Below, one piece after another: positions 1-64,000 of a stretch of DNA of 64,000 nt. The notes beneath the pieces were generated by a model. The model had not been told where the DNA came from. It saw only the letters and a program-made list of their open reading frames with translations, and did not search any database. The DNA is taken from contig NZ_BMXU01000001.1 in assembly GCF_014651915.1 (NCBI RefSeq), positions 124,001-188,000 of the forward strand, read 5' to 3'. The first letter of the stretch is position 1; each line of letters begins with the position of its first letter. The position numbers and the translations under genes are program-made. The DNA comes from Parvularcula lutaonensis. Its GTDB lineage: Bacteria > Pseudomonadota > Alphaproteobacteria > Caulobacterales > Parvularculaceae.

Positions 1-446
1 GTGACGTGCCGCAGGACGATCTCGTCAACATCGTTGCCGATATTCAGACCTCGAGCCTGCCCGTCTTCCCGTCCGGGACCTATCAGGAGATGGTCGCGAC
101 CGGGACGCTGGGCCTGATCGAGAGCCCAGAGCTTCTCGAAGCGCTGGTCCAGTTCGACCAGAAGATCGAGCCGATCAATGCCGCATTCCTGTCGCAGATG
201 CAGTCGATCGACGACAATGCCGAGATGATGCTGCGCTATGCGGAATTCGACGCCGTGGTCGATGAAGACGGGAACTACAGCCAACGGATCATCGGTGTCG
301 ATCTGGAAGGTATGCGGAGCGATCCGGAAGTCGCGGGCGCCATCCTGAGCTTTTTCGGGTTTTACGAAGGGATGGCCCTGGTAAGCGGGATCCAGAGGGA
401 CGACGCCAATCGCGTGATGCGGGAGATCGAAGCCTATGACGAGTGA
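1..446 (+). CDS. Hypothetical protein, 3' part only
   Basis: The frame is already open at the first base, so the true start probably lies before the window, although a GTG at position 6 could in principle serve. The visible ~146 residues are acidic and helical with no membrane segment or recognisable catalytic motif. The stretch around TYQEMVATGTLGLI, followed by a helix that ends near the middle, loosely recalls the C-terminal part of DUF6090-like proteins, but this is only an impression. Its last 11 bases overlap the thioesterase gene that follows, which suggests translational coupling. Confidence 0.55.
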   Translation, partial: DVPQDDLVNIVADIQTSSLPVFPSGTYQEMVATGTLGLIESPELLEALVQFDQKIEPINAAFLSQMQSIDDNAEMMLRYAEFDAVVDEDGNYSQRIIGVDLEGMRSDPEVAGAILSFFGFYEGMALVSGIQRDDANRVMREIEAYDE

Positions 447-855
447 GCCCTCCGTAGTCTCCGCCGAAGAGATCAATGCGTTTCTGGCCAAAGGCTTCGA
501 AAGCGGCAGCTTGCCTGACGTCAAGCTGGCGGAGAGGGATCGCGTGATCCTTCGCCTCGACTGCGGCGCCGAGCACCTGCGTCCGGGTGGTTTCGTCTCC
601 GGGCCGACCCAGATGACGATGGCCGATACGGCGGCCTATGTAGCCGTCTTTACCCGGATGGGCCTGACGCCCATGGCCCTGACCTCAAATCTCAACATCA
701 ATTTCCTCCGCCCCTGCCAGAGCACGTGGCTGGAAGCGGAGTGCCGTGTGCTGAAGTTCGGCCGTGCGAGTGTCGTGTCTGAGGTCAACCTGCGCGGCGA
801 AGCATCAGACAAAGCAGTCAGCCACGCCACCGTCACCTATGTCCTGCCACGCTAG
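436..855 (+). CDS. PaaI-type hotdog-fold thioesterase
   Basis: A 139-residue protein of the size typical of single-hotdog PaaI/YbgC-like acyl-CoA thioesterases. The central helix begins at about residue 55 with HLRPGGFVSGPTQMTMAD, where the conserved G-G and the acidic residue on the hotdog helix are present, and the rest is predicted beta sheet ending in SHATVTYVLP. Members of this family hydrolyse acyl-CoA thioesters in the cytoplasm; the substrate cannot be read from the sequence. The ATG overlaps the preceding gene, so the two are likely co-transcribed. Confidence 0.8.
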   Translation: MTSEPSVVSAEEINAFLAKGFESGSLPDVKLAERDRVILRLDCGAEHLRPGGFVSGPTQMTMADTAAYVAVFTRMGLTPMALTSNLNINFLRPCQSTWLEAECRVLKFGRASVVSEVNLRGEASDKAVSHATVTYVLPR

Positions 856-874
856 AAGCATGGGCGGATAAGTC

Positions 875-2746
875 CTAGCCGGTCCGCTTCTTCCTCGCCT
901 TGTAGGGCTTGCCCGTATCGAGCCGCTTGCGCGGGCCCTGACCGTCGGTCGGCTTCTTGCTTTTCTTCGGCTTGCGTTTGAGGGCAGGCGGGGTGTCGGC
1001 AAGGACCGCGGTGTCTTCGGGACGCCAGGGTTTGTCCGTCTTCGGCTTGTCGGACTTCGCCGTGTCAAAGCGGGGCTTGTTGCTCTTTCCGGAGGTCCTG
1101 CCGCGCGGTTTGAAGGGCGGTTTCGGACCACGGCGTTCCGCCGGCGGAGGGCCTTTGGCGAGCCGGGCTTCAATGCCTTCCTCGATCTGCTTGCCGCGTT
1201 CCATGCCGATCAGGAAGTCGGAGGCACCCTCGGCATCGAGCTGGACGAAGGTTGTCTCTTCCTGGATGCGGATCGCACCGATGGCGCCTTTTCTGATGCC
1301 GGTGTTCTTGCAGAGCATCGGCAGGAGCCAGCGCGGCTCCGCGCGCTGTTTGCGGCCGACGGTCAGGGTGATCCAGACGGCGTCCTCGATCTCGTCGCGC
1401 TTCTTGCGCTCGCGCGGCTTGGTGGTTTCAGCGACCTCTGAGATCTCTTCGGGTGCCGAGCGGCCTGCCTGGTGCATACGGACGATGGCGGCTGCGAGAT
1501 GTTCGGCGGAGTAGGCTTCGGCGATGCGCGAGGCGAGATCGCTTGGCTCTGCCTCTTCGGTCAGGACCGGATCGGAGAGCAGGCGTTGATCATCCCTCGC
1601 TCGGACTTCGTCGGCAGAGGGAGGGCTCGACCAGTGCGCATCGACCTTCACCTCGGCGAGGAGGCGCTCAACAAAACGGCGGGCGCGGGGCGGGACGATG
1701 AGGACGCTGGTGCCCTTGCGGCCTGCGCGGCCTGTCCGGCCCGAGCGGTGGAGGAGGCCTTCGCGGTTCTTCGGCAGGTCGGCGTGGATGACGAGTTCGA
1801 GGCCGGGGAGGTCGATGCCTCTCGCGGCAACGTCGGTGGCAACGCAGACCCTCGCCCTGCCGTCACGCATGGCCTGGAGGGCGTTGGTGCGCTCCTGCTG
1901 GCTGAGCTCTCCGGAAAGGCTGACTACGGAGAAACCGCGATTGGCGAGACGGCTTGTCAGGCGGGCGACGGCTGCACGGGTGGAGCAGAAGACGATCGCG
2001 TTCTCCGCCTCGTGAAAACGCAGGGTGTTGATGATCGCGCGCTCTGTATCGTGCTGGGCGGTGAGCATCGCGTGGTAGGCGATGTCGTCGTGCTGGCGCT
2101 GGGGACCGCTGGCGGAGATGCGCAGGGCGTCCGTCTGGTACTTGCCTGCGAGCTTGGCGATGCCGCCCGCGACGGTGGCCGAGAACATCAGGGTGCGGCG
2201 TTCTTCGGGGCAGGCTTCGAGGATGGCCTCGAGTTCTTCGCGGAAGCCGAGGTTCAGCATTTCGTCGGCTTCGTCGAGGACGACTGCCCGGAGGTTGTCG
2301 AGCCTCAGGGCGTAGCGGTTGATGTGGTCGACCAGGCGGCCAGGGGTGCCGACAACGATCTGGGCCCCCCGGCCAAGGGCCTGGCGTTCCGCGCGGACGT
2401 CCATGCCGCCGACGCAGGTGGCGACCTTCACGCCAGCCTCGGCGTAGAGCCAGCTCAGCTCCCGCGCGACCTGCATGGCGAGCTCGCGGGTCGGGGCCAC
2501 GGCGAGGGCGACGGGGTCACCCGCGGGGGGCAGGTGGCCAGCCTCGTCGAGGAGATCGGCGCCGAGGGCGAGGCCGAAGGCGACGGTCTTGCCTGAGCCT
2601 GTCTGGGCCGAGACAAGGAGGTCGCGGCCAGCGAGCTCGGGGGCGAGCATCGAATCCTGAACCTCGGTGAGGGTGTCATAGCCCTTTGATTTCAGGGCGC
2701 GAAAGAGGACGGGCGGGAGGCCCGGCGCGTCAGTAATGGCGGTCAT
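875..2746 (-). CDS. DEAD-box RNA helicase with DbpA-type RNA-binding domain
   Basis: A 623-residue ATP-dependent RNA helicase. The motifs appear in order: Q-motif region near residues 14-32, Walker A AQTGSGKT (about 47-54), PTRELA, GTPGR, DEAD, SAT, ARGID and HRSGRTGRAG. After the two RecA lobes comes a DbpA/CsdA-like RNA-binding domain (about 455-530, with VWITLTVGRKQRAEPRW), then a Lys/Arg/Pro-rich disordered tail, as usual for alphaproteobacterial homologues thought to act in ribosome assembly or cold adaptation. It stands alone, convergent with the thioesterase gene. The exact member (DeaD, CsdA or DbpA) is not assigned. Confidence 0.93.
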   Translation of the reverse strand: MTAITDAPGLPPVLFRALKSKGYDTLTEVQDSMLAPELAGRDLLVSAQTGSGKTVAFGLALGADLLDEAGHLPPAGDPVALAVAPTRELAMQVARELSWLYAEAGVKVATCVGGMDVRAERQALGRGAQIVVGTPGRLVDHINRYALRLDNLRAVVLDEADEMLNLGFREELEAILEACPEERRTLMFSATVAGGIAKLAGKYQTDALRISASGPQRQHDDIAYHAMLTAQHDTERAIINTLRFHEAENAIVFCSTRAAVARLTSRLANRGFSVVSLSGELSQQERTNALQAMRDGRARVCVATDVAARGIDLPGLELVIHADLPKNREGLLHRSGRTGRAGRKGTSVLIVPPRARRFVERLLAEVKVDAHWSSPPSADEVRARDDQRLLSDPVLTEEAEPSDLASRIAEAYSAEHLAAAIVRMHQAGRSAPEEISEVAETTKPRERKKRDEIEDAVWITLTVGRKQRAEPRWLLPMLCKNTGIRKGAIGAIRIQEETTFVQLDAEGASDFLIGMERGKQIEEGIEARLAKGPPPAERRGPKPPFKPRGRTSGKSNKPRFDTAKSDKPKTDKPWRPEDTAVLADTPPALKRKPKKSKKPTDGQGPRKRLDTGKPYKARKKRTG

Positions 2747-2911
2747 GGGTTGTCCAATGCGGTCGGGGCCGGCGGGCAGGATGGCCCGGCATCGGCCGCT
2801 CCTGCCTCGCAGCAGGAAGAATTCGTTGGACGCCCCTAGTCGAGACTTGACCGGAATGCACGCATTGATTCGTGGGGGTTTGTTGAGGTGGTTGGCGCTC
2901 CGATATCTCAG

Positions 2912-3034
2912 CCCGTCATCCCGGACGCCGGAGGCGAGCCGGGACCCATGGACTGCTGCTGCCGTCGGGCGCGCTCGCTCACTCTTTCAGCGATGGGTCC
3001 CGGATATTCGCTGCGCGAATTCCGGGATGACGGG
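2912..3034. repeat. Nested imperfect palindrome, REP-like intergenic repeat
   Basis: Two nested inverted repeats can be read by eye. The outer arms are cccgtcatcccgg (2912-2924) and its exact complement (3022-3034); the inner arms are ccgggacccat (2939-2949) and its exact complement (2993-3003). It lies in the ~580-bp gap between the helicase and the S41-like lipoprotein, in which I see no gene. This CCCGTCATCCCGG/GGGTCCCGG type is familiar as a dispersed intergenic repeat in alphaproteobacteria; other copies would be expected elsewhere in the genome but cannot be seen here. Confidence 0.75.
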
Positions 3035-3325
3035 TGGAGAGGAGCAGCGCCGATATCCGCCCGTGGGCGGTTTTTGGGAACTCAGGGACCGGAGCGGACG
3101 CTAGGGCTCGCTTCTAATGTAATTTGTATGCGGGCCGTTCGCGTCCGCTCCCGGTGTTTTAGCGAGGGGCCCACAGAGCACTTTAAGCCCTCGTCCAGCG
3201 CCCAGGGTTGTCATCCTAGAGCGAAGGAACACCGCCCCGCTGCCAAACCGTGACGAACCCGGATTGTCCTGAACAGCAGCAGGGACGGGTAGGATACGCT
3301 GGCTGGAGCGGGCGGGGATAAGTCC

Positions 3326-4177
3326 CTAGCGGAGGAGGGCTGCGCGGGCGGCGGTCGCAGCGTCATCGCTCTCGATGTCCGGCGTCAGGCCGCTGCCCTG
3401 CCAGCTTTCGCCGCCGGGACCGAGAAGCTCGCCGGTGCGGATGAGAAGGATGTCGCCCTCAAGGCCCAGGGGGCGCACGGTCTTGATCCCGGCTTCGCCA
3501 AAGGAGGTCTTTCCGACGAGGAGGGCGTCACGGCGGGAGCGGAGGGCGAGCGCGACGAATTCTGCGCCGGTTGCGGTCTTCTCGTTGATCAGTACGGCGA
3601 TGGGTTTTCCGTCGAGGATGTCGCCGAGCTCCGCGATGTAGATGCGTGGATCGGCTCTCTCGCGGCTGCGGTAGGAGCCGAGGGGGCCGCCGCTGACGAA
3701 GAAGTTGGCGATGCTGATGGCGCTGTCGAGAAGTCCGCCCTGATGATCGCGCAGGTCAATGATGAGGTGCTCTGCACCTTGATCGAGGGCTTTGGCGACT
3801 TTGGCTTTGATCGTGGCGGGCGACTGGGCGTTGAACGGGCCGGGCGTGATCGTGGCGATGGTGCCGTCCAGCGAAAGCTCCGTGTTCTGCGTGTCGGGCT
3901 GTTCTTTCGCCCGTTGCTCCATCGACGCGTAGGTCACGTATTCGATGCGGTCGTTGAGGCCGAGGGCAGTGAGGATCTCGGAAATTTCCGTCGTGCCCTG
4001 ATCGTTGAGCGCGTTGAGCGTCACCTCGTCAGGCTCGAAGGCGGGGTAGGCCTGGCGGACGGCGATCTTGTGGATCTTGTCGGCGGTGGTGGAGGTCGGC
4101 GCGGCGGGGTGCGGTTCCGGCGCGCTGGTCGTTGCGCAGGCCGCGAGAGCCAATGCAGCTGCGAGAAGGCGGATCAT
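3326..4177 (-). CDS. S41 (tail-specific protease)-like lipoprotein with degenerate active site
   Basis: A 283-residue lipoprotein with a short signal peptide and lipobox LAAC (Cys14), so probably anchored in the periplasm. Residues ~100-270 follow the C-terminal processing peptidase (S41) core: IIDLRDHQGG, then NEKTATGAEF and VGKTSFGEAG. In active S41 enzymes these two segments carry the nucleophile Ser (SASASEI) and the general-base Lys (TFGKG); here the aligned residues are Thr203 and Glu228, so classical catalysis looks lost. An upstream in-frame GTG at 4219 would add 14 residues; the ATG at 4177 gives the more normal lipoprotein signal. Confidence 0.75.
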   Translation of the reverse strand: MIRLLAAALALAACATTSAPEPHPAAPTSTTADKIHKIAVRQAYPAFEPDEVTLNALNDQGTTEISEILTALGLNDRIEYVTYASMEQRAKEQPDTQNTELSLDGTIATITPGPFNAQSPATIKAKVAKALDQGAEHLIIDLRDHQGGLLDSAISIANFFVSGGPLGSYRSRERADPRIYIAELGDILDGKPIAVLINEKTATGAEFVALALRSRRDALLVGKTSFGEAGIKTVRPLGLEGDILLIRTGELLGPGGESWQGSGLTPDIESDDAATAARAALLR

Positions 4178-4272
4178 GAGATTTATCAGTCGTCGGATAG
4201 TGTAAGAGGTGGCCTTCACCCGAAATCGGAGATTTTGACCTCTCCCCGAGGGCGAGGTTGGGGGCGTACGGA

Positions 4273-5283
4273 TCAGCGTTCGGTGAGTTTGAACTCGATG
4301 CGGCGGTTGATGGCGAGGCTGGCGGGGTCGCGGCCCGGGACGAGGGGTTGGTGCTCGCCGAAGCCTGCGGCGACGAGCCGTTTCGGCGGGACGCCTTGGC
4401 TCTCGAGATATTGGACGACCGAGATCGCCCGCTCGGCGGAGAGGTGCCAGTTCGAGTCATAGAGCAAGCGGCAGGCCGGGCCGAGGGGCTCCTGGTCGGC
4501 GTGGCCATCCACGCGGAGGATCCATGCGATTTCGGAGGGGATCTGGCCGCGGATCTCAAGAAGCACGTCAGCAAGTTTCTTCAGTTCAATCCGTCCTTGT
4601 GCGGAAAGAGAGGCGGAGCAGCTTCCGAAGAGGACATCGCTTTCAAAGACGAAGCGGTCACCGACGACGCGAATGTCATCGCGGTCGCCAAGGGCCTCAC
4701 GCAGGGCTTCGAAGAAGCGTGAGCGGACTTCGGCCAGCTCCTGCACTTTCCTTGCAAGGGCGGCATTGAGCCGGGTGGAGAGGTTCTCGATCTGCGCCTG
4801 CTGTTCGAGATCTTTCGCCTCGGCGGCTTCCAGTGCTTCTTGAAGGCTGGCCAGCTGTTTCCTGAGCGCTGCGAGCTGGGCGTTGAGGGTGGCGATTTCG
4901 GAGGCCTGCTCTTCGGTCAGGGCCTTTTCGGCTTCGAGTTCTTCGGCGCTGGCGGCGATGGCACTGCCTGCAACGGCAAGTTCTTCCGTGAGCTGCGCAA
5001 TGCGGGCCTCGCCCTCGGCGAGCTCATCCTCGAGGGTCGCAATCCTGAGTTCGAGGCGGGTCTTGTCGGCCCGGGCGAGGCCGAGGTCCTCGGCCAGCTT
5101 GGCGATCTGGGCGCGGAGGGAGTTAAGCTCGGTATCCTTCTGGGTGAGCTCCTCGCCAAGATAGAACTGCGCCACCACGAAAAGCGACAGCACCACCATC
5201 AGGACAAGGATCAGGCTCGACAGGCCATCGACGAAGCCTGGCCATATGGCGGCGTCACCGCCGCGGGAACGGCGCCGGGCCAT
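4273..5283 (-). CDS. MotB/OmpA-like peptidoglycan-binding membrane protein
   Basis: A 336-residue inner-membrane protein with a cytoplasmic N-terminus, one membrane segment (about residues 18-38) that starts with an Asp in a MotB-like position, a long Glu/Ala/Leu-rich coiled coil (about 45-190), and a C-terminal OmpA/MotB peptidoglycan-binding domain (about 225-336, with RVDGHAD and SAERAISVVQYL). It is the partner of the MotA/ExbB-like gene immediately upstream (3-bp gap). Such pairs form ion-driven stator complexes. No other flagellar, Tol-Pal or Zorya genes are nearby, so the work done by this stator is unknown. Confidence 0.85.
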   Translation of the reverse strand: MARRRSRGGDAAIWPGFVDGLSSLILVLMVVLSLFVVAQFYLGEELTQKDTELNSLRAQIAKLAEDLGLARADKTRLELRIATLEDELAEGEARIAQLTEELAVAGSAIAASAEELEAEKALTEEQASEIATLNAQLAALRKQLASLQEALEAAEAKDLEQQAQIENLSTRLNAALARKVQELAEVRSRFFEALREALGDRDDIRVVGDRFVFESDVLFGSCSASLSAQGRIELKKLADVLLEIRGQIPSEIAWILRVDGHADQEPLGPACRLLYDSNWHLSAERAISVVQYLESQGVPPKRLVAAGFGEHQPLVPGRDPASLAINRRIEFKLTER

Positions 5284-5286
5284 CGC

Positions 5287-6225
5287 TTAGCGACCCTTCG
5301 GAGCTTTGCCCTCGAGGAGGGTGCGGCCGAGCTGGCGAATTTCCTGCTGCACCGCGCCTGCGCCTTCGTGCTGGGCGGAGGCGAGGCGGGAAATCGCCTT
5401 CTCAAGGCGATCGAGGGTCGCGTCGATGTCGGCTTCGGAATAGCTGGCCGACGCGCCGCCGGATCCGGCGGTGGTGGTGTCGGTGATTCCCGAGAGCCAG
5501 TCTTCGAGGTCGGAATAGAAGCGGTTTTGCGCCTGGCCGGCCTGGATATCGAGGAGGCCGAGGACGAGAGAGCCACCGAGCCCGAAGAGCGACGAGCTGA
5601 ACGCCGTGCCCATACCGGAAAGCGGCTCGTTGAGATTGGCGATGAGGCTTCCGACCGCGTCGGAGCCATTGCCGTTCGAGGTACCAGCGAGGCTGCCAAT
5701 GACGTCTGAGACGCCATTCACGGTCTGGAGGAGGCCCCAGAAGGTGCCGAGCAGGCCGAGGAAGACGAGAAGGTTGGTGGCGTAGCGGCCGATCTCGCGG
5801 CCTTCGTCGATGCGCAGACCAACCGAGTCGAGGATGGCACGGGTCGAGGCTTGGGACAGCCTGCCGCCGCGCTCGTCGGCGTCGAGAAGCATCCGCGAAA
5901 CTGCGGTGATGAGCATCGGCGCGCGGGGAAGCCGGGTGCGCGAAGGGTCGACGGAGTTCCGGAAACTATTGATCCAGCTGACCGCCGGGCTGACCATCAT
6001 CGCCTGGCGCAAATTGTACATCACGCCGATCAGCAGGACGAAGATGATGAGGCCGTTGAGATAGGGGTTGGCGTTGAACGCCTCGATCAGGAGATCGTTC
6101 GGCTGCGGGCTGAAGGGTGAGAGGTACCAGACGATCGCACCGACGAGGGCCAGCACGATGAGCATGTTGAGGACAGCTCCGCCTGCCCCGGTGAAACGGA
6201 CCGAGCGGTCGAGCGAACGCGCCAT
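5287..6225 (-). CDS. MotA/TolQ/ExbB-type proton-channel protein
   Basis: A 312-residue membrane protein with membrane segments near residues 20-37, 55-70, ~150-175 and ~205-230. The last two, around TNLLVFLGLLGTFWGLLQTV and GMGTAFSSSLFGLGGSLVLG, match the MotA/TolQ/ExbB pore signature. A helical cytoplasmic tail follows. It is the first gene of a two-gene operon with the MotB/OmpA-like protein. The pair is common in alphaproteobacteria as an uncharacterised non-flagellar stator. Confidence 0.86.
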   Translation of the reverse strand: MARSLDRSVRFTGAGGAVLNMLIVLALVGAIVWYLSPFSPQPNDLLIEAFNANPYLNGLIIFVLLIGVMYNLRQAMMVSPAVSWINSFRNSVDPSRTRLPRAPMLITAVSRMLLDADERGGRLSQASTRAILDSVGLRIDEGREIGRYATNLLVFLGLLGTFWGLLQTVNGVSDVIGSLAGTSNGNGSDAVGSLIANLNEPLSGMGTAFSSSLFGLGGSLVLGLLDIQAGQAQNRFYSDLEDWLSGITDTTTAGSGGASASYSEADIDATLDRLEKAISRLASAQHEGAGAVQQEIRQLGRTLLEGKAPKGR

Positions 6226-6305
6226 GAAGATCTTCCCCTGACCAAGACCTCCACTATGCAGGGAATGGGCCGGATAGTGAAGAGTTAACAGGGGCGGCTT
6301 TCGCG

Positions 6306-7889
6306 TTAACCGGCTTTCGGCTTGAGATCAGAGACTTTGACTGCGCCGAGGAGGAGGCTGACGAGGCCGTAGCCCACGGCTCCTGCGCCTGCGAGGGCGA
6401 AGAGGAGGAGCCAGCTCTGGCCGAGGAAGACGGCTTCGAGGGCTTCGCGGTTGCCGAGGGCGTACCAAAGGCCTGTGACGAGGCCTGCCGTGGCAACGGT
6501 CATGGCGAGGAGCCTCGGGATCAGGGGCTTCCAGTTGAGGATGCCGCGCCTGTGCAGGGTGGTGGAGAGAAGCATGACCTCGGTCCAGCCAGCGATGACG
6601 GTGCCTGTGGGCACGCTCAGGAAGGCGATGAAGGGGAAGAGGCCGATGGAGATGACAGCGTTGATGGCGATCGCCGTGAGGGCGAAGCGCATCGGCGTCT
6701 TGGTGTCTTCGCGGGCGAAATAGGCGGCGGCGAACACCTTCTGAAGGACGAAAGCGGGGACGCCCCAGCCGAAGATGAAGAGGGCCGCGCCGACCATCTG
6801 GACGTCGGTGTCATTGAAGGCCGAGCCGCCTGCGCCGATGGATTTGGTGGCGGCGCCTGCGAGGTCTTGGAACAGGGCTTCGGCGATGAAGCTGCCGAGC
6901 ATGATGAGGCCCGCGGCGGCGGGCACGGCGAAGAAGAGGGCGGTGAGGACGCCCTGCTGCAGGGTGCGGGCGGCCTTGGTCTCGTCGCCCGATTTCACGG
7001 CCCTGCCGATGGCGGGCATGAGGACGACGCCGAGGGCGATGCCGATGATGCCGAGGGGGAGCTGGTAGAGCTGGTCGGCATAGGCCAGCCAGGCGACGGC
7101 ACCGATTTGCTGGCTGGCGATGTTGGTACCGACGATGGCGTTCACCTGCAGCGCCGAGGCGGCGATGAAGCCGGGTGTGCCAAGGGCGACCATGCGCTTG
7201 GCGGACGCTGTGATGCGGGGGATCCTGAGCCTGAGGAGGAGCTTCGACCGGCTGGCGCCCCAGACCAGCCAGAAAAGCTGGCTGATCCCTGCTGCTAGAA
7301 CGGCGAAGGAAAGGGTGAGGCCCGTCACCTCGACATCCATCTGCGCAGTGACGAGCATCGCGGAGATCATGCAGATGTTGAGAAGGAGCGGGGCGGCCGC
7401 GGCCACGGCGAAGCGGCCGATGGCGTTGAGCATGCCGCCATAGATCCCGACCACCGACATGCAGGCGAGGTAGGGGAACATGATGCGGGCGTAGAGCACT
7501 GCGAGGTTGAAGCGCTCGGGATCATCTCGGAAGCCGCTTGTCAGGATCGAGATCGCCACGGGCGTAAAGACCATGACGAGGCCCGACAGGACCGTCAGGA
7601 CCACCACGAGCCAGGCGAGAATATCTTCAGCGAAGCGGCGGGCCTCCTCGATGCCGCCCTCTGCTTCCTTTCCCTGGAAGAGGGGCACGAAGGCGGCCTG
7701 GAAGGCGCCTTCTGCAAGGAGGCGGCGGAACATGTTGGGCAGGCGGAAGGCGGCCATGAAGGCGTCGGCGACGGGGGTGCCTGAGGCGCCGATAATGCCT
7801 GCCATCATGAGCTGGCGCACGAAGCCCAAGAGCCGCGAGAGCAGGGTCAGTCCGGAAACGGTGGCCAGGGATTTGAGGAGTTTCGGCAA
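6306..7889 (-). CDS. murJ: Lipid II flippase MurJ (MviN)
   Basis: A 527-residue polytopic protein with about 14 membrane helices and the MurJ N-terminus SGLTLLSRLLGFVRQLMMA, then NMFRRLLAEGAFQAAFVPLF, a hallmark of the family. MurJ flips undecaprenyl-linked lipid II across the inner membrane for peptidoglycan synthesis. Length and helix pattern are normal for the family. In many alphaproteobacteria murJ sits next to glnD or trpS; here it is alone on the minus strand, about 80 bp from the MotA-like gene. Confidence 0.94.
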   Translation of the reverse strand: MPKLLKSLATVSGLTLLSRLLGFVRQLMMAGIIGASGTPVADAFMAAFRLPNMFRRLLAEGAFQAAFVPLFQGKEAEGGIEEARRFAEDILAWLVVVLTVLSGLVMVFTPVAISILTSGFRDDPERFNLAVLYARIMFPYLACMSVVGIYGGMLNAIGRFAVAAAAPLLLNICMISAMLVTAQMDVEVTGLTLSFAVLAAGISQLFWLVWGASRSKLLLRLRIPRITASAKRMVALGTPGFIAASALQVNAIVGTNIASQQIGAVAWLAYADQLYQLPLGIIGIALGVVLMPAIGRAVKSGDETKAARTLQQGVLTALFFAVPAAAGLIMLGSFIAEALFQDLAGAATKSIGAGGSAFNDTDVQMVGAALFIFGWGVPAFVLQKVFAAAYFAREDTKTPMRFALTAIAINAVISIGLFPFIAFLSVPTGTVIAGWTEVMLLSTTLHRRGILNWKPLIPRLLAMTVATAGLVTGLWYALGNREALEAVFLGQSWLLLFALAGAGAVGYGLVSLLLGAVKVSDLKPKAG

Positions 7890-8056
7890 GGGACGCCCGC
7901 CTGAGTACTGCGCCAGAAAGCCCGGAATAGGGCCTCGGGATTAACCAAACAAGAAATCCCTCGACCCGGCATTCTTATCATGTGCTGCGTTCGGCTTGCG
8001 CTATCCTTTCTGGAGCGCTCTGCTGCGCTGCATCAGCGTAAAGAGGCAGGGGGCCT

Positions 8057-8554
8057 ATGCGCGCAGAATTGATGGCCACGGCGCTGTGGACGCTGCTCGC
8101 GGCGTGCGGCGGCGAAGCAACCGGCGACCGCGCCTATCTAGACTCCGAAGGCCTGTGGGGCTGGCAGAACGGTGCGGGCTGCGAGGGGCTGAAGGATGCC
8201 GTCGAAGTCGACGGCAAGCGGATCGTTTTCTTCGAAGATGGCCGGCGGGTCGGGCGGGCGAAGCTTGTCGAGCGGACCTACGACACCGATGACGACGGCA
8301 GCGGCATGGGCACAGGCAGGGTGATGTTCGCCACGTGGACCTTCATCGCGCCGGATCCGCGGGCGCCATCCGACCTTGTCCGGCACGCCATGCGGTTCGA
8401 GGTCGAGCGGGACGGCGATCGGATCACGCGTCTTCGCGCGGTCGATACGCGGCGACTGATCGACCGCGCGAAGACCCAGCGGATCATCGACGAATCCCGC
8501 GCAGGCGATGGCCTTGCCCATTGCGACACGGGCGTGCCCCGCGCAACGGACTAG
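8057..8554 (+). CDS. Hypothetical lipoprotein
   Basis: A 165-residue protein with a short hydrophobic leader and the lipobox LLAAC followed by GGEATGD, so probably lipid-anchored. The remainder is polar and predicted beta-rich, with WGWQNGAGCEGL near the start and a Cys near the C-terminus (LAHCDTG) that might pair with it. I do not recognise the family. Its 3' end overlaps the stop of the converging metallopeptidase-like gene by 4 bases. Confidence 0.6.
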   Translation: MRAELMATALWTLLAACGGEATGDRAYLDSEGLWGWQNGAGCEGLKDAVEVDGKRIVFFEDGRRVGRAKLVERTYDTDDDGSGMGTGRVMFATWTFIAPDPRAPSDLVRHAMRFEVERDGDRITRLRAVDTRRLIDRAKTQRIIDESRAGDGLAHCDTGVPRATD

Positions 8555-9996
8555 CGCGGGTGGATTCCCTTTCGGTCGCTCCGTGCACGGAAAGTGAACC
8601 CGGAAGGCTTGCCCTCGACATCGAGCTGAGGCGGAAGGCCTGCGCGTTCGAGAACTCCGGCGAGGAACAGGTCAGGGGCGTTCATCCCTTCGGTGGTCAG
8701 GAGCCTCAAGTCCTCGATCCGTTCCTGCGATCCGCCGAGCTTACTCAGGGTCTCCCAGTAAAGCTCTGCTGAAATCCTGCGATCGTTTTCCTCGACGGCG
8801 CTCGCCTTGAGGGCGTTCCAGAAATCGTAAAGGTCATGACGCGGAAGAATGGCATCGGTGGCGAGAGCGATGAAGTCGCCGCAGGCATAGTGGCCGGGAA
8901 AGGAGCCGCGCAGGCTCGCTTCATCGAGAGGACCCTCGCGGAGGGTTTCGAGGCAAGTCGACCAGGCATTCTGGTAGCTCTCGAGCAGGAATGCATCTGG
9001 GTCTGACGAAATGGCCGAGGTCAAGGCATAGGCCATGGTGTTGGCCGAGCCCTCGTGCATCCAGGCGTCGATCGTGTCGGAAGCCTGCACCTCGCCGTTC
9101 TGCTGGTAGAGGTGGGCGGCTTCGTGGCTGAAGAACCACAGCAGGTAGTTGCGGATTTCCTCGTCGGCACTTTCGAGCGCCGAGCCTTCGATTTCGAGGC
9201 CGAGGAGACCCTCGAAAGCACCCCCGGTCATGGAGAAGCCTTCTTTCTCGTAACCCTTGAAGGCGAAGAGGATCATTGCCTTTCGAGGCAGGTCGGTGCC
9301 CCAGCCATCGGACAGCTCACGGAAGATCATCTTGAGATCGCGGTCGAAGCTCTCCGCGATCCATGCCGGCAGGCCGGGGTCGATAAAGCCTATGAAACTC
9401 GAACCCTCTGTCGGCCGAGCATCGCCGATATAGGCGTAGGTGCCATCGCCGACGGGGGTCATGCGGACTTCCCCGCGATAGCGCTGGCCTGCGTAGTAGA
9501 TCGGGCGCGGCGAGGAGATGACGACATCCATCGACAGTTTTTCGCCTTGCCACTGGCCCGGCGCACCTGCGGAGCGCTCGATCGCCTCGCGACTCTCGGC
9601 GTCGAGGAGGCGGAACTGCCCGGTCAGGACACCCCAGTCGCTGCCCGAAAAGTCGAGGAAGGGCGTGTATGCCTTGGGGAGGTTTTCGGTGAAGGGCTCG
9701 ATCGCGAATGTGACGCTGGACGTGGGCCGTTCGAAGGTGAGGACATCGAAGGGGCCTATCGTCTCGACTCGGGCGCCAGGAGTCTGGGTTTTCCAAGCAC
9801 CGGTGCGGTAGGCCCCGCCTGACTGGCCGAAGACAAGAACCGTCCGAGGCTCGGCGAATTCGAAGGTCACGGTGAACGAGCCGTCACGGGCCTCGGCGAG
9901 GGTCGCCACGGCATCGGGCTCCTTCGCGTGGAGCATGCCAGTGCAGGACAAGGCGAGTGCGAAGGCCACGATCGCCCGGCAGAATGTCTCGATCAC
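8551..9996 (-). CDS. Exported gluzincin-like metallopeptidase (HExxH)
   Basis: A protein of about 481 residues if translation begins at the GTG at 9996. That start gives a clean signal peptide (VIETFCRAIVAFALALSC...HA) and leaves a normal 84-bp divergent gap to msrA; longer versions would run into msrA. The C-terminal half carries FFSHEAAHLYQQ, a zinc-binding HExxH, followed 19 residues later by a Glu in WMHEGSAN, the gluzincin arrangement seen in M1/M61-type peptidases. The N-terminal half is beta-rich. The substrate is unknown; the enzyme should act in the periplasm or outside the cell. Confidence 0.72.
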   Translation of the reverse strand: MIETFCRAIVAFALALSCTGMLHAKEPDAVATLAEARDGSFTVTFEFAEPRTVLVFGQSGGAYRTGAWKTQTPGARVETIGPFDVLTFERPTSSVTFAIEPFTENLPKAYTPFLDFSGSDWGVLTGQFRLLDAESREAIERSAGAPGQWQGEKLSMDVVISSPRPIYYAGQRYRGEVRMTPVGDGTYAYIGDARPTEGSSFIGFIDPGLPAWIAESFDRDLKMIFRELSDGWGTDLPRKAMILFAFKGYEKEGFSMTGGAFEGLLGLEIEGSALESADEEIRNYLLWFFSHEAAHLYQQNGEVQASDTIDAWMHEGSANTMAYALTSAISSDPDAFLLESYQNAWSTCLETLREGPLDEASLRGSFPGHYACGDFIALATDAILPRHDLYDFWNALKASAVEENDRRISAELYWETLSKLGGSQERIEDLRLLTTEGMNAPDLFLAGVLERAGLPPQLDVEGKPSGFTFRARSDRKGIHPR

Positions 9997-10080
9997 GCGT
10001 GTTTCCCCGTTTGGTTCCTCCAACGTGCCCGTTCCTCGGGGCCTTTCAAGGTGTCCGGACACGCCCCAACTCATGTCCCG

Positions 10081-10578
10081 ATGCAAAAACTGACGACAAT
10101 CGGCCTCGGCGGCGGCTGTCACTGGTGCACCGAAGCGGTGTTTCAGGCGCTGCGCGGTGTGCAGGAAGTGGAGCAGGGCTTCATCGCCAGCCTGCCGCCG
10201 CATGATTTCGCGTCGGAGGCGGTCAGGCTACGCTTCGACGAGGCGGTGCTGCCGCTCGTGGTGCTGCTCGAGATTCATCTCCGGACCCATGCCTCGCAGT
10301 CGGACCATTCGATGCGGAGGAAATATCGCAGCGCTGTCTATGCAACGGACGACGCTATGGCGAAGCGTTGCGCAGGGCTGCTGGCGGAGCTGCAGGCCGG
10401 GTTCGAGAGGCCGTTGGTGACCAAGGTCCTGCCGCTGGTGCGTTTCGAGCTGAACGAAGAGCGCTTCCTGAACTACAGGGCGAAGCACCCTGACGCACCT
10501 TTTTGCAGCACGCATATCGACCCGAAGCTCGCGATGCTTCGCGCGCAGTTCCCAGCGTATACGGAGGAAGGTGCTTAG
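10081..10578 (+). CDS. msrA: Peptide-methionine (S)-S-oxide reductase MsrA
   Basis: A 165-residue protein with the MsrA signature GGCHWCTEAVFQ near the N-terminus, where the first Cys is the sulfenic-acid-forming catalytic residue, and HLRTHASQSDHSMRRKYRSAVY, the usual D/N-H-Q...YRS substrate region in variant form. It reduces methionine sulfoxide in proteins. The ATG at 10081 places the active-site Cys ~13 residues in, as expected. It lacks a signal peptide. It is divergent from the metallopeptidase gene and overlaps the converging SH3 gene by 4 bases. Confidence 0.88.
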   Translation: MQKLTTIGLGGGCHWCTEAVFQALRGVQEVEQGFIASLPPHDFASEAVRLRFDEAVLPLVVLLEIHLRTHASQSDHSMRRKYRSAVYATDDAMAKRCAGLLAELQAGFERPLVTKVLPLVRFELNEERFLNYRAKHPDAPFCSTHIDPKLAMLRAQFPAYTEEGA

Positions 10579-11090
10579 AAGGTGCCCCAGAGGTTCTGCT
10601 TCTCGGCCCAGCCGCGAAAGTCTTTCGTCTTCACCCGGCACCAGTCGCCTTCGCACATTTCGAGCTTGGCCATCACCCCTGGCTCGAGCCGCGCGCGTGG
10701 GAGGGCTTCCTCGGTGGGCTCGGCGAAGATCACCGTGCGCTCTTCGATCAAGGCGTGCTTGTTCTCTGCGAGCATGGATCGGTTGATCCAGACGCGGCGG
10801 CCGGTGTGGTCCTCGACCCGGCGCCAGACGTTGTCCGAGGTCTCGGCAATGACTTTCACGGGAAGGCCCTTCTTGCGGTAGATCACGACGACATCGAGAT
10901 CGAGGCTCGGGCCAGCCCGGCCATTCACCACATCCTTCTTCAGGGCCACGAAGCGCGGGACCGGCAGGCCGGAGAAACCCGTCCGTGTCTCCTCGTCCTG
11001 CGCGCGGGCGCTGCCGGTGATGGCGGACACCATGCTGATGAGCGCAAGGATGAGAATGGACAGGCCAAGACGCTGCGGCATCGCGCGCAT
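10575..11090 (-). CDS. Exported bacterial SH3-domain protein
   Basis: A 171-residue protein. The ATG at 11090 is preferred over 11114 because a GGAGGGAAG sequence lies about 10 bases upstream. A signal peptide (cleavage near GSARA-QDE) is followed by two SH3-like beta modules (KDVVNGRAGPSLDLDVVVIY and LEPGVMAKLEMCEGDWCRV). Periplasmic SH3 proteins of this type usually bind peptidoglycan or regulate amidases; no direct function can be assigned. It is widely conserved in alphaproteobacteria. Confidence 0.8.
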   Translation of the reverse strand: MRAMPQRLGLSILILALISMVSAITGSARAQDEETRTGFSGLPVPRFVALKKDVVNGRAGPSLDLDVVVIYRKKGLPVKVIAETSDNVWRRVEDHTGRRVWINRSMLAENKHALIEERTVIFAEPTEEALPRARLEPGVMAKLEMCEGDWCRVKTKDFRGWAEKQNLWGTF

Positions 11091-11165
11091 GAGCGGCTTC
11101 CCTCCGATGACCACGGGTACGCCTCAACCTCTGGGCGAGGATGGTAAACGGGAGGTTAAGCGCGC

Positions 11166-11357
11166 TCAGGCATCCTTGAGCGGGCGCGCCTCGCTTTCGA
11201 GCATGATCGGGATGCCATCGCGGATCGGATAGGCAAGGCCCGCCTGGTCGGAAATCAGCTCCTGCGCATCCTCGTCATAGCGCAGAGGCGCGCGGGTCAC
11301 CGGGCAGACGAGCAGGTCGAGAAGCTTGGCGTCGGGTTTGAGTATGGTGTCGGCCAT
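11166..11357 (-). CDS. Trm112 family protein
   Basis: A 63-residue protein starting at the ATG at 11357. The motif [15 protein letters not shown] and the ending [18 protein letters not shown] are diagnostic for the Trm112/YcaR family, small Zn-ribbon-like proteins that in eukaryotes and archaea activate methyltransferases. Only one Cys is kept, as usual in bacterial members, so zinc binding is unlikely. It starts just after the stop of the LON-domain gene, an arrangement often seen in alphaproteobacteria. Confidence 0.88.
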
Positions 11358-11364
11358 AGGGGCC

Positions 11365-12024
11365 TTATTGCAGCCGTTCGGCGCTGTCGTCATCAAGATC
11401 CTGGAGCTTCTGCGCGATGGCCATTTCCATCAGGGCTATGAGCGTCTCGCCGCGCTTCTCGATCGAGGGCGCTTCGAGGAGGGCCTGCTTCTCGTCCGGT
11501 TCGAAGGGGCAGGACATGGCGACGGAGTTGATGATGGTCTCGGCGCTGGCGCCGTCGATCGAGTCCCAGTCGGCCCTGAGCCCGACATCCTCGAGATATC
11601 GCATCAGGAGCTCGATCACCCGCTCACGCAGGAGGGTGTTCTCGTCCTGGTCGGCGTGGAGGTCGGCGGCGAAGCCGCCCCAATCAACCTCTGCGACGCG
11701 GAACCCGCCATCTGTGAGGTGGTGATTGAGCAGCCTGAAGCGCGAAACGCCGGTGAGGGTCAGCAGGAAACGGCCGTCGCCTGTCTCCATGAACGACGTG
11801 ATCCGCCCCGCGCAGCCAACGTCGTAGAGGCTGGGATTGACGTCATCGCCGTGCCTCGGACGGACCATGCCGATCATCCGGCCATGACCGAGCGCGTACT
11901 CCGTCATGGCGAGATAGCGCGGCTCGAAAATGTTGAGTGGCAGCTGCGCCCTTGGCAGCAGGATGGCACCGCGAAGCGGAAAGATGGCGATCTCTCCAGG
12001 CAAGGCCTTGTCCTGTCCGCTCAT
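11365..12024 (-). CDS. LON peptidase substrate-binding domain protein
   Basis: A 219-residue protein consisting only of the N-terminal substrate-binding domain of Lon (PUA-like beta domain, [26 protein letters not shown], then a helical bundle with a Leu/Glu-rich tail). There is no ATPase or peptidase domain. An ATG at 12042 would add six residues. It lies upstream of, and probably in one operon with, the Trm112-like gene and downstream of the thioredoxin gene. Confidence 0.88.
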
Positions 12025-12076
12025 ACACGTTGATCCAACCATTGGACGGAGCGGGAATACGCTCCATCCCTAGGAG

Positions 12077-13027
12077 TTAGCTGAAAAGCAGGGAAGACAA
12101 GCGGCGGCGAGCTTTCTTGACCTCGGGATGGGCGGCACCGAGCGCATCGAAGACGGTGAGCAGCTTGGCCTTCGCCGCGCCCTCGTTCCACTCGCGGTCC
12201 TTCGCGATCATGTCGAGGAGGGTGGCCATGCCGCCTTCGGTGTCGCCTGCGCTGATCTGCGCTTCGGCATAGGCGAAGGCTGCTTCCTGGTCCTCCGGGT
12301 TGCGCTCGTGGGCGGCCCTGAGCTCCGCGAGCCCCGAGCTGTCGGTGGTGTCGCCGGCGAGTTCGAGCTGGGCGCGGACCTGGGCGAGGGCGGGGTGGTC
12401 CTGCTTGTCTTCGGGGATTTGCGACAATGTGGCGCGGGCGGCCTCCTTGTCGCCCGCGGCGAGCTGGACACGGGCAGCGCCCGCGATGGCTTCGACCTGC
12501 TCGTCGCTGCCGGGCTCGGCCTGCTGGGCGGCTTGGCCGAAGGCCTGCATCGCCATGCCCAGATCGCCCTGGGCGAGAGCCTGCTCACCGGCGGCGATGA
12601 CCTCGCCGATGTTCAATGCCTGGGGCTGCCCGCCGCCAAGACCCATCTGCTCAGCGGCAGCGATGATACGGTCGAGGAAACTGTTGACCTCGCTCTCCGG
12701 CACCGCGCCCATGAAGCCATCGACGGGCTGGCCGTTTACGAAGGCCATGACCGTGGGCAGCGACTGGATGCGAAGCTGCTGGGCCAGCATCTGGTTCTTG
12801 TCGGTGTCGACCTTGACCATCTTGACCTTGCCGCCGCGGGCGAGGGTGGCCTTTTCGAGGATCGGGCCGAGGGTTCTGCACGGGCCGCACCAGCTGGCCC
12901 AGAAATCCACGATGACCGGGACCTCGGTCGATGCGTCGAGGACATCGGCCTGGAAGGTCTCGATGGTGGCGTCCTTGATGAGGTCGGCGGCGTCGGGCGC
13001 ACCGCCCAGGTTCGGGGTGGGAGACAT
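12077..13027 (-). CDS. CnoX/YbbN-type thioredoxin-TPR protein
   Basis: A 316-residue protein with an N-terminal thioredoxin domain whose active site WCGPC (Cys47/Cys50) is complete, followed by about 180 residues of TPR-like helices. This architecture is that of CnoX (YbbN), a chaperedoxin that protects substrates from oxidation and passes them to GroEL. Many alphaproteobacterial versions retain both active-site cysteines, as here. It is transcribed toward the LON-domain and Trm112 genes. Confidence 0.9.
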   Translation of the reverse strand: MSPTPNLGGAPDAADLIKDATIETFQADVLDASTEVPVIVDFWASWCGPCRTLGPILEKATLARGGKVKMVKVDTDKNQMLAQQLRIQSLPTVMAFVNGQPVDGFMGAVPESEVNSFLDRIIAAAEQMGLGGGQPQALNIGEVIAAGEQALAQGDLGMAMQAFGQAAQQAEPGSDEQVEAIAGAARVQLAAGDKEAARATLSQIPEDKQDHPALAQVRAQLELAGDTTDSSGLAELRAAHERNPEDQEAAFAYAEAQISAGDTEGGMATLLDMIAKDREWNEGAAKAKLLTVFDALGAAHPEVKKARRRLSSLLFS

Positions 13028-13078
13028 GGCGTCGGTCCTGTCGTTTTGTGCGTTGTTGCTGCGGAGATGGCCGCTCGC

Positions 13079-13579
13079 TCAGTCCTCGGCAAGTCCGAGA
13101 ACGATGACGGCCCTGCTGTGAAGCTCGGCGAAGCGGCGGAGGTCCTCCGGCGCGATGGCCGTGGACGCCGTGTTACGCAAGGGGTGCGCCCAGACCGTAT
13201 CAAAGCGGAAGAGGTCCTCGTCGAGCACCACTTGGCCGATGCGCATGGACCTGTCGTTGATGAGGGCGAAGGGGGTGAGGTGGCCAGGCGCGACGCCTAG
13301 CACCTCCTCCATGACCGCGCCCTTGGCGAAGCTAAGCCTGCCGCGAGCCCCGACAGCTTCCGCGATCTTCTTGAGATCAGCCCGGTTCGAGCCCAGGGCC
13401 GTGACGAGGGTCAGGCGCCCGTCCTTGTCCTGGAGAAGAAGGCTTTTCGACCGCCCTCCGGGAAGGCTTTCGGCGAGATGTCGGCTCTTTTCGACCGTGT
13501 GAGTCGCCTCGTGTTCCACCGTTTCGGCGGCGATGCCCATCTCCTCGAAGCGGGCAAACAAGCGGCGCTCTGCGTCCAT
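13079..13579 (-). CDS. YbaK/ProX-type aminoacyl-tRNA deacylase
   Basis: A 166-residue protein starting at the ATG at 13579. It shows the YbaK/prolyl-tRNA deacylase fold signature: EHEATHTVEKSRHLAESLPG near residues 17-36, the catalytic-pocket Lys in SKSLLLQDK, and the final LINDRSMRIGQVVLDEDL and HPLRNTASTAI. Such enzymes hydrolyse mischarged Ala-tRNA(Pro) or Cys-tRNA(Pro). Length is normal. The gene lies 51 bp upstream of the thioredoxin gene, in the same direction. Confidence 0.88.
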   Translation of the reverse strand: MDAERRLFARFEEMGIAAETVEHEATHTVEKSRHLAESLPGGRSKSLLLQDKDGRLTLVTALGSNRADLKKIAEAVGARGRLSFAKGAVMEEVLGVAPGHLTPFALINDRSMRIGQVVLDEDLFRFDTVWAHPLRNTASTAIAPEDLRRFAELHSRAVIVLGLAED

Positions 13580-13627
13580 TCTCTCTCCGCCCTGGCGGCC
13601 AGCCCCCAAGAAATCGGGCGTAATCTG

Positions 13628-13897
13628 TCAGGATTCGCGCTGGCTGGAAGCCAGCCGCTCCACGATCTCCCGGAGAAGCCCGTCGAGGGTCGCCACCTCG
13701 GCGTGGCTGATGCCTTGAAGGGCGCGCGCGACGCCTTGATAACGGCGGGACAGCGCCTCTTCGATGACCCTGCGGCCTTCGTCGGTGAGGGAGACGACGC
13801 GACCCCTGCGGTCATGGTCGCTGACCCTGCGCGTGACGTAGCCTGCGTCCTCCAGTCGGCCCAGGGCCGTGGTCATGGCGCCGGAGGTGCTCATCAT
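13628..13897 (-). pseudogene. MarR-family regulator, 5' part deleted
   Basis: The open frame reads from the MarR recognition helix and wing (MSTSGAMTTALGRLEDAGYV, then RRVSDHDRRGRVVSLTDEGR) to the C-terminal dimer helix. The N-terminal ~45 residues that should precede this (first dimer helix and helices 2-3) are missing; upstream of 13897 the frame continues only as the antisense of the CPBP-like gene. A start at 13897 would give about 90 residues without a complete wHTH. It looks like a deletion remnant. Confidence 0.7.
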
Positions 13898-14330
13898 CGC
13901 CGTCGTGGTGTGGCTGATCGCGGGGCGGAAAAGACGGGGCTTATTCGGGTGGGTCGGACTGAAGCCGCCGACAGGCGGTTCGATGCTGGTGGCCCTCGGC
14001 GTCTGGGTCGCCCTCAACATCGTGACCCTGCCGATCTACCTTTTCACCGGCCTCAAGGACCTTGCGAGCGGGGAGAACACCGTCGCTGCAGCGGTGGCGG
14101 AGCGGGGGCTGGCCCCTGATGTCCTGCTGCTGATCTTGCTTTTGGCCGGGGTCAAGACGGCGCTGACGGAGGAGATCCTGTTCCGCGCGGCGATCTTCCT
14201 CCTGCCGGGGGCCGCGGGTTGGCTGATGGGGTGGCTCAACGAGAAGGTAGGGAACGGATCGATCTTTCCCGGATGGCTGATGCATGCCCTTGGAAATGCT
14301 GTGTCCCTGACGTTTTTCGCAGCCTCCTGA
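13869..14330 (+). pseudogene. CPBP intramembrane protease remnant
   Basis: A 153-residue open frame with three membrane segments and the CPBP (Abi) motif TEEILFRAAIF, holding the EExxxR catalytic glutamates, and a final WLMHALGNAVS with the last His/Asn motif. Between these the family has roughly 40-50 residues with two helices and the FxxxH motif; here only about 20 residues remain, so an internal deletion is likely. The start overlaps the broken MarR remnant on the other strand. It might still be expressed, but I expect it to be inactive. Confidence 0.6.
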
Positions 14331-14416
14331 GCCGGTGGAAAACTCACGCCGATTTTTCTCGAAAAAGGCGCTTGCACGGGGGCTTCCGAGGTGCTTATTA
14401 CGCGGCTCGCCAGTGA

Positions 14417-14491
14417 GCGGGCGTAGCTCAGGGGTAGAGCATCACCTTGCCAAGGTGAGGGTCGTGCGTTCGAATCGCATCGCCCGCTCCA
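14417..14491 (+). tRNA. tRNA-Gly (anticodon GCC)
   Basis: A 75-nt cloverleaf with encoded CCA. The acceptor stem gcgggcg (14417-14423) pairs with cgcccgc (14481-14487); the anticodon stem tcacc/ggtga encloses the loop ttgccaa with anticodon gcc at 14449-14451; the T-loop ttcgaat lies at 14469-14475. Its 3' end is the integration target of the ICE, and the 16-bp core leaves the tRNA intact after insertion. Confidence 0.97.
14476..14491 (+). other. attL core (tRNA 3' end)
   Basis: The 16 bases cgcatcgcccgctcca, the last part of the tRNA-Gly gene, are repeated exactly at 63098-63113. The flanks diverge on both sides of each copy. This is the expected product of site-specific integration by a tyrosine recombinase into a tRNA gene. 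Confidence 0.92.
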
Positions 14492-14573
14492 GATTTCTTT
14501 TCTCGAAACTTCATAAGCCATTGAAAAGCAAGGATTTACTTGCTTTCTCTGCGCATTCGAATCTTTTTCGTGC

Positions 14574-14612
14574 TATTTTTGGGCTAGAATATTGCTAGAT
14601 TTTGGGCCATAA
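14574..14612 (+). repeat. Left arm-type repeat pair
   Basis: agattttgggccataa at 14597-14612 matches a repeat near the right end exactly (63023-63038). A degenerate copy (11 of 16 positions) lies 23 bp upstream at 14574-14589. Both lie between attL and the integrase start, where integrase arm-binding sites are expected. Confidence 0.7.
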
Positions 14613-14618
14613 AATGCC

Positions 14619-16028
14619 ATGGCCCGACCTCTTGATGGTGATCGATACCTCCGCCAGCGGGCGGGATGGTACTACTACTACCGGCACATTCCGCGCCGGG
14701 TTCAACCCTTCTATGAGAGCCAGACGATCCGCCTCGCGCTCAGCACTCAGTCACGCGACATCGCCCGGATGCGCCGGGATGAACTTGTCGAAGCGGATGA
14801 CGCCTATTGGGCCCAACTCAAGCTCTCGCTTGACCTGGAAAAAGCCGGGCAAGCCATGGACACGGCCCACGCGCGCAAACGCTATGACATCGCCAAGGCG
14901 CGCGCGATGGCGGCGGGCTACACCTATCGCCCCGTGGACCAGCTCGCTGATCCGTCCCAGATTGAGGATATCGTCAGGCGGCTACTCACTGTCGAGCAGC
15001 AGACCACATCGGACGGCCGTCTGAACGAAGCTGTGGTCAATGCCGTCCTGGGCGGTGTCAGCGAACCGAAAACGACTGTTTCGGAAGCGATGGATATCTA
15101 CAAGTCGAAGATCGCACTTGGCGAATTGCGCAGCAAGTCACCGGCTCAGAAAAAGCTCTGGCACGCCACAAAGGATAGGTCGCTTCGGTATTTTGTCGAA
15201 GTGATCGGCGACCTGCCTATCGCCGAGATCACACGCGAGCATGCGCAGGCCTATTTCGACTGGTGGAACCAGCAGCTTTCGCCGGATGATCCAGACGAAA
15301 AACCGAAGAAACCGAAAACCGCGGCGCGGCATTTCAGCGACGTTCGCAAGCTCTACGCCGAGTATTTCCGATACATGGGCGAAGAGGATCGCCAGAACCC
15401 GTTCCGCAACATGAACTTCAAGGGCAAGTCGCGGACGGTGATCCCCGCGTTTCCGGATGCCTGGGTGCGCCAGAAGATCCTTGTTCGCGGCGCGCTCGAT
15501 GGCCTGACGGAGGAGCTTCATCTCGTCACCTTCATGCTGATCGAGACCGGCTGCCGCCCAAGCGAGATCATCAATCTGCGGCCGGAAGATATAGTTCTAA
15601 AGGCAAAGGTCCCACACATCGCCATCCGGGCGCGCGAAGACCGCGAAACCAAGACCGAAACCTCGATCCGCGAAATCCCGCTGGTCGGTGTCGCACTTGA
15701 GGCAGCCAAACGCGCGCCGGGCGGTTTTCCGCGTTATGTCGACAAGTCCAATTCCTTCTCTGCAGCGATGAGCGCGGCCTTCAGGCGCCGCGAGCTCTTC
15801 CCGACAGCGGATCACGTCATCTATTCGTTCCGGCATTCCTTCGAGAAGCGGATGCAGGAAGCCAACATCGACTACGCTCTGCGCTGCCTCCTGATGGGGC
15901 ACAAACATGACCGCCCTAAATATGGGGATGGCGGATCGTTGAGCTATCGTCGTGATGAGTTGATGAAGATTGCGCACCCCGTGCCAAACGATTTGTTCGC
16001 AGACTTCGACGCGGCACGCACGGCCTAG
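14619..16028 (+). CDS. Tyrosine integrase of the ICE
   Basis: A 469-residue site-specific recombinase starting at the ATG at 14619, next to attL and reading into the element. The N-terminal part (LRQRAGWYYYYRHIPRRV) resembles the DUF6538 domain of alphaproteobacterial phage-type integrases; a SAM-like core-binding domain follows (about 140-260). In the catalytic domain Arg313 (GCRPSEI), SFRHSF near 404, His428 (LLMGHK) and the probable nucleophile Tyr435 (PKYGDGG) are seen. The HxxR box reads YxxR, a substitution found in some relatives. It should catalyse integration at, and excision from, tRNA-Gly. Confidence 0.93.
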   Translation: MARPLDGDRYLRQRAGWYYYYRHIPRRVQPFYESQTIRLALSTQSRDIARMRRDELVEADDAYWAQLKLSLDLEKAGQAMDTAHARKRYDIAKARAMAAGYTYRPVDQLADPSQIEDIVRRLLTVEQQTTSDGRLNEAVVNAVLGGVSEPKTTVSEAMDIYKSKIALGELRSKSPAQKKLWHATKDRSLRYFVEVIGDLPIAEITREHAQAYFDWWNQQLSPDDPDEKPKKPKTAARHFSDVRKLYAEYFRYMGEEDRQNPFRNMNFKGKSRTVIPAFPDAWVRQKILVRGALDGLTEELHLVTFMLIETGCRPSEIINLRPEDIVLKAKVPHIAIRAREDRETKTETSIREIPLVGVALEAAKRAPGGFPRYVDKSNSFSAAMSAAFRRRELFPTADHVIYSFRHSFEKRMQEANIDYALRCLLMGHKHDRPKYGDGGSLSYRRDELMKIAHPVPNDLFADFDAARTA

Positions 16029-16197
16029 TTTGGGCCGAGAGCGACTGAATACGGTCGAGTTTTTCGGTGAGTGACCTCCGGCGCTCGAAGTCTGCGTCGA
16101 GGATTTCGAATAGCGGCAGAAACTTGTCGCCGAACTCAGCAACGATCCGCGCAGCGACGGCGCGCGCCCGCTCAAGGTCTTCCGTCGAAACCGTCAT
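15916..16197 (-). CDS. Small hypothetical protein, 3'-overlapping integrase
   Basis: An open frame of 93 residues from the ATG at 16197. Its first half (MTVSTEDLERARAVAARIV, then FGDKFLPLFEILDADFERR) has the look of a conserved small helical protein often found beside integrases of this class; its second half is Arg/Ser/Thr-rich and lies opposite the last ~110 bases of the integrase gene. The conserved part probably is coding; the tail may have been altered by the overlap. Function unknown. Confidence 0.5.
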   Translation of the reverse strand: MTVSTEDLERARAVAARIVAEFGDKFLPLFEILDADFERRRSLTEKLDRIQSLSAQTRPCVPRRSLRTNRLARGAQSSSTHHDDSSTIRHPHI

Positions 16198-16310
16198 GCT
16201 CGACATGATCAGACAGGACCGCAAGAGCCGCCACCTCGGAACCTCGTGAATGCGCGGGGCGATCGACCTGGATTTGCAAGGGTTCAGAAGATGGTTTGGC
16301 GACGGAACGG

Positions 16311-17834
16311 TTAGCGGGTGGTGGGGCGGAGGCGGACCATTCCCTGACGGACGCCAAAGACGATCGATCTGTCCGGCAGGAGGGCGTTGGTGTTCCCTCC
16401 ATCGGTGAATTTCGCCGAGCGACCAAGTTCGACTTCGAAGGCGACGGCGCCCGTCCTCCGGTCAAGACCGCGATAAACGTAGCTGCAATCGCGGTCGCGA
16501 CCGCTGCCATAAAGCAGGCCGGAGCCCGAGCTGAGTGTCATCACATTGTTGAAGGGAATGTCCGCATTCGCCCAGACAAGTTCGAGTTGGTCAGTGTCGG
16601 GATCCCACCGCACCATCTGCACTCCCCGGGGCGCATTCCGCCGGCACCGGAGCGAAATGCCAAGGCCCGCATACTGGGCGACGGCGATGTCATAACCCGA
16701 AACGGGCGGCGAGTTCTCCGCTGTGAACCCGTCACCTTCCCAGGTCGAATAGGGAAGCTCGATTATTCCTGCGATCTGCCGGTCCTGGCCGGCAAGGCCT
16801 TGCCAGTCTGCGGGCGGCTCGCCACGCCAGAAGGCGACGAGATTGTTTTTCCGATGACTGTCCACGGCGACCACAAGCTCATCCATGCCCGCACGGCCGA
16901 CCAGGGTCGGCGTCGTCCCGCTGCCTGTGCAGGACTGGCCGGTGATCGCGCGGCGCTCCTCAGCCTGCCGGTCCTCCGATGCTTCATCACAGCCTGGGCC
17001 GCGAAAGTCATAGGGCGCGCGCCAGACAAGGGTGAAGCGCGCGCCATCCCAGTTCACCTTGGTCATGGCGAAGTATGAGGCGATGAAGATGTTGCCGTCT
17101 TCATCCATTGGAAACGAGTTGTGCGTGGAGAGGTCGTTGGTCGCCTTTCCGAGGTCGAACCACGCGGCCTCTGAAAAGTCCTGGCGAACCGCGCCGATAT
17201 AGGCCGCATCGGTGACGTAGATCACCCAGCCGTCATAGGAGAGGTTCAGGACGACCGGCTCGCCCTTGACCTCGGGCGGCAGGGCGTAGCGTCCCTCGAG
17301 GATAATCGGCGAGCCAGGATCGGTGTCATCGGCCTCGCCAAACTTCAGGATTTCCCGCGTGTTTGGCGATGGCACGAAGGCCGTGTTGCCGACGGCCAGC
17401 TGCATGTTCCAGTGAATGTTCCAGTCCAGCGCCCGGGGTGTAATCTCATAGGCATCGACGAGTTCAAACCGGTCGCCCTTGATATGGACCTTGAACAAAT
17501 GGGTGAGGTTCGTGGACCAGGCGGTGCGGGAGCCGTCCGGATAGGCATCCGATATGTGCATCTGCGTCGGCGCGCCGCCACGGCCGGGCATGCGGATGTA
17601 TTGAACGTCCATGGCATCCCCCGGCTCGGGACCACGCGCGGTGGTGGAGGACTGTGCATAACCATTGCGGTGAAACTGGCCCCAGACATCGCCCGCTGCA
17701 AAGGGGTTTGCTGGCGCCTCTCCCTGCATGTCCAGCGGCGTTTGGGCCGATGCGGCAGGCGGCATGGTGCAGGAAATGATGACCAAGGCAAAACCGACCA
17801 TCGCCCGATCAATAAATGCTCTGACCATCATCAT
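16311..17834 (-). CDS. Exported protein, probable beta-propeller
   Basis: A 507-residue protein with a signal peptide (cleavage near PPAASA-QTP). The mature part has recurring Asp/Gly/Trp-rich beta segments such as WSTNLTHLFKVHIKGD, LSYDGWVIYVTD, MDEDGNIFIASYF and LLPDRSIVFGV, which suggest a six- or seven-bladed propeller similar to PQQ- or SMP-30-like folds; several Cys pairs fit a periplasmic location. I do not recognise the family and name no substrate. It is divergent from a TetR regulator, with an AT-rich palindrome between them, so it is probably the target of that regulator. Confidence 0.65.
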   Translation of the reverse strand: MMMVRAFIDRAMVGFALVIISCTMPPAASAQTPLDMQGEAPANPFAAGDVWGQFHRNGYAQSSTTARGPEPGDAMDVQYIRMPGRGGAPTQMHISDAYPDGSRTAWSTNLTHLFKVHIKGDRFELVDAYEITPRALDWNIHWNMQLAVGNTAFVPSPNTREILKFGEADDTDPGSPIILEGRYALPPEVKGEPVVLNLSYDGWVIYVTDAAYIGAVRQDFSEAAWFDLGKATNDLSTHNSFPMDEDGNIFIASYFAMTKVNWDGARFTLVWRAPYDFRGPGCDEASEDRQAEERRAITGQSCTGSGTTPTLVGRAGMDELVVAVDSHRKNNLVAFWRGEPPADWQGLAGQDRQIAGIIELPYSTWEGDGFTAENSPPVSGYDIAVAQYAGLGISLRCRRNAPRGVQMVRWDPDTDQLELVWANADIPFNNVMTLSSGSGLLYGSGRDRDCSYVYRGLDRRTGAVAFEVELGRSAKFTDGGNTNALLPDRSIVFGVRQGMVRLRPTTR

Positions 17835-17840
17835 TCCTCC

Positions 17841-17862
17841 TTATTATATGTGATCATAATAA
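17841..17862. promoter_or_regulatory. Palindrome, probable TetR operator
   Basis: ttattat (17841-17847) and its complement ataataa (17856-17862) flank 8 bases in the 73-bp gap between the divergent exported-protein and tetR genes. Size and place fit a TetR operator controlling both genes. Confidence 0.6.
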
Positions 17863-17907
17863 TATTTCGCACCTTTTGGAATGCCGCAGAAGCCCTATCG
17901 TGGCTGA

Positions 17908-18525
17908 ATGACTGAAAACGCCGATCACGCCGTCGCCAGCCGGCGCCTGTCGCCGGAGGACCGGCGCCGGGCTTTGCTCGAGACTGGGCTGCGGCTCTTC
18001 GGCTCAGCTCCGTTCGACCAGGTTTCACTGGAGGACATTGCGCAGGCTGCAGGTGTCAGTCAGCCACTGATCCAGCACTATTTCGCCAGCAAGCGCGGTT
18101 ATTTTGTAGCCGTTGCCCGCCACGGCCTCGACAAGTTGGAAGCGACCACTCGAACCCGTGCGGAAGGTGGTGCGTTCGAGGCGCTGGAAAGCAATCTCAG
18201 GGCGTTCTTCCAGTTCTTCGGCGACCATCCTGCGGTGGCGGGTCTCCTGAAGACCGCCACCGGCTTTCCGGAGGTGGCCGAAATGATTGATGCCTATCGG
18301 TCGCGCACTGTGGACATTGTTCTCGACGTCCTGCCGGTCGACGCGCGCACGGCGTACACCAAGGCTGCGATCCATGCCTGGAACGGCCTAAACCAGGCCC
18401 TTGTAACGCGGCTTCGCGATGATCCTTCCTTGACGGTCGACTGGGCTGCGCGGTTTTCCAGAGACGCCCTCTTGTCGCTATTGAAGCTGGCCGAGCACGG
18501 CGGCGTCCCTCAGGACAAGAGATAG
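17908..18525 (+). CDS. TetR-family transcriptional regulator
   Basis: A 205-residue protein with an N-terminal TetR DNA-binding domain (about 15-65: RRALLETGLRLFGSAPFDQV, then DIAQAAGVSQPLIQHYFASK, the recognition helix) and an all-helical ligand domain. TetR proteins are usually ligand-released repressors. It lies divergent from the exported protein and tail-to-tail with a second TetR gene (16-bp overlap). The ligand is unknown. Confidence 0.88.
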   Translation: MTENADHAVASRRLSPEDRRRALLETGLRLFGSAPFDQVSLEDIAQAAGVSQPLIQHYFASKRGYFVAVARHGLDKLEATTRTRAEGGAFEALESNLRAFFQFFGDHPAVAGLLKTATGFPEVAEMIDAYRSRTVDIVLDVLPVDARTAYTKAAIHAWNGLNQALVTRLRDDPSLTVDWAARFSRDALLSLLKLAEHGGVPQDKR

Positions 18526-19133
18526 CCCTTCAGCATCTTCGTGGCTTCGCTCGCCATGCGGTCGGCCGGCAGAGGTAGTCCTACCTCATCGATCAGCCAC
18601 CGATGGGCCAGCGCATCAGCGGTATCGACCAGAAGTGTCGCCCTGATCCCGGGATCGCTGACATTAGGCGCAAGAGCTGCGGCGAGGAGGGAGATGGTGC
18701 GCTTGCGCAGGGCCTCGACACGGGCACGCTGCGCCGGAGAGACAGGAACCTCGCTTGAGAGGGCGCGGTGCAGGCGCGGATCATTTTCGTGCAGGCGGAC
18801 GAAACCGGCCACCAGCGCCTCGACCAGGACTCCAGTGTCCGTCACTCCAGCCAGCGACGACGCTGCTGCCGCGAGCGTCTCTTCGGCCTCTGTCAGGTGC
18901 CGGTCGATGATCACGTCGAGAATGGCCTGCTTGTTGGGAAAGTATTCATAGACCGATCCAACTGATACGCCCGCGCGGCGTGCAATCGCATTCGTGTTCA
19001 CGGCTGGCCACCCTGCCTCGGCCAGAATCCGAGCTGCGGCCTCCACGACAGCATCCACCGTGGCCTTCGCGCGGGCCTGCTGCGCCTGCCGCACGGCGCG
19101 CCTCGCAGGTTTTTTGGGCGATTGTCCGGCCAT
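18510..19133 (-). CDS. TetR-family transcriptional regulator
   Basis: A 207-residue protein from the ATG at 19133, with a basic N-terminal extension (SPKKPARRAVRQAQQ), a TetR HTH (about 25-75, NTNAIARRAGVSVGSVYEYF) and a helical C-terminal domain. It is divergent from the alpha/beta hydrolase gene and likely represses it. It is unrelated in sequence to the neighbouring TetR beyond the HTH. Its gene overlaps the 3' end of that neighbour. Confidence 0.87.
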   Translation of the reverse strand: MAGQSPKKPARRAVRQAQQARAKATVDAVVEAAARILAEAGWPAVNTNAIARRAGVSVGSVYEYFPNKQAILDVIIDRHLTEAEETLAAAASSLAGVTDTGVLVEALVAGFVRLHENDPRLHRALSSEVPVSPAQRARVEALRKRTISLLAAALAPNVSDPGIRATLLVDTADALAHRWLIDEVGLPLPADRMASEATKMLKGYLLS

Positions 19134-19170
19134 TGATAATCCGAGTACCAAAATCCGAATAATTGCTCAA

Positions 19171-19176
19171 TAATAT
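19171..19176 (+). promoter_or_regulatory. Possible -10 box of the hydrolase gene
   Basis: TAATAT ends only four bases before the ATG at 19181, so a transcript started from it would be leaderless or nearly so. I see no convincing -35. The surrounding AT-rich gap is also where the divergent TetR would bind. Confidence 0.35.
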
Positions 19177-19180
19177 AGCT

Positions 19181-20095
19181 ATGAAGCGTTTTCGCAATTC
19201 ACGATCCTGGAAGCGATACAAGGCGGTCATCCGCGAGGCGTTTGGGATCAACCTTACCGTGGAACCCAACGAGATGGTGCGCGACATTCGCTGTCATCGC
19301 GTCCGGATCGATGAATGGTTGCCCGACGGCGTGCCGCGCGGAACGCTGCTGGCGGTGCATGGCGGGGGCGGCAATGGGCGCATTCTCGCGCCCTTGTGCG
19401 AACCGGCCGCGGCGTTGGGATGGCGAGTGCTGGCGCCGGATCTGCCGGGATACGGCCTCACCCGCCCGGCGAAGGGCTATCGCGGCGACTATGGCGAATG
19501 GATCCATGTCATCGCCGAACTCGCGGGCTCGGAACCGGGACCGGTGGTGCTCATGGGTTTGTCCATGGGCGGGCTGACGGCGTTCCTTGCCGCCCAGGAA
19601 AGCCGCAACGTGGCGGGCGTCATCGCGACGACCTTACTCGACCTGTCCGACCCCGAGGTCTTCGTCCATGCGGCGCGCTGGCGATGGCTCGGCCGGTTCA
19701 GCCTGTTTTCGATGTCTGTGATGCCGTGGGTCTTTGACCGATTCACGATGCCCTTGTTCCTGGCAACGCCGCTTGCGGCCATGAGCGACGACCGGCGCGT
19801 CCAGGACTATTTCCGGACCGATCGGCTGCTTGGCGCAAGCTGGAAGTCGGCCCGGTTCTTCCGCACCGTACACCAGCACCGCATAACGCGCTGGGACTGC
19901 CACTGCCCGCTCCTGCTGGTGCATCCGGGAGCCGATGCCTGGACGCCGACGCGGCTCAGCCTTGCCGTGTTCGACCGCATCGAGGCCGACAAGCGCTTCG
20001 TCGAGCTCAGCAATGGATCGCACCTTCCCCTCGAACAGCCTGCCAATGATGAGCTGATGCGGGAGTTGGCGGGCTTTCTGGGGGAGCTTGCCTGA
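19181..20095 (+). CDS. Alpha/beta-hydrolase
   Basis: A 304-residue alpha/beta-hydrolase. LLAVHGGGGNG forms the oxyanion-hole loop, GLSMGG the nucleophile elbow with the catalytic Ser, an acid near DAWTPTRL, and SNGSHLPLEQ the catalytic His. A helical cap follows the nucleophile. No signal peptide is evident. A TTG at 19163 could add six residues, but the ATG at 19181 is more likely. It is divergent from a TetR gene, a common arrangement for inducible ester or lactone hydrolases; the substrate is unknown. Confidence 0.82.
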   Translation: MKRFRNSRSWKRYKAVIREAFGINLTVEPNEMVRDIRCHRVRIDEWLPDGVPRGTLLAVHGGGGNGRILAPLCEPAAALGWRVLAPDLPGYGLTRPAKGYRGDYGEWIHVIAELAGSEPGPVVLMGLSMGGLTAFLAAQESRNVAGVIATTLLDLSDPEVFVHAARWRWLGRFSLFSMSVMPWVFDRFTMPLFLATPLAAMSDDRRVQDYFRTDRLLGASWKSARFFRTVHQHRITRWDCHCPLLLVHPGADAWTPTRLSLAVFDRIEADKRFVELSNGSHLPLEQPANDELMRELAGFLGELA

Positions 20096-20236
20096 TGCTC
20101 GGGACGGGTCTGGCGCAAAGGGCTCCGGTTAGTGATCTGAAAAATAATCAGCCCATGTGTAGAAATCGATCCTGGCTCAACCGTCTTCTTTACGAAGCCG
20201 CCTTCTGGCTTCTCTCAAAGAAAGGAGACGTCAAAC

Positions 20237-20824
20237 ATGTTGAAACCTTCCCTGATCGCGCTCGCCGCCATGGCCTGCGTCCAACCTGTCGCAGCGCAGG
20301 ATTTTGCGCCGCGCGAGGCCCTGCAAACTGTCGAGGGCACCTTCCGGAGCGCTGCTCCGGAGCCCTGGTATGGCGGCTTCGGCACCCGCGAATTCATCTT
20401 CGCCGACGGCCAGTGGCAGCTTGTCTTCACCCATGCGCTCGACCCGGCGATGACCCTGCGCACCTTCCAGTTCCGCACGGGTGGCCCGTTCGAGATCGGC
20501 GCCCCGTCGGAGACCGTTGCCGGCGCCTATCGCGGCGTGTTCCAGGAGGATTGGAAACATTTGACGCTGCTCACCGACAATCCGGAGATTGTCGCCGGAA
20601 TGGGCATGGCCGGGTGCGGGCTGACCTTCAATCTGGAGACGGACATTTCCGAGACCGGATGTGCGTCCTGGCGGCCCGTGGCTGAATGCGGCGAAGATCA
20701 TGACCTCTTCGCCATGGATGAGGTCGGCGTCTATTTCGGCGTTCGGCCAGCTGACAATAACATGTGTACGCCGGACAAGACGCCCACCGCGCTCCTGCCT
20801 GTCGTTGCACGCTTTGGTGAATGA
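20237..20824 (+). CDS. Exported hypothetical protein
   Basis: A 195-residue protein preceded by an AAAGGAGA ribosome-binding site. It has a signal peptide (cleavage near VAA-QDF) and a beta-rich mature part with Cys residues near GCGLTF, GCASW, AECGED and NMCTPD that could form disulfides. I do not recognise the family; the overall look is of a small lipocalin-like or DUF domain. Its stop overlaps the upstream ATG option of the SRPBCC gene, so it heads an operon with the SRPBCC, YCII and sigma-factor genes. Confidence 0.65.
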   Translation: MLKPSLIALAAMACVQPVAAQDFAPREALQTVEGTFRSAAPEPWYGGFGTREFIFADGQWQLVFTHALDPAMTLRTFQFRTGGPFEIGAPSETVAGAYRGVFQEDWKHLTLLTDNPEIVAGMGMAGCGLTFNLETDISETGCASWRPVAECGEDHDLFAMDEVGVYFGVRPADNNMCTPDKTPTALLPVVARFGE

Positions 20825-20835
20825 GGGAGGCTGCG

Positions 20836-21264
20836 ATGAGTTCCGATCTGCAAATCCACACCTTTATTCGTGCGCCGCGCGAGGCGGTCTGGGCTGCCAT
20901 CACCGAGGCGGACCGTGTGGCGGCGTTTCACCCCGCCGGCATGCAGGCCAAGGCCCTGCCGGGCGGAGGCATAGCGCTTCACCGCCCCGATGACGGGTCT
21001 GTCTTCATTCGCGAACCGCTCCTGTCGCAGGAGGTTGGCACGCGACTGGAGCTTGGCTTTGAACCGGCCTGGGCCGACGTGCCCGGCGGCTCAAAGGTCG
21101 TGATCGAATTGTCCGACGATGCGCTCGGCACCAAGGTCACGCTGAGCCAGACCAATTGCGCCGCGCTCGGGATCGGCGACAATTGGGACCGGTTCCTGGC
21201 CTCCCTGAAGTCCTGGCTGGAAACTGGCGAGAGCCTTTACCGTGCGCCTGAAAGCGCCGCGTAA
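20836..21264 (+). CDS. SRPBCC (AHSA1/START-like) domain protein
   Basis: A 142-residue protein of the SRPBCC helix-grip fold: FIRAPREAVWAAITEADRVA near the N-terminus and DNWDRFLASLKSWLETGE as the long C-terminal helix. The ATG at 20836 is chosen because GGGAGG lies just upstream; an ATG at 20821 overlaps the previous stop. AHSA1-like proteins often accompany DGPF/YCII proteins and ECF sigma factors, as here. The hydrophobic ligand is unknown. Confidence 0.82.
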   Translation: MSSDLQIHTFIRAPREAVWAAITEADRVAAFHPAGMQAKALPGGGIALHRPDDGSVFIREPLLSQEVGTRLELGFEPAWADVPGGSKVVIELSDDALGTKVTLSQTNCAALGIGDNWDRFLASLKSWLETGESLYRAPESAA

Positions 21265-21326
21265 ACCGAAACAACTGCGTCCCGTCGATCTTAAGGCGGG
21301 ACGCCCTGAACCTTATGGAGAAACCC

Positions 21327-21677
21327 ATGCAATACATCATCATGAATTATACTCCGCCCTCGGACGACGCCGATGCTGACTCGATCCGCGCCGCCGCAGA
21401 TGGGGAGCTTTGGGGAGCGTACACACGTGCGCTCCTGGAAGCCGGCGTCATGGTCGGCGGCGAAGCGCTGCATCCGCCCCACACCGCAACCACAATCCGT
21501 GTGAAGGACGGCCAGCGCGAGGTGCAGGACGGGCCCTACGCCGAGACCAAGGAGCAGTTCGGCGGGTTCTACGTCATCGACGTTCCTGACCTCGACACCG
21601 CGCTGGAGTGGGCCGCGCGCAATCCGGCTGCCGCCAGCGGCGCGGTGGAGGTGCGCCCGGTCGTAATGCGTGCATGA
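21327..21677 (+). CDS. YCII-related DGPF-domain protein
   Basis: A 116-residue protein with the signature VQDGPYAETKEQFGGFYVID that gives the DGPF proteins their name. The ATG at 21327 has a GGAG at 21317-21320; the ATG at 21315 is an alternative. DGPF proteins are ferredoxin-like alpha-beta folds and are the regular neighbours of ECF42 sigma factors. Its stop overlaps the start of the sigma-factor gene (ATGA), a strong sign of coupling. Confidence 0.88.
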   Translation: MQYIIMNYTPPSDDADADSIRAAADGELWGAYTRALLEAGVMVGGEALHPPHTATTIRVKDGQREVQDGPYAETKEQFGGFYVIDVPDLDTALEWAARNPAAASGAVEVRPVVMRA

Positions 21678-22906
21678 ACAAAGACCCGTCCCGTGCGGTC
21701 GAGCAGGTGGCCCGCTTGTCCTATGGCAGGCTGGTGGCGCAGCTTGCCCGACGGACCGGCTCCCTCGCTGATGCGGAGGACGCGCTGGGTGATGCGCTCG
21801 CCCGGGCGCTCGAAGCCTGGCCAGTGAGCGGCGTCCCGGACAATCCGCGTGCCTGGCTCGCCACTGTCGCATGGCGCCGCCTGACGGACCAGGCGCGACA
21901 CCGGGCGCTGCCGGACACTTACCAGATGGAACTGATCCGCATGGCTGAGGAACGTGGCTCCACCGCAGAATGCACAAGTGATCCGCGCCTGGGGCTCATG
22001 TTTGTCTGTGCGCATCCCTCTATCGATCCAGCCCTGCGTGCGCCGCTCATGCTGCAAACCGTGCTCGGGCTCGATGCGCGGCGTATGGCCAGCGTGTTTC
22101 TGATACCGCCGGGCACGCTTGGCCAGCGGTTGACGCGGGCAAAGGCGAAGATCGAGGCGGCAAACATCCCCTTCGCACCGCCAGAGGGGCGGGATTTCGA
22201 GGGTCGGATGAGGGATGTGCTGAACGCGGTCTATGCCGCCTATGCAGTGGGCTATAACGGCATTCCTGCCGGTGATACCAAGTCGGTGGGCATGGCTCAG
22301 GAGGCGATCTGGCTGGCGAGCCTGATTGCAGCGGAGTATCCGCCGGAGTCCGAGGCCCATGCCCTGTTTGCGCTGATGCTGTTTGCTGAAGCGCGTCGAC
22401 CAGCGCGTACCGACAAGGCTTCAGGCGCGCTTGTTCCGCTGGAGGAACAGGACACCGAATTGTGGGATGCCGCGTGCCTTGCCGATGCCGAACGCGCGCT
22501 CGCCCACGCGGTACGCAATCCTTCTCTTGGGCGTTATCAGCTGGAAGCATCCATTCAGGCCGTCCATGCCGCGCGCCGCAGGACGGGCAAGACGGACTGG
22601 CAGGAGCTTGCCCTGCTTTATACCGGGCTGGTGAGGATCGCCCCTACTATCGGCGCACGCACAGGGCACGCTGCAGCCCTCGCCAAGACAGACGGGCCGG
22701 AGGCGGCTTTGGAGGCACTCGACGCCATAGAGGCTGACAAGGTCGCGTCCTACCAGCCCTGGTGGGCAACCCGGGCGCACGTACTGGCCGAACTCGGGCG
22801 GACTGAGGACGCCATGGCGACCTTCGACCGGGCCATTGGCCTCTGCGACGATCCTGCCGCCCGTATTTACCTTGCTGGGAGAAAATCTGCCCTGCTGCAT
22901 AGCTGA
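21674..22906 (+). CDS. ECF42-type RNA polymerase sigma factor
   Basis: A 410-residue protein. Sigma region 2 (about 10-75, LADAEDALGDALARALEAWP) and region 4 (about 100-150) are followed by a long C-terminal extension with TPR-like helices and the DUF6596-type segment MRDVLNAVYAAYAVGYNGI. This extension, and the overlapping DGPF gene, define the ECF42 group, which has no classical anti-sigma factor; the C-terminal domain is thought to control activity. It probably directs transcription of its own operon. Confidence 0.88.
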   Translation: MNKDPSRAVEQVARLSYGRLVAQLARRTGSLADAEDALGDALARALEAWPVSGVPDNPRAWLATVAWRRLTDQARHRALPDTYQMELIRMAEERGSTAECTSDPRLGLMFVCAHPSIDPALRAPLMLQTVLGLDARRMASVFLIPPGTLGQRLTRAKAKIEAANIPFAPPEGRDFEGRMRDVLNAVYAAYAVGYNGIPAGDTKSVGMAQEAIWLASLIAAEYPPESEAHALFALMLFAEARRPARTDKASGALVPLEEQDTELWDAACLADAERALAHAVRNPSLGRYQLEASIQAVHAARRRTGKTDWQELALLYTGLVRIAPTIGARTGHAAALAKTDGPEAALEALDAIEADKVASYQPWWATRAHVLAELGRTEDAMATFDRAIGLCDDPAARIYLAGRKSALLHS

Positions 22907-22942
22907 AACGAGAGGTCGCCAACGGTGTTTCCTGTGATCGAA

Positions 22943-23056
22943 ATTCCCGAACGGGAATAAATCACTCAAAGAAGGCTCGACGCACACGATTATTCCCGTT
23001 CGGGAACATTTCTCTTGACGCCATCGCTCCGATTGAGTATCTTCCCGCTCAGGAAG
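22943..23056. promoter_or_regulatory. Three HipB operator-like palindromes, 49 bp apart
   Basis: attcccgaacgggaat (22943-22958), attcccgttcgggaac (22992-23007) and a degenerate cttcccgctcaggaag (23041-23056) start exactly 49 bp apart. The third overlaps the -10 box of the hipBA promoter and ends six bases before the hipB start. This is the usual design of HipB autorepression. Confidence 0.8.
23015..23043 (+). promoter_or_regulatory. hipBA promoter
   Basis: TTGACG at 23015-23020 and TATCTT at 23038-23043 are separated by 17 bp and lie 20 bp before hipB. The second operator is directly upstream of the -35 and the third overlaps the -10. Confidence 0.75.
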
Positions 23057-23062
23057 ATTACC

Positions 23063-23281
23063 ATGACGACACCAACAGACATTGGAACCACCATACGCGC
23101 CGCACGCAAGGCGCAGGGCCTCCGGCAGGACGAGCTTGCGGCGGCGGCCAATGTCGGCGTGCGCTTTCTGATCGAGCTGGAAGCCGGCAAGGAAACAGCC
23201 CAGATTGGCAAGACGATGGCCGTTCTGGCTGCGCTCGGTATCGACGTTTCGCTTACCTTGCCTGACGGGGATGCTGCGTGA
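23063..23281 (+). CDS. hipB: HipB-like antitoxin, Xre-family HTH
   Basis: A 72-residue protein made up of one Xre/Cro HTH: IGTTIRAARKAQGLRQDELA, AAANVGVRFLIELEAGK. It starts at the ATG at 23063, behind the promoter with operators. HipB binds DNA as a dimer, represses the operon and sequesters HipA. Its stop overlaps the GTG start of hipA. Confidence 0.9.
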   Translation: MTTPTDIGTTIRAARKAQGLRQDELAAAANVGVRFLIELEAGKETAQIGKTMAVLAALGIDVSLTLPDGDAA

Positions 23282-24540
23282 CGCGGCGGCTGATCGTCTG
23301 GTGGAATGGGGCGCGTGTTGGCCAGCTTGCCTTGAATGAATATGGCGAACCTGAATTCGCCTATGCAGCGGACTGGCTCGCTATACCGAATGCGAGGCCG
23401 GTCTCTGCCTCATTGCCGCTACAGCCAGAACCTTTCGATCGGCGGGCGACTCTCCCCTTTTTCGAGGGCCTCTTGCCGGAGGCGTCGCAGCGAACCGCCA
23501 TCGCGCAGGCGCTCGGTATCTCCGAACGAAATGAATTCCGCCTCCTGGAAGAGATTGGCGGCGAAGTCGCGGGGGCGATCGAAGTGTGGCCGGAGGACAT
23601 AGAGCCCTCAGTACCCAGCGTAACCGGCACGTCCCGAATTCTGAGCGATGATGAGCTTGTCGCGCTGATCGACCGGCTGCCTACGCGACCCATGCTGGCG
23701 GGCGGCGAGGACGGATTGCGGCTTTCGCTCGCTGGCGCGCAGTCCAAACTGCCTGTGATCTACAAGGGTGGCCAGATCGCGCTGCCCGCACCGGGGGAGC
23801 CGACAACACATATCCTCAAGCCTGAAATCGCCCGGTTTGACGGCACCGCCGAGAACGAGGCCTTCTGCATGCGGCTCGCCCGCGCGATCGGGCTTGATGT
23901 GGCCGAAGTTCAGTATCGGACCGTTGGCGACAAGCGGTTCCTGCTGATTGCGCGTTATGACCGGCAGGCGAGAGAGGACGGGAAAACCAATCGTCTTCAT
24001 CAGGAGGATTTCTGTCAGGCTCTCGGCTTCACCTCGGCGCGCAAATACGCTAGCGATGGCGGGCCGGTCTTTCGGGACTGTTTTGCGCTCGTCAGGCGAA
24101 TGACAACCCGGCCTGCGGCTGAAGTTCTCAAGCTATTGGACGCCGCCCTGTTCAACGCGATCATTGGCAATGCCGACGCCCATGCGAAGAATTTCAGCCT
24201 GCTCTATCTGCCGGACCGAACGCAGCTTGCGCCGCTCTATGATCTGCTTTCCACGGTTGCCTACCCCGATCTCAGCCAGAGGTTTGCCATGAAGATCGGC
24301 GGACGCCGAACGCTGGAAGAGATTTATCCCGCCGACCTGGATAAGTTCGCGAAGGACATCGAGATCCGCGCGCCATTTGTCCGCAAGCGGATGGGCGAGA
24401 TTGCAGAGGCCATCATTGGGCGATCGGATGAAGTTGCGGCAGCGCTTGCGTTGCCGAATGACCGGCGACAGCGGCTGAATGGGGTATGCGACAACGTTAC
24501 AGGGCGAGCGAAGTTGCTACTGGATCGGCTCAAGTCCTGA
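23278..24540 (+). CDS. hipA: HipA-like Ser/Thr kinase toxin
   Basis: A 420-residue protein with the HipA N-terminal domain (about 1-100) and kinase fold. SLAGAQSKLP contains the Ser that corresponds to the autophosphorylation site in the E. coli protein, NADAHAKNFS holds the catalytic Asp, and PLYDLLST the metal-binding Asp, so the kinase looks active. HipA toxins phosphorylate aminoacyl-tRNA synthetases (GltX in E. coli), inducing dormancy. The GTG start overlaps the hipB stop. On an ICE such modules may stabilise the element or act in defence. Confidence 0.92.
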   Translation: MTRRLIVWWNGARVGQLALNEYGEPEFAYAADWLAIPNARPVSASLPLQPEPFDRRATLPFFEGLLPEASQRTAIAQALGISERNEFRLLEEIGGEVAGAIEVWPEDIEPSVPSVTGTSRILSDDELVALIDRLPTRPMLAGGEDGLRLSLAGAQSKLPVIYKGGQIALPAPGEPTTHILKPEIARFDGTAENEAFCMRLARAIGLDVAEVQYRTVGDKRFLLIARYDRQAREDGKTNRLHQEDFCQALGFTSARKYASDGGPVFRDCFALVRRMTTRPAAEVLKLLDAALFNAIIGNADAHAKNFSLLYLPDRTQLAPLYDLLSTVAYPDLSQRFAMKIGGRRTLEEIYPADLDKFAKDIEIRAPFVRKRMGEIAEAIIGRSDEVAAALALPNDRRQRLNGVCDNVTGRAKLLLDRLKS

Positions 24541-25256
24541 TGGATACCCAGTCGCCGTTACGCAATATCGAAACCGTTTCGCCCAATATCAGGATGGCGC
24601 GACTCTCCAACTGCGCGATCGCGCTGCTTGAGCATGCCGAAAAGAGCGGCGGTCTTGGGCTGACGCCTGGGCGTGCGCTCAAGCGCGTGCATGTCGATTG
24701 GGCGGCTGAGACTTTCGACTGGCCCGGTTACACATCCGACGAGCTCTATCGTGTGAACAAAGTGCTCAATGAGGAGGACGTGTTTCCGCTGTGGGTGATC
24801 CATCAGCTCTTGCTCGATACAAGGCATGCCCGTCACTTCAAGAGGCAACTCAGACCGACAAAGATCGGACGGCTACTCATCGGCAATCCCAGCCGCGCTT
24901 TCAATGAAATCGTTCCAAGGTTCTTGTTCGACATCGATCATGCCGCGATGGGGCGTGGGCGCTCGGAGATTCCTGGCGAATTGTCTGACTATCTCGACAT
25001 GCTCAATCTTGCGGCAGATGACTGGATTTCTGTCAAAGATCTGACCGTACAACTGCGGGGTCCGTCTCCAAACCAATGGGACTACCGACCTTCATCACTG
25101 TATGTGAACGTCCTACGCCCGCTTGTCTGGGCTGGCTTGATGCTGGAAACCGAGGACAGCGCCGAAGAAAGGCACGTCCAGAAATCATCGCTCTGGCATG
25201 AAGCGCTGTCACTGCCTTCCGACAGCATGCGTGTTCATGGTGCCCAACCCAATTGA
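24540..25256 (+). CDS. Conserved hypothetical protein, third gene of the hipBA operon
   Basis: A 238-residue soluble protein whose ATG overlaps the hipA stop (ATGA), so it should be co-translated with the toxin. VDWAAETFDWPGYTSDELYR, VNKVLNEEDVFPLW and LRPTKIGRLLIGNP recur in a widespread family of unknown function, probably with two winged-helix-like modules (middle and C-terminal DWISVKDLTVQL, SSLYVNVLRPLVWAGLM). No catalytic motif is visible. A role as a regulatory or helper subunit of HipBA is only an inference from position. Confidence 0.6.
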   Translation: MDTQSPLRNIETVSPNIRMARLSNCAIALLEHAEKSGGLGLTPGRALKRVHVDWAAETFDWPGYTSDELYRVNKVLNEEDVFPLWVIHQLLLDTRHARHFKRQLRPTKIGRLLIGNPSRAFNEIVPRFLFDIDHAAMGRGRSEIPGELSDYLDMLNLAADDWISVKDLTVQLRGPSPNQWDYRPSSLYVNVLRPLVWAGLMLETEDSAEERHVQKSSLWHEALSLPSDSMRVHGAQPN

Positions 25257-25273
25257 TCGCAGACTTCGGCTAT

Positions 25274-25582
25274 TCATTTCGCCCGGTTCCAGACCATGAC
25301 GCCGGTGCCATCCTTTTCATTCTCGAAGAAGGCTGCGCGCATGGGGCTGGCAAAGCTTGGGTCATCAAGTTTGACGGCGAGATACGGGGTCTCCCCATCC
25401 TTGCTTTCCTGACGCCAGGCCGCGCCGAGTTCGGCCCCGCCGGCATAGAGGCGGAAGTCGGGTGCGCCGTCTGAGACCTTGTCCGCATTGGGAACAAGCT
25501 GCGCTTTGACATTGATGGTCATGGTGCGGATGGTGCCGGTATAGCTGCCATCTTTCAGGGTGAAGGTGCCGATCTGTGCCAT
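25274..25582 (-). CDS. DUF736 family protein
   Basis: A 102-residue protein with the family start AQIGTFTLKDGSYTGTI and DFRLYAGGAELGAAW. DUF736 proteins are constant, uncharacterised companions of alphaproteobacterial conjugative elements. It is the last gene of the trb operon. A second copy is at 58756-59079. An upstream ATG is in frame but less likely. Confidence 0.88.
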   Translation of the reverse strand: MAQIGTFTLKDGSYTGTIRTMTINVKAQLVPNADKVSDGAPDFRLYAGGAELGAAWRQESKDGETPYLAVKLDDPSFASPMRAAFFENEKDGTGVMVWNRAK

Positions 25583-25586
25583 GGGT

Positions 25587-25823
25587 TTAGGTCTCCTTGC
25601 TGGCATTGGAATGAAGGGCGCGGCGCGCCCGCTTAAAACCGGCGTCTGAGGCCAGGAAGCTTTCGATCATGGCCGGGATCAGCGCTTCAGGCTTTTCTTC
25701 CGCGCCATAGGTCTGAAGGTAGATTTCGGCATAGTCGCTGAGCGCGCTGGCGAGGTCCGGATCAACCGAGAGGCTCATGCGCACCGGGGTGCGGTCGGGA
25801 AGACGGTCAAGGCGAAGGGTCAT
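25587..25823 (-). CDS. DUF2274 family protein
   Basis: A 78-residue protein (LRLDRLPDRTPVRMSLSVDP then a C-terminal helix). DUF2274 follows trbI in most alphaproteobacterial Trb clusters, as here, with the start overlapping the trbI stop. It may be a ribbon-helix-helix-like protein; its role in conjugation is unknown. Confidence 0.85.
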   Translation of the reverse strand: MTLRLDRLPDRTPVRMSLSVDPDLASALSDYAEIYLQTYGAEEKPEALIPAMIESFLASDAGFKRARRALHSNASKET

Positions 25824-27091
25824 CGTGTGGCTCCTTGTGGATGGGGTCTGAGAATGAGGTCGCGGGTGACGACCACGCGCAGCGGCCAGCCGGGCCGCAC
25901 GCGGATGGTCGGCTGGATGCCAAGGTTGCGCTCGACGACCCGCTGACCGGCCTGATTGACGGTGTCCGTCGTGCCTCGCCGGATGGCGCGTTCGAGATCG
26001 CCGTCGCCGTCCGCGCCGAGTTCCGCGCCGACGCCGAGGATGGTGGCGAGGCCTGCGGCGATGAACACGCGGTCCCAGTGATGATCGGTTCTGTCAGACA
26101 GCCCGGCAAAACCTTGAGCATCAGCACCCGGCGCAGAAATCACAATCGAAGACCCGTCCGGGAAGATGATCCGGTCCCACGTGACGAGCGCGCGGTCCTG
26201 CCCGAACGAGACTTCCGACTGGTAGCGCCCGATCAGGCGCGAGCCCTGCGGGATGAGGAGGTATTGCCCGGTGACCGTGTCATAGACGGGCTGGGTGACC
26301 TGCGCGACGATCGTGCCCGGCAGGTCTGAGTTGATGCCCGTGACCAGTGAAGCCGGAATGAGCGTGCCCGCCATGACCTGATACGGCGACGCAGGGTCTT
26401 CCACGCCGTGTGGATTGTAGATGTCGCTGTCTGGACCTTCGCGCGCGAAGGCGAGCTTGCGGGATTGCAGGTTGGTATCGCTTGGCTGCCCAAAGGCGGA
26501 CGGCGCACCCTGCGGCAACGCGGCGAGCGCCAGGAGTTCGGATCGGAGGTCGCCTGCAGGATCGCGCCACGCGGGGTCGGAGGCAGATACGGACTGACCT
26601 CCTGCTTCAGACTCAAGCCGGAAAAAGACAGGCGCCCGGGCCGCTTCATCGGCAAGAGCAGCTTCGCGCATACGCCGGGCCCGTTCGGCCTCATCGGCCG
26701 AATTCGGGCGGAAGTCGTCCTCGAACCGAGTCACATATTCCGGTTCGATGCCGAGTTCGCGTTCAGCCCGCAGCATGGTCGCGCCAAGGTCACCGGAAAG
26801 CGGCGGGCCGAGACGTGTAACTGGTTCCGGCCTTAGATCGCTGTAGCTGGTCGGAAGTGTGGAGAGGCCTTCAGGCTTTCTTGTGTTCGTCGTGTTGTAA
26901 AGCTCGCGCCTCGTGTCCGGGTCGACGGCGGTTGGCGGTTTGAGCGCAACGCTCATCGCGGCGAACAGGGCGAGCACGCCAAGACCTGCGCCGACCATCA
27001 GGACCTTGCGATTGATGCGCGTGACCGGCTTCGGGCTGGAGCGGATCTTCAGCCGCTCGGCATGCTCGTCGAAGGGAATTGGCTCGGACAT
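25820..27091 (-). CDS. trbI: TrbI (VirB10-like) conjugal transfer protein
   Basis: A 423-residue protein from the ATG at 27091: cytoplasmic N-terminus, one membrane segment (about 30-50), proline-rich periplasmic linker and the C-terminal TrbI/VirB10 domain (YQVMAGTLIPASLVTGINSD, VYDTVTGQYLLIPQGSRLIG). VirB10 spans both membranes and links ATPase energy to opening of the outer-membrane pore. It sits directly downstream of trbG, the usual order. Confidence 0.93.
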   Translation of the reverse strand: MSEPIPFDEHAERLKIRSSPKPVTRINRKVLMVGAGLGVLALFAAMSVALKPPTAVDPDTRRELYNTTNTRKPEGLSTLPTSYSDLRPEPVTRLGPPLSGDLGATMLRAERELGIEPEYVTRFEDDFRPNSADEAERARRMREAALADEAARAPVFFRLESEAGGQSVSASDPAWRDPAGDLRSELLALAALPQGAPSAFGQPSDTNLQSRKLAFAREGPDSDIYNPHGVEDPASPYQVMAGTLIPASLVTGINSDLPGTIVAQVTQPVYDTVTGQYLLIPQGSRLIGRYQSEVSFGQDRALVTWDRIIFPDGSSIVISAPGADAQGFAGLSDRTDHHWDRVFIAAGLATILGVGAELGADGDGDLERAIRRGTTDTVNQAGQRVVERNLGIQPTIRVRPGWPLRVVVTRDLILRPHPQGATR

Positions 27092-27095
27092 TTTC

Positions 27096-28133
27096 CTAGC
27101 CCCCGAAGATCGCGGCAAGAGGCGAACGACGCTCGTTGCGGGAGATGCGCACAACGGTCTGGTTGCGCTCGCCCAGGCGCAGCTCGGCCGCGCGGAACAG
27201 CCGGTCCACGACATAATAGTTGCCGCGCACGCGGTAGTTTACGAGTTCTGCGTCACCGTCAGCGCTAAGCACAAAGAGCGGCGGCATATCGGTCGTGGCG
27301 ATGTCTTCGGGCATCTGGATGAACACCTGACGGCCATCGTCGAAGACCCGGACGGGCTTCCAGTCCGGACTGTCGCCACCCATACGGTAATCGAAGTTGA
27401 GGCCCTCAAGGGTCAGGCCGCGCTCAATGCTTCCCGCGTCGCGGGCGATGGCGCGCTCATTGCGGGCGGTGAGGCCCGCCAGTTCATCGGCCGGATAGCG
27501 CCAGGAGAGCGCGGCCATGTATCCACCATCCGTGCTTTCGAGTTCGAGGTGATAGGTGCGCCGGTCTGTGGCGATCATCAGGTTTGTGCGGATGCCCGCG
27601 CTGATCGGTTTGACCAGCACATGGGCGCGGGCGGTGTTGCCGGAGCCGGAGATTGTGTCGCCAACCACCCAGCGCACCGTGTCACCCGCCGAGACCGAGA
27701 CCAGTTCCTCGCCCGGCTGCAGGGCGATGTCGCTGACCTGACCTGGGCTCGCATAGAGCCGGTAGAGCGCGCCTTCGGTATAGGGATAGACTTGGATCGC
27801 GTTCACATAGCCATCGACAGAGGGTTCGATCAGGGCACTGGTGCGGCCCTGACGGATCGCTTCAGCGGGCGACACGGAAGACGTGGCAACGGTACGGGCA
27901 TAAGTCCGCGTCACGCTGCCATCGGGATTGGTGGTGACGCGCGCGCCGATTGGCATCATCTGGCCGGGCAGCGGAAGCGCGACGGCGGTTTCGACGATCT
28001 CGATGGGATAGTCAGCGCGGTCCTCGACCGGCGTCGCGGCGACGAAGGCGCTGGCATCGATGGGTTCGAGTTCCGTCGTGGCGCAAGCAGACAGCAAGGC
28101 CAGTGCGGACGCGGCGGTGAGGATGCGAAGCAT
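27096..28133 (-). CDS. trbG: TrbG (VirB9-like) conjugal transfer protein
   Basis: A 345-residue lipoprotein with lipobox LSAC; the ATG at 28133 is chosen because AGGAGA lies 10 bases upstream, while the ATG at 28142 would abut it. The VirB9/CagX domain spans the protein, with QVYPYTEGALYRLYASPGQ and the C-terminal NYRVRGNYYVVDRLFRAAEL that binds the outer-membrane partner. It overlaps the end of trbF. It forms the outer-membrane ring with TrbI. Confidence 0.92.
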   Translation of the reverse strand: MLRILTAASALALLSACATTELEPIDASAFVAATPVEDRADYPIEIVETAVALPLPGQMMPIGARVTTNPDGSVTRTYARTVATSSVSPAEAIRQGRTSALIEPSVDGYVNAIQVYPYTEGALYRLYASPGQVSDIALQPGEELVSVSAGDTVRWVVGDTISGSGNTARAHVLVKPISAGIRTNLMIATDRRTYHLELESTDGGYMAALSWRYPADELAGLTARNERAIARDAGSIERGLTLEGLNFDYRMGGDSPDWKPVRVFDDGRQVFIQMPEDIATTDMPPLFVLSADGDAELVNYRVRGNYYVVDRLFRAAELRLGERNQTVVRISRNERRSPLAAIFGG

Positions 28134-28138
28134 GGGGA

Positions 28139-28831
28139 TCATTCTCCTGTGACGAGGTCCTGACCCCAATTGAGGGCATGGACGTATAGGCCGAGCGGAT
28201 TGGCGCGCAGGGTCTCTGCGTCGGTCGGCGGCTGGGTGATGAGGGTGAAGTTGCCGGTGAACCGCTGTGCACGGACGAGCGCGCCATTCTCATAGGTCTT
28301 CTCTATCCAGCGGGCCTGGAAGCTGTCGTCTGAGACGCGTACGACGCTGACGACATCTACGGTACGCGACTTGCGGCCGACGTCAGCAAACGGATCATTG
28401 GCCGAGGCGTATTCGTTGAGCGTGGTGGCCGCGCGGTCGGTCACGAAGTCATAGGCCCGCAACCAGTTCTCGCGCACGACGACGGGATCGACGCTCAGGC
28501 CCCGGACATGCTCGATGAAGTTGGCTAGGTGATGCGCGATCTGCGCATCGGTCGGCGTGTAGCGTTCCGTCGCCGGAGCAACGGCGCGGGCGGCACCCGT
28601 CTCGTCGACCTCGACGACATAAGGCGTGACGGTGGATTGCATTGAGCGCCAGACCAGCGCGCCCGAGGTCGCAAAGCAGAGCCCGAGGCAGCCAAGGGCC
28701 ATCAGACGCCAATTCTTCGCCTGAACGCGGGCGGAACCGATCCTTTCATCCCACACTTGCCCAGCCTTCTGATATGGCGTCTCGGGGAACGGGCAGGGGC
28801 CGTAGCTTGAAGATGAACGCTTGAACGCCAT
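28139..28831 (-). CDS. trbF: TrbF (VirB8-like) conjugal transfer protein
   Basis: A 230-residue inner-membrane protein: short cytoplasmic N-terminus, one membrane segment (about 42-62), then the periplasmic VirB8 NTF2-like domain (VDPVVVRENWLRAYDFVTDRA). A strong AGGAGGT site lies ahead of the ATG at 28831. VirB8 is a nucleation factor for the secretion channel. A truncated, diverged copy of its first ~29 codons lies directly upstream. Confidence 0.93.
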   Translation of the reverse strand: MAFKRSSSSYGPCPFPETPYQKAGQVWDERIGSARVQAKNWRLMALGCLGLCFATSGALVWRSMQSTVTPYVVEVDETGAARAVAPATERYTPTDAQIAHHLANFIEHVRGLSVDPVVVRENWLRAYDFVTDRAATTLNEYASANDPFADVGRKSRTVDVVSVVRVSDDSFQARWIEKTYENGALVRAQRFTGNFTLITQPPTDAETLRANPLGLYVHALNWGQDLVTGE

Positions 28832-28834
28832 GGC

Positions 28835-29035
28835 TCAGACCTCCTGTCTTGTTGGGTTGAAGCGGGAGCCTGCGGGCCGCTGCCGCGGCGTTCTTCGCCT
28901 ACAATCCATCCCCCGGATGGATTGTTTTGCCTGCGGCAAACCGGCTGCGAACTCCCAGATTTGACCCGCCTTCTGGTAAGGCGTTTCGGGAAACGGGCTT
29001 GGGCCATAGCTGGAGGAGGATCGCCTGAAAGCCAT
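28835..29035 (-). pseudogene. Truncated duplicate of the trbF 5' end
   Basis: The 66-codon frame begins with MAFRRSSSSYGPSPFPETPY, nearly identical to the trbF start, but after ~28 residues the similarity stops and the frame runs through unrelated Arg-rich sequence to a stop three bases before trbF. Corresponding bases differ at roughly a quarter of positions by eye, so the duplication is old or came by recombination with another element. It keeps an ATG just behind the trbL stop. Confidence 0.75.
28901..28925. repeat. Perfect 11-bp hairpin between trbF copies
   Basis: acaatccatcc (28901-28911) and its exact complement (28915-28925) surround three bases. It lies inside the trbF 5' duplicate at the point where similarity to trbF ends, so it may mark the recombination site or act on mRNA processing between trbL and trbF. 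Confidence 0.55.
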
Positions 29036-29038
29036 CGT

Positions 29039-30349
29039 CTAATCGTCCTTGTCTCTGAGGGTTGGGTTCGCGCCGGAGGCACCGCGATCGCCGTCGCGGA
29101 TCGAATGGGCGGCCATCTGTCCGGCCTGGCCCATGCGCTGGCTGGTCTGCATGCGCCGCGCCCAGCCGGGACTTTGGGATGAAGGTGACGCTGGTGCGGA
29201 GGTATCCGAACCGCCGGAGCCGCCCGTGGCGCGCCAGGCGCCCTGACTGCCACGGCGGTAGGCGTCTCTGAGAGCTTGCGCCGGGCGGGATGCCGTGCGG
29301 CGCATTGCGTCCCCGCTTGCGCGGGCAACACCGGCGAGACCTGCGGCCACACCCGCTGCGCCTGATGCGCCGGAGGCGACGGAACCGAGCGTGTAGGAGG
29401 TGCGTGCCGCGCCGGCCATGCTGGCGCCGGCCTTGACGGCGGAGGACGCCCCGCCCGCGACCGCGCCGACTGCGGCGCGTCCGCCCATGCCGGCGACGTA
29501 GGTTCCGGCCGCGACGCCTGCGGCTGCCCCGGCTGCAGAACCTGCACCGAGCTGGGGTGCGCCGGTGATCAGCCCGCTTGCAATGCCGGGCGCAAAGATG
29601 CCCATCCAGAAGAAGACGATGGCGGCCAGCACGGTCCCCATGACTTGGGCCAGCGTGACATCATCGCCGGTGCGGAACGCGTCTGTGACGGAGGAGAAAA
29701 GCGTCGAGCCGATGCCGATGATGACGGCAAGCACCATGAGCTTGATGCCCGAGGTAATGACATTGCCGAGCACGCGTTCGGCGAGGAACGTCGTCTTGTT
29801 CCAGAGCGCAAACGGGACAAGCACAAAGCCTGCGAGCGTCGTCAGTTTGAACTCCAGGATCGTGATGAAGAGCTGCACGGCCAGCACGAAGAAGGCGACC
29901 ATGATGATCGCCCAGGCGATGAACATCACCGCGATCATGATAAAGTTATGGAAGAAAGAGATTGGCCCCAGCATGTCGCTGATCTCTTCCAAGAGCGGCT
30001 GACCGGCATCGAGACCGACACCGGCAATGAAGCCGGGACGCAGGAGATCATCGGCGGTCATGGTCCCGCCGCCAGCGGTCACGCCGAGTTCTGCAAAGCT
30101 GTCAAAGACAATCCCTGCCAGCAGCGAAAAATTGCCGATGATGAACGCAAAGAAGCCGACATAGAGCACCTTTTTGAGGAGCCCGGCGATGACGTCCGTG
30201 TTCTGAGAGAGGGCCCAGAACAGGCCCGCTAGCGTGATGTCGATGGCGATCAGCGTGGTCGACAGATATGCGACATCGCCCGCCAGCAGGCCGAACCCGC
30301 TGTCGATATAGGCGATAAAGGTCGCAAGGAAGGTGTCGATCACGTCCAT
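29039..30349 (-). CDS. trbL: TrbL (VirB6-like) conjugal transfer protein
   Basis: A 436-residue polytopic protein with an N-terminal extracytoplasmic part, about five to six membrane helices between residues 30 and 250, and a long Gly/Ala/Ser-rich tail (about 265-436), as in TrbL. TrbL/VirB6 forms the inner-membrane part of the DNA channel. It follows trbJ directly. No TrbK entry-exclusion gene is seen between trbJ and trbL, where one often lies. Confidence 0.92.
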   Translation of the reverse strand: MDVIDTFLATFIAYIDSGFGLLAGDVAYLSTTLIAIDITLAGLFWALSQNTDVIAGLLKKVLYVGFFAFIIGNFSLLAGIVFDSFAELGVTAGGGTMTADDLLRPGFIAGVGLDAGQPLLEEISDMLGPISFFHNFIMIAVMFIAWAIIMVAFFVLAVQLFITILEFKLTTLAGFVLVPFALWNKTTFLAERVLGNVITSGIKLMVLAVIIGIGSTLFSSVTDAFRTGDDVTLAQVMGTVLAAIVFFWMGIFAPGIASGLITGAPQLGAGSAAGAAAGVAAGTYVAGMGGRAAVGAVAGGASSAVKAGASMAGAARTSYTLGSVASGASGAAGVAAGLAGVARASGDAMRRTASRPAQALRDAYRRGSQGAWRATGGSGGSDTSAPASPSSQSPGWARRMQTSQRMGQAGQMAAHSIRDGDRGASGANPTLRDKDD

Positions 30350-30355
30350 CTTCCA

Positions 30356-31054
30356 TCACTCTCCGAGGAAGGCCCGTGTCCGCGCCCGGCCGCGTTCGGC
30401 CTCGGCAAGCTGGCGCGCGCGCTCCAGCGCCTCGGCGCGGTAATGGGCCGCCATCATGGCTTCCATCTGCATGAGCTGCTCGGTTTGCAGCGCCTCGATC
30501 TGGTTGCCCGCTTGCGCCACCTGGAGATTGCCGACGGCGGACTGACTGTCGGCAATCAGGCTGTCGAGGCTTTCAGAGTCCTCGCGCGCCGATGAGACGA
30601 CTGAGGCCGTGACCTCAAGGCTCTCGCGATAAGCCGTGCGGGACTGACGCCAGCGGGCGCGGGCCTCTTCGACGAGCACGGCCTGACGCGGCGGCTCGGC
30701 TCCATAGTCTTCCGGATACGCCTCTTCATACTCGCGCTCGATTTCCTCGACGCGGTAGCCGATCCCTTCAGCCTCGCGCATCAGCTCCTCAATGCGGCGC
30801 ATACGGCGCAAGATGTCATCGGCGATGCTATCGGGCAGCGCTTCGAGATCGCGCGCCATGTTCTCCAGCATCTCGATCTCATGGGTGAGCTGCTGGATTT
30901 GCTGGTTCACTTCCTGAAGGGAGCGGATGGCCTGGTAGATGTTCTGGATGTGGTTGGCCGGGTCATAGACCGTCCATTGGGCGGATGCTGGCGGCGCTGT
31001 GATGACAGAGAGCGGCAAGGCGCAAAGGGCGGCGGAAATGAGAAGGCGTTTCAT
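30356..31054 (-). CDS. trbJ: TrbJ (VirB5-like) conjugal transfer protein
   Basis: A 232-residue protein from the ATG at 31054 with signal peptide (cleavage near ASA-QWT) and a fully helical, Glu/Gln-rich mature part beginning with WTVYDPANHIQNIYQAIRSL, the TrbJ signature. VirB5-like proteins sit at the pilus tip and in the channel. It lies between trbE and trbL, the usual order. Confidence 0.9.
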   Translation of the reverse strand: MKRLLISAALCALPLSVITAPPASAQWTVYDPANHIQNIYQAIRSLQEVNQQIQQLTHEIEMLENMARDLEALPDSIADDILRRMRRIEELMREAEGIGYRVEEIEREYEEAYPEDYGAEPPRQAVLVEEARARWRQSRTAYRESLEVTASVVSSAREDSESLDSLIADSQSAVGNLQVAQAGNQIEALQTEQLMQMEAMMAAHYRAEALERARQLAEAERGRARTRAFLGE

Positions 31055-31064
31055 TGCGGGGCTC

Positions 31065-33536
31065 CTATTCGGCGGCGAGGATGTGAGTGGGGTTGAAGGG
31101 CGCGTTCGCCTCGGTCTCCGGCGCATGTCCGGGCCAGCGCGTCAGCAATTCGGCGGCCCAGGGCAGGCCCTTTTCGATGAGCCAGCAGGCGGCAAAGCCG
31201 TCGCCTTCGGTTTCCGCCCAGATACGATCCAGGCGCGCCTGATCGTCGGGCGAGGACGCGCCGCAGACGGACAATGCAATCGGCCCGAGACCGAGATCGA
31301 AGATGCGCGCGCCGAGCGGCGATTGATAGTAATAGTCGCGCTTGGGCGTGGCTCTCGAGATCAGTTCGACCTGGCGGGCATTCAGGCCAAAACGCTGATA
31401 GGTTTCTCGGGCGAGCGGTTCCTGCGCGCGTTCATTCGGCAGAAAGATCCGTGTCGGGCAGGATTCGACGAGTGCTGGCGCTATCGACGAGTTCGCGATG
31501 TCCGCAAGGCTCTGTGTTGCGAACACAACGGACACGTTCTTCTTGCGCAGGGTCTTCAGCCATTCGCGGATGCGCGCGGCGAACATCGGATCATCGAGGA
31601 AGAGCCAGGCCTCATCGAGGATGAGGAGTGTTGGTGTGCCGTCGAACCGCTCTTCCAGCCGGTGGAAGAGGTAAGTGATGACCGGGGCCACTGCGCCCTT
31701 TGCGTGCATCAGCTCTTCCATTTCGAAACAGACAGTATCGGCGAGCGTGAGGCTTTCATGATCGGCATCGAGAAGCCGACCGTGCGAGCCTTCCAGCGTG
31801 AAGGGGTGCAGGGCTGATTTGAGCGTATCGTCCTGCAGCATCAGGCTTAGGCCGGTCAGTGTGCGTTCGGATTCTGGGGCTGTGCTGAGGGACTGGATGG
31901 CGTCCCAGAGACGTGCCTTGAGGTCCGGCGTCATGCTGACGCCTTCGTTCGTGCAGAGACCCGCCAGCCAGTCGGCGGCAAAGCTTGCCCCGGCCTCTGC
32001 GTCGATGTCCGTCAGGGGCTGGAGGCTTGGGGCGTTCGAGCTGCCAAGATCAATATGCGCGCCGCCCATGCAAAGCGTCGCCGCGCGGGCCGAGCGGCCC
32101 TTGTCGAAAATGAAGACCTGGGCCCCGTCGTATCGCTTCCATTGCAGGGCGAGGAGCGAGAGCAGCACCGACTTGCCCGCGCCGGTGGGGCCAACGACCA
32201 GCGTATGGCCAACATCGCCGATGTGGAGGTTGAGGCGGAACGGCGTTGTCCCATCCGTCTGCGCCTGAATGAGTGCAGGAGCTTGCAAGTGTCTGTTGGT
32301 GTCCTCGCCTGCCCAAACGGCAGAGAGTGGCACCATATGGGCAAGGTTCAGCGTGTGCAGAATGGGCTGGCGGACATTGGCGTAGGGGTGACCGGGCAGT
32401 GAGCCGAGCCAGGCATCGACGGCGTTGAGGGTCTCGCGGATCGCGGTGAACCCGCGGCCATTCACGATGCGCTCGGCGATGCGGATGTGTTCGTCCACAG
32501 TGCGCCGGTCTGGGTCGGCAACGGTAATCGTCGTTGTGACATAGCCATAGGACACGAGGTCGGAGCCGAGTTCCTGGAGGGCGGCATCGGCGTCACTCGC
32601 CTTGTTGTCAGCGTCATTGTCGACGAGCGCGGCCTGTTCATTGAACATGGTCTCGCGCAGAACAGCGCCGATGGATTTGCGTTTTGCGAACCAGTGACGG
32701 CGCTTTTTGCCCAGGACCTTCTCGGCCTCGGCTTTGTCCATGGCGATGAACCGCGTCGCCCAGCGATAGGCAAAGCCCTGTCGGTTCAGCTCATCGAGAA
32801 TGCCGGGCAGCGTCGAGGCCGGAAAGCCGAGAATGGTCAGGGTTCTTAGGTGCCCGTCGCCGATCATCGGCTCCAACCCGCCTGCGAAAGGCTCATCAGC
32901 GAGCACCGCATCGAGAAAGACCGGCAGCTCGGGCGTGACTACCGGATGGCGTTTGGTCGAGATCGTTGAGTGGAGATAGGTCAGCGTCTCATCATCCGAG
33001 AGCTTGGCAATCTCGGCGAGGCAGGTGGAGAGGAGATCAAAGACGCGGCCCGCGTGCTGCTCGAAAGTCTCCAACCGGTGACGCCAGGTGGCCGCATCTT
33101 CGGTCTCGGCGCGCTGGATCAGAGCCTTCTCGGCCCGGCCTGTCGTATCGGCGGGTGGTAGCCAGAGGAGTGTCAGATAGTAGGAACTCTCAAACCGCGT
33201 GCCGCTTTCTTCGGCTTGCAGTGCGCGTTCCTGATCAATCAGCCAAGTCAGGGCATCGGGAAACTCCGCCTCCGGATAGTCGTGCACCTCTTGGCGCTGC
33301 GCCTCGAAGAACAGCGCCCAGCCCGAGCCGAAGCGGCGCAGCACATTGTTCACCCGCGCCATGACCGAGACGAGTTCTTCCTCTGTCGAGCTTTCTAGGT
33401 CAGGGCCGCGATATTTGAATGTCGTCTGGAAACTGCCATCCTTGTTAAGGACGACGCCCGGTGCGACGATACAGGCCCAGGGCAGATAGTCTGCCAGAAG
33501 CGTGGGTGTGTCGGCATATTCTCTGAGGTTCAGCAT
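31065..33536 (-). CDS. trbE: TrbE (VirB4-like) ATPase
   Basis: An 823-residue ATPase. The N-terminal CagE/TrbE domain starts with LREYADTPTLLADYLPWACI; Walker A GPTGAGKS lies near residue 450, Walker B LLILDEAWLFLDD near 640. VirB4 proteins power pilus assembly and substrate transfer. The gene overlaps trbD by 7 bases. Length and motifs are complete, so the channel should be powered. Confidence 0.94.
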   Translation of the reverse strand: MLNLREYADTPTLLADYLPWACIVAPGVVLNKDGSFQTTFKYRGPDLESSTEEELVSVMARVNNVLRRFGSGWALFFEAQRQEVHDYPEAEFPDALTWLIDQERALQAEESGTRFESSYYLTLLWLPPADTTGRAEKALIQRAETEDAATWRHRLETFEQHAGRVFDLLSTCLAEIAKLSDDETLTYLHSTISTKRHPVVTPELPVFLDAVLADEPFAGGLEPMIGDGHLRTLTILGFPASTLPGILDELNRQGFAYRWATRFIAMDKAEAEKVLGKKRRHWFAKRKSIGAVLRETMFNEQAALVDNDADNKASDADAALQELGSDLVSYGYVTTTITVADPDRRTVDEHIRIAERIVNGRGFTAIRETLNAVDAWLGSLPGHPYANVRQPILHTLNLAHMVPLSAVWAGEDTNRHLQAPALIQAQTDGTTPFRLNLHIGDVGHTLVVGPTGAGKSVLLSLLALQWKRYDGAQVFIFDKGRSARAATLCMGGAHIDLGSSNAPSLQPLTDIDAEAGASFAADWLAGLCTNEGVSMTPDLKARLWDAIQSLSTAPESERTLTGLSLMLQDDTLKSALHPFTLEGSHGRLLDADHESLTLADTVCFEMEELMHAKGAVAPVITYLFHRLEERFDGTPTLLILDEAWLFLDDPMFAARIREWLKTLRKKNVSVVFATQSLADIANSSIAPALVESCPTRIFLPNERAQEPLARETYQRFGLNARQVELISRATPKRDYYYQSPLGARIFDLGLGPIALSVCGASSPDDQARLDRIWAETEGDGFAACWLIEKGLPWAAELLTRWPGHAPETEANAPFNPTHILAAE

Positions 33537-33787
33537 GTCAGATGCTCCTTGTGCCGCGTCGAGCGGCTGGCCACGGCCATGAAATCCGGATCAGATCGCG
33601 CCATGAACACGGCGGCTGAATGCCCGACGACCCAAAGCACGAGGCCGGGAAGCCAGAGCTGGAGGCCAAGGCCGACGGCGGCAGCCAGTGTCCCGATGGC
33701 GATGGCTGCTGTGCGCGGCGCGCCCGCCATCAGGATCGGCTCGGTGAGGGAGCGATGGAGGGGGATTTCATAGCCGTCGGCAGACAT
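33530..33787 (-). CDS. trbD: TrbD (VirB3-like) conjugal transfer protein
   Basis: An 85-residue membrane protein from the ATG at 33787: IPLHRSLTEPILMAGAPR is the TrbD/VirB3 N-terminus and two hydrophobic segments follow. VirB3 is an inner-membrane partner of VirB4; the gene overlaps both its neighbours, trbC and trbE. Confidence 0.9.
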   Translation of the reverse strand: MSADGYEIPLHRSLTEPILMAGAPRTAAIAIGTLAAAVGLGLQLWLPGLVLWVVGHSAAVFMARSDPDFMAVASRSTRHKEHLTC

Positions 33788-34122
33788 CAGATGAGCGCTC
33801 CGCCGCCGAAGCTGAAGAAGGTCAGGAAGAAAGAAGTCGCTGCGAACGCGATGGAGAGGCCGAACACGATCTGGATCAGCTTGCGCATGCCGCCACTCGT
33901 CTCGCCAAAGGCCAGCGTCAGGCCGGTAATCGTGATGATGATGACCGCCACGATACGTGCAACCGGGCCCTCGATTGAGGTCAGGATCTGATCGAGAGGG
34001 CCTTCCCAGGGCATGCCGGAGCCTGCCGCATGGGCTGGCCCTGCGATCAGCAATCCGAGGCCGATACAGGCTGCGACCTGGACCGTTCGGTTCACCGTCT
34101 GAAGATGGGTGTAGAGCGTCAT
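33787..34122 (-). CDS. trbC: TrbC (VirB2-like) prepilin
   Basis: A 111-residue pilin precursor with a long signal peptide (cleavage near GPAHA-AGS) and two hydrophobic helices (IVAVIIITITGLTLAFGE and IVFGLSIAFAATSFFLTFF). TrbC pilins are matured, and in RP4 cyclised by the TraF peptidase, a homologue of which is encoded at 56969. It overlaps trbB by 4 bases. Confidence 0.9.
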   Translation of the reverse strand: MTLYTHLQTVNRTVQVAACIGLGLLIAGPAHAAGSGMPWEGPLDQILTSIEGPVARIVAVIIITITGLTLAFGETSGGMRKLIQIVFGLSIAFAATSFFLTFFSFGGGALI

Positions 34123-35114
34123 TGGGTTTCTCCGTGTTGGACGAGGGACAAAGAGCGGGAGACGAGCGGCTGGGTCTGGTAGCCCTCGCCGTCAAAACCG
34201 GTGACGCGCAGCGCCTCTTCGACGCGGCGCTGGCCGCCCGCGCGGGTCATGAACACGACGACGTCGATCGCCTCGGCGATGAGGTCGAAGGGCGCGCGCG
34301 GTGTGGCCTCCAGCGTGAGCTGTTCGAGCCGGGTCAATGCGCCGTGGGCGGAGTTCGCATGCAGCGTGGTGATCCCGCCGGGATGGCCTGTGTTCCAGGC
34401 CTTCAGCAGGTCTAGCGCTTCGGCCCCGCGCACCTCGCCGACAATGATCCGGTCGGGTCGTAGTCTGAGGGTCGAGCGCACAAGGTCCTGCAGGCTGGTG
34501 CTGCCGCGATGGGTGCGAAGCTGGACGACATTGGGCGCGGAACATCTCAGCTCGCGGGTATCTTCGAGAATGACAATGCGGTCGTCATGCAGGGACGCCT
34601 CTGCCAGCAAGGCATTGGTAAATGTCGTCTTGCCGGAAGATGTCCCGCCCGCGATCAGAATGTTGGCATGCGTTGCAATCGCGTCCTGGAGTGCCGCCGC
34701 CAGCGCAGGCGCGAGCGCGCCCTGGGTGACATAGTCGCCAAGTGAAAAAGGCGTCGTCGCGGGCTTGCGGATCGAAAAGCATGGGCTCGTCGAAACAGGT
34801 GGGAGAAGCCCTTCAAACCGCTCGCCGCTGCCGGGGAGTTCGGCAGAAACGATGGGTGCGGATCGATCGCAGGCCTCGCCTATGCTGCTCGCGACAAGGC
34901 GGATGATCCGCTCGCGCGCCGCCGCTGAAATGATGTCGGGACTGACCTCGACCCCTCGCCCGGCACGCTCGATCCAGATTGAGCCATCCGGGTTGGCGAG
35001 GATTTCGATTACGTCGTCAGTTTCCAGCGCTGCCCGCACCGCGCCTTCGCAGGCAGACCGCAGCATGGATACGCGTCGTTGGTCGGTCTCAAGCGTTCGG
35101 GCGGGTGCGGACAT
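34119..35114 (-). CDS. trbB: TrbB (VirB11-like) ATPase
   Basis: A 331-residue hexameric traffic ATPase from the ATG at 35114. Walker A is AGGTSSGKTTF, the Asp box ILEDTREL, Walker B LRLRPDRIIVGEVRG and a His box GHPGGITTLHANS. VirB11 switches the machinery between pilus assembly and DNA transfer. It is the first gene of the leftward trb operon, with a regulatory motif 63 bp upstream that is shared with traG. Confidence 0.94.
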   Translation of the reverse strand: MSAPARTLETDQRRVSMLRSACEGAVRAALETDDVIEILANPDGSIWIERAGRGVEVSPDIISAAARERIIRLVASSIGEACDRSAPIVSAELPGSGERFEGLLPPVSTSPCFSIRKPATTPFSLGDYVTQGALAPALAAALQDAIATHANILIAGGTSSGKTTFTNALLAEASLHDDRIVILEDTRELRCSAPNVVQLRTHRGSTSLQDLVRSTLRLRPDRIIVGEVRGAEALDLLKAWNTGHPGGITTLHANSAHGALTRLEQLTLEATPRAPFDLIAEAIDVVVFMTRAGGQRRVEEALRVTGFDGEGYQTQPLVSRSLSLVQHGETQ

Positions 35115-35176
35115 CGGGGGAGAGGCTCCTGTCGTTGCTGACAGGTCCAATCCTCTGATGTCGTGCTAGTTTCTGA

Positions 35177-35195
35177 CAGTTGGGAAAGTCGCAAA
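35177..35195 (-). promoter_or_regulatory. Motif upstream of trbB shared with traG
   Basis: cagttgggaaag-t-cgcaaa lies 63 bp before the trbB start and matches 44139-44157 upstream of traG at 18 of 19 positions. Its identical distance to both start codons suggests a common promoter or operator of the transfer genes. The rest of the gap to 35452 shows nothing I can interpret. Confidence 0.6.
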
Positions 35196-35452
35196 CGGTC
35201 GGAACGTATCGAGAGGTCTTGCAAGAGAGATCAAATCAGGTCTGCTGTAGCTTCACCAAGCTGGTCCGAGTTCTTCGCGAGTTTCCTTGCACCGACGGTC
35301 AAGTGAAAACGCGGCCGCTACAGTTTTCTACTCCTACTTAGCAAAGCAACCACCGAGATCAGATTTATCTCTTGGTTCGCCAGACTGAGTCGCCATTGCT
35401 AGCGGTGTTTAGGGCTGAGTTGGATCCTGTGAAGAAAACTAGGGTTTGCACG

Positions 35453-38137
35453 TCATAAATCTCTTTCGTGCCGGGCAATTAGCGCCTCGTCAGCCTTTTC
35501 TTCATGGAAGTTCGAAATGGCCCGCGCCAGCAATTCGCGCCCGCGTTCGGCGGATCCGCTACGCACCAGGTAACTTCCTTGGAGTGCGTCCAGTCTGGAT
35601 CGCCATTGGGTACTGGGAGCCCCTGCTTCCAGCCCCTCGACCGTCAACGTCGGCAGCAGTGCGCTGACGGCTTCAAGGTCTCCGCCCTCAAGATGAGCGG
35701 CGGCGAGTTGATAGCCCATGACTTGAACGGCTGGCGATGTTTCGCCCATCAGGCCAATGAAGCCATTTCGCGCCACCGTCAGATTCTCTATCGCGCCAGC
35801 AATATCGCCGGTTTCGATCCGCGCCACGCCTTCATTGCCGATTTGCAGAAGGCAGGCGACATGGTCATGACCATGGGAGTCGCAAGCCGCTTTCCGTGCA
35901 AAGACGCGCTCCTCGAGCGCCTTAGGCCATTGCCCCATATCGGCGTAAGCCTGGCTCAAGACGCCCCGGGCTTCGGCGACTTGTGGTGCGTCTTCCCCAT
36001 AAATCGATTCGAGTTCCTCGATCGCCTGAAGCAGAACGGGTTCGGCGTCGTCTGGGCGGACATCATAAAGCAGAGCCGCACCATAGATCATCCGAGTACG
36101 GGCGAGCCGCCAATCAGGGATAACGCCCTCAGTGAAAGGCGGCTCAACAAGAGCGCCAAGGATTTCTGCTGCTTCGCGCGTCTGCCCGAGCCGGCTGAGC
36201 CCCTGGGCCAGGTCGATATCGATGGCGTGGCGCAAGACCAGGTCGTCTGGCGCCGCCTCGGGCAACAACGCTTTGGCCAGGCTGTACTGGTCGGCGGATC
36301 GCTGGAAGTCCAGCTGGACAAGCGCCAGGCGACCCTTTGCAATCGCAGCGCGCAGACGGGTCTCAGCCCCCTCAATCCCTGGGTTCGACGCCTGCTGGTC
36401 CGCTTCGGCGATCATCGCCTCAGCCTCGTCGTAGCGGCTGGCGCGGATCAGGGCTTCGGCCAGCTGATAGCGTTCCTGGATTGTTTGCGGCGCCGTTTCG
36501 CCATGAAGGCGTTTCAGCAATGTCAGACGGCGATCGCGTTCGGAAACCTCCGCATCGAAATCTGCAAGTCCGTTATAGACGTCGATCAGGGCGCTGCTGA
36601 TGAAGAGCTGCGTCTGCACATCGTTGTCAAAGCGCTCGGCGACGGTGTCGCTGGCGCGTGCGAGCGCATCGCGGACGCTCGCATCGGGGCCGACGCCCGG
36701 CGTGCGCGGGTCGGCCGAAAGAATGATGTCCTGTAGAAATCCGTTCGCGGCTTCCGCCTGCGCAGTGCGCATCACCGCTTCTTGCCGCGCCGTATCGGCT
36801 GACCTGGCGAGGAAAAGCGATGTGGCGAGCCCTGCGGCGAGCACCGCCCCGGTGGCGTAGACCCACGGTCGTCGAGCTCTGATCGCATTGAGCGAGGCCT
36901 GCGCCTCTGCATATCGCGCCTCGTCGGCCGCCGCGGCGGCGGCGGCGTGTCTGCGCGCCTCAAGGGATTGGAGGCTCGCTTCGAAATCAGCAGCCGATGC
37001 AAACCGTCTTTCGGGATCCCCGGCGGTCGCTCGCGCGATGTCTTCGCGCAAGAGCGGATCGGCGATATCCTCCTCCCAGCCGGTTGTCAGCGGCTTCTTC
37101 ATATCACCAGCGAGGACCTGGTAGGCGAGAACTCCGAGGGCATAGATATCGCTTCGGATCGTATGGGCCTGACCCGCCACGATCTCCGGGGCCATGTAGA
37201 GCGGCGTTGAGCGCCCGCTGCCTTCACCGTCGAGCGTCAGGCCAAGCGGCGTCACGCCAAAGGCGTCCAGTCGATCGCGGTCATGCACGCCGCTGCTTCC
37301 GAAATCCACGAGGCGCACGACACGTCGGCCGCCGTCCGTCGAGATCAGGACGTTGGCGGGCTTCAGGTCCTTGTGGAGAACGCCGGTCTCGTGGACCGCG
37401 GCGACGGCGGCGGCGATTTCGGACACAAGCTCGAGACGCTCGTCAAATGTCGAGCCGGCGTCGGACCCCAGACGCAGCAAATCCTCGCCTGCGTCGTCGC
37501 ATTCGATGAAGAAGGGTGGGGTTTCGAAGTTCCAATCGATAATCCGGGCGAACGGCCCGTCCTCCCCGATGCTTGCGGAGAGGAGCCGAAAAATCGTCGT
37601 CTCCCGCTTCAGCATACCGAGCCCGGCGCCGTCGCTTGCAAACTTGAAAATGCGGGACGCGCGGGTTTTCTCGTGGTGCGCGCGCCAGACCTCGCGGCCC
37701 TCTGCGGCGGATAGCTGGGTCGTAAGTTTGAAGTGGGTCCGTCCGGGTATGGATGCGCCGGCCTTGAGCTCCAGGGCGCTCGCGATTTTCCGTCCGCTCG
37801 CCAAACGCTCCACGGGCCCGTCAAAACGGTAACCGATCCTTGGCAGCGTCTGCAGACGACCTGAGAGGTCGGGTCCGAGCGCCTTTCTGAGTTTGGCGAT
37901 CGCGTTGGCGAGAACGTTCTCGACTGTTGTCTGTCCCGCCCAGACCGTGTCGAGCAGCTCGTCCTTGGTCAGGACCTCCCCCACATGGGCGAGCAGCGCG
38001 GACAGGAGCTCCAGTGGACGGCGTTCGAGATCGATCGGTTCGCCATGGATGACGAGCGACATTGCGGCTTCGTCGAATTCGGCCCCGTCGAATGTGTATT
38101 TGTAAGCAACGTTGTTGGTCAGTTTTTCTGTCGACAT
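35453..38137 (-). CDS. OmpR-type wHTH / Ser-Thr kinase / membrane segment / TPR protein
   Basis: An 894-residue fusion. Residues ~10-108 form a winged helix of the OmpR/PhoB effector type (LERRPLELLSALLAHVGEVL, ANAIAKLRKALG). Residues ~135-395 form a Ser/Thr kinase with Lys165 (IFKFAS), Glu179, H255-K-D257 (LHKDLKPANVL), DFG at 278-280 and APE at 316-318, all intact. A single membrane helix (425-444) is followed by ~440 residues of TPR-like helices that should lie in the periplasm. DNA binding and kinase are thus cytoplasmic and the sensor outside. It is divergent from a four-gene operon and interrupts the usual traG/copG-trbB order. Confidence 0.85.
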   Translation of the reverse strand: MSTEKLTNNVAYKYTFDGAEFDEAAMSLVIHGEPIDLERRPLELLSALLAHVGEVLTKDELLDTVWAGQTTVENVLANAIAKLRKALGPDLSGRLQTLPRIGYRFDGPVERLASGRKIASALELKAGASIPGRTHFKLTTQLSAAEGREVWRAHHEKTRASRIFKFASDGAGLGMLKRETTIFRLLSASIGEDGPFARIIDWNFETPPFFIECDDAGEDLLRLGSDAGSTFDERLELVSEIAAAVAAVHETGVLHKDLKPANVLISTDGGRRVVRLVDFGSSGVHDRDRLDAFGVTPLGLTLDGEGSGRSTPLYMAPEIVAGQAHTIRSDIYALGVLAYQVLAGDMKKPLTTGWEEDIADPLLREDIARATAGDPERRFASAADFEASLQSLEARRHAAAAAAADEARYAEAQASLNAIRARRPWVYATGAVLAAGLATSLFLARSADTARQEAVMRTAQAEAANGFLQDIILSADPRTPGVGPDASVRDALARASDTVAERFDNDVQTQLFISSALIDVYNGLADFDAEVSERDRRLTLLKRLHGETAPQTIQERYQLAEALIRASRYDEAEAMIAEADQQASNPGIEGAETRLRAAIAKGRLALVQLDFQRSADQYSLAKALLPEAAPDDLVLRHAIDIDLAQGLSRLGQTREAAEILGALVEPPFTEGVIPDWRLARTRMIYGAALLYDVRPDDAEPVLLQAIEELESIYGEDAPQVAEARGVLSQAYADMGQWPKALEERVFARKAACDSHGHDHVACLLQIGNEGVARIETGDIAGAIENLTVARNGFIGLMGETSPAVQVMGYQLAAAHLEGGDLEAVSALLPTLTVEGLEAGAPSTQWRSRLDALQGSYLVRSGSAERGRELLARAISNFHEEKADEALIARHERDL

Positions 38138-38188
38138 GGAGCAAAGAGAAGCTGCGAGAACGAGTTGATAGTGCTCGTTTTTTTAGCC

Positions 38189-38216
38189 CGTTATGAAACC
38201 GTTAGCCAGTCGTTAG
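38189..38216. promoter_or_regulatory. Three 11-bp-spaced repeats, probable wHTH operator
   Basis: CGTTA occurs at 38189, 38200 and 38211, exactly 11 bp apart (CGTTATGAAAC, CGTTAGCCAGT, CGTTAGGACGC). Tandem 11-bp repeats are the standard binding sites of PhoB/OmpR-type winged helices, the domain at the N-terminus of the kinase encoded 52 bp away. They lie in the 132-bp divergent gap. Confidence 0.7.
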
Positions 38217-38269
38217 GACGCGCAGTCGCTTGAGGAATAAGTCATCGCTCATTTGCGAGGTTTGGCGAC

Positions 38270-39241
38270 ATGCGACGAATTCTGTGCCCCAAGAACGCCC
38301 TGTTGATTTCGAGCGCATGCCTCGTTCTGGCGGCTTGCGGCGGCGCTACGGACTCGGAAACCACCTCAAGTTCGACGACCGGGCGCTCGGACGCTGACGT
38401 GGCGGAGCGAACCATCGCCCCGCGTGTCGATTGCCGCGCCGTTGCGCGATCAGCGGATGACGCCAAGAGCGAAGGCGCGGCCTACGATATTCGCGGTCTC
38501 AAGCCTGGGCTGAGCTATGATGATGCGTTTGCTGCGGTGTCCTGCGCCGAAGGCATTGCGCGCGTCGAGGATGGCGGCGCTTTCTTCCGCATGAACACCC
38601 ATGGGTTTCCAACACGACAAAAACTGATCGCCTCCAACGGCGTCGCATGCACCTCGGACGATGCGGTTCGCGGACGATACGGCCAACCCGATTACGAAAA
38701 GGGCGGTTGCGACAACCGCCTGCGGGGGTTCTCCCAATACTTCAAGAATGTCGATGACGTCATGATGCTCGCCTTTACCGGCGTCGAGGGCGAAGAGACC
38801 CTTCGAGGGGTCTGGCGGGCTCGGTATTTCGACGCGGGATCGCGTCCGTCCTATGATGCGATGCGCGCCAGCCTCGTCGAGAAGTATGGCGAACCGCACT
38901 TCACGACACACACGGATGCCTGGCTTTCATGGGTGTTCGATGCACGCGGCCGCCCCATGTCGCAAAGCGATCCGAACTTTATCACCTGCGCAAACGGCAG
39001 TCCGATGCTTGACGGCGCTATCGGGTGGAACGCGGCTTGCGGGGTCACGCTCGCGGCGTACCTGCACCGGAGCCGATCGGACCCTGCGCTGATCGAGAAA
39101 CTCGACATGGGTCTGATCGACCAGGCGGGCCTGTATGAGGGCGCCGAGGCGATGCAGGCCGCGCTTGATGCGATGCATGCCGAGCGCCAGGCGGCGGAGG
39201 CGTCCGAGGCGAGCAAGTCGCTCTCGGCGGATGATCTGTGA
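38270..39241 (+). CDS. Hypothetical lipoprotein, kinase-cassette gene 1
   Basis: A 323-residue lipoprotein with lipobox LAAC (…SACLVLAACGGATD) and a Ser/Thr-rich linker. The segment YDIRGLKPGLSYDDAFAAVS opens a domain of mixed alpha-beta look with several Cys (ALL near VSCAEG, VACTSD, GCDNRL, ITCANG, AACGVT) that could form disulfides. I do not recognise a family with certainty. It is the first gene of the operon divergent from the wHTH-kinase. Confidence 0.65.
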   Translation: MRRILCPKNALLISSACLVLAACGGATDSETTSSSTTGRSDADVAERTIAPRVDCRAVARSADDAKSEGAAYDIRGLKPGLSYDDAFAAVSCAEGIARVEDGGAFFRMNTHGFPTRQKLIASNGVACTSDDAVRGRYGQPDYEKGGCDNRLRGFSQYFKNVDDVMMLAFTGVEGEETLRGVWRARYFDAGSRPSYDAMRASLVEKYGEPHFTTHTDAWLSWVFDARGRPMSQSDPNFITCANGSPMLDGAIGWNAACGVTLAAYLHRSRSDPALIEKLDMGLIDQAGLYEGAEAMQAALDAMHAERQAAEASEASKSLSADDL

Positions 39242-40068
39242 TCGGGTCGCCATCCCGGAAAACAGCGATTGCAGCCTGGCTCTTGCTTGGTGCGCTCACC
39301 GCTTGCGACAGCTCGGACGGCGCCGTTGCGGAGCGCCAAGCCGATCCGGTCAGCGCCCGAACGGACGCCGGGCGGAAGACGTCCGACGCGTCGGTTTCCG
39401 CCGCACTCATGGACGCATCGGACGTCCGTATCAAGGAAGAGCGGACCAGACAGATCGATCATCCTGACCCGGACATGATCGGCTGGATCGCGCTTGACTG
39501 GCTCGACCGGTCGGCGCCGCTCGATGAATGGGCGCGGCGTGATGTGGAAAGCGGCCGCTTTGGCCCAGGGCGGATCAATGAATTCAATCGCGACGAATAT
39601 ACCGCCCAGGCGCGCACGGCGCTGGAAGACCAGAAGAAGGCTGGCATGGGCGTCGGTCGCCTGCGCCTCAGCGTCAACGCGCGGCTCAGCGATTATGACC
39701 CAACCTATGAGGAATTCTATCTCGGCGCGCTCTCGCCCGGCTCGCATCTCACCTATCGCCCGTTTGGCGCGTATTTTCCAAATACGTTGAGCGCCGGCGT
39801 GCGTGTCGAGTTTGCAAACGCCCGCGAAGCATCGGTTCTGTCGGTCACCCCGGCCGAGGCGGAGGCGATGATCGAACGGCTCGACAATTTCCGGAACGTC
39901 ACCCTCGACCTCGACCTGAGCATTCTGGATGTGACGCCAGCGAGCCAGAGCGCTGTCATCCGGACACGGATAGACCGCTACACGATCGTTTCAAAAGGCC
40001 GCCCCGGACCCGGCGGCGTGTCGGAGCGGATCGTTCGCACCGTTTCGCTTGGAGGAGGAGAGGACTGA
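39238..40068 (+). CDS. Hypothetical lipoprotein, kinase-cassette gene 2
   Basis: A 276-residue lipoprotein, GTG start overlapping the previous stop, lipobox LTAC (LLLGALTACDSSDG). The middle has a helical segment (FNRDEYTAQARTALEDQKKA) and the C-terminal half is beta-rich. It weakly recalls DUF4852 proteins, but this is only an impression. Its stop overlaps the ATG of the next gene, so the four proteins are probably made together and act in the envelope. Confidence 0.6.
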   Translation: MIGSPSRKTAIAAWLLLGALTACDSSDGAVAERQADPVSARTDAGRKTSDASVSAALMDASDVRIKEERTRQIDHPDPDMIGWIALDWLDRSAPLDEWARRDVESGRFGPGRINEFNRDEYTAQARTALEDQKKAGMGVGRLRLSVNARLSDYDPTYEEFYLGALSPGSHLTYRPFGAYFPNTLSAGVRVEFANAREASVLSVTPAEAEAMIERLDNFRNVTLDLDLSILDVTPASQSAVIRTRIDRYTIVSKGRPGPGGVSERIVRTVSLGGGED

Positions 40069-41177
40069 TGGGGCGTCTGCAAACCGTGTTGAGGGCCAAG
40101 ACGGCGAAGGCCGTGATCCTCCTGTTGGTCTGGCTGGGGTTGGCGACGCCGGCGCTCGCCACAAATCCCGTACCCGATAGCGCTCTGCCGGAACTCGAGA
40201 CCCATATCGTCAACGGTCCGTGGACGTCTCATATTGATCGTCCGAGGAACGGAACCGCCCTTTACATGTATCATTGGCGCCATTGCCCCTATTGCCGGGC
40301 CTTCATGGAGTCGGAGAAACAAGCGCTCCTGTCCGCAGGCGTCGATATCAGGCTGCTGCCGTTTCCGGCGAATTCCGACAGCGCCGACGAACTCGCCTAT
40401 GTCGCCCATCGAAGAAGCCTCGCCCTCTGGCAGGATTTCGACGCCGGGCGCCCGCTTGGCGCGCCGAGCGCCCAGAGCGATCAGGCGCTCATCGACGCGT
40501 TCAACGCCATGATCGCCTCCGTCACCTTCGCGCGAAGCGTGCTGCAGGCGCAGGGCCAGTTCGCGGGAACGCCGCTCTTTGTCTATCAGGACAAGGACGG
40601 TCAATGGTTCGCCGTCGCAGGTTATTCAGAGGAGGTGTTTGCGCCTGTCCGGACCGCGCTCCTCGAGCGTGCAACCGCTTCCAAGACAGTAGAAGCTGAT
40701 ACAGGCGCAAGCGTGGTCATACCTGGCTGTGATGCGTTGATTGACTGGGCGGAAGCGGCGGGGATTCGCGACGCCAACATCACCGGCGCGCAAATCGCCG
40801 GCGGTGCGCGCCCTGGCGGACACCTGCTTTGGGGCCTGCGCGACGAACAGCTTGAACCGGTGTTTCGTGCGACACTGGACAAATGGACAAGAGGCGACGT
40901 CGCACGACTGAAAGCCGCCGCCCTGCCTTGTCTTGCCGCCCAATACGAAACCTACCGCGCGGCGCAGGCCCGCTTTCATGCGTCTGGCGGGAGGCTCGAC
41001 CGATCCGTCTTCCAGGCGCCCGCCGACCGGCATCGAAACGCCAGTCTGTTCCTGAACAACATGCTCCACATGGACCGGCCCGTCCGCGACCAGTTCCACT
41101 TTGATGCGGTCATGGCGAACCAGATCGCCCTCCATGCGAGAGACCTGGCCCTGCGTCGGGCTGAAAGCGCTCAGTGA
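40068..41177 (+). CDS. DsbC/DsbG-like thiol-disulfide protein, kinase-cassette gene 3
   Basis: A 369-residue exported protein with a membrane-spanning signal (about 14-32, ending ALA-TNP) and a thioredoxin fold: YMYHWRHCPYCRAFMESEK with redox motif C73-P-Y-C76, then VRLLPFP-like strand and the cis-Pro segment FAGTPLFVYQ. The C-terminal ~170 residues (from about 200) are an extra helical domain not found in DsbC. It may isomerise or transfer disulfides for the Cys-rich lipoprotein of the same operon. It is preceded by a GGAGGAGAGG site. Confidence 0.72.
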   Translation: MGRLQTVLRAKTAKAVILLLVWLGLATPALATNPVPDSALPELETHIVNGPWTSHIDRPRNGTALYMYHWRHCPYCRAFMESEKQALLSAGVDIRLLPFPANSDSADELAYVAHRRSLALWQDFDAGRPLGAPSAQSDQALIDAFNAMIASVTFARSVLQAQGQFAGTPLFVYQDKDGQWFAVAGYSEEVFAPVRTALLERATASKTVEADTGASVVIPGCDALIDWAEAAGIRDANITGAQIAGGARPGGHLLWGLRDEQLEPVFRATLDKWTRGDVARLKAAALPCLAAQYETYRAAQARFHASGGRLDRSVFQAPADRHRNASLFLNNMLHMDRPVRDQFHFDAVMANQIALHARDLALRRAESAQ

Positions 41178-41189
41178 GGGGACGACGTT

Positions 41190-41627
41190 ATGGGTTCGGA
41201 AATACTAAAGGGGCAGATCTCCGATATTGAGAAGGGCGCTGTCACCGAAGGTCGTGTTTTCGAGCGCGGCGGCACAATCGACACGTCAGAGACGGTTACC
41301 TTTCGAGTTGGGAAGAGGGCCGTGTCGTTTAAACTTGGAAAGGCCTTCAAGAATCGCCAGCTCAGCCTCAAGGAAGGGGATCACGTCACCATCGTCGGCA
41401 AGCCGAGCGCCGGGGAGTTCACAGCGCGCGCCATGCGTAACGATGATACCGGCGTCGTATACGCGCCGTCGCCCTCTCATTTCTGGGGCTGGTTTATTGG
41501 CCTCTTTGTTGTTGGATTGTTGCTGAGCGTCGTTTTCATTGGCCTTGCGCTTATTCCGGTGTCTTTTCTCATGATCCTCGAGGCGCTTAACGCTCAAAGA
41601 ATCAACAATAAGCTCCGAAATGCTTAA
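41190..41627 (+). CDS. Small membrane protein, kinase-cassette gene 4
   Basis: A 145-residue protein. The first ~95 residues look like a small beta barrel of OB/SH3 type (VTFRVGKRAVSFKLGK, KEGDHVTIVGKPSAGEF), followed by one or two membrane segments (FWGWFIGLFVVGLLLSVVFI, GLALIPVSFLMILE). I do not recognise the family. It closes the operon and converges on copG. Confidence 0.6.
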   Translation: MGSEILKGQISDIEKGAVTEGRVFERGGTIDTSETVTFRVGKRAVSFKLGKAFKNRQLSLKEGDHVTIVGKPSAGEFTARAMRNDDTGVVYAPSPSHFWGWFIGLFVVGLLLSVVFIGLALIPVSFLMILEALNAQRINNKLRNA

Positions 41628-41700
41628 GAAAGCATCTGCTGGGTAGGTCGAGACGAGAAGACAATATTTAGCGGCACGTTCTAATCCGACATGCATTCTC

Positions 41701-42114
41701 TTAACTTCTTGTTTCATCGGAGGTAGACAAAGCCCGCTTCGATAGCGGCTCATCGGATGCTACGCGTCTCGCAACCTGATCTATGAAGAACTCGAACCGC
41801 CGCTGACCGAGCAGCTGGGCGGCGTCGCGTTCAGCTTCGGGTATCGGGTCTGTCCGGGTCAGCCAGTAGAGGACGAACTGGCCGAGGGTTTCGAGACACA
41901 GGGCGAGGTCCCGCTCCATGGCGTTCTGGCGTGTCTCGATCCGGTCGAGGCGCTGTAAAAGGATATCATCCCTCGCCGCTGTGCGCTGTGGATCGAGATA
42001 GGCTCTCAGCGCATCTTCCATGATCGCTGATTTCGTCGCGCCGGGCGCAAGGACCATCTCTTCGAGCTGGCGATGCATCTCATAGGACAGGCGGATGTTG
42101 ACGCGTGGCTTCAT
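41701..42114 (-). CDS. CopG-like ribbon-helix-helix protein
   Basis: A 137-residue protein with an N-terminal ribbon-helix-helix (RVNIRLSYEMHRQLEEMV, KSAIMEDALRAYL) and a helical C-terminal tail. It follows traG by 3 bp. CopG-like proteins in this position are standard in alphaproteobacterial Trb elements; they may repress the transfer genes or help traG. In the usual order trbB would follow next, but here the kinase cassette intervenes. Confidence 0.85.
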   Translation of the reverse strand: MKPRVNIRLSYEMHRQLEEMVLAPGATKSAIMEDALRAYLDPQRTAARDDILLQRLDRIETRQNAMERDLALCLETLGQFVLYWLTRTDPIPEAERDAAQLLGQRRFEFFIDQVARRVASDEPLSKRALSTSDETRS

Positions 42115-42117
42115 GGA

Positions 42118-44079
42118 TCAGAATTTCGGAAAGAAGTCGCCGTCCGCGCGGTCCATGCCGAGAGCGCGCTGGGCGGGTTTGAGGGGCTTCACCGCGAGAT
42201 CATCAATGTCGCCATCCTGATACGGCGCATCAGGCGCCTCCTCGCGCGCGGGCGCTTCCTTTTCCGGTGGGTCGAGGCTCGGTGTCTGGTTGTGTTGCAG
42301 ACCGCCCTCGTCTGACCCGGTCGGGCCCGCAGTTTGCGGAACAGGCTCAGCGCTGGCCAATAAACCAGCCCAGTCATGGCCCCGTCTCTCCGGGAGAAGC
42401 GGATCGACTGGCGCCGGCAATACGCGCGAGGTGAAGTTCTGGTCTAAAAAATAGCGAAGCTTCTTCGCCTTCAGGGGCCGCGCGCCCGAGACCATGACAA
42501 GCTCTTCGTCAGGAGGCAGCTGCATCACCTCGCCCGGTGTCAGGAGGGGGCGCTGGGTTTCCTGAGCCGAGACCATGACGTGGGAGAGCCAGGGCGCGAG
42601 GCGGTGACCGGCATAGTTGCGCTGGGCGCGTTGCTGCGTAGTTGTTCCGAGGGCGTCGGAAATCCGTTTCGCCGTTCGCTCATCATTGGTCGCAAAAGCG
42701 ATGCGCACATGACAGTTGTCTAGGATCGCATTGTTCGGCCCATAGGCCTTTTCGATCTGGTTCAGGGATTGGGCGATCAGATAGGCGCGCATGCCATAGC
42801 CCGCCATGAAGGCGAGCGCGCTTTCGAAGAAGTCGAGCCGTCCGAGTGCGGGAAACTCATCCAGCATCATCAGGAGCTTGTGCCGCGCGGCGCCCTTCTT
42901 GGGCAGTTCTTCCGTCAGCCTGCGTCCGATCTGGTTGAGGATCAGGCGCACCAGCGGCTTGGTTCGGGATATGTCTGAGGGCGGGATGACCAGATAGAGC
43001 GAGCATGGGTGCTCGCCCTCGATCAGGTCTGCGATACGCCAGTCGCTGTCGCTGGTCGCGCGCGCGATAACCGGGTCGCGATAGAGCCCCAGAAAGCTCA
43101 TGGCGGTGGAGAGCACGCCGGAGCGTTCATTCTCTGACTTGTTCAAAAGCTCGCGCGCCGCCTGAGCGACAACGGGATGTGCTGACGCCCCCAAATGCGG
43201 GGTTGTCATCATGGCGGACAGGGTCGCTTCGAAACTGCGCTCCGGGTCAGACAGAAACCGCGCGCAACCGGCCAGTGTCTTGTCTTCTTCGGTATAGAGC
43301 ACGTGCAGGATGACGCCCACAAGCAAGGCATGTCCTGTCTTTTCCCAATGGTTTCGGCGCTCCAGAGACCCTTCGGGATCGACGAGGATATCGGCGATGT
43401 TCTGGACGTCGCGCACTTCATTGTCGCCGCGCCGCACTTCGCTCAGAGGATTGAACCTGACGGAATCGGCATGGGTCGGTTCAAAGCGCAGGCAATGGGA
43501 AAACCGCGATCGCCAGCCCGAGGTCAGGTCCCAGTTCTCTCCCTTGATGTCGTGTATGACCGCGCTGCCGGTCCAGCCGAGAAGGGTCGGAACGACAAGG
43601 CCCACACCCTTGCCGGAGCGGGTCGGTGCGAAGGCCATCACGTGTTCCGGCCCGTCATGGCGCAGATACGCATTTTGCCATCGCCCGAGAAACACGCCGT
43701 CATCGACCAGAAGGCCCGCCTTGCGGACATCGCGCGCACTGGCCCAGCGGGCGGACCCATAAGTGGTCAGGTGCTTCTTTGATCGCGCGCGCAAAAGCGA
43801 TCCAATCACCGCAACAACAGCGCCCAGAAACCCGCCGCCTGCCGCCATGAACCCGGCCCGTGCAAACACGCCTGGAGCATACGCTTCGTAAGCGTACCAC
43901 CACTGGAACAGGCGCCAGGGGCGATAGATGGGCGTATCGCCCAAGATGAACCAGGGCCGCCCCAGTCCGGGCTGGTAGCCCAGCTCATGCGCCGTCCACT
44001 GCGTCGCCCCCCAGGTCGAGAACACAATGATCAGGCAGACTAGACAAAAGGTGCCGATAAGAACTTTGGTGCCGGTCAT
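42118..44079 (-). CDS. traG: TraG (VirD4-like) coupling protein
   Basis: A 653-residue type IV coupling ATPase from the ATG at 44079 with two N-terminal membrane segments (about 7-25 and 70-90), Walker A PTRSGKGVGLVVPTLL, Walker B MMLDEFPALGRL and the family motif RSGKG. It recruits the relaxase-DNA complex to the Trb channel. A motif 60 bp upstream of its start is shared with trbB. It is divergent from the defence operon. Confidence 0.94.
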   Translation of the reverse strand: MTGTKVLIGTFCLVCLIIVFSTWGATQWTAHELGYQPGLGRPWFILGDTPIYRPWRLFQWWYAYEAYAPGVFARAGFMAAGGGFLGAVVAVIGSLLRARSKKHLTTYGSARWASARDVRKAGLLVDDGVFLGRWQNAYLRHDGPEHVMAFAPTRSGKGVGLVVPTLLGWTGSAVIHDIKGENWDLTSGWRSRFSHCLRFEPTHADSVRFNPLSEVRRGDNEVRDVQNIADILVDPEGSLERRNHWEKTGHALLVGVILHVLYTEEDKTLAGCARFLSDPERSFEATLSAMMTTPHLGASAHPVVAQAARELLNKSENERSGVLSTAMSFLGLYRDPVIARATSDSDWRIADLIEGEHPCSLYLVIPPSDISRTKPLVRLILNQIGRRLTEELPKKGAARHKLLMMLDEFPALGRLDFFESALAFMAGYGMRAYLIAQSLNQIEKAYGPNNAILDNCHVRIAFATNDERTAKRISDALGTTTQQRAQRNYAGHRLAPWLSHVMVSAQETQRPLLTPGEVMQLPPDEELVMVSGARPLKAKKLRYFLDQNFTSRVLPAPVDPLLPERRGHDWAGLLASAEPVPQTAGPTGSDEGGLQHNQTPSLDPPEKEAPAREEAPDAPYQDGDIDDLAVKPLKPAQRALGMDRADGDFFPKF

Positions 44080-44138
44080 GATCCGCTCCGAACAGACAAG
44101 AGGAGCGCTCCAGCATTCGGCAAGACTACGCCGCCGAC

Positions 44139-44157
44139 CAGTTGGGAAAGGCGCAAA
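44139..44157 (-). promoter_or_regulatory. Motif upstream of traG shared with trbB
   Basis: cagttgggaaag-g-cgcaaa lies 60 bp before traG; see 35177-35195. Together with ttgcgcttttcaac at 44177-44190 it forms an imperfect inverted repeat (gttgggaaaggcgcaa / gttgaaaagcgcaa on the other strand), which could be an operator. Confidence 0.55.
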
Positions 44158-44204
44158 AGTTCGCAAGTCCTCGATGTTGCGCTTTTCAACTTGAGCGCGT
44201 CATT

Positions 44205-44239
44205 TTCCTGATTGCAGGAATCGTTAATCCCGCTTAACG
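44205..44239. promoter_or_regulatory. Two adjacent inverted repeats upstream of the WYL regulator
   Basis: ttcctg-attg-caggaa (44205-44220) and cgttaa-tcccgc-ttaacg (44222-44239) lie 72-106 bp before the regulator start. BrxR/CapW-type regulators bind inverted repeats ahead of their own operon, so one or both may be its operator. Confidence 0.5.
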
Positions 44240-44310
44240 TACGCGTGCAACTAGTTTCTGTGTGGGCAAAGTTTCTGGATCAATCATGTCGGCAGGAGGA
44301 CATGGGTGTA

Positions 44311-45153
44311 ATGAACAAGTCGGAGCTTCGCTGGGGCGTCGAGCGGCGTCTCGAATTCATCGAGTTCCGGCTGTATTGGGAGGGGCACGTGAACCGCGGC
44401 GATCTGATGGAAGTTTTTGGCGTCTCGGTGAACCAGGCCTCCACCGATCTTAACCGCTATCTCGAGCTCGCGCCGGGCAACATGGCCTATGACAAGAGCG
44501 AGCGGACCTATGTCCGTGCCGATGGTTTCGCGCCGAAGTTTTTGGAGCCCGATGCGGGACGATATCTCTCCCAGCTCCGTCTGCTGGATCAGGGGATCGT
44601 GGAGCGGTCCGACGCCTGGCTCGGCAGTCTGCCGGAATTCGAAGCCTCGCCAACCCCTGCGCGCGGTGTCGATGCGCCGATTCTCCGTTCGGTCCTGAAG
44701 GCGATCGAGAACCGGGAGGCGATTGAGGTTCGCTACCAATCCATGTCGCAACCTGAACCGGCCTGGCGTTGGATCGCACCCCACGCGCTCGGATTTGACG
44801 GGTTCCGCTGGCACGCCCGTGCATGGTGTTTCAAGGACGAGGGTTTCAAAGACTTCTTACTTTCGCGCATCCTGAAGGACCGCGCGCGCAAACCGTCAGA
44901 AATTGATCCGCAAACGGATAGCGACTGGCACAAGAAGGTCGATCTGGTTGTCGCGCCACACCCTGACCTGTCGGATGCGCAGCAGGCCGCTGTCGCTCTC
45001 GATTACGGAATGAAAAATGGCCGCACCACCCTCTCGGTCAGGAGTGCGATGCTCTACTACACATTGCGGCGTCTCGGCCTCGACACCGATCCTTCAGCAC
45101 GCGCACCGAAGGACCAGCAGATTGTGCTTGTCCGGCAGGAGATGACAGCATGA
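44311..45153 (+). CDS. BrxR/CapW-like wHTH-WYL transcriptional regulator
   Basis: A 280-residue protein; the ATG at 44311 is preferred because CAGGAGGA ends about 10 bases upstream. The N-terminal winged helix (RRLEFIEFRLYWEGHVNRGD, LMEVFGVSVNQASTDLNRYL) is typical of BrxR/CapW. The WYL domain (about 125-200, ALGFDGFRWHARAWCFKDEG) and a C-terminal WCX-like domain (about 210-280) follow. Members of this family repress BREX, CBASS and other defence operons until a ligand is sensed. Its stop overlaps the helicase start by 4 bases. Confidence 0.85.
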   Translation: MNKSELRWGVERRLEFIEFRLYWEGHVNRGDLMEVFGVSVNQASTDLNRYLELAPGNMAYDKSERTYVRADGFAPKFLEPDAGRYLSQLRLLDQGIVERSDAWLGSLPEFEASPTPARGVDAPILRSVLKAIENREAIEVRYQSMSQPEPAWRWIAPHALGFDGFRWHARAWCFKDEGFKDFLLSRILKDRARKPSEIDPQTDSDWHKKVDLVVAPHPDLSDAQQAAVALDYGMKNGRTTLSVRSAMLYYTLRRLGLDTDPSARAPKDQQIVLVRQEMTA

Positions 45154-48100
45154 ACCGGCTCGAAGACTTGAAACCCGGCAGCCTCGTAACAGGGGTCGCG
45201 CCCGGTCCCGCGGTGGAGATAATTTCGGTTGAGTGGATTGGCGACCAGGCCATCAATGTCGTTTATCGCTCCTCTTCAGGTGCACCTTCGGAGACAACGC
45301 TTTATCGGGATGACGAGTTTCGTCTGAAGGTCGAGGAGTCGGGAAGGCTTTGGTCCTTCGATGCAGACGGGTCGATGCTGCGTCTTGTTACTGAAGCCAA
45401 TCGCATAAAGCTCGCACACTACTTCGACCCTTATCTTGCAATCCATACGAGCCTCGTCGACCCGCTTCCACATCAGATTTCCGCTGTTTATGGCGAAATG
45501 CTGCCACGACAGCCTCTTCGCTTTCTTTTGGCTGACGATCCCGGTGCAGGAAAAACAATTATGGCCGGCCTCCTCATCAAGGAGTTGATGGCGCGAAGCG
45601 ACCTTGATCGTTGCCTTGTCGTTGCGCCTGGAAGCCTTGTTGAGCAGTGGCAGGATGAACTTGGCGAGAAATTCTCGCTTGAATTCGACATCCTCACCAA
45701 GGACATGATCGAAACTTCGAGGTCTGGAAATGCCTTCAATGATCGAAACCGCTTAATTGCGCGCCTCGACGTGCTCGCACGGAATGAGGATCTCCAAGAG
45801 AAGCTGGCGGCCTCTACCGAATGGGACCTGATCATTTGCGACGAAGCCCATCGCATGTCGGCGAGCTATTTCGGTGGGGAGGTGAAATACACGAAGCGAT
45901 ATCAGCTTGGACAGCACCTTGGGCGGTTGTGTCGTCACCTGCTCCTGATGACCGCCACACCTCATAACGGCAAGGAAGAGGACTTCCAGCTGTTCATGGC
46001 CCTACTTGACGGGGATCGCTTCGAAGGTCGATTTCGGGACGGCGTCCACTATGCCGACAGCGCGGACATGATGCGGAGGCTGACCAAAGAAGAGTTGCTG
46101 AAGTTCGACGGTCGTCCGCTCTTCCCCGAGCGGAGGGCCTACACTGTCAAATACGATCTCTCGCCGGAAGAAGCTGCTCTCTACAGTGCTGTGACCGAAT
46201 ATGTTCGCAATGAAATGAACCGTGTACAGCGGTTTGCAGAAACGGACGGCAGAAAGCGAAACAATGTAGGCTTCGCGCTTCAGATTCTTCAGAGACGCCT
46301 CGCCTCGTCACCGGCGGCGATTTACCAGTCTCTCAAACGACGCCGGGAACGGCTCGAAAATGAACTTGCAGAAGCGCGGCTATCGCGAAGAGGCGCACGG
46401 TCCGGTCTGGATGCAGAGGCGGTTTCAGACGAAGTCCTGAAAAACATCGAGGAGCTTGGTCAGGACGAGATTGATGATCTTGAGGATCTGATCTCAACAG
46501 GGGCCACAACTGCCGAAACGGTTGAACAGCTCGAACTGGAAGTCGAGACCTTGAAAGGCCTCGAATCGATGGCCCTTGAGGTTCTGCGTTCAGGCAAGGA
46601 TACCAAGTGGACGCAGCTTGACCGGATCCTCGACGATGATCTGATGATCGATAGCGACGGCAATCGCCGCAAACTGATCATTTTCACAGAGCCGAAGGAC
46701 ACCCTCTTTTATCTCACAGAGAAGGTACGTGCACGTTTGGGGCGTCCTGATGCTGTCGAGGTCATTCACGGCGGCGTCACGCGTGAGGAGCGCCGCAAGG
46801 TCGTAGAGCGGTTCATGCAGGACCGTGACATGCTGGTTCTGATCGCCAATGATGCGGCTGGCGAGGGCGTGAACCTCCAGCGCGGGCATTTGATGGTCAA
46901 TTATGACCTGCCCTGGAACCCCAACAAGATCGAGCAGCGGTTCGGCCGTATACACCGGATCGGACAGATGGAGGTTTGTCATCTCTGGAACCTCGTTGCG
47001 GCCGATACGCGAGAAGGCGAAGTCTACGCGCGCCTGCTCGACAAGCTTGAGGCCGCACGTGAAGCGCTCGGTGGTCGGGTCTATGATGTGCTTGGCGAAC
47101 TCTTTGAGGGCACTGCCCTGCGCGATCTCCTCTTCGAGGCAATCCGCTATGGCGAGCAGGATGATGTAAAAGCCAAACTGTTCGAGGCGGTGGACGGCGC
47201 GGTCGATCAGCGACATCTGATGGATCTCTTGCAGCGACGCCAACTCACAAATGACACAATGCCTGCCGCGCGAGTGCAGGAGTTGCGGCTCGAGATGGAA
47301 CGGGCTGAAGCGCAGCGCCTTCAGCCGCATCATATCCAGAGCTTCTTCGTGGAAGCGTTCAAACAGCTCGGTGGACAGATCAAGAAGCGTGAGGAAGGCC
47401 GGTTCGAGATCACACATGTGCCGATGAGCATTCGCGAACGCGACCGGCAAATCGGCACTGGCGCGCCGGTCCAGAAGAAATACGAGCGCATCTGTTTTGA
47501 GAAATCCCGCATCAACCAGCAACCGGTCGCGGCCTTTGTCTGTCCCGGTCATCCGCTCCTTGAAGCCGTGATCAGCCTGATCCGGGAACAGTATGACCAC
47601 CTGATGAAGCAGGGCGCGGTGCTCGTGGACGACACCGACTCCGGCGAAGACATCGGTGCGCTCTTTCTGCTTGAGCACAGCGTTCAGGACGCTCGTCCCA
47701 CAGCGACCGGCAAGCCACATATCATATCCGAACGACTGCAATTCGCGACCATCGACAAGGCGGGTCAGGCTACCAATGCCGGTATCGCACCTCATCTCAA
47801 TCTCAGTCCGGCTGAGACATACGAAATCGACGCCGTGCGCGATCTTCTCGATGCGGACTGGCTGCGCGGTAATCTTGAAAAGACAGCGATCGGGTTTGCC
47901 ACCATTGAGCTCGCACAATCCCATGTCGCCGAAGTCAAGGCGCGCCGCCTCCCGGAAATTGACAAGGTCGAGCAGGAAGTTCAGGCGCGCCTGAAGAAGG
48001 AGATCAATTACTGGGATGCCCGCGCCTTCGAACTGAAGGAAGAAGAACGCGCCGGCAAGAAGACCCGCGTCAATTGGCAGAATGCGGAGCGCCGGGCCGA

Positions 48101-48662
48101 GGACCTGGCCGAACGCCTGAAACGTCGCATGATGGTGCTGGAGCAAGAGCGGTTCATCTCGGCCCAGCCGCCCCGCGTGCGCGGCGGCATGGTGGTCATT
48201 CCACGTGGGCTCTTGGGTGCTCGCCTGCCGCGCCCAGACGTGGCGGGTGGAAAACCCTCTGGCTTCGCCGAGGACCCGGTCGCGCGCCGCGAAATCGAGC
48301 TGAAAGCGATGGACGCCGTGATGGCGGCGGAGCGGGGCCTCGGGAATACGCCAACGGACGTTTCGGCCCAGAAGGTTGGATATGACATCGCCTCGTTTGA
48401 TCCGAAAACGGAGCACCTTCGCTTCATCGAGGTGAAGGGGCGCATTGATGGCGCGGACACCATCATGGTCACGCGCCAGGAAGTCATCACCTCGCTACAC
48501 GAACCGGACAAATTCATTCTGGCCATTGTGCAGGTGGAGAACGGGTTTGCCCGAGAGCCGCGCTATGTGCGCCGCCCCTTCACACAGGAACCGGAATTCG
48601 GTGTGACCGCTATTCAGGTAAACATGAAACAACTTCTTGAACGCTCAGAAAGCCCCGCATGA
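45150..48662 (+). CDS. Hma helicase: SNF2-type DEAH helicase with C-terminal DUF3883
   Basis: A 1170-residue protein. Walker A DDPGAGKTIMAG (about 129-140), DEAH (231-234), MTATPHNG, and in the second lobe NDAAGEGVNLQ and EQRFGRIHRIGQ are all present. The C-terminal ~130 residues hold a DUF3883-like domain (VGYDIASFDPKTEHLRFIEV, KGRIDG) with a D...E-V-K pattern resembling restriction-endonuclease folds. In the helicase-methylase-ATPase (Hma) defence architecture this gene precedes the methylase, as here (4-bp overlap). DrmD of DISARM is related, but no other drm genes are present. Confidence 0.87.
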   Translation: MNRLEDLKPGSLVTGVAPGPAVEIISVEWIGDQAINVVYRSSSGAPSETTLYRDDEFRLKVEESGRLWSFDADGSMLRLVTEANRIKLAHYFDPYLAIHTSLVDPLPHQISAVYGEMLPRQPLRFLLADDPGAGKTIMAGLLIKELMARSDLDRCLVVAPGSLVEQWQDELGEKFSLEFDILTKDMIETSRSGNAFNDRNRLIARLDVLARNEDLQEKLAASTEWDLIICDEAHRMSASYFGGEVKYTKRYQLGQHLGRLCRHLLLMTATPHNGKEEDFQLFMALLDGDRFEGRFRDGVHYADSADMMRRLTKEELLKFDGRPLFPERRAYTVKYDLSPEEAALYSAVTEYVRNEMNRVQRFAETDGRKRNNVGFALQILQRRLASSPAAIYQSLKRRRERLENELAEARLSRRGARSGLDAEAVSDEVLKNIEELGQDEIDDLEDLISTGATTAETVEQLELEVETLKGLESMALEVLRSGKDTKWTQLDRILDDDLMIDSDGNRRKLIIFTEPKDTLFYLTEKVRARLGRPDAVEVIHGGVTREERRKVVERFMQDRDMLVLIANDAAGEGVNLQRGHLMVNYDLPWNPNKIEQRFGRIHRIGQMEVCHLWNLVAADTREGEVYARLLDKLEAAREALGGRVYDVLGELFEGTALRDLLFEAIRYGEQDDVKAKLFEAVDGAVDQRHLMDLLQRRQLTNDTMPAARVQELRLEMERAEAQRLQPHHIQSFFVEAFKQLGGQIKKREEGRFEITHVPMSIRERDRQIGTGAPVQKKYERICFEKSRINQQPVAAFVCPGHPLLEAVISLIREQYDHLMKQGAVLVDDTDSGEDIGALFLLEHSVQDARPTATGKPHIISERLQFATIDKAGQATNAGIAPHLNLSPAETYEIDAVRDLLDADWLRGNLEKTAIGFATIELAQSHVAEVKARRLPEIDKVEQEVQARLKKEINYWDARAFELKEEERAGKKTRVNWQNAERRAEDLAERLKRRMMVLEQERFISAQPPRVRGGMVVIPRGLLGARLPRPDVAGGKPSGFAEDPVARREIELKAMDAVMAAERGLGNTPTDVSAQKVGYDIASFDPKTEHLRFIEVKGRIDGADTIMVTRQEVITSLHEPDKFILAIVQVENGFAREPRYVRRPFTQEPEFGVTAIQVNMKQLLERSESPA

Positions 48663-51460
48663 CCCCCACGCCCTACAAAAAGAAACTCATCGAAGTGGCC
48701 ATTCCGCTGGAGGCGATCAATGCGGCGTCGGCGCGGGAGAAGTCTATCCGGCACGGGCATCCGTCGACGCTCCATCTGTGGTGGGCGCGGCGGCCTTTGG
48801 CGGCGTGCCGGGCGGTGTTGTTTGCGCAGCTGGTGGATGATCCTTCCAGCCATCCGGACAAGTTCCCGACGCCGGAAGATCAGGAGGCGGAACGCAAGCG
48901 CTTGTTCAAGATCATTGAAGACCTCGTGAAGTGGGAGAACTCCACCAATGAGGAGGTGCTGGAGCGGGCGCGCGCGGAAATCCGCAAGAGCTGCGGCGAT
49001 GAATTGCCGCCGGTCTACGACCCGTTCTCGGGCGGCGGGTCGATCCCGCTGGAGGCGCAGCGCCTCGGCCTGCCGGCTTATGGGTCGGACCTGAACCCCG
49101 TGGCGGTGATGATCGGCAAGGCGATGATCGAGATCCCGCCGAAGTTCAAGGATCAGCCGCCCATCCATCCGGGGCCGAAGGCGCGGACGCATTACCGCAA
49201 TGCGGAGGGCCTCGCCGAGGATGTGAAGTATTACGGCGAATGGATGCGCGAGCGGGCGTTCGAGCGCATCGGGCATCTCTACCCGCAGGTGGACCTGCCG
49301 AAAGAGTATGGCGGCGGCAAGGCGACGGTGATCGCCACGATTTGGGCGCGCAGCGTGCCGAGCCCGGACCCTGCCTTTTCAGATGTTCACGTTCCGATTG
49401 CATCCAGCTTTCTCCTGAGTTCAAAGAAGGGGAAAGAAGTCTGGATCGAGACAGTCGTAAACAAGCAAGCAAAGACGATTAGCTACCGCATTCGACACGG
49501 TGGAACGAAGGCAGAGATCGCGGCCGCAAAAGATGGCTCCAAGGCCGGACGGGGCGCTAACTTCCGCTGTTTGTTCTCCGGAGCCGCGATTACACCGGAG
49601 CACGTCAGGAACGCGGCCAACACTGGAACATTGTCTCAATCACTCATAGCCATTGTGGCCGAGGGCACGCGCGGCCGTGTCTATCTTGATCCTACTTCGG
49701 AACAGGAGAGTGCGGCATTCGCGGAGCCCCCCCAAGAGCGACATGACATCAGGTTCGAACCGAAGGCTCTGGGCTTTAGGATTGGCAACTATGGCATGAC
49801 AACCTTCGGCGATCTCTTTACGGATCGCCAGACAATCGCCCTAAATACATTCAGTGATCTGGTTTTCGAAGCGCATCAAGAAGTCGAGCGGGATGCATTG
49901 TCAAAAGGTTTCGACGGAGACCAGAAATCCCTTGCTGATGGCGGCAAAGGGGCGCCCGCTTATGCAGATGCAGTAAGTGTATACTTGGCCTTCGCGGTTG
50001 GACGCTCTGCGAACACACTCTGCACCCTGGCGAGGTGGACACCAGATCGGCAGCAGACTGTAACTGTCTTTTCCCGCCAAGCCCTGCCAATGACGTGGGA
50101 TTATCCCGATGTGAACCCGTTCAGTGGGGCGGCCGGCGACTACACTACTTCGATCTCAGGCGTCACAAAGGGTTTGTTTGGATTGGGCGCTGGTGAGTTT
50201 GGTCTTGTCAAACAAGCAGACGCTCAAACTGTGGAATATCCTCCGCAGGTAGTCATCTCAACCGATCCGCCCTACTACGACAACATTGGATACGCCGACC
50301 TCTCTGACTTTTTCTTTCATTGGATGCGCCGCGGTCTGAAGCATCAGTTTCCTGACCTTTTTGGATTGCTTGCAGTGCCGAAGAACGAGGAACTCGTTGC
50401 AACGCCGGTACGGCATGGTGGTCCGGAAGCGGCACATGACTTCTTCCTCAATGGAATGCGTCAAGTGGTTGGGAATATGGCTCGTCAATCGTCTGACGAT
50501 ATCCCAGCAACAATTTATTATGCGTTCAAGCAAAGTGAAATCGATCAGGAGGGAATCAGCTCTACCGGCTGGGCCACATTCCTCGATGCGGTAGTCGCGG
50601 CAGGCTATCAGGTTGTGGGAACTTGGCCGATGCGCACCGAGTTGGCGAACCGAATGCGAGGTATTGGCGCGAACGCCCTCGCCAACTCGGTCGTTCTCGT
50701 CTGCCGCAAGAAGGAAGCCTCGGCCGAGGTCATCACCCGCGCCGAGTTCATCCGCGCCCTGAAACGCGAACTGCCCCCGGCCATTGCCGAACTTCAGGCC
50801 GCCAATATCGCCCCGGCCGACATGCCGCAATCGGCCATCGGCCCCGGCATGGGCGTGTTCTCGCGCTATGCGGCTGTGCTCGAAAGTGATGACACCCATA
50901 TGAGCGTGAAGACCGCGCTGCAGCTCATCAACAAGGAGCTGCAAGAGTATCTGGAGGGCGTCGTTGGTGATCTTGATGACGAAACGCGGTTCGCCATAAC
51001 CTGGTACGAACAACACGGTCTGAAACCGGGCGATTACGGCGTCGCCGATAACCTCGCACGCGCGCGCGGCATCTCCGTTGAAGCCGTCAAACATGCCGGG
51101 ATCGTAGAGAGCGCGGCGGGCAAGGTGCGTATTCTGCGCCGCGATGAGCTGGACGCGGACTGGGCGCCGGAAACGGACAAGCACCTCACCATCTGGGAAA
51201 TGCTGCAGTATCTCATCCGCCTGCATGAGGCGAGCGGGCTGTCCGAGGACGCCGCCGCGCTGCTCAAGCGCTATGGCGCGCAGGCCGACGCGGTGAAAGA
51301 CCTTGCCTATTGTCTCTATGACATCGCCGCCAATAAGCGCCGCGAGGCAAGCGAGGCGACGGCCTACAACGCGCTGATTGCCGACTGGACAGAACTCAGC
51401 CGCATGGCCGCCAGCGTCTCCCTCGAAGACGCAAACCGCCAGCTGTTCTTTGATGTTTGA
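48659..51460 (+). CDS. Hma DNA methylase, DUF1156
   Basis: A 933-residue DNA methyltransferase. The N-terminal DUF1156 begins KKLIEVAIPLEAINAASARE, with HPSTLHLWWARRPLAACR. The SAM-binding motif is D121-PFSGGG and the catalytic motif D536-PPY, typical of N6-adenine or N4-cytosine methylation. The central part (about 49370-50690) has visibly lower GC than both ends, so the gene is mosaic. It probably marks host DNA so that the helicase and ATPase attack only unmodified DNA; the target site cannot be read. Confidence 0.88.
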   Translation: MTPTPYKKKLIEVAIPLEAINAASAREKSIRHGHPSTLHLWWARRPLAACRAVLFAQLVDDPSSHPDKFPTPEDQEAERKRLFKIIEDLVKWENSTNEEVLERARAEIRKSCGDELPPVYDPFSGGGSIPLEAQRLGLPAYGSDLNPVAVMIGKAMIEIPPKFKDQPPIHPGPKARTHYRNAEGLAEDVKYYGEWMRERAFERIGHLYPQVDLPKEYGGGKATVIATIWARSVPSPDPAFSDVHVPIASSFLLSSKKGKEVWIETVVNKQAKTISYRIRHGGTKAEIAAAKDGSKAGRGANFRCLFSGAAITPEHVRNAANTGTLSQSLIAIVAEGTRGRVYLDPTSEQESAAFAEPPQERHDIRFEPKALGFRIGNYGMTTFGDLFTDRQTIALNTFSDLVFEAHQEVERDALSKGFDGDQKSLADGGKGAPAYADAVSVYLAFAVGRSANTLCTLARWTPDRQQTVTVFSRQALPMTWDYPDVNPFSGAAGDYTTSISGVTKGLFGLGAGEFGLVKQADAQTVEYPPQVVISTDPPYYDNIGYADLSDFFFHWMRRGLKHQFPDLFGLLAVPKNEELVATPVRHGGPEAAHDFFLNGMRQVVGNMARQSSDDIPATIYYAFKQSEIDQEGISSTGWATFLDAVVAAGYQVVGTWPMRTELANRMRGIGANALANSVVLVCRKKEASAEVITRAEFIRALKRELPPAIAELQAANIAPADMPQSAIGPGMGVFSRYAAVLESDDTHMSVKTALQLINKELQEYLEGVVGDLDDETRFAITWYEQHGLKPGDYGVADNLARARGISVEAVKHAGIVESAAGKVRILRRDELDADWAPETDKHLTIWEMLQYLIRLHEASGLSEDAAALLKRYGAQADAVKDLAYCLYDIAANKRREASEATAYNALIADWTELSRMAASVSLEDANRQLFFDV

Positions 51461-51473
51461 GGAGTAAACCGAG

Positions 51474-54400
51474 ATGGCGAAGAGTACACGTCAGCATGTC
51501 TTTGAAGGCATGGAGATGCTCCCCGAGGGACTGATCCCGTTCGTGGAAAAGCGGCTGGAAAGCTCGCTGAAAGGCCATTGGCAGGTGGAGCTGATGGAGC
51601 GGGTGCAGGGCCTGCGGGCCACCTCCGATGGCGGTATCAACTGGGACCAGCAGGGCCTCTTGAAGACGATGATGTTTCTCTGGAAGGAGGCGTTTGGCAC
51701 CGTGCTGGGGCATCAGGAACGCTCCTATGTCTCGGAACTCTTGGAGGTGCGCAACAGGCTCTCTCACAACGAGACCTTCACCTATGACGATGCCGAACGC
51801 GCGCTCGACACGATGCGCCGCCTTCTGGAAGCCGTCAGCGCGAAGGAGATCGCCGAGAAGATCGGCCATGCGCGCGACACGGTGCTGCGCGTCAAATATG
51901 CCGAGCTCGCCCGCAATGAGGAACGCCGCAAAACGCAGCGCACGGATATTTCCGTTGAAACGGTGGCCGGCCTTCTGCCCTGGCGCGATGTGGTCGAGCC
52001 GCATCAGGATGTCGCCACGGGCGAATTCCAGCAGGCCGAATTCGCGGCTGACCTCGCCAAGGTGCACAATGGTAGCGCGCCGTCAGAGTACAAGAACCCG
52101 ACCGAGTTCTTCGCACGCACCTATCTGACCGAGGGGCTGAGCAATCTCCTGGTCGGCGCAGCGAAGCGCCTGAACGGCAGTGGCGGCGACCCGGTGGTTG
52201 AGTTGCAGACCAATTTCGGCGGCGGCAAGACCCACTCCATGCTCGCGCTCTATCACATGGCGAGCGGTACCGTAGTGCAGGATCTTCCGGGGCTTGATCA
52301 GCTTCTCTCCCGCCATGACCTCAGCGTGCCGAAGACAATCAACCGCGCTGTGCTGGTGGGCACATCACGGGGCCCGCAGGATGTGATCAAACTCGAAGAT
52401 GGCAAGACCATCCGCACAACTTGGGGCGAGCTTGCCTGGCAGCTTGGCGGCGTGGCCGGTTTTGAAATGCTCGCCGAGAATGACGCCAATGGCATCGCGC
52501 CCGGATCGAACCTGCTCGAAGCCTTGTTCAAGGCGTTTTCGCCGGCGCTGATCCTGATCGACGAATGGGTCGCGTATCTGCGCCAAATCTACAAGGTCGA
52601 AGGACTGCCATCAGGCTCATTCGATGCGAACCTCTCCTTCGTTCAGGCCCTCACAGAAGCGGTGAAAGCCAGCCCCGGCACCTTGCTGGTCGCGTCGCTG
52701 CCCGCCTCACAGATCGAGGTGGGCGGTGAAGGGGGACAGGAAGCGCTCGCCCGCCTGAAGCAGACCTTCAGCCGGGTGGAATCCTCCTGGCGCCCGGCCA
52801 GTCAGGAGGAGAGCTATGAAATCGTTCGGCGACGTCTCTTCAAGGAGATACCTGGCGACAAGTATATGCACCGGGACAATACGCTGAAGCAGTTCGTCAA
52901 ACTCTACCGAGAAAACGCGAACGACTTCCCGCAGGGCTGTTCTGACGAGGATTACCGGCGCAAGCTCGAAAAGGCCTACCCGATCCACCCGGAACTGTTC
53001 GATCAGCTTTATACGAGCTGGGGCTCGCTCGAAAAATTCCAGCGCACGCGCGGCGTCCTCCGCCTGATGGCGCAGGTCATCCATGAACTCTGGATGGGCG
53101 GCGATCCATCAGTGATGATCATGCCGGGCAGCGTCGCGATCAGCTCCGCGCGGGTTGAGCCTGAATTGCTGCACTATCTCGACGCCAGCTGGCAGTCGAT
53201 CATTGCTGGCGACGTGGATGGCGTAACCTCGACACCCTACAAGGTTGACCAGTCCGCCCCCGGACTGAACCGCTATTCGGCGACGCGACGCGTCGCCCGA
53301 GCCGTGTTCATGGCCACTGCGCCAACGCACGGGCAGGAAAACCGCGGTCTGGATGACAAGCAGATCAATCTCGGCGTCGTTCAACCCGGCGAACGCCCGG
53401 CCATCTTTGGGGATGCGCTCCGCCGTCTGACCAATCAGGCCAAGTTCATGCACAGCGATCTTGGTCGCTACTGGTACTCTATGTCCGCCAGCCTCAACCG
53501 GATTGCTGCCGATCGCGCCGGTCAGTTTGAGGAAGCGCTGGTTCTGATGGAGATCGACAAGGCACTTTCGACCTATATCAACGGCCTCGCTGACCGGGGA
53601 CATTTCGATGCCGTACAGGTCGCGCCGGGCAGTTCATCGGACGTGCCAGATGAACCGGGCGGTGTGCGCGCCGTTATCCTTGGCGTCGCCCATCCCCATA
53701 GCGGGCGCGAGGGCTCGCCCGCCCTGACAGAGGCGAAAGACATTCTGATGCAGCGCGGCTCGACGCCGCGTGTCTACCGCAACATGCTGGTGTTTCTCGC
53801 CGCAGAACAAAGGCAGCTGGATAATCTGAAAGCGGCGCAACGCTCGGCACTGGCCTGGGGTGAGATTGTCGGACAGACGGATCGCCTTGACCTGAAGCAG
53901 AGCGATGTTGCGCTGGCCAAGGCGAAGCTCTCCGAAGCCACAGAAACCCTGAAGACGCGCCTGAAGGAAGCGTGGTGTTACTTAGTCTATCCCGTTCAGG
54001 AATCCGCGCAGTCGGATGTGGAATGGACATCCTCGAAGGTCCCCGCCCAGGACGGACTTCTTTCACGCGCCAGCAAGAAGCTCGTGAGCGATGAAGGATT
54101 GTTGCCAGAACTGGGACCGGCACGACTCGACCGCGAACTCCAGAAGTACATCTGGAACGGCAAGCCGCACCTCCACCTGAAAGACCTTTGGGAGTATCTC
54201 AATCGATACACCTATCTTCCTCGCGTGAAGAACCGATCGGTCCTGATCAATACGGTGCGGTCAGCGGTTGGCGGGATGTTGCCGGGTCCATTTGCCTACG
54301 CAGATCGTTGGGATGAGACCAAGCAGACCTATCTGGGGCTGGCGATATCGGGCGCCGCCAGCACGCAGGTCGTGATCGACAGTGACGCTGTCATCATTAA

Positions 54401-54767
54401 ACCTGAAATCGCAGAGGCCCAAAGACCGCCGGAGCAAGAGCCAAAAAGCACGCAACCTGAAGCCACCGGAACTGGAGGCGCGACAACAAGCTCCGGCGGT
54501 GCATCCGGCTCAGGCGGTGTTGTTGACGAAGAACGGATGCCCACCCGCTTTCAGGGGACGGTCATGATTTCCGCTGACAGACCGGCGAAAGAGATTCACC
54601 AGATCGTCGAAGCGATCGTTGAGCAACTCACCACGCTTCCCGGTGCAGAGGTCAGCCTGAAACTGGAGATCGATGCGGAAGCGCCAAGCGGTCTTGATCG
54701 CGCCAAGGTCCGAACACTTCTGGAGAACGCGGCAACGCTCGGCTTCATAGACAAGAAAGTCGAATAA
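51474..54767 (+). CDS. Hma ATPase: HEPN domain plus DUF499 ATPase
   Basis: A 1097-residue protein. Residues ~1-130 form a Swt1-type HEPN domain with RNRLSH (R93-x4-H98), matching the HEPN ribonuclease pattern. The DUF499 ATPase follows with Walker A FGGGKTHS (248-255) and Walker B ALILIDEW near 360. A low-complexity Gly/Ser/Thr/Pro linker (about 985-1020) leads to a C-terminal alpha-beta domain. It is 14 bp downstream of the methylase and ends the defence operon. Known DUF499-DUF1156-helicase operons protect against phage. Confidence 0.86.
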   Translation: MAKSTRQHVFEGMEMLPEGLIPFVEKRLESSLKGHWQVELMERVQGLRATSDGGINWDQQGLLKTMMFLWKEAFGTVLGHQERSYVSELLEVRNRLSHNETFTYDDAERALDTMRRLLEAVSAKEIAEKIGHARDTVLRVKYAELARNEERRKTQRTDISVETVAGLLPWRDVVEPHQDVATGEFQQAEFAADLAKVHNGSAPSEYKNPTEFFARTYLTEGLSNLLVGAAKRLNGSGGDPVVELQTNFGGGKTHSMLALYHMASGTVVQDLPGLDQLLSRHDLSVPKTINRAVLVGTSRGPQDVIKLEDGKTIRTTWGELAWQLGGVAGFEMLAENDANGIAPGSNLLEALFKAFSPALILIDEWVAYLRQIYKVEGLPSGSFDANLSFVQALTEAVKASPGTLLVASLPASQIEVGGEGGQEALARLKQTFSRVESSWRPASQEESYEIVRRRLFKEIPGDKYMHRDNTLKQFVKLYRENANDFPQGCSDEDYRRKLEKAYPIHPELFDQLYTSWGSLEKFQRTRGVLRLMAQVIHELWMGGDPSVMIMPGSVAISSARVEPELLHYLDASWQSIIAGDVDGVTSTPYKVDQSAPGLNRYSATRRVARAVFMATAPTHGQENRGLDDKQINLGVVQPGERPAIFGDALRRLTNQAKFMHSDLGRYWYSMSASLNRIAADRAGQFEEALVLMEIDKALSTYINGLADRGHFDAVQVAPGSSSDVPDEPGGVRAVILGVAHPHSGREGSPALTEAKDILMQRGSTPRVYRNMLVFLAAEQRQLDNLKAAQRSALAWGEIVGQTDRLDLKQSDVALAKAKLSEATETLKTRLKEAWCYLVYPVQESAQSDVEWTSSKVPAQDGLLSRASKKLVSDEGLLPELGPARLDRELQKYIWNGKPHLHLKDLWEYLNRYTYLPRVKNRSVLINTVRSAVGGMLPGPFAYADRWDETKQTYLGLAISGAASTQVVIDSDAVIIKPEIAEAQRPPEQEPKSTQPEATGTGGATTSSGGASGSGGVVDEERMPTRFQGTVMISADRPAKEIHQIVEAIVEQLTTLPGAEVSLKLEIDAEAPSGLDRAKVRTLLENAATLGFIDKKVE

Positions 54768-54828
54768 GCCGTTTGTTAGGGAACGGCTCCGCATAGTCAT
54801 CTGACGGTGTCCTCACACCAAGCCCGAG

Positions 54829-56760
54829 TCACCGCCCAATCCCTTTGCTTCTTCCCACGCTCCAGTCGATGCCGCCCGTGCGAGCTTTCACGCTAATCTC
54901 CGCGCCGCGATAGCGTTCCAATTCCGGCCGCCAGGGGACGAGCGTAAACTCCTTTGATCGTGTCACGAGTGCGAACCGGCCCTGGGCTAGGTCCACCGGG
55001 CGCTCATAGACCCCGCTGATTGACATGCCGTCTTCCAGTTTCAGGAACGCGCCTTTGCCTTGAATTCTATCGGCGGCAGATTTTAGTTCCTCGGCGGCGA
55101 GTTGGTCCCTCATGCCGGGCTTCAATTGGCCGTCCTCCCCAAGCCAGCCTTCACGCTCCAGAAAGGCGCGCCTTGCGCTCAGCGCTGAGGCGGTTTGCTG
55201 ACCAAATCCTTTGCCCGTCAAACTCTCGCGTTCAGCGCCGTCCAACCAGACAGGTGCCCGCCGCGTGATCTGCGCCTCGACAGAGAGCCAGGATTTCACC
55301 TCAACCCGCACACCACCTGTGCGGGCCGTTTCGAACCGTGCCGCCTTGGCCAGATAGTCCGTACCGACGGCAAAGCGCCCGTCGCTGTCACGGGTGACAA
55401 AACCTGCCCGCCGCAGGGCTTCGAGACGGCGAATATGGGCCAGGCGATAGTCGGCCCGTGAAGCGGGGTCGAAGGCCTCGTGCAAGCTGTCTGAGTAAAG
55501 GCCACCATTCAAAGCGGCGATACGGGCAATGGTTTTATCTGACGCACGCGGGCTTCTGGCTGCAGGCGAAATTTTCACCACCGCATCTATCGGCGGCACC
55601 GCGCCCGGCAGGGTTTCACCAAGGCCGACATGCCAGCGCTCCCCATCGAGGGCTTCGACGATGAGATAGCGGCGATTGCGCAGCTCATCTTCCGGGCCGT
55701 CGGTCACGACACGACAGATGATCGCGGGCGCATTCTCATGGGTCGGATCATAGACCCTGCCGGAAAGGCCATCGCCTGTCTTGCAGGCGGCGGCGATTTC
55801 ACGGATGCGGTCGCCTTCGCGGCCAATGGTTTGCAGTCGCTCCTTCCAACCGTCTTCAAGCGCCCACGTTTTATCGCTACGGGCGGATGCAAGTCCCATC
55901 CCTCGCAAGTGTTCCAGCCGCCTCTGGATCAGTGTACGGTCAAACCGGCTCAGCTTCGACATCCCCTCCGGGCGCGTCAGGTCACCGCCCCGCGCCAGCT
56001 GTTCGATTTTCGCATCGAGCTGCGTCATCCTGCCCGCTGTCACATCGCGTTCCTGGGCCCTGGCAATCTCAAGCTCGCGTCGGGGCCCCAGTTCATCCGT
56101 CACAATCGCGCTGGCGCGCTCTCGCAGGCCTCCGGTCAGATAGTCCCGGGCGATGATGAGATCGCGTCCCAGCTGATCCTTGCCGCGCAGGACGATATGG
56201 GTGTGGGGGTGGCCAGTATTGTGGTGATCGACGGCGACCCAGTCGAGCCTTGTGCCGAGATCCTTTTCAGCCTGGGCCATAAGGGCACGCACCGTCTCTC
56301 TCTGATCGCTGAGGTCTGAGGCGTCCTCGGGCGAGACGATGAAGCGAAACTGATGGCGGTCACCGGCGCTGCGCTCCTCGAACGGGGACCCGTCCATTCT
56401 GTCTGCGTCTCTGCCATAGAGTTCACCGCCTTCACCGTCTCGGTCCACACCGTCCCGCTGGATGTATCGAAGATGCGCCCGGAACGCGGCGGGGCCAAGG
56501 CCTCGGGCGGCGCGCGCGATTTGCACCTTCACCACGACGCGTCGCATGCGGAATGTCGGGTACGGCGACTGACGAAACTGACTCGCCCGTCCCGCACCGC
56601 TGCCACGGGCGATCTGCGCCCCGCTGAATGCTGTCTTGCCGGTGCTGGAAGAGAGGCGTTTTGCGGCGCGGGTGACCTGCGATTTGAATCGCCTGCCGCC
56701 CGCAGCGCCGACATCGCGAGGCCTGCCAAGTCGCGGGGTGAACTTATCCTCCCCGCTCAT
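54829..56760 (-). CDS. Relaxase, VirD2-like with DUF3363
   Basis: A 643-residue relaxase from the ATG at 56760. After a basic N-terminus comes the VirD2/RlxS-type core with VKVQIARAARGLGPAAFRAH, then the metal-binding VDHHNTGHPHTHIVLRG (three-His motif), and a long DUF3363 region (about 260-640). It should nick at oriT and pilot the strand through TraG and the Trb channel. The catalytic Tyr cannot be assigned with confidence; candidates are near YPTF or YGRD. It converges on the Hma operon. Confidence 0.9.
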   Translation of the reverse strand: MSGEDKFTPRLGRPRDVGAAGGRRFKSQVTRAAKRLSSSTGKTAFSGAQIARGSGAGRASQFRQSPYPTFRMRRVVVKVQIARAARGLGPAAFRAHLRYIQRDGVDRDGEGGELYGRDADRMDGSPFEERSAGDRHQFRFIVSPEDASDLSDQRETVRALMAQAEKDLGTRLDWVAVDHHNTGHPHTHIVLRGKDQLGRDLIIARDYLTGGLRERASAIVTDELGPRRELEIARAQERDVTAGRMTQLDAKIEQLARGGDLTRPEGMSKLSRFDRTLIQRRLEHLRGMGLASARSDKTWALEDGWKERLQTIGREGDRIREIAAACKTGDGLSGRVYDPTHENAPAIICRVVTDGPEDELRNRRYLIVEALDGERWHVGLGETLPGAVPPIDAVVKISPAARSPRASDKTIARIAALNGGLYSDSLHEAFDPASRADYRLAHIRRLEALRRAGFVTRDSDGRFAVGTDYLAKAARFETARTGGVRVEVKSWLSVEAQITRRAPVWLDGAERESLTGKGFGQQTASALSARRAFLEREGWLGEDGQLKPGMRDQLAAEELKSAADRIQGKGAFLKLEDGMSISGVYERPVDLAQGRFALVTRSKEFTLVPWRPELERYRGAEISVKARTGGIDWSVGRSKGIGR

Positions 56761-56968
56761 AAGGTAGCCGCCGCTGGCGCCCTCATAAGCACCTGTTTCC
56801 AAGGCGAATTCTCACAAAGAGGGCGCCACAAGGTCTTGCAAGAGACGCCAAAAAAGTGATGTGCAGACAAGGGGTTCAGGGGCCGAGGGCGCCAACCCTT
56901 TAATCTTGCCCTCCGGGTCCGCTTTCCAAATCCTTGCCAGCACTTGCAAGCGCTTGCGAGATCGCCGG
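56761..56968. other. Gap between relaxase and traF, candidate oriT
   Basis: This 208-bp gene-free stretch holds the palindrome tcttgcaaga (56834-56843) and a second cttgcaag (56943-56950) followed at once by cttgcgag (56953-56960). Repeats beside the relaxase gene are the usual setting of oriT, but no nick-site consensus is clear. Confidence 0.4.
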
Positions 56969-57469
56969 TCATCGCAACCTCCACAAGAGGATCGCCACGC
57001 CATCAAGATCACTTTCCTTCATGACCCCGAAATACCGCCCATCGAGGGATTGCGGATGTTCATTCAGGAGGAAAACCTCGCCTTCCTGAAGTACGTAGCA
57101 ACCTTGCCAGCGGGGAAGATCAAGGCCGCTGGAGGCCTGTATGAGCGCCTCGGCGACGAGGTTTTGATTGATCGATACCGCCTCATTTTCGCGGCAAATT
57201 TCATCGCCGGGAAGCCCTCTGATCAATTTGATCAGGGGCCAGTCAGCCCCTGTAAATCCGTGCGCTGAAGCCCACTTCGCAGCCTCTGATCTGGCAGAGA
57301 CGACGGCCCACCCGTTCAGGGTGAGAGGGCCGTCGCTCCGCCAGTAGAGGCCGACAGGCGCGCTCTCCGTGCGGTTCCAGATCAGTCGGTTCTGATCGGA
57401 AATCACGCTCGCTGAGCCCATCAGGACTATGGCAATACCTGATAGAATGAGAGCTATTCTGCGCTTCAC
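56969..57469 (-). CDS. traF: TraF-type S26 signal peptidase
   Basis: A 166-residue membrane peptidase; the GTG at 57469 overlaps the stop of the AlpA-like gene and is preferred. One membrane segment (about 5-22), then RTESAPVGLYWR with the catalytic Ser and LIKLIRGLPGDEIC with the catalytic Lys, as in TraF of RP4, which matures and cyclises the TrbC pilin. Its presence with TrbC fits a P-type pilus. Confidence 0.9.
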   Translation of the reverse strand: MKRRIALILSGIAIVLMGSASVISDQNRLIWNRTESAPVGLYWRSDGPLTLNGWAVVSARSEAAKWASAHGFTGADWPLIKLIRGLPGDEICRENEAVSINQNLVAEALIQASSGLDLPRWQGCYVLQEGEVFLLNEHPQSLDGRYFGVMKESDLDGVAILLWRLR

Positions 57470-57693
57470 GGACGCACCCGTGTCGCGCTGTCCTTGAACT
57501 TTCTGCGTTCGGACCATTCGATGAGATCATCGATGTGATAGAAGACGAGACCGCCATGTTTGCGGTAGCTGGGGCCGCCCCCGATCCAGCGATAATGTTC
57601 AAGGGTGGATCGGGTCAGCCCGAGATAGTCGGCGGCTTCCTGCGCTCTCAGAAACGGGCTCTTGCGTCCGCCATTTTCATGGGTGTTTGTCAT
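57466..57693 (-). CDS. AlpA/MerR-like helix-turn-helix protein
   Basis: A 75-residue protein from the ATG at 57693: FLRAQEAADYLGLTRSTLEH then GGLVFYHIDDLIEWSERRKF, the classic excisionase/AlpA wHTH. It overlaps traF. Proteins of this kind in ICEs act as activators or as recombination directionality factors, so it is the best candidate for an excisionase here. Confidence 0.82.
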   Translation of the reverse strand: MTNTHENGGRKSPFLRAQEAADYLGLTRSTLEHYRWIGGGPSYRKHGGLVFYHIDDLIEWSERRKFKDSATRVRP

Positions 57694-57767
57694 TGTGCTC
57701 TGTCCTTTCCGGTCCTTTCGTGACCGGGGCAAGGTCAGCACAAATCGCAAGAATTCAGGGGGATCGT

Positions 57768-58688
57768 TTAGCCTGCAGGGATCAGCGATCCCCCTCCGGA
57801 TCGCGCCGGATTCATCAGATCAAGATAGCCGCCTTGCATCAGGGCGAGGCCTTTCTTGCGCAGTCTGCGCATACGGTTTCTCACGCTCTCGTCCGGCGAT
57901 TTGTAACGCTCAATCCCGTCTGTTTCGCCATAGATGACGATCGCCGCATCGCGGTGTGAGCCGCCTTCAAGGTGGACATCGAGGGCGATCAGCGCGTCGC
58001 GCAAGCCAAGCGCAGTGCTGGTCCATTGCGGGCCTGCGGGCTGCTCGGGAAGGAAGCCGTCATAGACCATTTTCAGTCTGCGTAGTGTCTCGATCTTTGC
58101 ATCAACCGGCCCGAAAAACCGCAGCATGAAGCGTAGATCGACATCGCCCAGAAGCAGGCTGTCGCCCTCGCAGCGCAGCTGGATCGAGCGTTTGCAATAG
58201 ACGATCCGAAGGTGCTGCGCACCATCATGATCGATGAACAGGGACCTGCGACAGGTCAGTCGCGAGAGGTTGAACAAGCCTTCGAGACATCGGTCCGTAA
58301 GGCTTCGCTCAACCGCTCGAACATCCACCGTGGTGACGCGGTGATTGGCCTCTTCCGTCCAGAAAATCGGCGCATCAAGACAGGTGCGACGCGGGCTGAC
58401 GAAGAAGGAGAGCCCGAATCGCGCCGCATCAGGCTCCGGCCTCGACAGTTCCAGGATTTCCATGCCGCAGGACTGTTTGGTCCGCGTCAGGGCGCCGTCG
58501 CGATGGTCGGCATGCGCGTCTTCATATTGGGGCCAGCGGCGGGCGAATTCCCAGGCCCAGCTGCCCAGCGTTACGTTCTTGAGATAGGCGTATTCGTCTG
58601 CATTCAAACGCTGAAAATCCCCAACCTTTTCAATCCATAAGAGCAAAATTCGTGCCAACACGCGTCGCGCGAGCGACGCGAATGGCAT
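57768..58688 (-). CDS. DUF6499/DUF2285 replication or regulatory protein
   Basis: A 306-residue frame. LNADEYAYLKNVTLGSWAWE, FARRWPQYEDAH is a DUF6499 start, and the C-terminus (LRDALIALDVHLEGGSHRDA... VRNRMRRLRKKGLALMQGGY) is DUF2285. Such proteins recur in alphaproteobacterial conjugative elements beside traF and are annotated as regulators or replication initiators. The ATG at 58688 gives an odd N-terminus that contains a palindrome (58661-58680), so the true start may be further in, for example a TTG near residue 15. Confidence 0.78.
   Translation of the reverse strand: MPFASLARRVLARILLLWIEKVGDFQRLNADEYAYLKNVTLGSWAWEFARRWPQYEDAHADHRDGALTRTKQSCGMEILELSRPEPDAARFGLSFFVSPRRTCLDAPIFWTEEANHRVTTVDVRAVERSLTDRCLEGLFNLSRLTCRRSLFIDHDGAQHLRIVYCKRSIQLRCEGDSLLLGDVDLRFMLRFFGPVDAKIETLRRLKMVYDGFLPEQPAGPQWTSTALGLRDALIALDVHLEGGSHRDAAIVIYGETDGIERYKSPDESVRNRMRRLRKKGLALMQGGYLDLMNPARSGGGSLIPAG
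58661..58680. promoter_or_regulatory. Palindrome at the 5' end of the DUF2285 gene
   Basis: cgcgtcgc (58661-58668) and its exact complement gcgacgcg (58673-58680) flank four bases. Position suggests an operator or an RNA hairpin near the translation start, and argues for a start downstream of 58688. Confidence 0.5.
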
Positions 58689-58755
58689 GAAGGCGAACGC
58701 AAGAACCGCCCCGGAGATGATCTCCAGAGCGGCTCGATTGCGATGGATGCCCCCC

Positions 58756-59079
58756 CTAATCTCGAGGGTTCCAGAGGATCACATGGCGGCCTTTCTTGCC
58801 TTTCACGGGGGCGAGGTTTGCGTAGATCTTGCGCGGGCCGATCTGGGGGTCTGCGAGCGTGATGGAGACATATTCGCGACCCGAGGCTTTGGCTTTGCGA
58901 AGCCAGCCACCGCCGATTTCTGTCGAGGTTTCTCCGGCGAAGATGCGGTAATCGGGCTGTCCGTCGGCTGACTTCTCCGCGTTCTTCTCGATGCGGATTG
59001 CAGCGGCGAGGTTCATCATTGCAAGAGCGCCTTCGAAGCCGGTCTTGGTTTCGCTGACATATCCGAGTGCGTTGGCCAT
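58756..59079 (-). CDS. DUF736 family protein
   Basis: A 107-residue protein: ANALGYVSETKTGFEGALAM, DYRIFAGETSTEIGGGW and a final KKGRHVILWNPRD. It is a paralogue of the copy at 25274 but clearly distinct in sequence. It heads the leftward DUF736-DUF2285-AlpA-traF block; the reason why such elements keep two copies is unknown. Confidence 0.87.
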   Translation of the reverse strand: MANALGYVSETKTGFEGALAMMNLAAAIRIEKNAEKSADGQPDYRIFAGETSTEIGGGWLRKAKASGREYVSITLADPQIGPRKIYANLAPVKGKKGRHVILWNPRD

Positions 59080-59206
59080 GGTGTGGTTCCTTTCGTTTCC
59101 ATGTTGTCTTCGGAGACCCCTTGTCCCCGTCGACGCCGGACCGCTCGGACGGCGCGGGGCGGGCCTGAACCGCTTGCGGGCGAAACGAAGTGGAGCACCG
59201 GACAGG

Positions 59207-59257
59207 CAAGAAAACTTGATCCGCGAGGAGCCGCAAAGTGGCGGGGAAGTTTTCTTG
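59207..59257. repeat. Large inverted repeat in the DUF736-parB gap
   Basis: caagaaaactt (59207-59217) and its exact complement aagttttcttg (59247-59257) enclose 29 bases that contain a further small stem (ccgc/gcgg). The gap 59080-59533 has no convincing gene. The element may be the 5' leader of DUF736, a protein-binding site, or part of an origin. Confidence 0.55.
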
Positions 59258-59533
59258 AATAGCCGGTTTCAAGGCCCGACAGGCGTCGTCCAGGTCACAC
59301 GGCAAGAGACGGGAACAAGGGGATCTGAGCGCATCATTCGGAAACGGATGGACCAACGCTGGCCTACCTTTCGGAAGGCCCAGCGATACCCAAAGACGGG
59401 CGATTTTTTTCCGGCGCGGTTCAATCAATGAACCCCTTGCCTGCGCCCAGACTGCATCCATCAGTGCGCGGAAAACCGCCCGGCGACTGTCACCGGGCGG
59501 CTCCGTCATCCGCCTGACAAGGAGACTGATAGG

Positions 59534-61306
59534 TCAGGCGGCGTGTGGCTGATCGAAGGTTTCGGCGTCGGCTGACTCAATGTCTTTGTGCCCCTTGAAC
59601 AGGCCCGTAATCCGCGCCCATGCGTCTGCAGGCGGTGAGCCTGCACCCTCGAGAAGGCGGGTTGGCGGCACATGCATCCATGCGGGCCGCCAGTCGAGAT
59701 TTGGTTCACATCCATGACCCATGATCCGGTTGCCGATGATCTGTTTCTGGATTTTGGCGGTGTCGCTCGCGCAGCTTTCCGCAAGCGATTTCGATCCAAT
59801 ATCAGCGACCATGGCATTGATGGCCCGCTTGTCGCGGAGCAGGTCGAAAAAGGCCGGTTCCGGCTTCCAACAGGCTGACAAATTCGTCTCGCAGACATGC
59901 AGAACGGCTTCGACAACCGGCCCACCTGCCTCCAGCGTCTGCGCCATGGTGAAAGCCAGAACCTCCATGACTTCCTCGTCCGACATGGCAAGAAGCGCGG
60001 CGAAGACTTCGCAAAGCCGGTAAGCGTCACCGTTGCGCCGCGCCTCGCCGTTCACGCCCAGCGCCTTGAACAGGGAGGCAATGCGGGTGCCTTCTTCTTC
60101 CATTTGTGCGGCGGCTTTCGATGTCTCAAGGCTGGCGCATGTGTCCTCCTTGCGGGAACGGCATTCATGGGCGCGGACTTGCCAAAGGGCGCTGCCGGTC
60201 ATCGCGTGGGCGACCATCAGGCGAAGGGCAATGGCGGGCTGCGCGACAAGGCTCGCCTGCGCCGCGCCATGGCGATGCAGAAGAATGTATTCCGCGAGTG
60301 GGCCGGACATCTCCGGTTTCACGGGAGCGGCGGGGCCGTCGCCATCACCGGTCTTTGCCTTCTCCTGCCGCCGCGCCTCGGCCTGTGAGATATAGCCCTC
60401 ATGGAAGGTCACAGTGCCGTCATGGCGAAGCTCGACATAGACCTTGCCGCCTTGTTTCTTCGTGCGGGTCTGATGGTCCCAGCGATGGAAGAACGCCCCG
60501 CGTTCAAGGCAGACAACGTCCTTCCAACCGTCTGCAATGTAAGCCTCAATGCGCTGCGCCACGGCGGCGGACTGCGCCTTCCAGAAGGCGTCGGGATCGG
60601 CGAACACGCCATGTTGTCCGAACAGGTCTGCAGTGATCTGGCCGTCATAGTCTGCAATGTCGAACAGCGCCTTGTCGGTGGTGATAATCGCCCCGCCGGT
60701 GATCCATGCCTTGCAGTTCCGGCCACGCGGGGCGCGATCGTCTTCGCTTTCGTAGAGCCGCAGCCACTCGCCTTGCCGGTCCTCTGTGGCGAGCGTCAGG
60801 GCGCGGATCGTCTCGCGGTCGATCTCGTCCTCGGCGTAGAGCTTGCGGATAGGTTCGGACAAAGAGGCGAGCGCCAGAACACGGCGCACCAGAAGCTCCG
60901 TGACGCCAAAGAAGGCGGCGATCTCGTCCACGCTGCGGCCTTCATCGTGCAGGCGTTTGAAGGCGGTGTACTGCTCCATTTCCGACGCTGGCAGGCGTCC
61001 GACATTCTCGATGACCGACGCAGCAATGGCGCTGGCGGCGTCTTCCTCGGTCATGATCGCGCATGGGACATGCGGGGTCTCGCCGGTCTCCTTCTCGATC
61101 TCTTTCAAGGCAAAGAAGCGCCGCCGTCCGGCGACGACGCCATAATGATCGCCCTCTTTACGAACGAGCAAAGTCTGGCGAATGCCGCTCTCGCGGATCG
61201 ATGGCAGGATGTCGGACACATCCGGCTTCTTGCGGCTGTGGCGCATGTTGAGTTTAGAGATTTTCAGCTGGTCGAGCGGGATGGTTTTAAGAATGGGCTG
61301 GGCCAT
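59534..61306 (-). CDS. ParB/RepB-like nuclease-domain protein
   Basis: A 590-residue protein from the ATG at 61306. The N-terminal ParB/Srx domain (IPLDQLKISKLNMRHSRKKP, LVRKEGDHYGVVAGRRRFFA with GRRR) and a ParB HTH (ERSVDEIAAFFGVTELLVRR-like, about 130-200) are followed by ~380 residues of specific extension. Long ParB-like proteins of this type are typical of rhizobial plasmids and ICEs and are thought to help maintenance or gene control. No ParA gene is seen beside it. Confidence 0.86.
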   Translation of the reverse strand: MAQPILKTIPLDQLKISKLNMRHSRKKPDVSDILPSIRESGIRQTLLVRKEGDHYGVVAGRRRFFALKEIEKETGETPHVPCAIMTEEDAASAIAASVIENVGRLPASEMEQYTAFKRLHDEGRSVDEIAAFFGVTELLVRRVLALASLSEPIRKLYAEDEIDRETIRALTLATEDRQGEWLRLYESEDDRAPRGRNCKAWITGGAIITTDKALFDIADYDGQITADLFGQHGVFADPDAFWKAQSAAVAQRIEAYIADGWKDVVCLERGAFFHRWDHQTRTKKQGGKVYVELRHDGTVTFHEGYISQAEARRQEKAKTGDGDGPAAPVKPEMSGPLAEYILLHRHGAAQASLVAQPAIALRLMVAHAMTGSALWQVRAHECRSRKEDTCASLETSKAAAQMEEEGTRIASLFKALGVNGEARRNGDAYRLCEVFAALLAMSDEEVMEVLAFTMAQTLEAGGPVVEAVLHVCETNLSACWKPEPAFFDLLRDKRAINAMVADIGSKSLAESCASDTAKIQKQIIGNRIMGHGCEPNLDWRPAWMHVPPTRLLEGAGSPPADAWARITGLFKGHKDIESADAETFDQPHAA

Positions 61307-61350
61307 GATCTGGCTCCTTCTTGATTGGCTTTGAGATTGGGGGCGCGCCG

Positions 61351-61827
61351 TCAGGCGCGCGCCCCGCTGGTATCCAGCGCCGCACAAAGGCGGCGGGCGG
61401 CGGCGAACCCTGCGTCCAAGGCTTCGGGCAGAAGTTCCTTCGCGACATCGGTCAGATAAGCGTTGTCGCTGCCCGGATAGTTCGCCTCGATGCCCCAAAG
61501 GCTGGCGGCATGGGTGTCCAGCGTGACGCCCTCCAGCGCGACCGACAGAACAATCCCGCAATAGAACCATTCGTCCTTGCGCCATGCGGCCATGACGGCT
61601 TCGGCCTTGGCCTGCGCCTCGGCGAAGCGCTGGCGATGGTTTGGGCCGGGACCAATGAACCCCGGCGCGTCCTTGTAGAGCGAAGGCCAGAATCCGTCCT
61701 GACGCTCATCCGGTGCATCGGGGCAATCATCGCGCACAATCCGCGCGGTGATCTCGAAGCCTGCAACCCCGCAGGTGATGCTGTCGCCCTCGCAAACGAA
61801 GGTCTGGAAGCGCTGCGTGAACGTCAT
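61351..61827 (-). CDS. Hypothetical protein
   Basis: A 158-residue soluble protein from the ATG at 61827. It begins with beta strands (FVCEGDSITCGVAGFEITAR) and has central Trp/Asp-rich segments (AWRKDEWFYCGIVLSVALEG). The same small protein is found beside parB and ardA in related elements, but I know no function. Its start overlaps the stop of the Cys-rich gene upstream, so it belongs to the ardA-led operon. Confidence 0.7.
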   Translation of the reverse strand: MTFTQRFQTFVCEGDSITCGVAGFEITARIVRDDCPDAPDERQDGFWPSLYKDAPGFIGPGPNHRQRFAEAQAKAEAVMAAWRKDEWFYCGIVLSVALEGVTLDTHAASLWGIEANYPGSDNAYLTDVAKELLPEALDAGFAAARRLCAALDTSGARA

Positions 61828-62036
61828 GCCGCGCCCTCCTTGAAGAGTCCGGCAATCGCGATCCAGTGCGGGCCGTAGACGGCATGTTCGCCGCATTCGT
61901 CGCAACGGTAGGCGCTCGCATCGGGTTCGCAGCATCCGCGCGGGGCGCGGCAGGCCAAGCAGAAGCCTTCCGACCAGTCGTCAGCCTGCTGCAGTTCTTC
62001 CAAAGTGAAGCGATAGCGGGTGGTTTCGGGAGTCAT
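61824..62036 (-). CDS. Small zinc-ribbon-like protein
   Basis: A 70-residue protein; ATG at 62036 with GGAGGG upstream. Cysteines in CLACRAPRGC and YRCDECGEHAVYGPHW could bind one or two zinc ions. It is the second gene of the ardA operon. Function unknown; small zinc proteins are common in the leading regions of conjugative elements. Confidence 0.7.
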   Translation of the reverse strand: MTPETTRYRFTLEELQQADDWSEGFCLACRAPRGCCEPDASAYRCDECGEHAVYGPHWIAIAGLFKEGAA

Positions 62037-62050
62037 GTCCAAGCCCTCCG

Positions 62051-62614
62051 CTATCGTGACCAGAAAATGTGGACTTCATCGAAGCCCGTCTGGAAGACCA
62101 TGATCTCGCCATTAAGCGCCATGTCGCGGGCGAGGGCCTGCCAGTCGATGTAGTAGCGAAGCGAGTCCGGAATCTCGGTGCCGGTGTCCTCGTGCAGCTG
62201 CTCGGCAAAGTCTGCGGCGCTGCGATATTCGCCTGCGTATTCGTCGAAGGCGGCGCGCGCTTCGGCGAGGTCGTCGCCGAAATGGCTCAAGACCTTGCCG
62301 CCAAGCTCGCCATGTTCCTCGATGAAATCCGCAAGCTCGCACACCGTCTCGAATGAGGCGTATTCGGACAGGTTCGCCCCCTCGAAGCCCTCATAATCGT
62401 GGATCGCCCATTCTTCCGCGTCCGGCTCCGGCGATGCCGCCAGCATGGCGCGCACCTGTTCCCCAATCTCGTTAGGGGTGGTGGCATCAATCCATCGCCC
62501 ATGCAGGCAACCCGAATTGTAGGCCGCAAGGCAGGCCACATAGATGCGCGGTCTCTCTGCTGGCGCGGGTGCGGGCGTTGCCGCATGCGCGTGGGTTGCG
62601 AGTTGGTCAGTCAT
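62051..62614 (-). CDS. ardA: Antirestriction protein ArdA
   Basis: A 187-residue acidic protein with the ArdA signature RIYVACLAAYNSGCLHGRWI and the C-terminal YYIDWQALARDMALNGEIM; roughly 20 residues longer at the N-terminus than the classical protein. ArdA mimics bent B-form DNA and blocks type I restriction enzymes, protecting DNA just transferred. A GGAAGGAGA site precedes the ATG and lies at the end of a very large palindrome. It is the first gene of the leftward ardA-parB block. Confidence 0.92.
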   Translation of the reverse strand: MTDQLATHAHAATPAPAPAERPRIYVACLAAYNSGCLHGRWIDATTPNEIGEQVRAMLAASPEPDAEEWAIHDYEGFEGANLSEYASFETVCELADFIEEHGELGGKVLSHFGDDLAEARAAFDEYAGEYRSAADFAEQLHEDTGTEIPDSLRYYIDWQALARDMALNGEIMVFQTGFDEVHIFWSR

Positions 62615-62617
62615 GTC

Positions 62618-62842
62618 AGTCTCCTTCCCCGCCCGCGTTCTTTTCCCGACAGTCGGGTGGGCGGCGAGGAGGTGCTCAGCCAGAGCGTGATAGGGCGGCG
62701 CGCAAGGGGAAGCTGTAGGTATGACGCCTAAAGACGATCAGAGATGACGAAGTCCCGCCCCCTTGCGCGGCGACCGCGCTCTGGCAGACGCACCGTCCGC
62801 CCACCTGACTGATGGGAAGAGATATTGAGGCGGAGGGAGACT
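62618..62842. promoter_or_regulatory. ~225-bp imperfect palindrome, candidate single-strand promoter
   Basis: Matching arms, left/right: agtctccttccccgcc (62618-62633) with ggcggagggagact (62829-62842); agtcgggtgggcgg (62651-62664) with ccgcccacctgact (62797-62810, one mismatch); ccagagcg (62680-62687) with cgctctgg (62777-62784); cgcgcaagggg (62699-62709) with ccccttgcgcg (62759-62769). The centre is near 62730. Such a long hairpin just ahead of ardA resembles the Frpo-type promoters that are active on single-stranded transferred DNA. Confidence 0.75.
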
Positions 62843-63001
62843 CAGGTGGCGTTGATCGTGAGGGGAAGGAGCTAAGCGTTAAGACGCCTAACGTGCGAAG
62901 CGTTGCAAAATGATCGTCATTGAGGCAGCCGACTGCCTTGCGTTTCGTTTTCCGGGCAGGCATTCGAATCACAACGCCGCTTCGAACGATTTTGCGATCG
63001 T

Positions 63002-63038
63002 GATTTGGGCCATAATTTTATCAGATTTTGGGCCATAA
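63002..63038 (+). repeat. Right arm-type repeat pair
   Basis: gatttgggccataa (63002-63015) and agattttgggccataa (63023-63038) repeat the left-end motif in the same direction, again 23 bp apart, 60-83 bp inside attR. These are likely integrase arm sites. Confidence 0.72.
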
Positions 63039-63097
63039 TTTGGAAGAGCAGAATTTATAACATATTGATATTATTGGATTATTTTTCTCATTTGGCG

Positions 63098-63113
63098 CGC
63101 ATCGCCCGCTCCA
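63098..63113 (+). other. attR core
   Basis: cgcatcgcccgctcca, identical to the last 16 bases of the tRNA-Gly gene at 14476-14491. It marks the right end of the ICE. Confidence 0.92.
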
Positions 63114-63145
63114 TTTTCCTCCCCCACCCCAGGGAGAACGACGAG

Positions 63146-63168
63146 GCGGCCCGAGGGCCGCTTTTTTT
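63146..63168 (+). terminator. Rho-independent terminator, formerly of tRNA-Gly
   Basis: gcggccc (63146-63152) pairs with gggccgc (63155-63161), followed by seven T (63162-63168). It lies 33 bp beyond attR, so before integration it would have ended tRNA-Gly transcription; the ICE has separated gene and terminator. Confidence 0.82.
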
Positions 63169-63180
63169 GTTGCCTGCGAT

Positions 63181-63474
63181 CTAGCGGCCCCGGTCGCGGG
63201 GAATTTTCAGGGCAACCTCATCTTCGAAGCAGTAGGACCAGATTTCCTTCGGCTCCATGGAGCAGATGACCGGGTGGCTGTGGGCAGCGGCGTGCTTGCG
63301 CGCGTGCCGGTTGGGGGAGCTGTCGCAACAGCCGACCTGTCCGCAGTGGAGGCACTTCCTCAGGTGCACCCATTGCCCGCCCATCGCGATGCAATCGGCG
63401 CAGACCGCGCCTTCTTTCTCCTCCTCGCGAGGCACGAGATATGTGACGGATGCTGCATGCTCGCAATTGGCCAT
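63181..63474 (-). CDS. UBP-type zinc-finger protein
   Basis: A 97-residue protein from the ATG at 63474 with the Cys/His pattern of the UBP zinc finger: CADCIAMGGQWVHLRKCLHC, GQVGCCDSSPNRHARKHAAA, HSHPVI. In eukaryotes the domain binds ubiquitin C-termini; bacterial stand-alone copies are common but uncharacterised. It belongs to the chromosome and lies beside amn. Confidence 0.87.
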   Translation of the reverse strand: MANCEHAASVTYLVPREEEKEGAVCADCIAMGGQWVHLRKCLHCGQVGCCDSSPNRHARKHAAAHSHPVICSMEPKEIWSYCFEDEVALKIPRDRGR

Positions 63475-63537
63475 GGGCACTCCTCCCCAGACAGAGAACA
63501 TAGCCGGGAAGAGCGCGGGTGTGCGGATTTTCCGCAG

Positions 63538-64000
63538 TTAGCGGAAAAGAGGCTCGTCGAAGCTCCTGAGCTTGCGCGAATGGAGCGAGCCTGCATCCGC
63601 CTCGGAGCGGAGGAGCTCCAACGTCCGTAGACCGATCTTGAGGTGCTGGCCGACGCGCTCCTGGTAGAAGGCGTTGGCCATGCCGGGGAGCTTGATCTCC
63701 CCGTGAAGCGGCCTGTCCGAAACGCAGAGTAGCGTGCCGTAGGGGACGCGGTAGCGGTAGCCCGCTGCGGCGACGGTGGCGCTCTCCATGTCGATAGCGA
63801 TGGCACGGGACTGGTTGAGGGTCACCGCGAGGTCCTCGAAGCGGAGCTCCCAGTTCCTGTCGTCAGTGGTCACGACCGTCCCTGTACGGAGGTGCCGCTT
63901 GAGCTCCCGCCCCGAGAAACCGGTCTCTTGCTCGACAGCGGCGGTGAGGGCGAGCTGCACCTCGGCGATCGTTGGCAGTGGGACGGCCGGGGGCAGGGCG
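63538..64000 (-). CDS. amn: AMP nucleosidase, C-terminal part
   Basis: The frame is open to the window edge, so the N-terminal part lies beyond it. IAIDMESATVAAAGYRYRVP, YGTLLCVSDRPLHGEIKLPG and NAFYQERVGQHLKIGLRTLE are typical of AMP nucleosidase, which cleaves AMP to adenine and ribose 5-phosphate. The DMES acid is the catalytic region of the nucleoside phosphorylase fold. It is a core gene and marks the right chromosomal flank. Confidence 0.92.
   Translation of the reverse strand, partial: ALPPAVPLPTIAEVQLALTAAVEQETGFSGRELKRHLRTGTVVTTDDRNWELRFEDLAVTLNQSRAIAIDMESATVAAAGYRYRVPYGTLLCVSDRPLHGEIKLPGMANAFYQERVGQHLKIGLRTLELLRSEADAGSLHSRKLRSFDEPLFR

Follow-up and report, generated by a model that had tools for sequence, protein, structure and literature searches.

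Promoters that act on single-stranded DNA were demonstrated in vivo for plasmid F, and have been discussed for ColIb-P9 and for further plasmids found by similarity (available sections of PMC9849209, PMC11541004 and PMC12826799). Plasmid F is of the IncF type. The two elements of F, Frpo1 and Frpo2, are 92% alike and, according to the accessible text of PMC9849209, rebuild canonical -10 and -35 boxes. For ColIb-P9, the same source describes rapid expression of ardA after entry and Frpo-homologous sequences in the leading region (PMC9849209); our comparison of the ColIb-P9 sequences with the hairpin reported here follows that description. Candidates for additional Frpo elements were collected by Samuel et al. 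2024 through BLAST to five known sequences, or through a -35/-10 plus UP consensus (PMC11541004), whereas a 2026 study identified Frpo solely through BLAST queries, 18 sequences either known or putative (PMC12826799), as far as the accessible parts of both papers tell. Alphaproteobacteria are not named in the text of Samuel et al. 2024 (PMC11541004). The search approach described there would probably miss the hairpins presented below.

Here we describe two long hairpins in a Trb-type element of an alphaproteobacterium, Parvularcula lutaonensis. Unlike Frpo1 and Frpo2, they are unrelated to each other in sequence, and no -10/-35 boxes were recognised in them. No report of such hairpins in Trb-type elements was found among titles and abstract openings, most subscription journals and preprints lying outside this coverage. 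All positions refer to the window, i.e. the whole analysed stretch of 64,000 nucleotides.

The element and its putative origin of transfer

Judged by its sequence, the element is an ICE of the ICEMlSymR7A/Tn4371 type. It spans about 48.6 kb, from tRNA-Gly (14.48 kb) to 63.11 kb; the 3' end of tRNA-Gly contains the attL core (14478..14491, + strand), which is repeated as the attR core at the right end (63100..63113, + strand), these being two matches in the window against 0.01 expected. A tyrosine integrase gene lies at the left end (14619..16028, + strand; Pfam PF00589, E 2.2e-6), and genes with TrbI, CagX, VirB8 and TrbL domains are present. Integration into a tRNA gene and trb-type genes are common to this element and the ICEMlSymR7A/Tn4371 type, as is the order of rdfS- and traF-like genes, oriT region and relaxase. 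Close to both ends (63004-63041 and about 14600) TTTTGGGCCATAA-type repeats occur, which might be integrase arm sites.

Domain searches identified an rlxS-like relaxase with DUF3363 (54829..56802, - strand) and, as the first gene of the leading side, a traF-like S26 peptidase (56969..57517, - strand). Two further domain-bearing proteins were named by position through synteny with ICEMlSymR7A: an rdfS-like HTH_17 protein (57466..57750, - strand) and an fseA-like protein with a RovC/Trans_reg domain (57768..58688, - strand). They are followed by a DUF736 gene (58756..59079, - strand; Pfam PF05284, E 7.3e-24), by an open reading frame with a ParB_N domain (59534..61585, - strand, the extent of the frame, its start being putative), and by the anti-restriction gene ardA (62051..62614, - strand, ATG at 62614; Pfam PF07275, E 1.8e-47). 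Thus, all recognised genes from traF to ardA (56969-62614) are on the minus strand and have the + strand as their template. A large ParB-type gene is also present in the leading region of plasmid F (59538-61496 there).

A nic-like sequence, AATCTTG^CCC (AATCTTGCCC, 56902-56911, + strand), was found between traF and the relaxase gene, with an inferred cut at 56908/56909; we take it to resemble the MOBP nic consensus. Together with an imperfect inverted repeat, which was read by eye and was not listed by the automated repeat search of the window, it forms a putative oriT core (56874..56911, + strand). In relatives an inverted repeat, again recognised by eye, directly precedes the nic-like site. 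The motif ATCYTGY was present on the strand opposite the genes in 32 of the 41 loci with a readable relaxase start, and on the gene strand in 1 of 41. Inspection of 22 of these loci revealed, among those devoid of the motif, six with AATCTCG and one with TATCTCG at the same place; two (L037 and L038) had no clear nic site. The location agrees with published accounts, of which parts were available: oriT of ICEMlSymR7A lies upstream of rlxS (PMC11963761), and in a Tn4371-family ICE the traF-traI intergenic region was shown to be oriT, with a core composed of an inverted repeat plus a conserved block of 20 bp, the probable location of nic (PMC11448139). The relaxase gene is usually within the part that enters last (PMC11541004, in part). 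Because of the nic-like site, and because the relaxase gene lies on its other side, the + strand is likely to be the transferred (T) strand, with traF to ardA as the leading side. Both hairpins are on the side away from the relaxase; the distance from the nic-like site to the start of the hairpin is 2.2 kb for one and 5.7 kb for the other.

A long hairpin upstream of ardA

When the + strand of the 64-kb window was scanned in 240-nt windows with a step of 60, and the folding energy was corrected for G+C content, two overlapping windows covering the region upstream of ardA ranked second and third. The first rank fell within the traF coding region (57121-57420), where a strong hairpin is about equally stable on both strands. 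As had been proposed, each strand of 62600-62860 was folded as single-stranded DNA: the + strand reached -75.8 kcal/mol (z -7.6; none of 200 dinucleotide shuffles folded as well), and the - strand -66.1 kcal/mol (z -5.9). The fold and an independent search for arms both confirmed the imperfect hairpin of about 225 nt, with arms centred on 62730, that the original prediction had placed here (62618..62842, + strand, likely the transferred one). The longest arm pair, 62639-62664/62797-62822, extends over 26 nt at 85%, and further pairs are 62693-62709/62759-62775 and 62676-62687/62777-62788. The predicted end of the hairpin at the ribosome-binding site of ardA was also borne out, the outermost pair starting at 62618, within the Shine-Dalgarno region. 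On the other side, 258 bp separate the hairpin end from the right att core.

Around the apical loop the inner stem GCGCAAGGGG/CCCCTTGCGC (62700..62768, + strand) is supported by the arms, the alignment and covariation. The apical motif GTAGGTATGACGCC (62715..62728, + strand) is largely unpaired and corresponds to the GTAGGTAGGA type of relatives; in an alignment of 36 of them (A1) the G and T of GGTAGG are invariant and the flanking bases almost so. The 5' arm of the T-strand stem carries a conserved bulge, CGAGGAGG (62665..62672, + strand).

No consensus sigma70 promoter was found over 61800-63520. A linear scan for -35/-10 boxes gave nothing above shuffles in either ICE hairpin; for the ardA hairpin, 192 of 200 shuffles equalled the best score in one orientation and 178 in the other. 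The same scan likewise misses Frpo1 and Frpo2 of F, which scored no better than shuffles, so that it is uninformative about such promoters.

Conservation of the ardA hairpin

From 112 loci, 104 with a usable ardA start and upstream DNA were retained, of which 85 are distinct; since these are relatives, counts across them are not counts of independent cases. The nearest are mostly Hyphomonas, Henriciella and other Hyphomonadaceae. In 68 of the 85, the predicted fold of the 240 nt preceding ardA contains 60 coaxial pairs or more, mostly centred near -120. A covariance model (R1; 35 pairs), built from 36 relatives with the window sequence among them, matched 76 of 86 sources, the training 36 included, in the T-strand orientation and always at the ardA start, with 72 weaker matches on the opposite strand of the same places. 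In the window it covered 62628-62842 with 204 bits, a score to be read with the window's membership of the 36 in mind. The ten sources without a match were L080, L096-L101, L107, L112 and the F region (L113). Nine of them belong to the 85 ardA sources, and in eight of these the ArdA identity is 63% or less, the ninth (L080) being a partial ardA; among the matched loci ArdA identity is as low as about 57%.

In the alignment of 36 sequences 95.7% of the cells were paired, compared with 38-46% when the partner was slid by 1-3 columns, and compensatory double changes occurred in 25 of the 35 modelled pairs against 7-10 in the slid controls. The pairing is therefore kept in related elements with compensatory changes, the point on which the original prediction had staked itself. 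Aligned globally, 83 upstream regions stretched over 557 columns, owing to loci that have no hairpin there. Later alignments were restricted to loci whose T-strand fold has 60 coaxial pairs or more; a strand bias arising from this selection was checked for with the unselected 85 relatives and with alifold in the sense orientation.

The hairpin was absent from two of five ArdA loci of other families (L123 and L124) and from the ardA locus of a Haematobacter plasmid (L177). Across 385 genomes of the class, R1 matched five, i.e. the genome itself, one at 202 bits (G372), one at 47 bits (G199) and two weakly (26 and 24 bits); these matches say little about the frequency of the hairpin at ardA, because just 11 of these genomes yielded ArdA.

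Strand preference of the ardA hairpin

The T strand folded better than the sense strand in 81 of the 85 unselected relatives, on average by 8.1 kcal/mol with DNA parameters. Composition-matched shuffles accounted for 1.8 kcal/mol of this advantage and left an excess of 6.2 kcal/mol, positive in 78 of 85. In background windows the strands differed by 0.1 across the window's gene region, by -1.8 across the entire window, by -0.3 in 19 relatives and by 0.9 in plasmids, with standard deviations of 4-5 in each case.

Mismatches within the stems are biased in the same direction. With arms aligned by Watson-Crick pairs only, the 68 selected loci contained 224 sense A.C mismatches, which are G.T on the T strand, versus 95 sense G.T; the share of sense A.C was 0.70, compared with 0.48 expected from composition. 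By locus, 49 leaned to sense A.C and 10 to sense G.T, with 9 ties. When 15 sequences thinned below 80% identity were considered on a structure derived on the T strand, G.T occupied 19 T-strand cells and A.C three; on a structure derived from the sense strand, A.C still exceeded G.T (74 vs 62). These observations point to a molecule under selection that carries the T-strand letters, and they fit single-stranded DNA or an RNA of the same letters alike. Such strand-specific tolerance of G.T would provide a simple sequence test for T-strand-acting structures in any conjugative element.

One could suppose that the hairpin is an ardA mRNA leader, an attenuator or riboswitch working on the sense strand, as it sits in the 5' untranslated region and its outermost pairs in the window include the Shine-Dalgarno sequence. 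However, as DNA the sense strand gives the poorer fold in 81 of 85 relatives, and with RNA parameters it still does so in 74 of 85; it also bears the wrong mismatches. Because both the fold and the mismatch bias favour the T strand, the selected molecule should have T-strand letters and not be an mRNA leader, which we regard as very improbable. Sequestration of the Shine-Dalgarno sequence by the full leader, with release in transcripts starting within the hairpin, was likewise considered and rejected: in 59 of the 68 loci, those where the site could be recognised, its predicted exposure was 0.36 in the full leader and 0.27 in a transcript from -70, i.e. higher and not lower in the former.

A second hairpin upstream of DUF736

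The same scan of the window led to 59101-59340, where a hairpin of about 250 nt (59095..59345, + strand; z -4.8) ends just before the DUF736 gene. The ardA hairpin thus has company in the same leading region, and, as relatives and plasmids demonstrate, this second conserved T-strand hairpin has counterparts far beyond the family. The T strand folded better in all 50 distinct DUF736 regions, the window included. At least 60 coaxial pairs were found in 29 of them, 40-59 in nine and fewer in 12. About two thirds of the mean T advantage (4.95 of 7.71 kcal/mol) reflects base composition; the remaining 2.8 kcal/mol was positive in 40 of 50.

Alignments of 44 regions, which excluded two loci and any region at or below 70% identity, contained 184 A.C versus 123 G.T mismatches (22 loci leaning to A.C, 10 to G.T, 12 ties). 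Paired cells amounted to 89.8%, against 39-51% in slid controls, and double changes to 41 of 88 pairs, against 19-30. Across families, double changes occurred in 20 of 23 pairs in an alignment (A4) of 29 hairpins, picked among the DUF736 regions for having one. The apex of these 29 carries an invariant TTG...GCG..G...GGAA block, which in the window is the near-invariant TTG-n-CGCGAGGA...GGGGAA (59216..59248, + strand); the invariant positions, numbered along the first row from 59094, are T123, T124, G125, G130, C131, G132, G135, G152, G153, A154 and A155.

DUF736 was found in 19 of 190 class genomes drawn, and 31 upstream regions were folded, or 28 once the window's own region and two repeat entries of a single locus had been removed. 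Among the 28, 16 regions representing 12 families had at least 49 coaxial pairs with centres between -108 and -152; the T strand folded better in 27 of the 28. Seven genomes (the present one, G065, G112, G158, G199, G201 and G236) possess one DUF736 copy with the hairpin and another without it; in G209 both folded copies have it, and in G176 neither. In the window, where the location was examined, the copy with the hairpin is that of the leading region; a second paralogue of the ICE (25283-25576, - strand), near the trb genes, has no upstream hairpin.

According to the available part of PMC8627217, DUF736 is encoded on all Mesorhizobium elements of this type examined. The protein is predicted to be a beta barrel (mean pLDDT 85.7), for which Foldseek returned no match at E <= 0.001; its best VIA Z was 5.9, to a lipocalin, followed by avidins. 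We considered it as a possible SSB-like OB-fold protein, by analogy with the Frpo2-ssb arrangement. If the hairpins work as promoters, their presence there would provide a first functional clue to DUF736.

Plasmid F as a control

Applied to F, the scan found hairpins centred at 58444, before ssb, and at 63834, which we assigned to Frpo2 and Frpo1 by their position relative to ssb (as given in the accessible text of PMC9849209) and by their mutual likeness. A third hairpin, at 56604, precedes an anti-restriction gene. The T advantage of the three was 2-10, against a mean of -1.6, and they make up three of the four F-region clusters with a clear T advantage; the fourth, in the sop region (about 52.2 kb, T advantage 5), is no known promoter. 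It is one of five more F clusters with at least 50 pairs, the other four having little or no T advantage. The scan thus picks out the known F promoters, yet is not exclusive to them.

Frpo1 and Frpo2 share their anatomy with the ICE hairpins, being long and imperfect, on the T strand, in the leading region and before genes templated by it. This likeness does not extend to sequence: R1 had no match in the F region, where blastn with both ICE hairpins gave merely matches of 10-24 nt (E 0.17 or worse). The short sequence CGCAAGGG in the 5' arm of the ardA hairpin on the T strand (62700-62709) is also present in the three F hairpins.

The T-strand letters could alternatively belong to a structured non-coding RNA, for example an antisense regulator of ardA and DUF736, in which + strand G.U tolerance and conserved unpaired purine-rich motifs would look alike. 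But the element abuts the ribosome-binding site, so that such an RNA would need its own promoter inside ardA; a search of 54000-64000 against Rfam gave nothing at E <= 1, and the single-strand promoters of F have the same strand preference. We give this explanation a low probability.

Hairpins on other plasmids and elements

In nine of ten DUF736 regions of named plasmids at least 59 pairs were found, centred 87-146 nt before the gene. They come from Chelativorans, Agrobacterium tumefaciens pAt, Sinorhizobium meliloti pSymA, Rhizobium leguminosarum, Bradyrhizobium, Mesorhizobium mediterraneum, Methylorubrum pCMU01, Hydrogenophaga and Pseudomonas aeruginosa pPUV-8; the tenth, from Roseibium, had 38 pairs. 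The T strand folded better in all ten, by a margin below 2.5 in Chelativorans, Roseibium and P. aeruginosa, and only one of 30 control windows taken 100-300 nt further upstream reached 59 pairs. Moreover, 31-40% of the DUF736 hairpin of the window matched ten plasmids at 76-80% in DNA without a listed gene, the gene table being incomplete for these plasmids, nine of which are from named Beta- and Gammaproteobacteria.

Of 1983 windows at eight plasmid loci, 42 reached 58 pairs, and these form 37 clusters. Eleven clusters lay no more than 220 nt from a co-oriented gene start, five before DUF736 and the rest before DUF932, DUF2493, ArdC-type and unknown genes. The mean T advantage was 8.6 for these eleven and 2.1 for the remaining 26 (p 0.0015); among the latter, too, some reach 9-12. 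T-favoured hairpins before DUF932, ArdC-type and unknown genes were seen in L170 (centre 4459), L176 (1228), L173 (3214), L174 (1196) and L175 (4434). Among 1871 windows from 19 relatives (every second of those eligible), 18 reached 65 coaxial pairs, 11 of them before ardA and four before DUF736; of the remaining three, one is the L074 ardA hairpin, whose distance was taken from a later start, and two lie elsewhere.

These results also bear on whether the hairpin is a site used in duplex form, such as a cruciform, a partition or regulator binding site or an integrase accessory site, or else a mobile palindrome. It is palindromic, close to the ICE end, and has a ParB-like gene nearby; still, strand-specific mismatches would not arise from a duplex site, and hairpins precede DUF736 on plasmids too. 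A search at E <= 0.001 found no second copy of the ardA hairpin in the genome, and the mobile palindrome was rejected on this ground. To this group of explanations as a whole we assign only a very slight probability.

A possible role in gene expression upon entry

Where the hairpins lie, how they are oriented, their tuning to one strand and the F control are all consistent with single-strand promoters, and for this reason we favour, with moderate confidence, the interpretation that 62618-62842 is a promoter activated in the single-stranded state, acting like Frpo/ssi of F and ColIb-P9, and that the DUF736 hairpin is another. The two hairpins are most likely Frpo-like in action and unrelated to Frpo by sequence. 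The original prediction of an Frpo-like promoter for ardA is thus supported in part, with respect to the likely T strand, the leading region, the anti-restriction gene, the conserved pairing and the F-like anatomy; a sequence relationship to Frpo was not found.

According to the proposed mechanism, a cut at about 56908/56909, deduced from the nic-like site, would allow the + strand to enter the recipient with its 5' end first, so that traF, DUF736, the ParB-like gene and ardA would arrive within about 6 kb. The unpartnered strand would form the hairpin, and its stem may offer RNA polymerase double-stranded DNA to bind. With the transferred strand as template, transcription, from a start site presumably set by the hairpin, would proceed leftwards into ardA and the genes that follow. 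After synthesis of the second strand, the hairpin would become part of ordinary duplex and fall silent, which would confine expression to the time of entry. The second hairpin may act likewise for DUF736.

RNA polymerase recognises folded single-stranded DNA at ssoA and at the M13 complementary-strand origin, which differ from the present hairpins in that they prime replication and drive no gene. The hairpin itself might serve to prime synthesis of the complementary strand, with either RNA polymerase or a primase as the enzyme, and ardA expression would then be a secondary effect. Such a single-strand initiation site would explain strand tuning and the leading-region position equally well, and Frpo itself was reportedly described, in the title of a 1997 paper by Masai and Arai, as serving both transcription and primer synthesis. 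It leaves unexplained why two unrelated hairpins, and those of plasmids, end at co-oriented gene starts, and why, within a genome, one DUF736 copy can have a hairpin and another not; we therefore consider it unlikely, if less so than the other alternatives.

Should the hairpins work as single-strand promoters, immediate expression on entry would extend to Trb- and Ti-type elements, with examples on plasmids of rhizobia, Agrobacterium, Methylorubrum, Hydrogenophaga and Pseudomonas, and searches relying on Frpo similarity or on a -35/-10 consensus would have missed them. We can tentatively imagine, as a possibility below even chances, a widespread and unrecognised class of entry promoters in Trb/Ti-type elements of Alpha-, Beta- and Gammaproteobacteria, in which the strand would be recognised by conserved apex motifs (TTG-n-CGCGAGGAA...GGGGAA at DUF736, GTAGGTAGGA at ardA) instead of a rebuilt consensus promoter, the reader being either the host RNA polymerase or a protein of the element that accompanies the DNA.

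A separate observation concerns the cargo of the ICE. The region 45150-54767 (+ strand) corresponds to an Hma defence system, composed of the HmaA helicase (1614 bits), the HmaB methylase and the HmaC ATPase, and the same element therefore holds both a defence system and the anti-restriction gene ardA.
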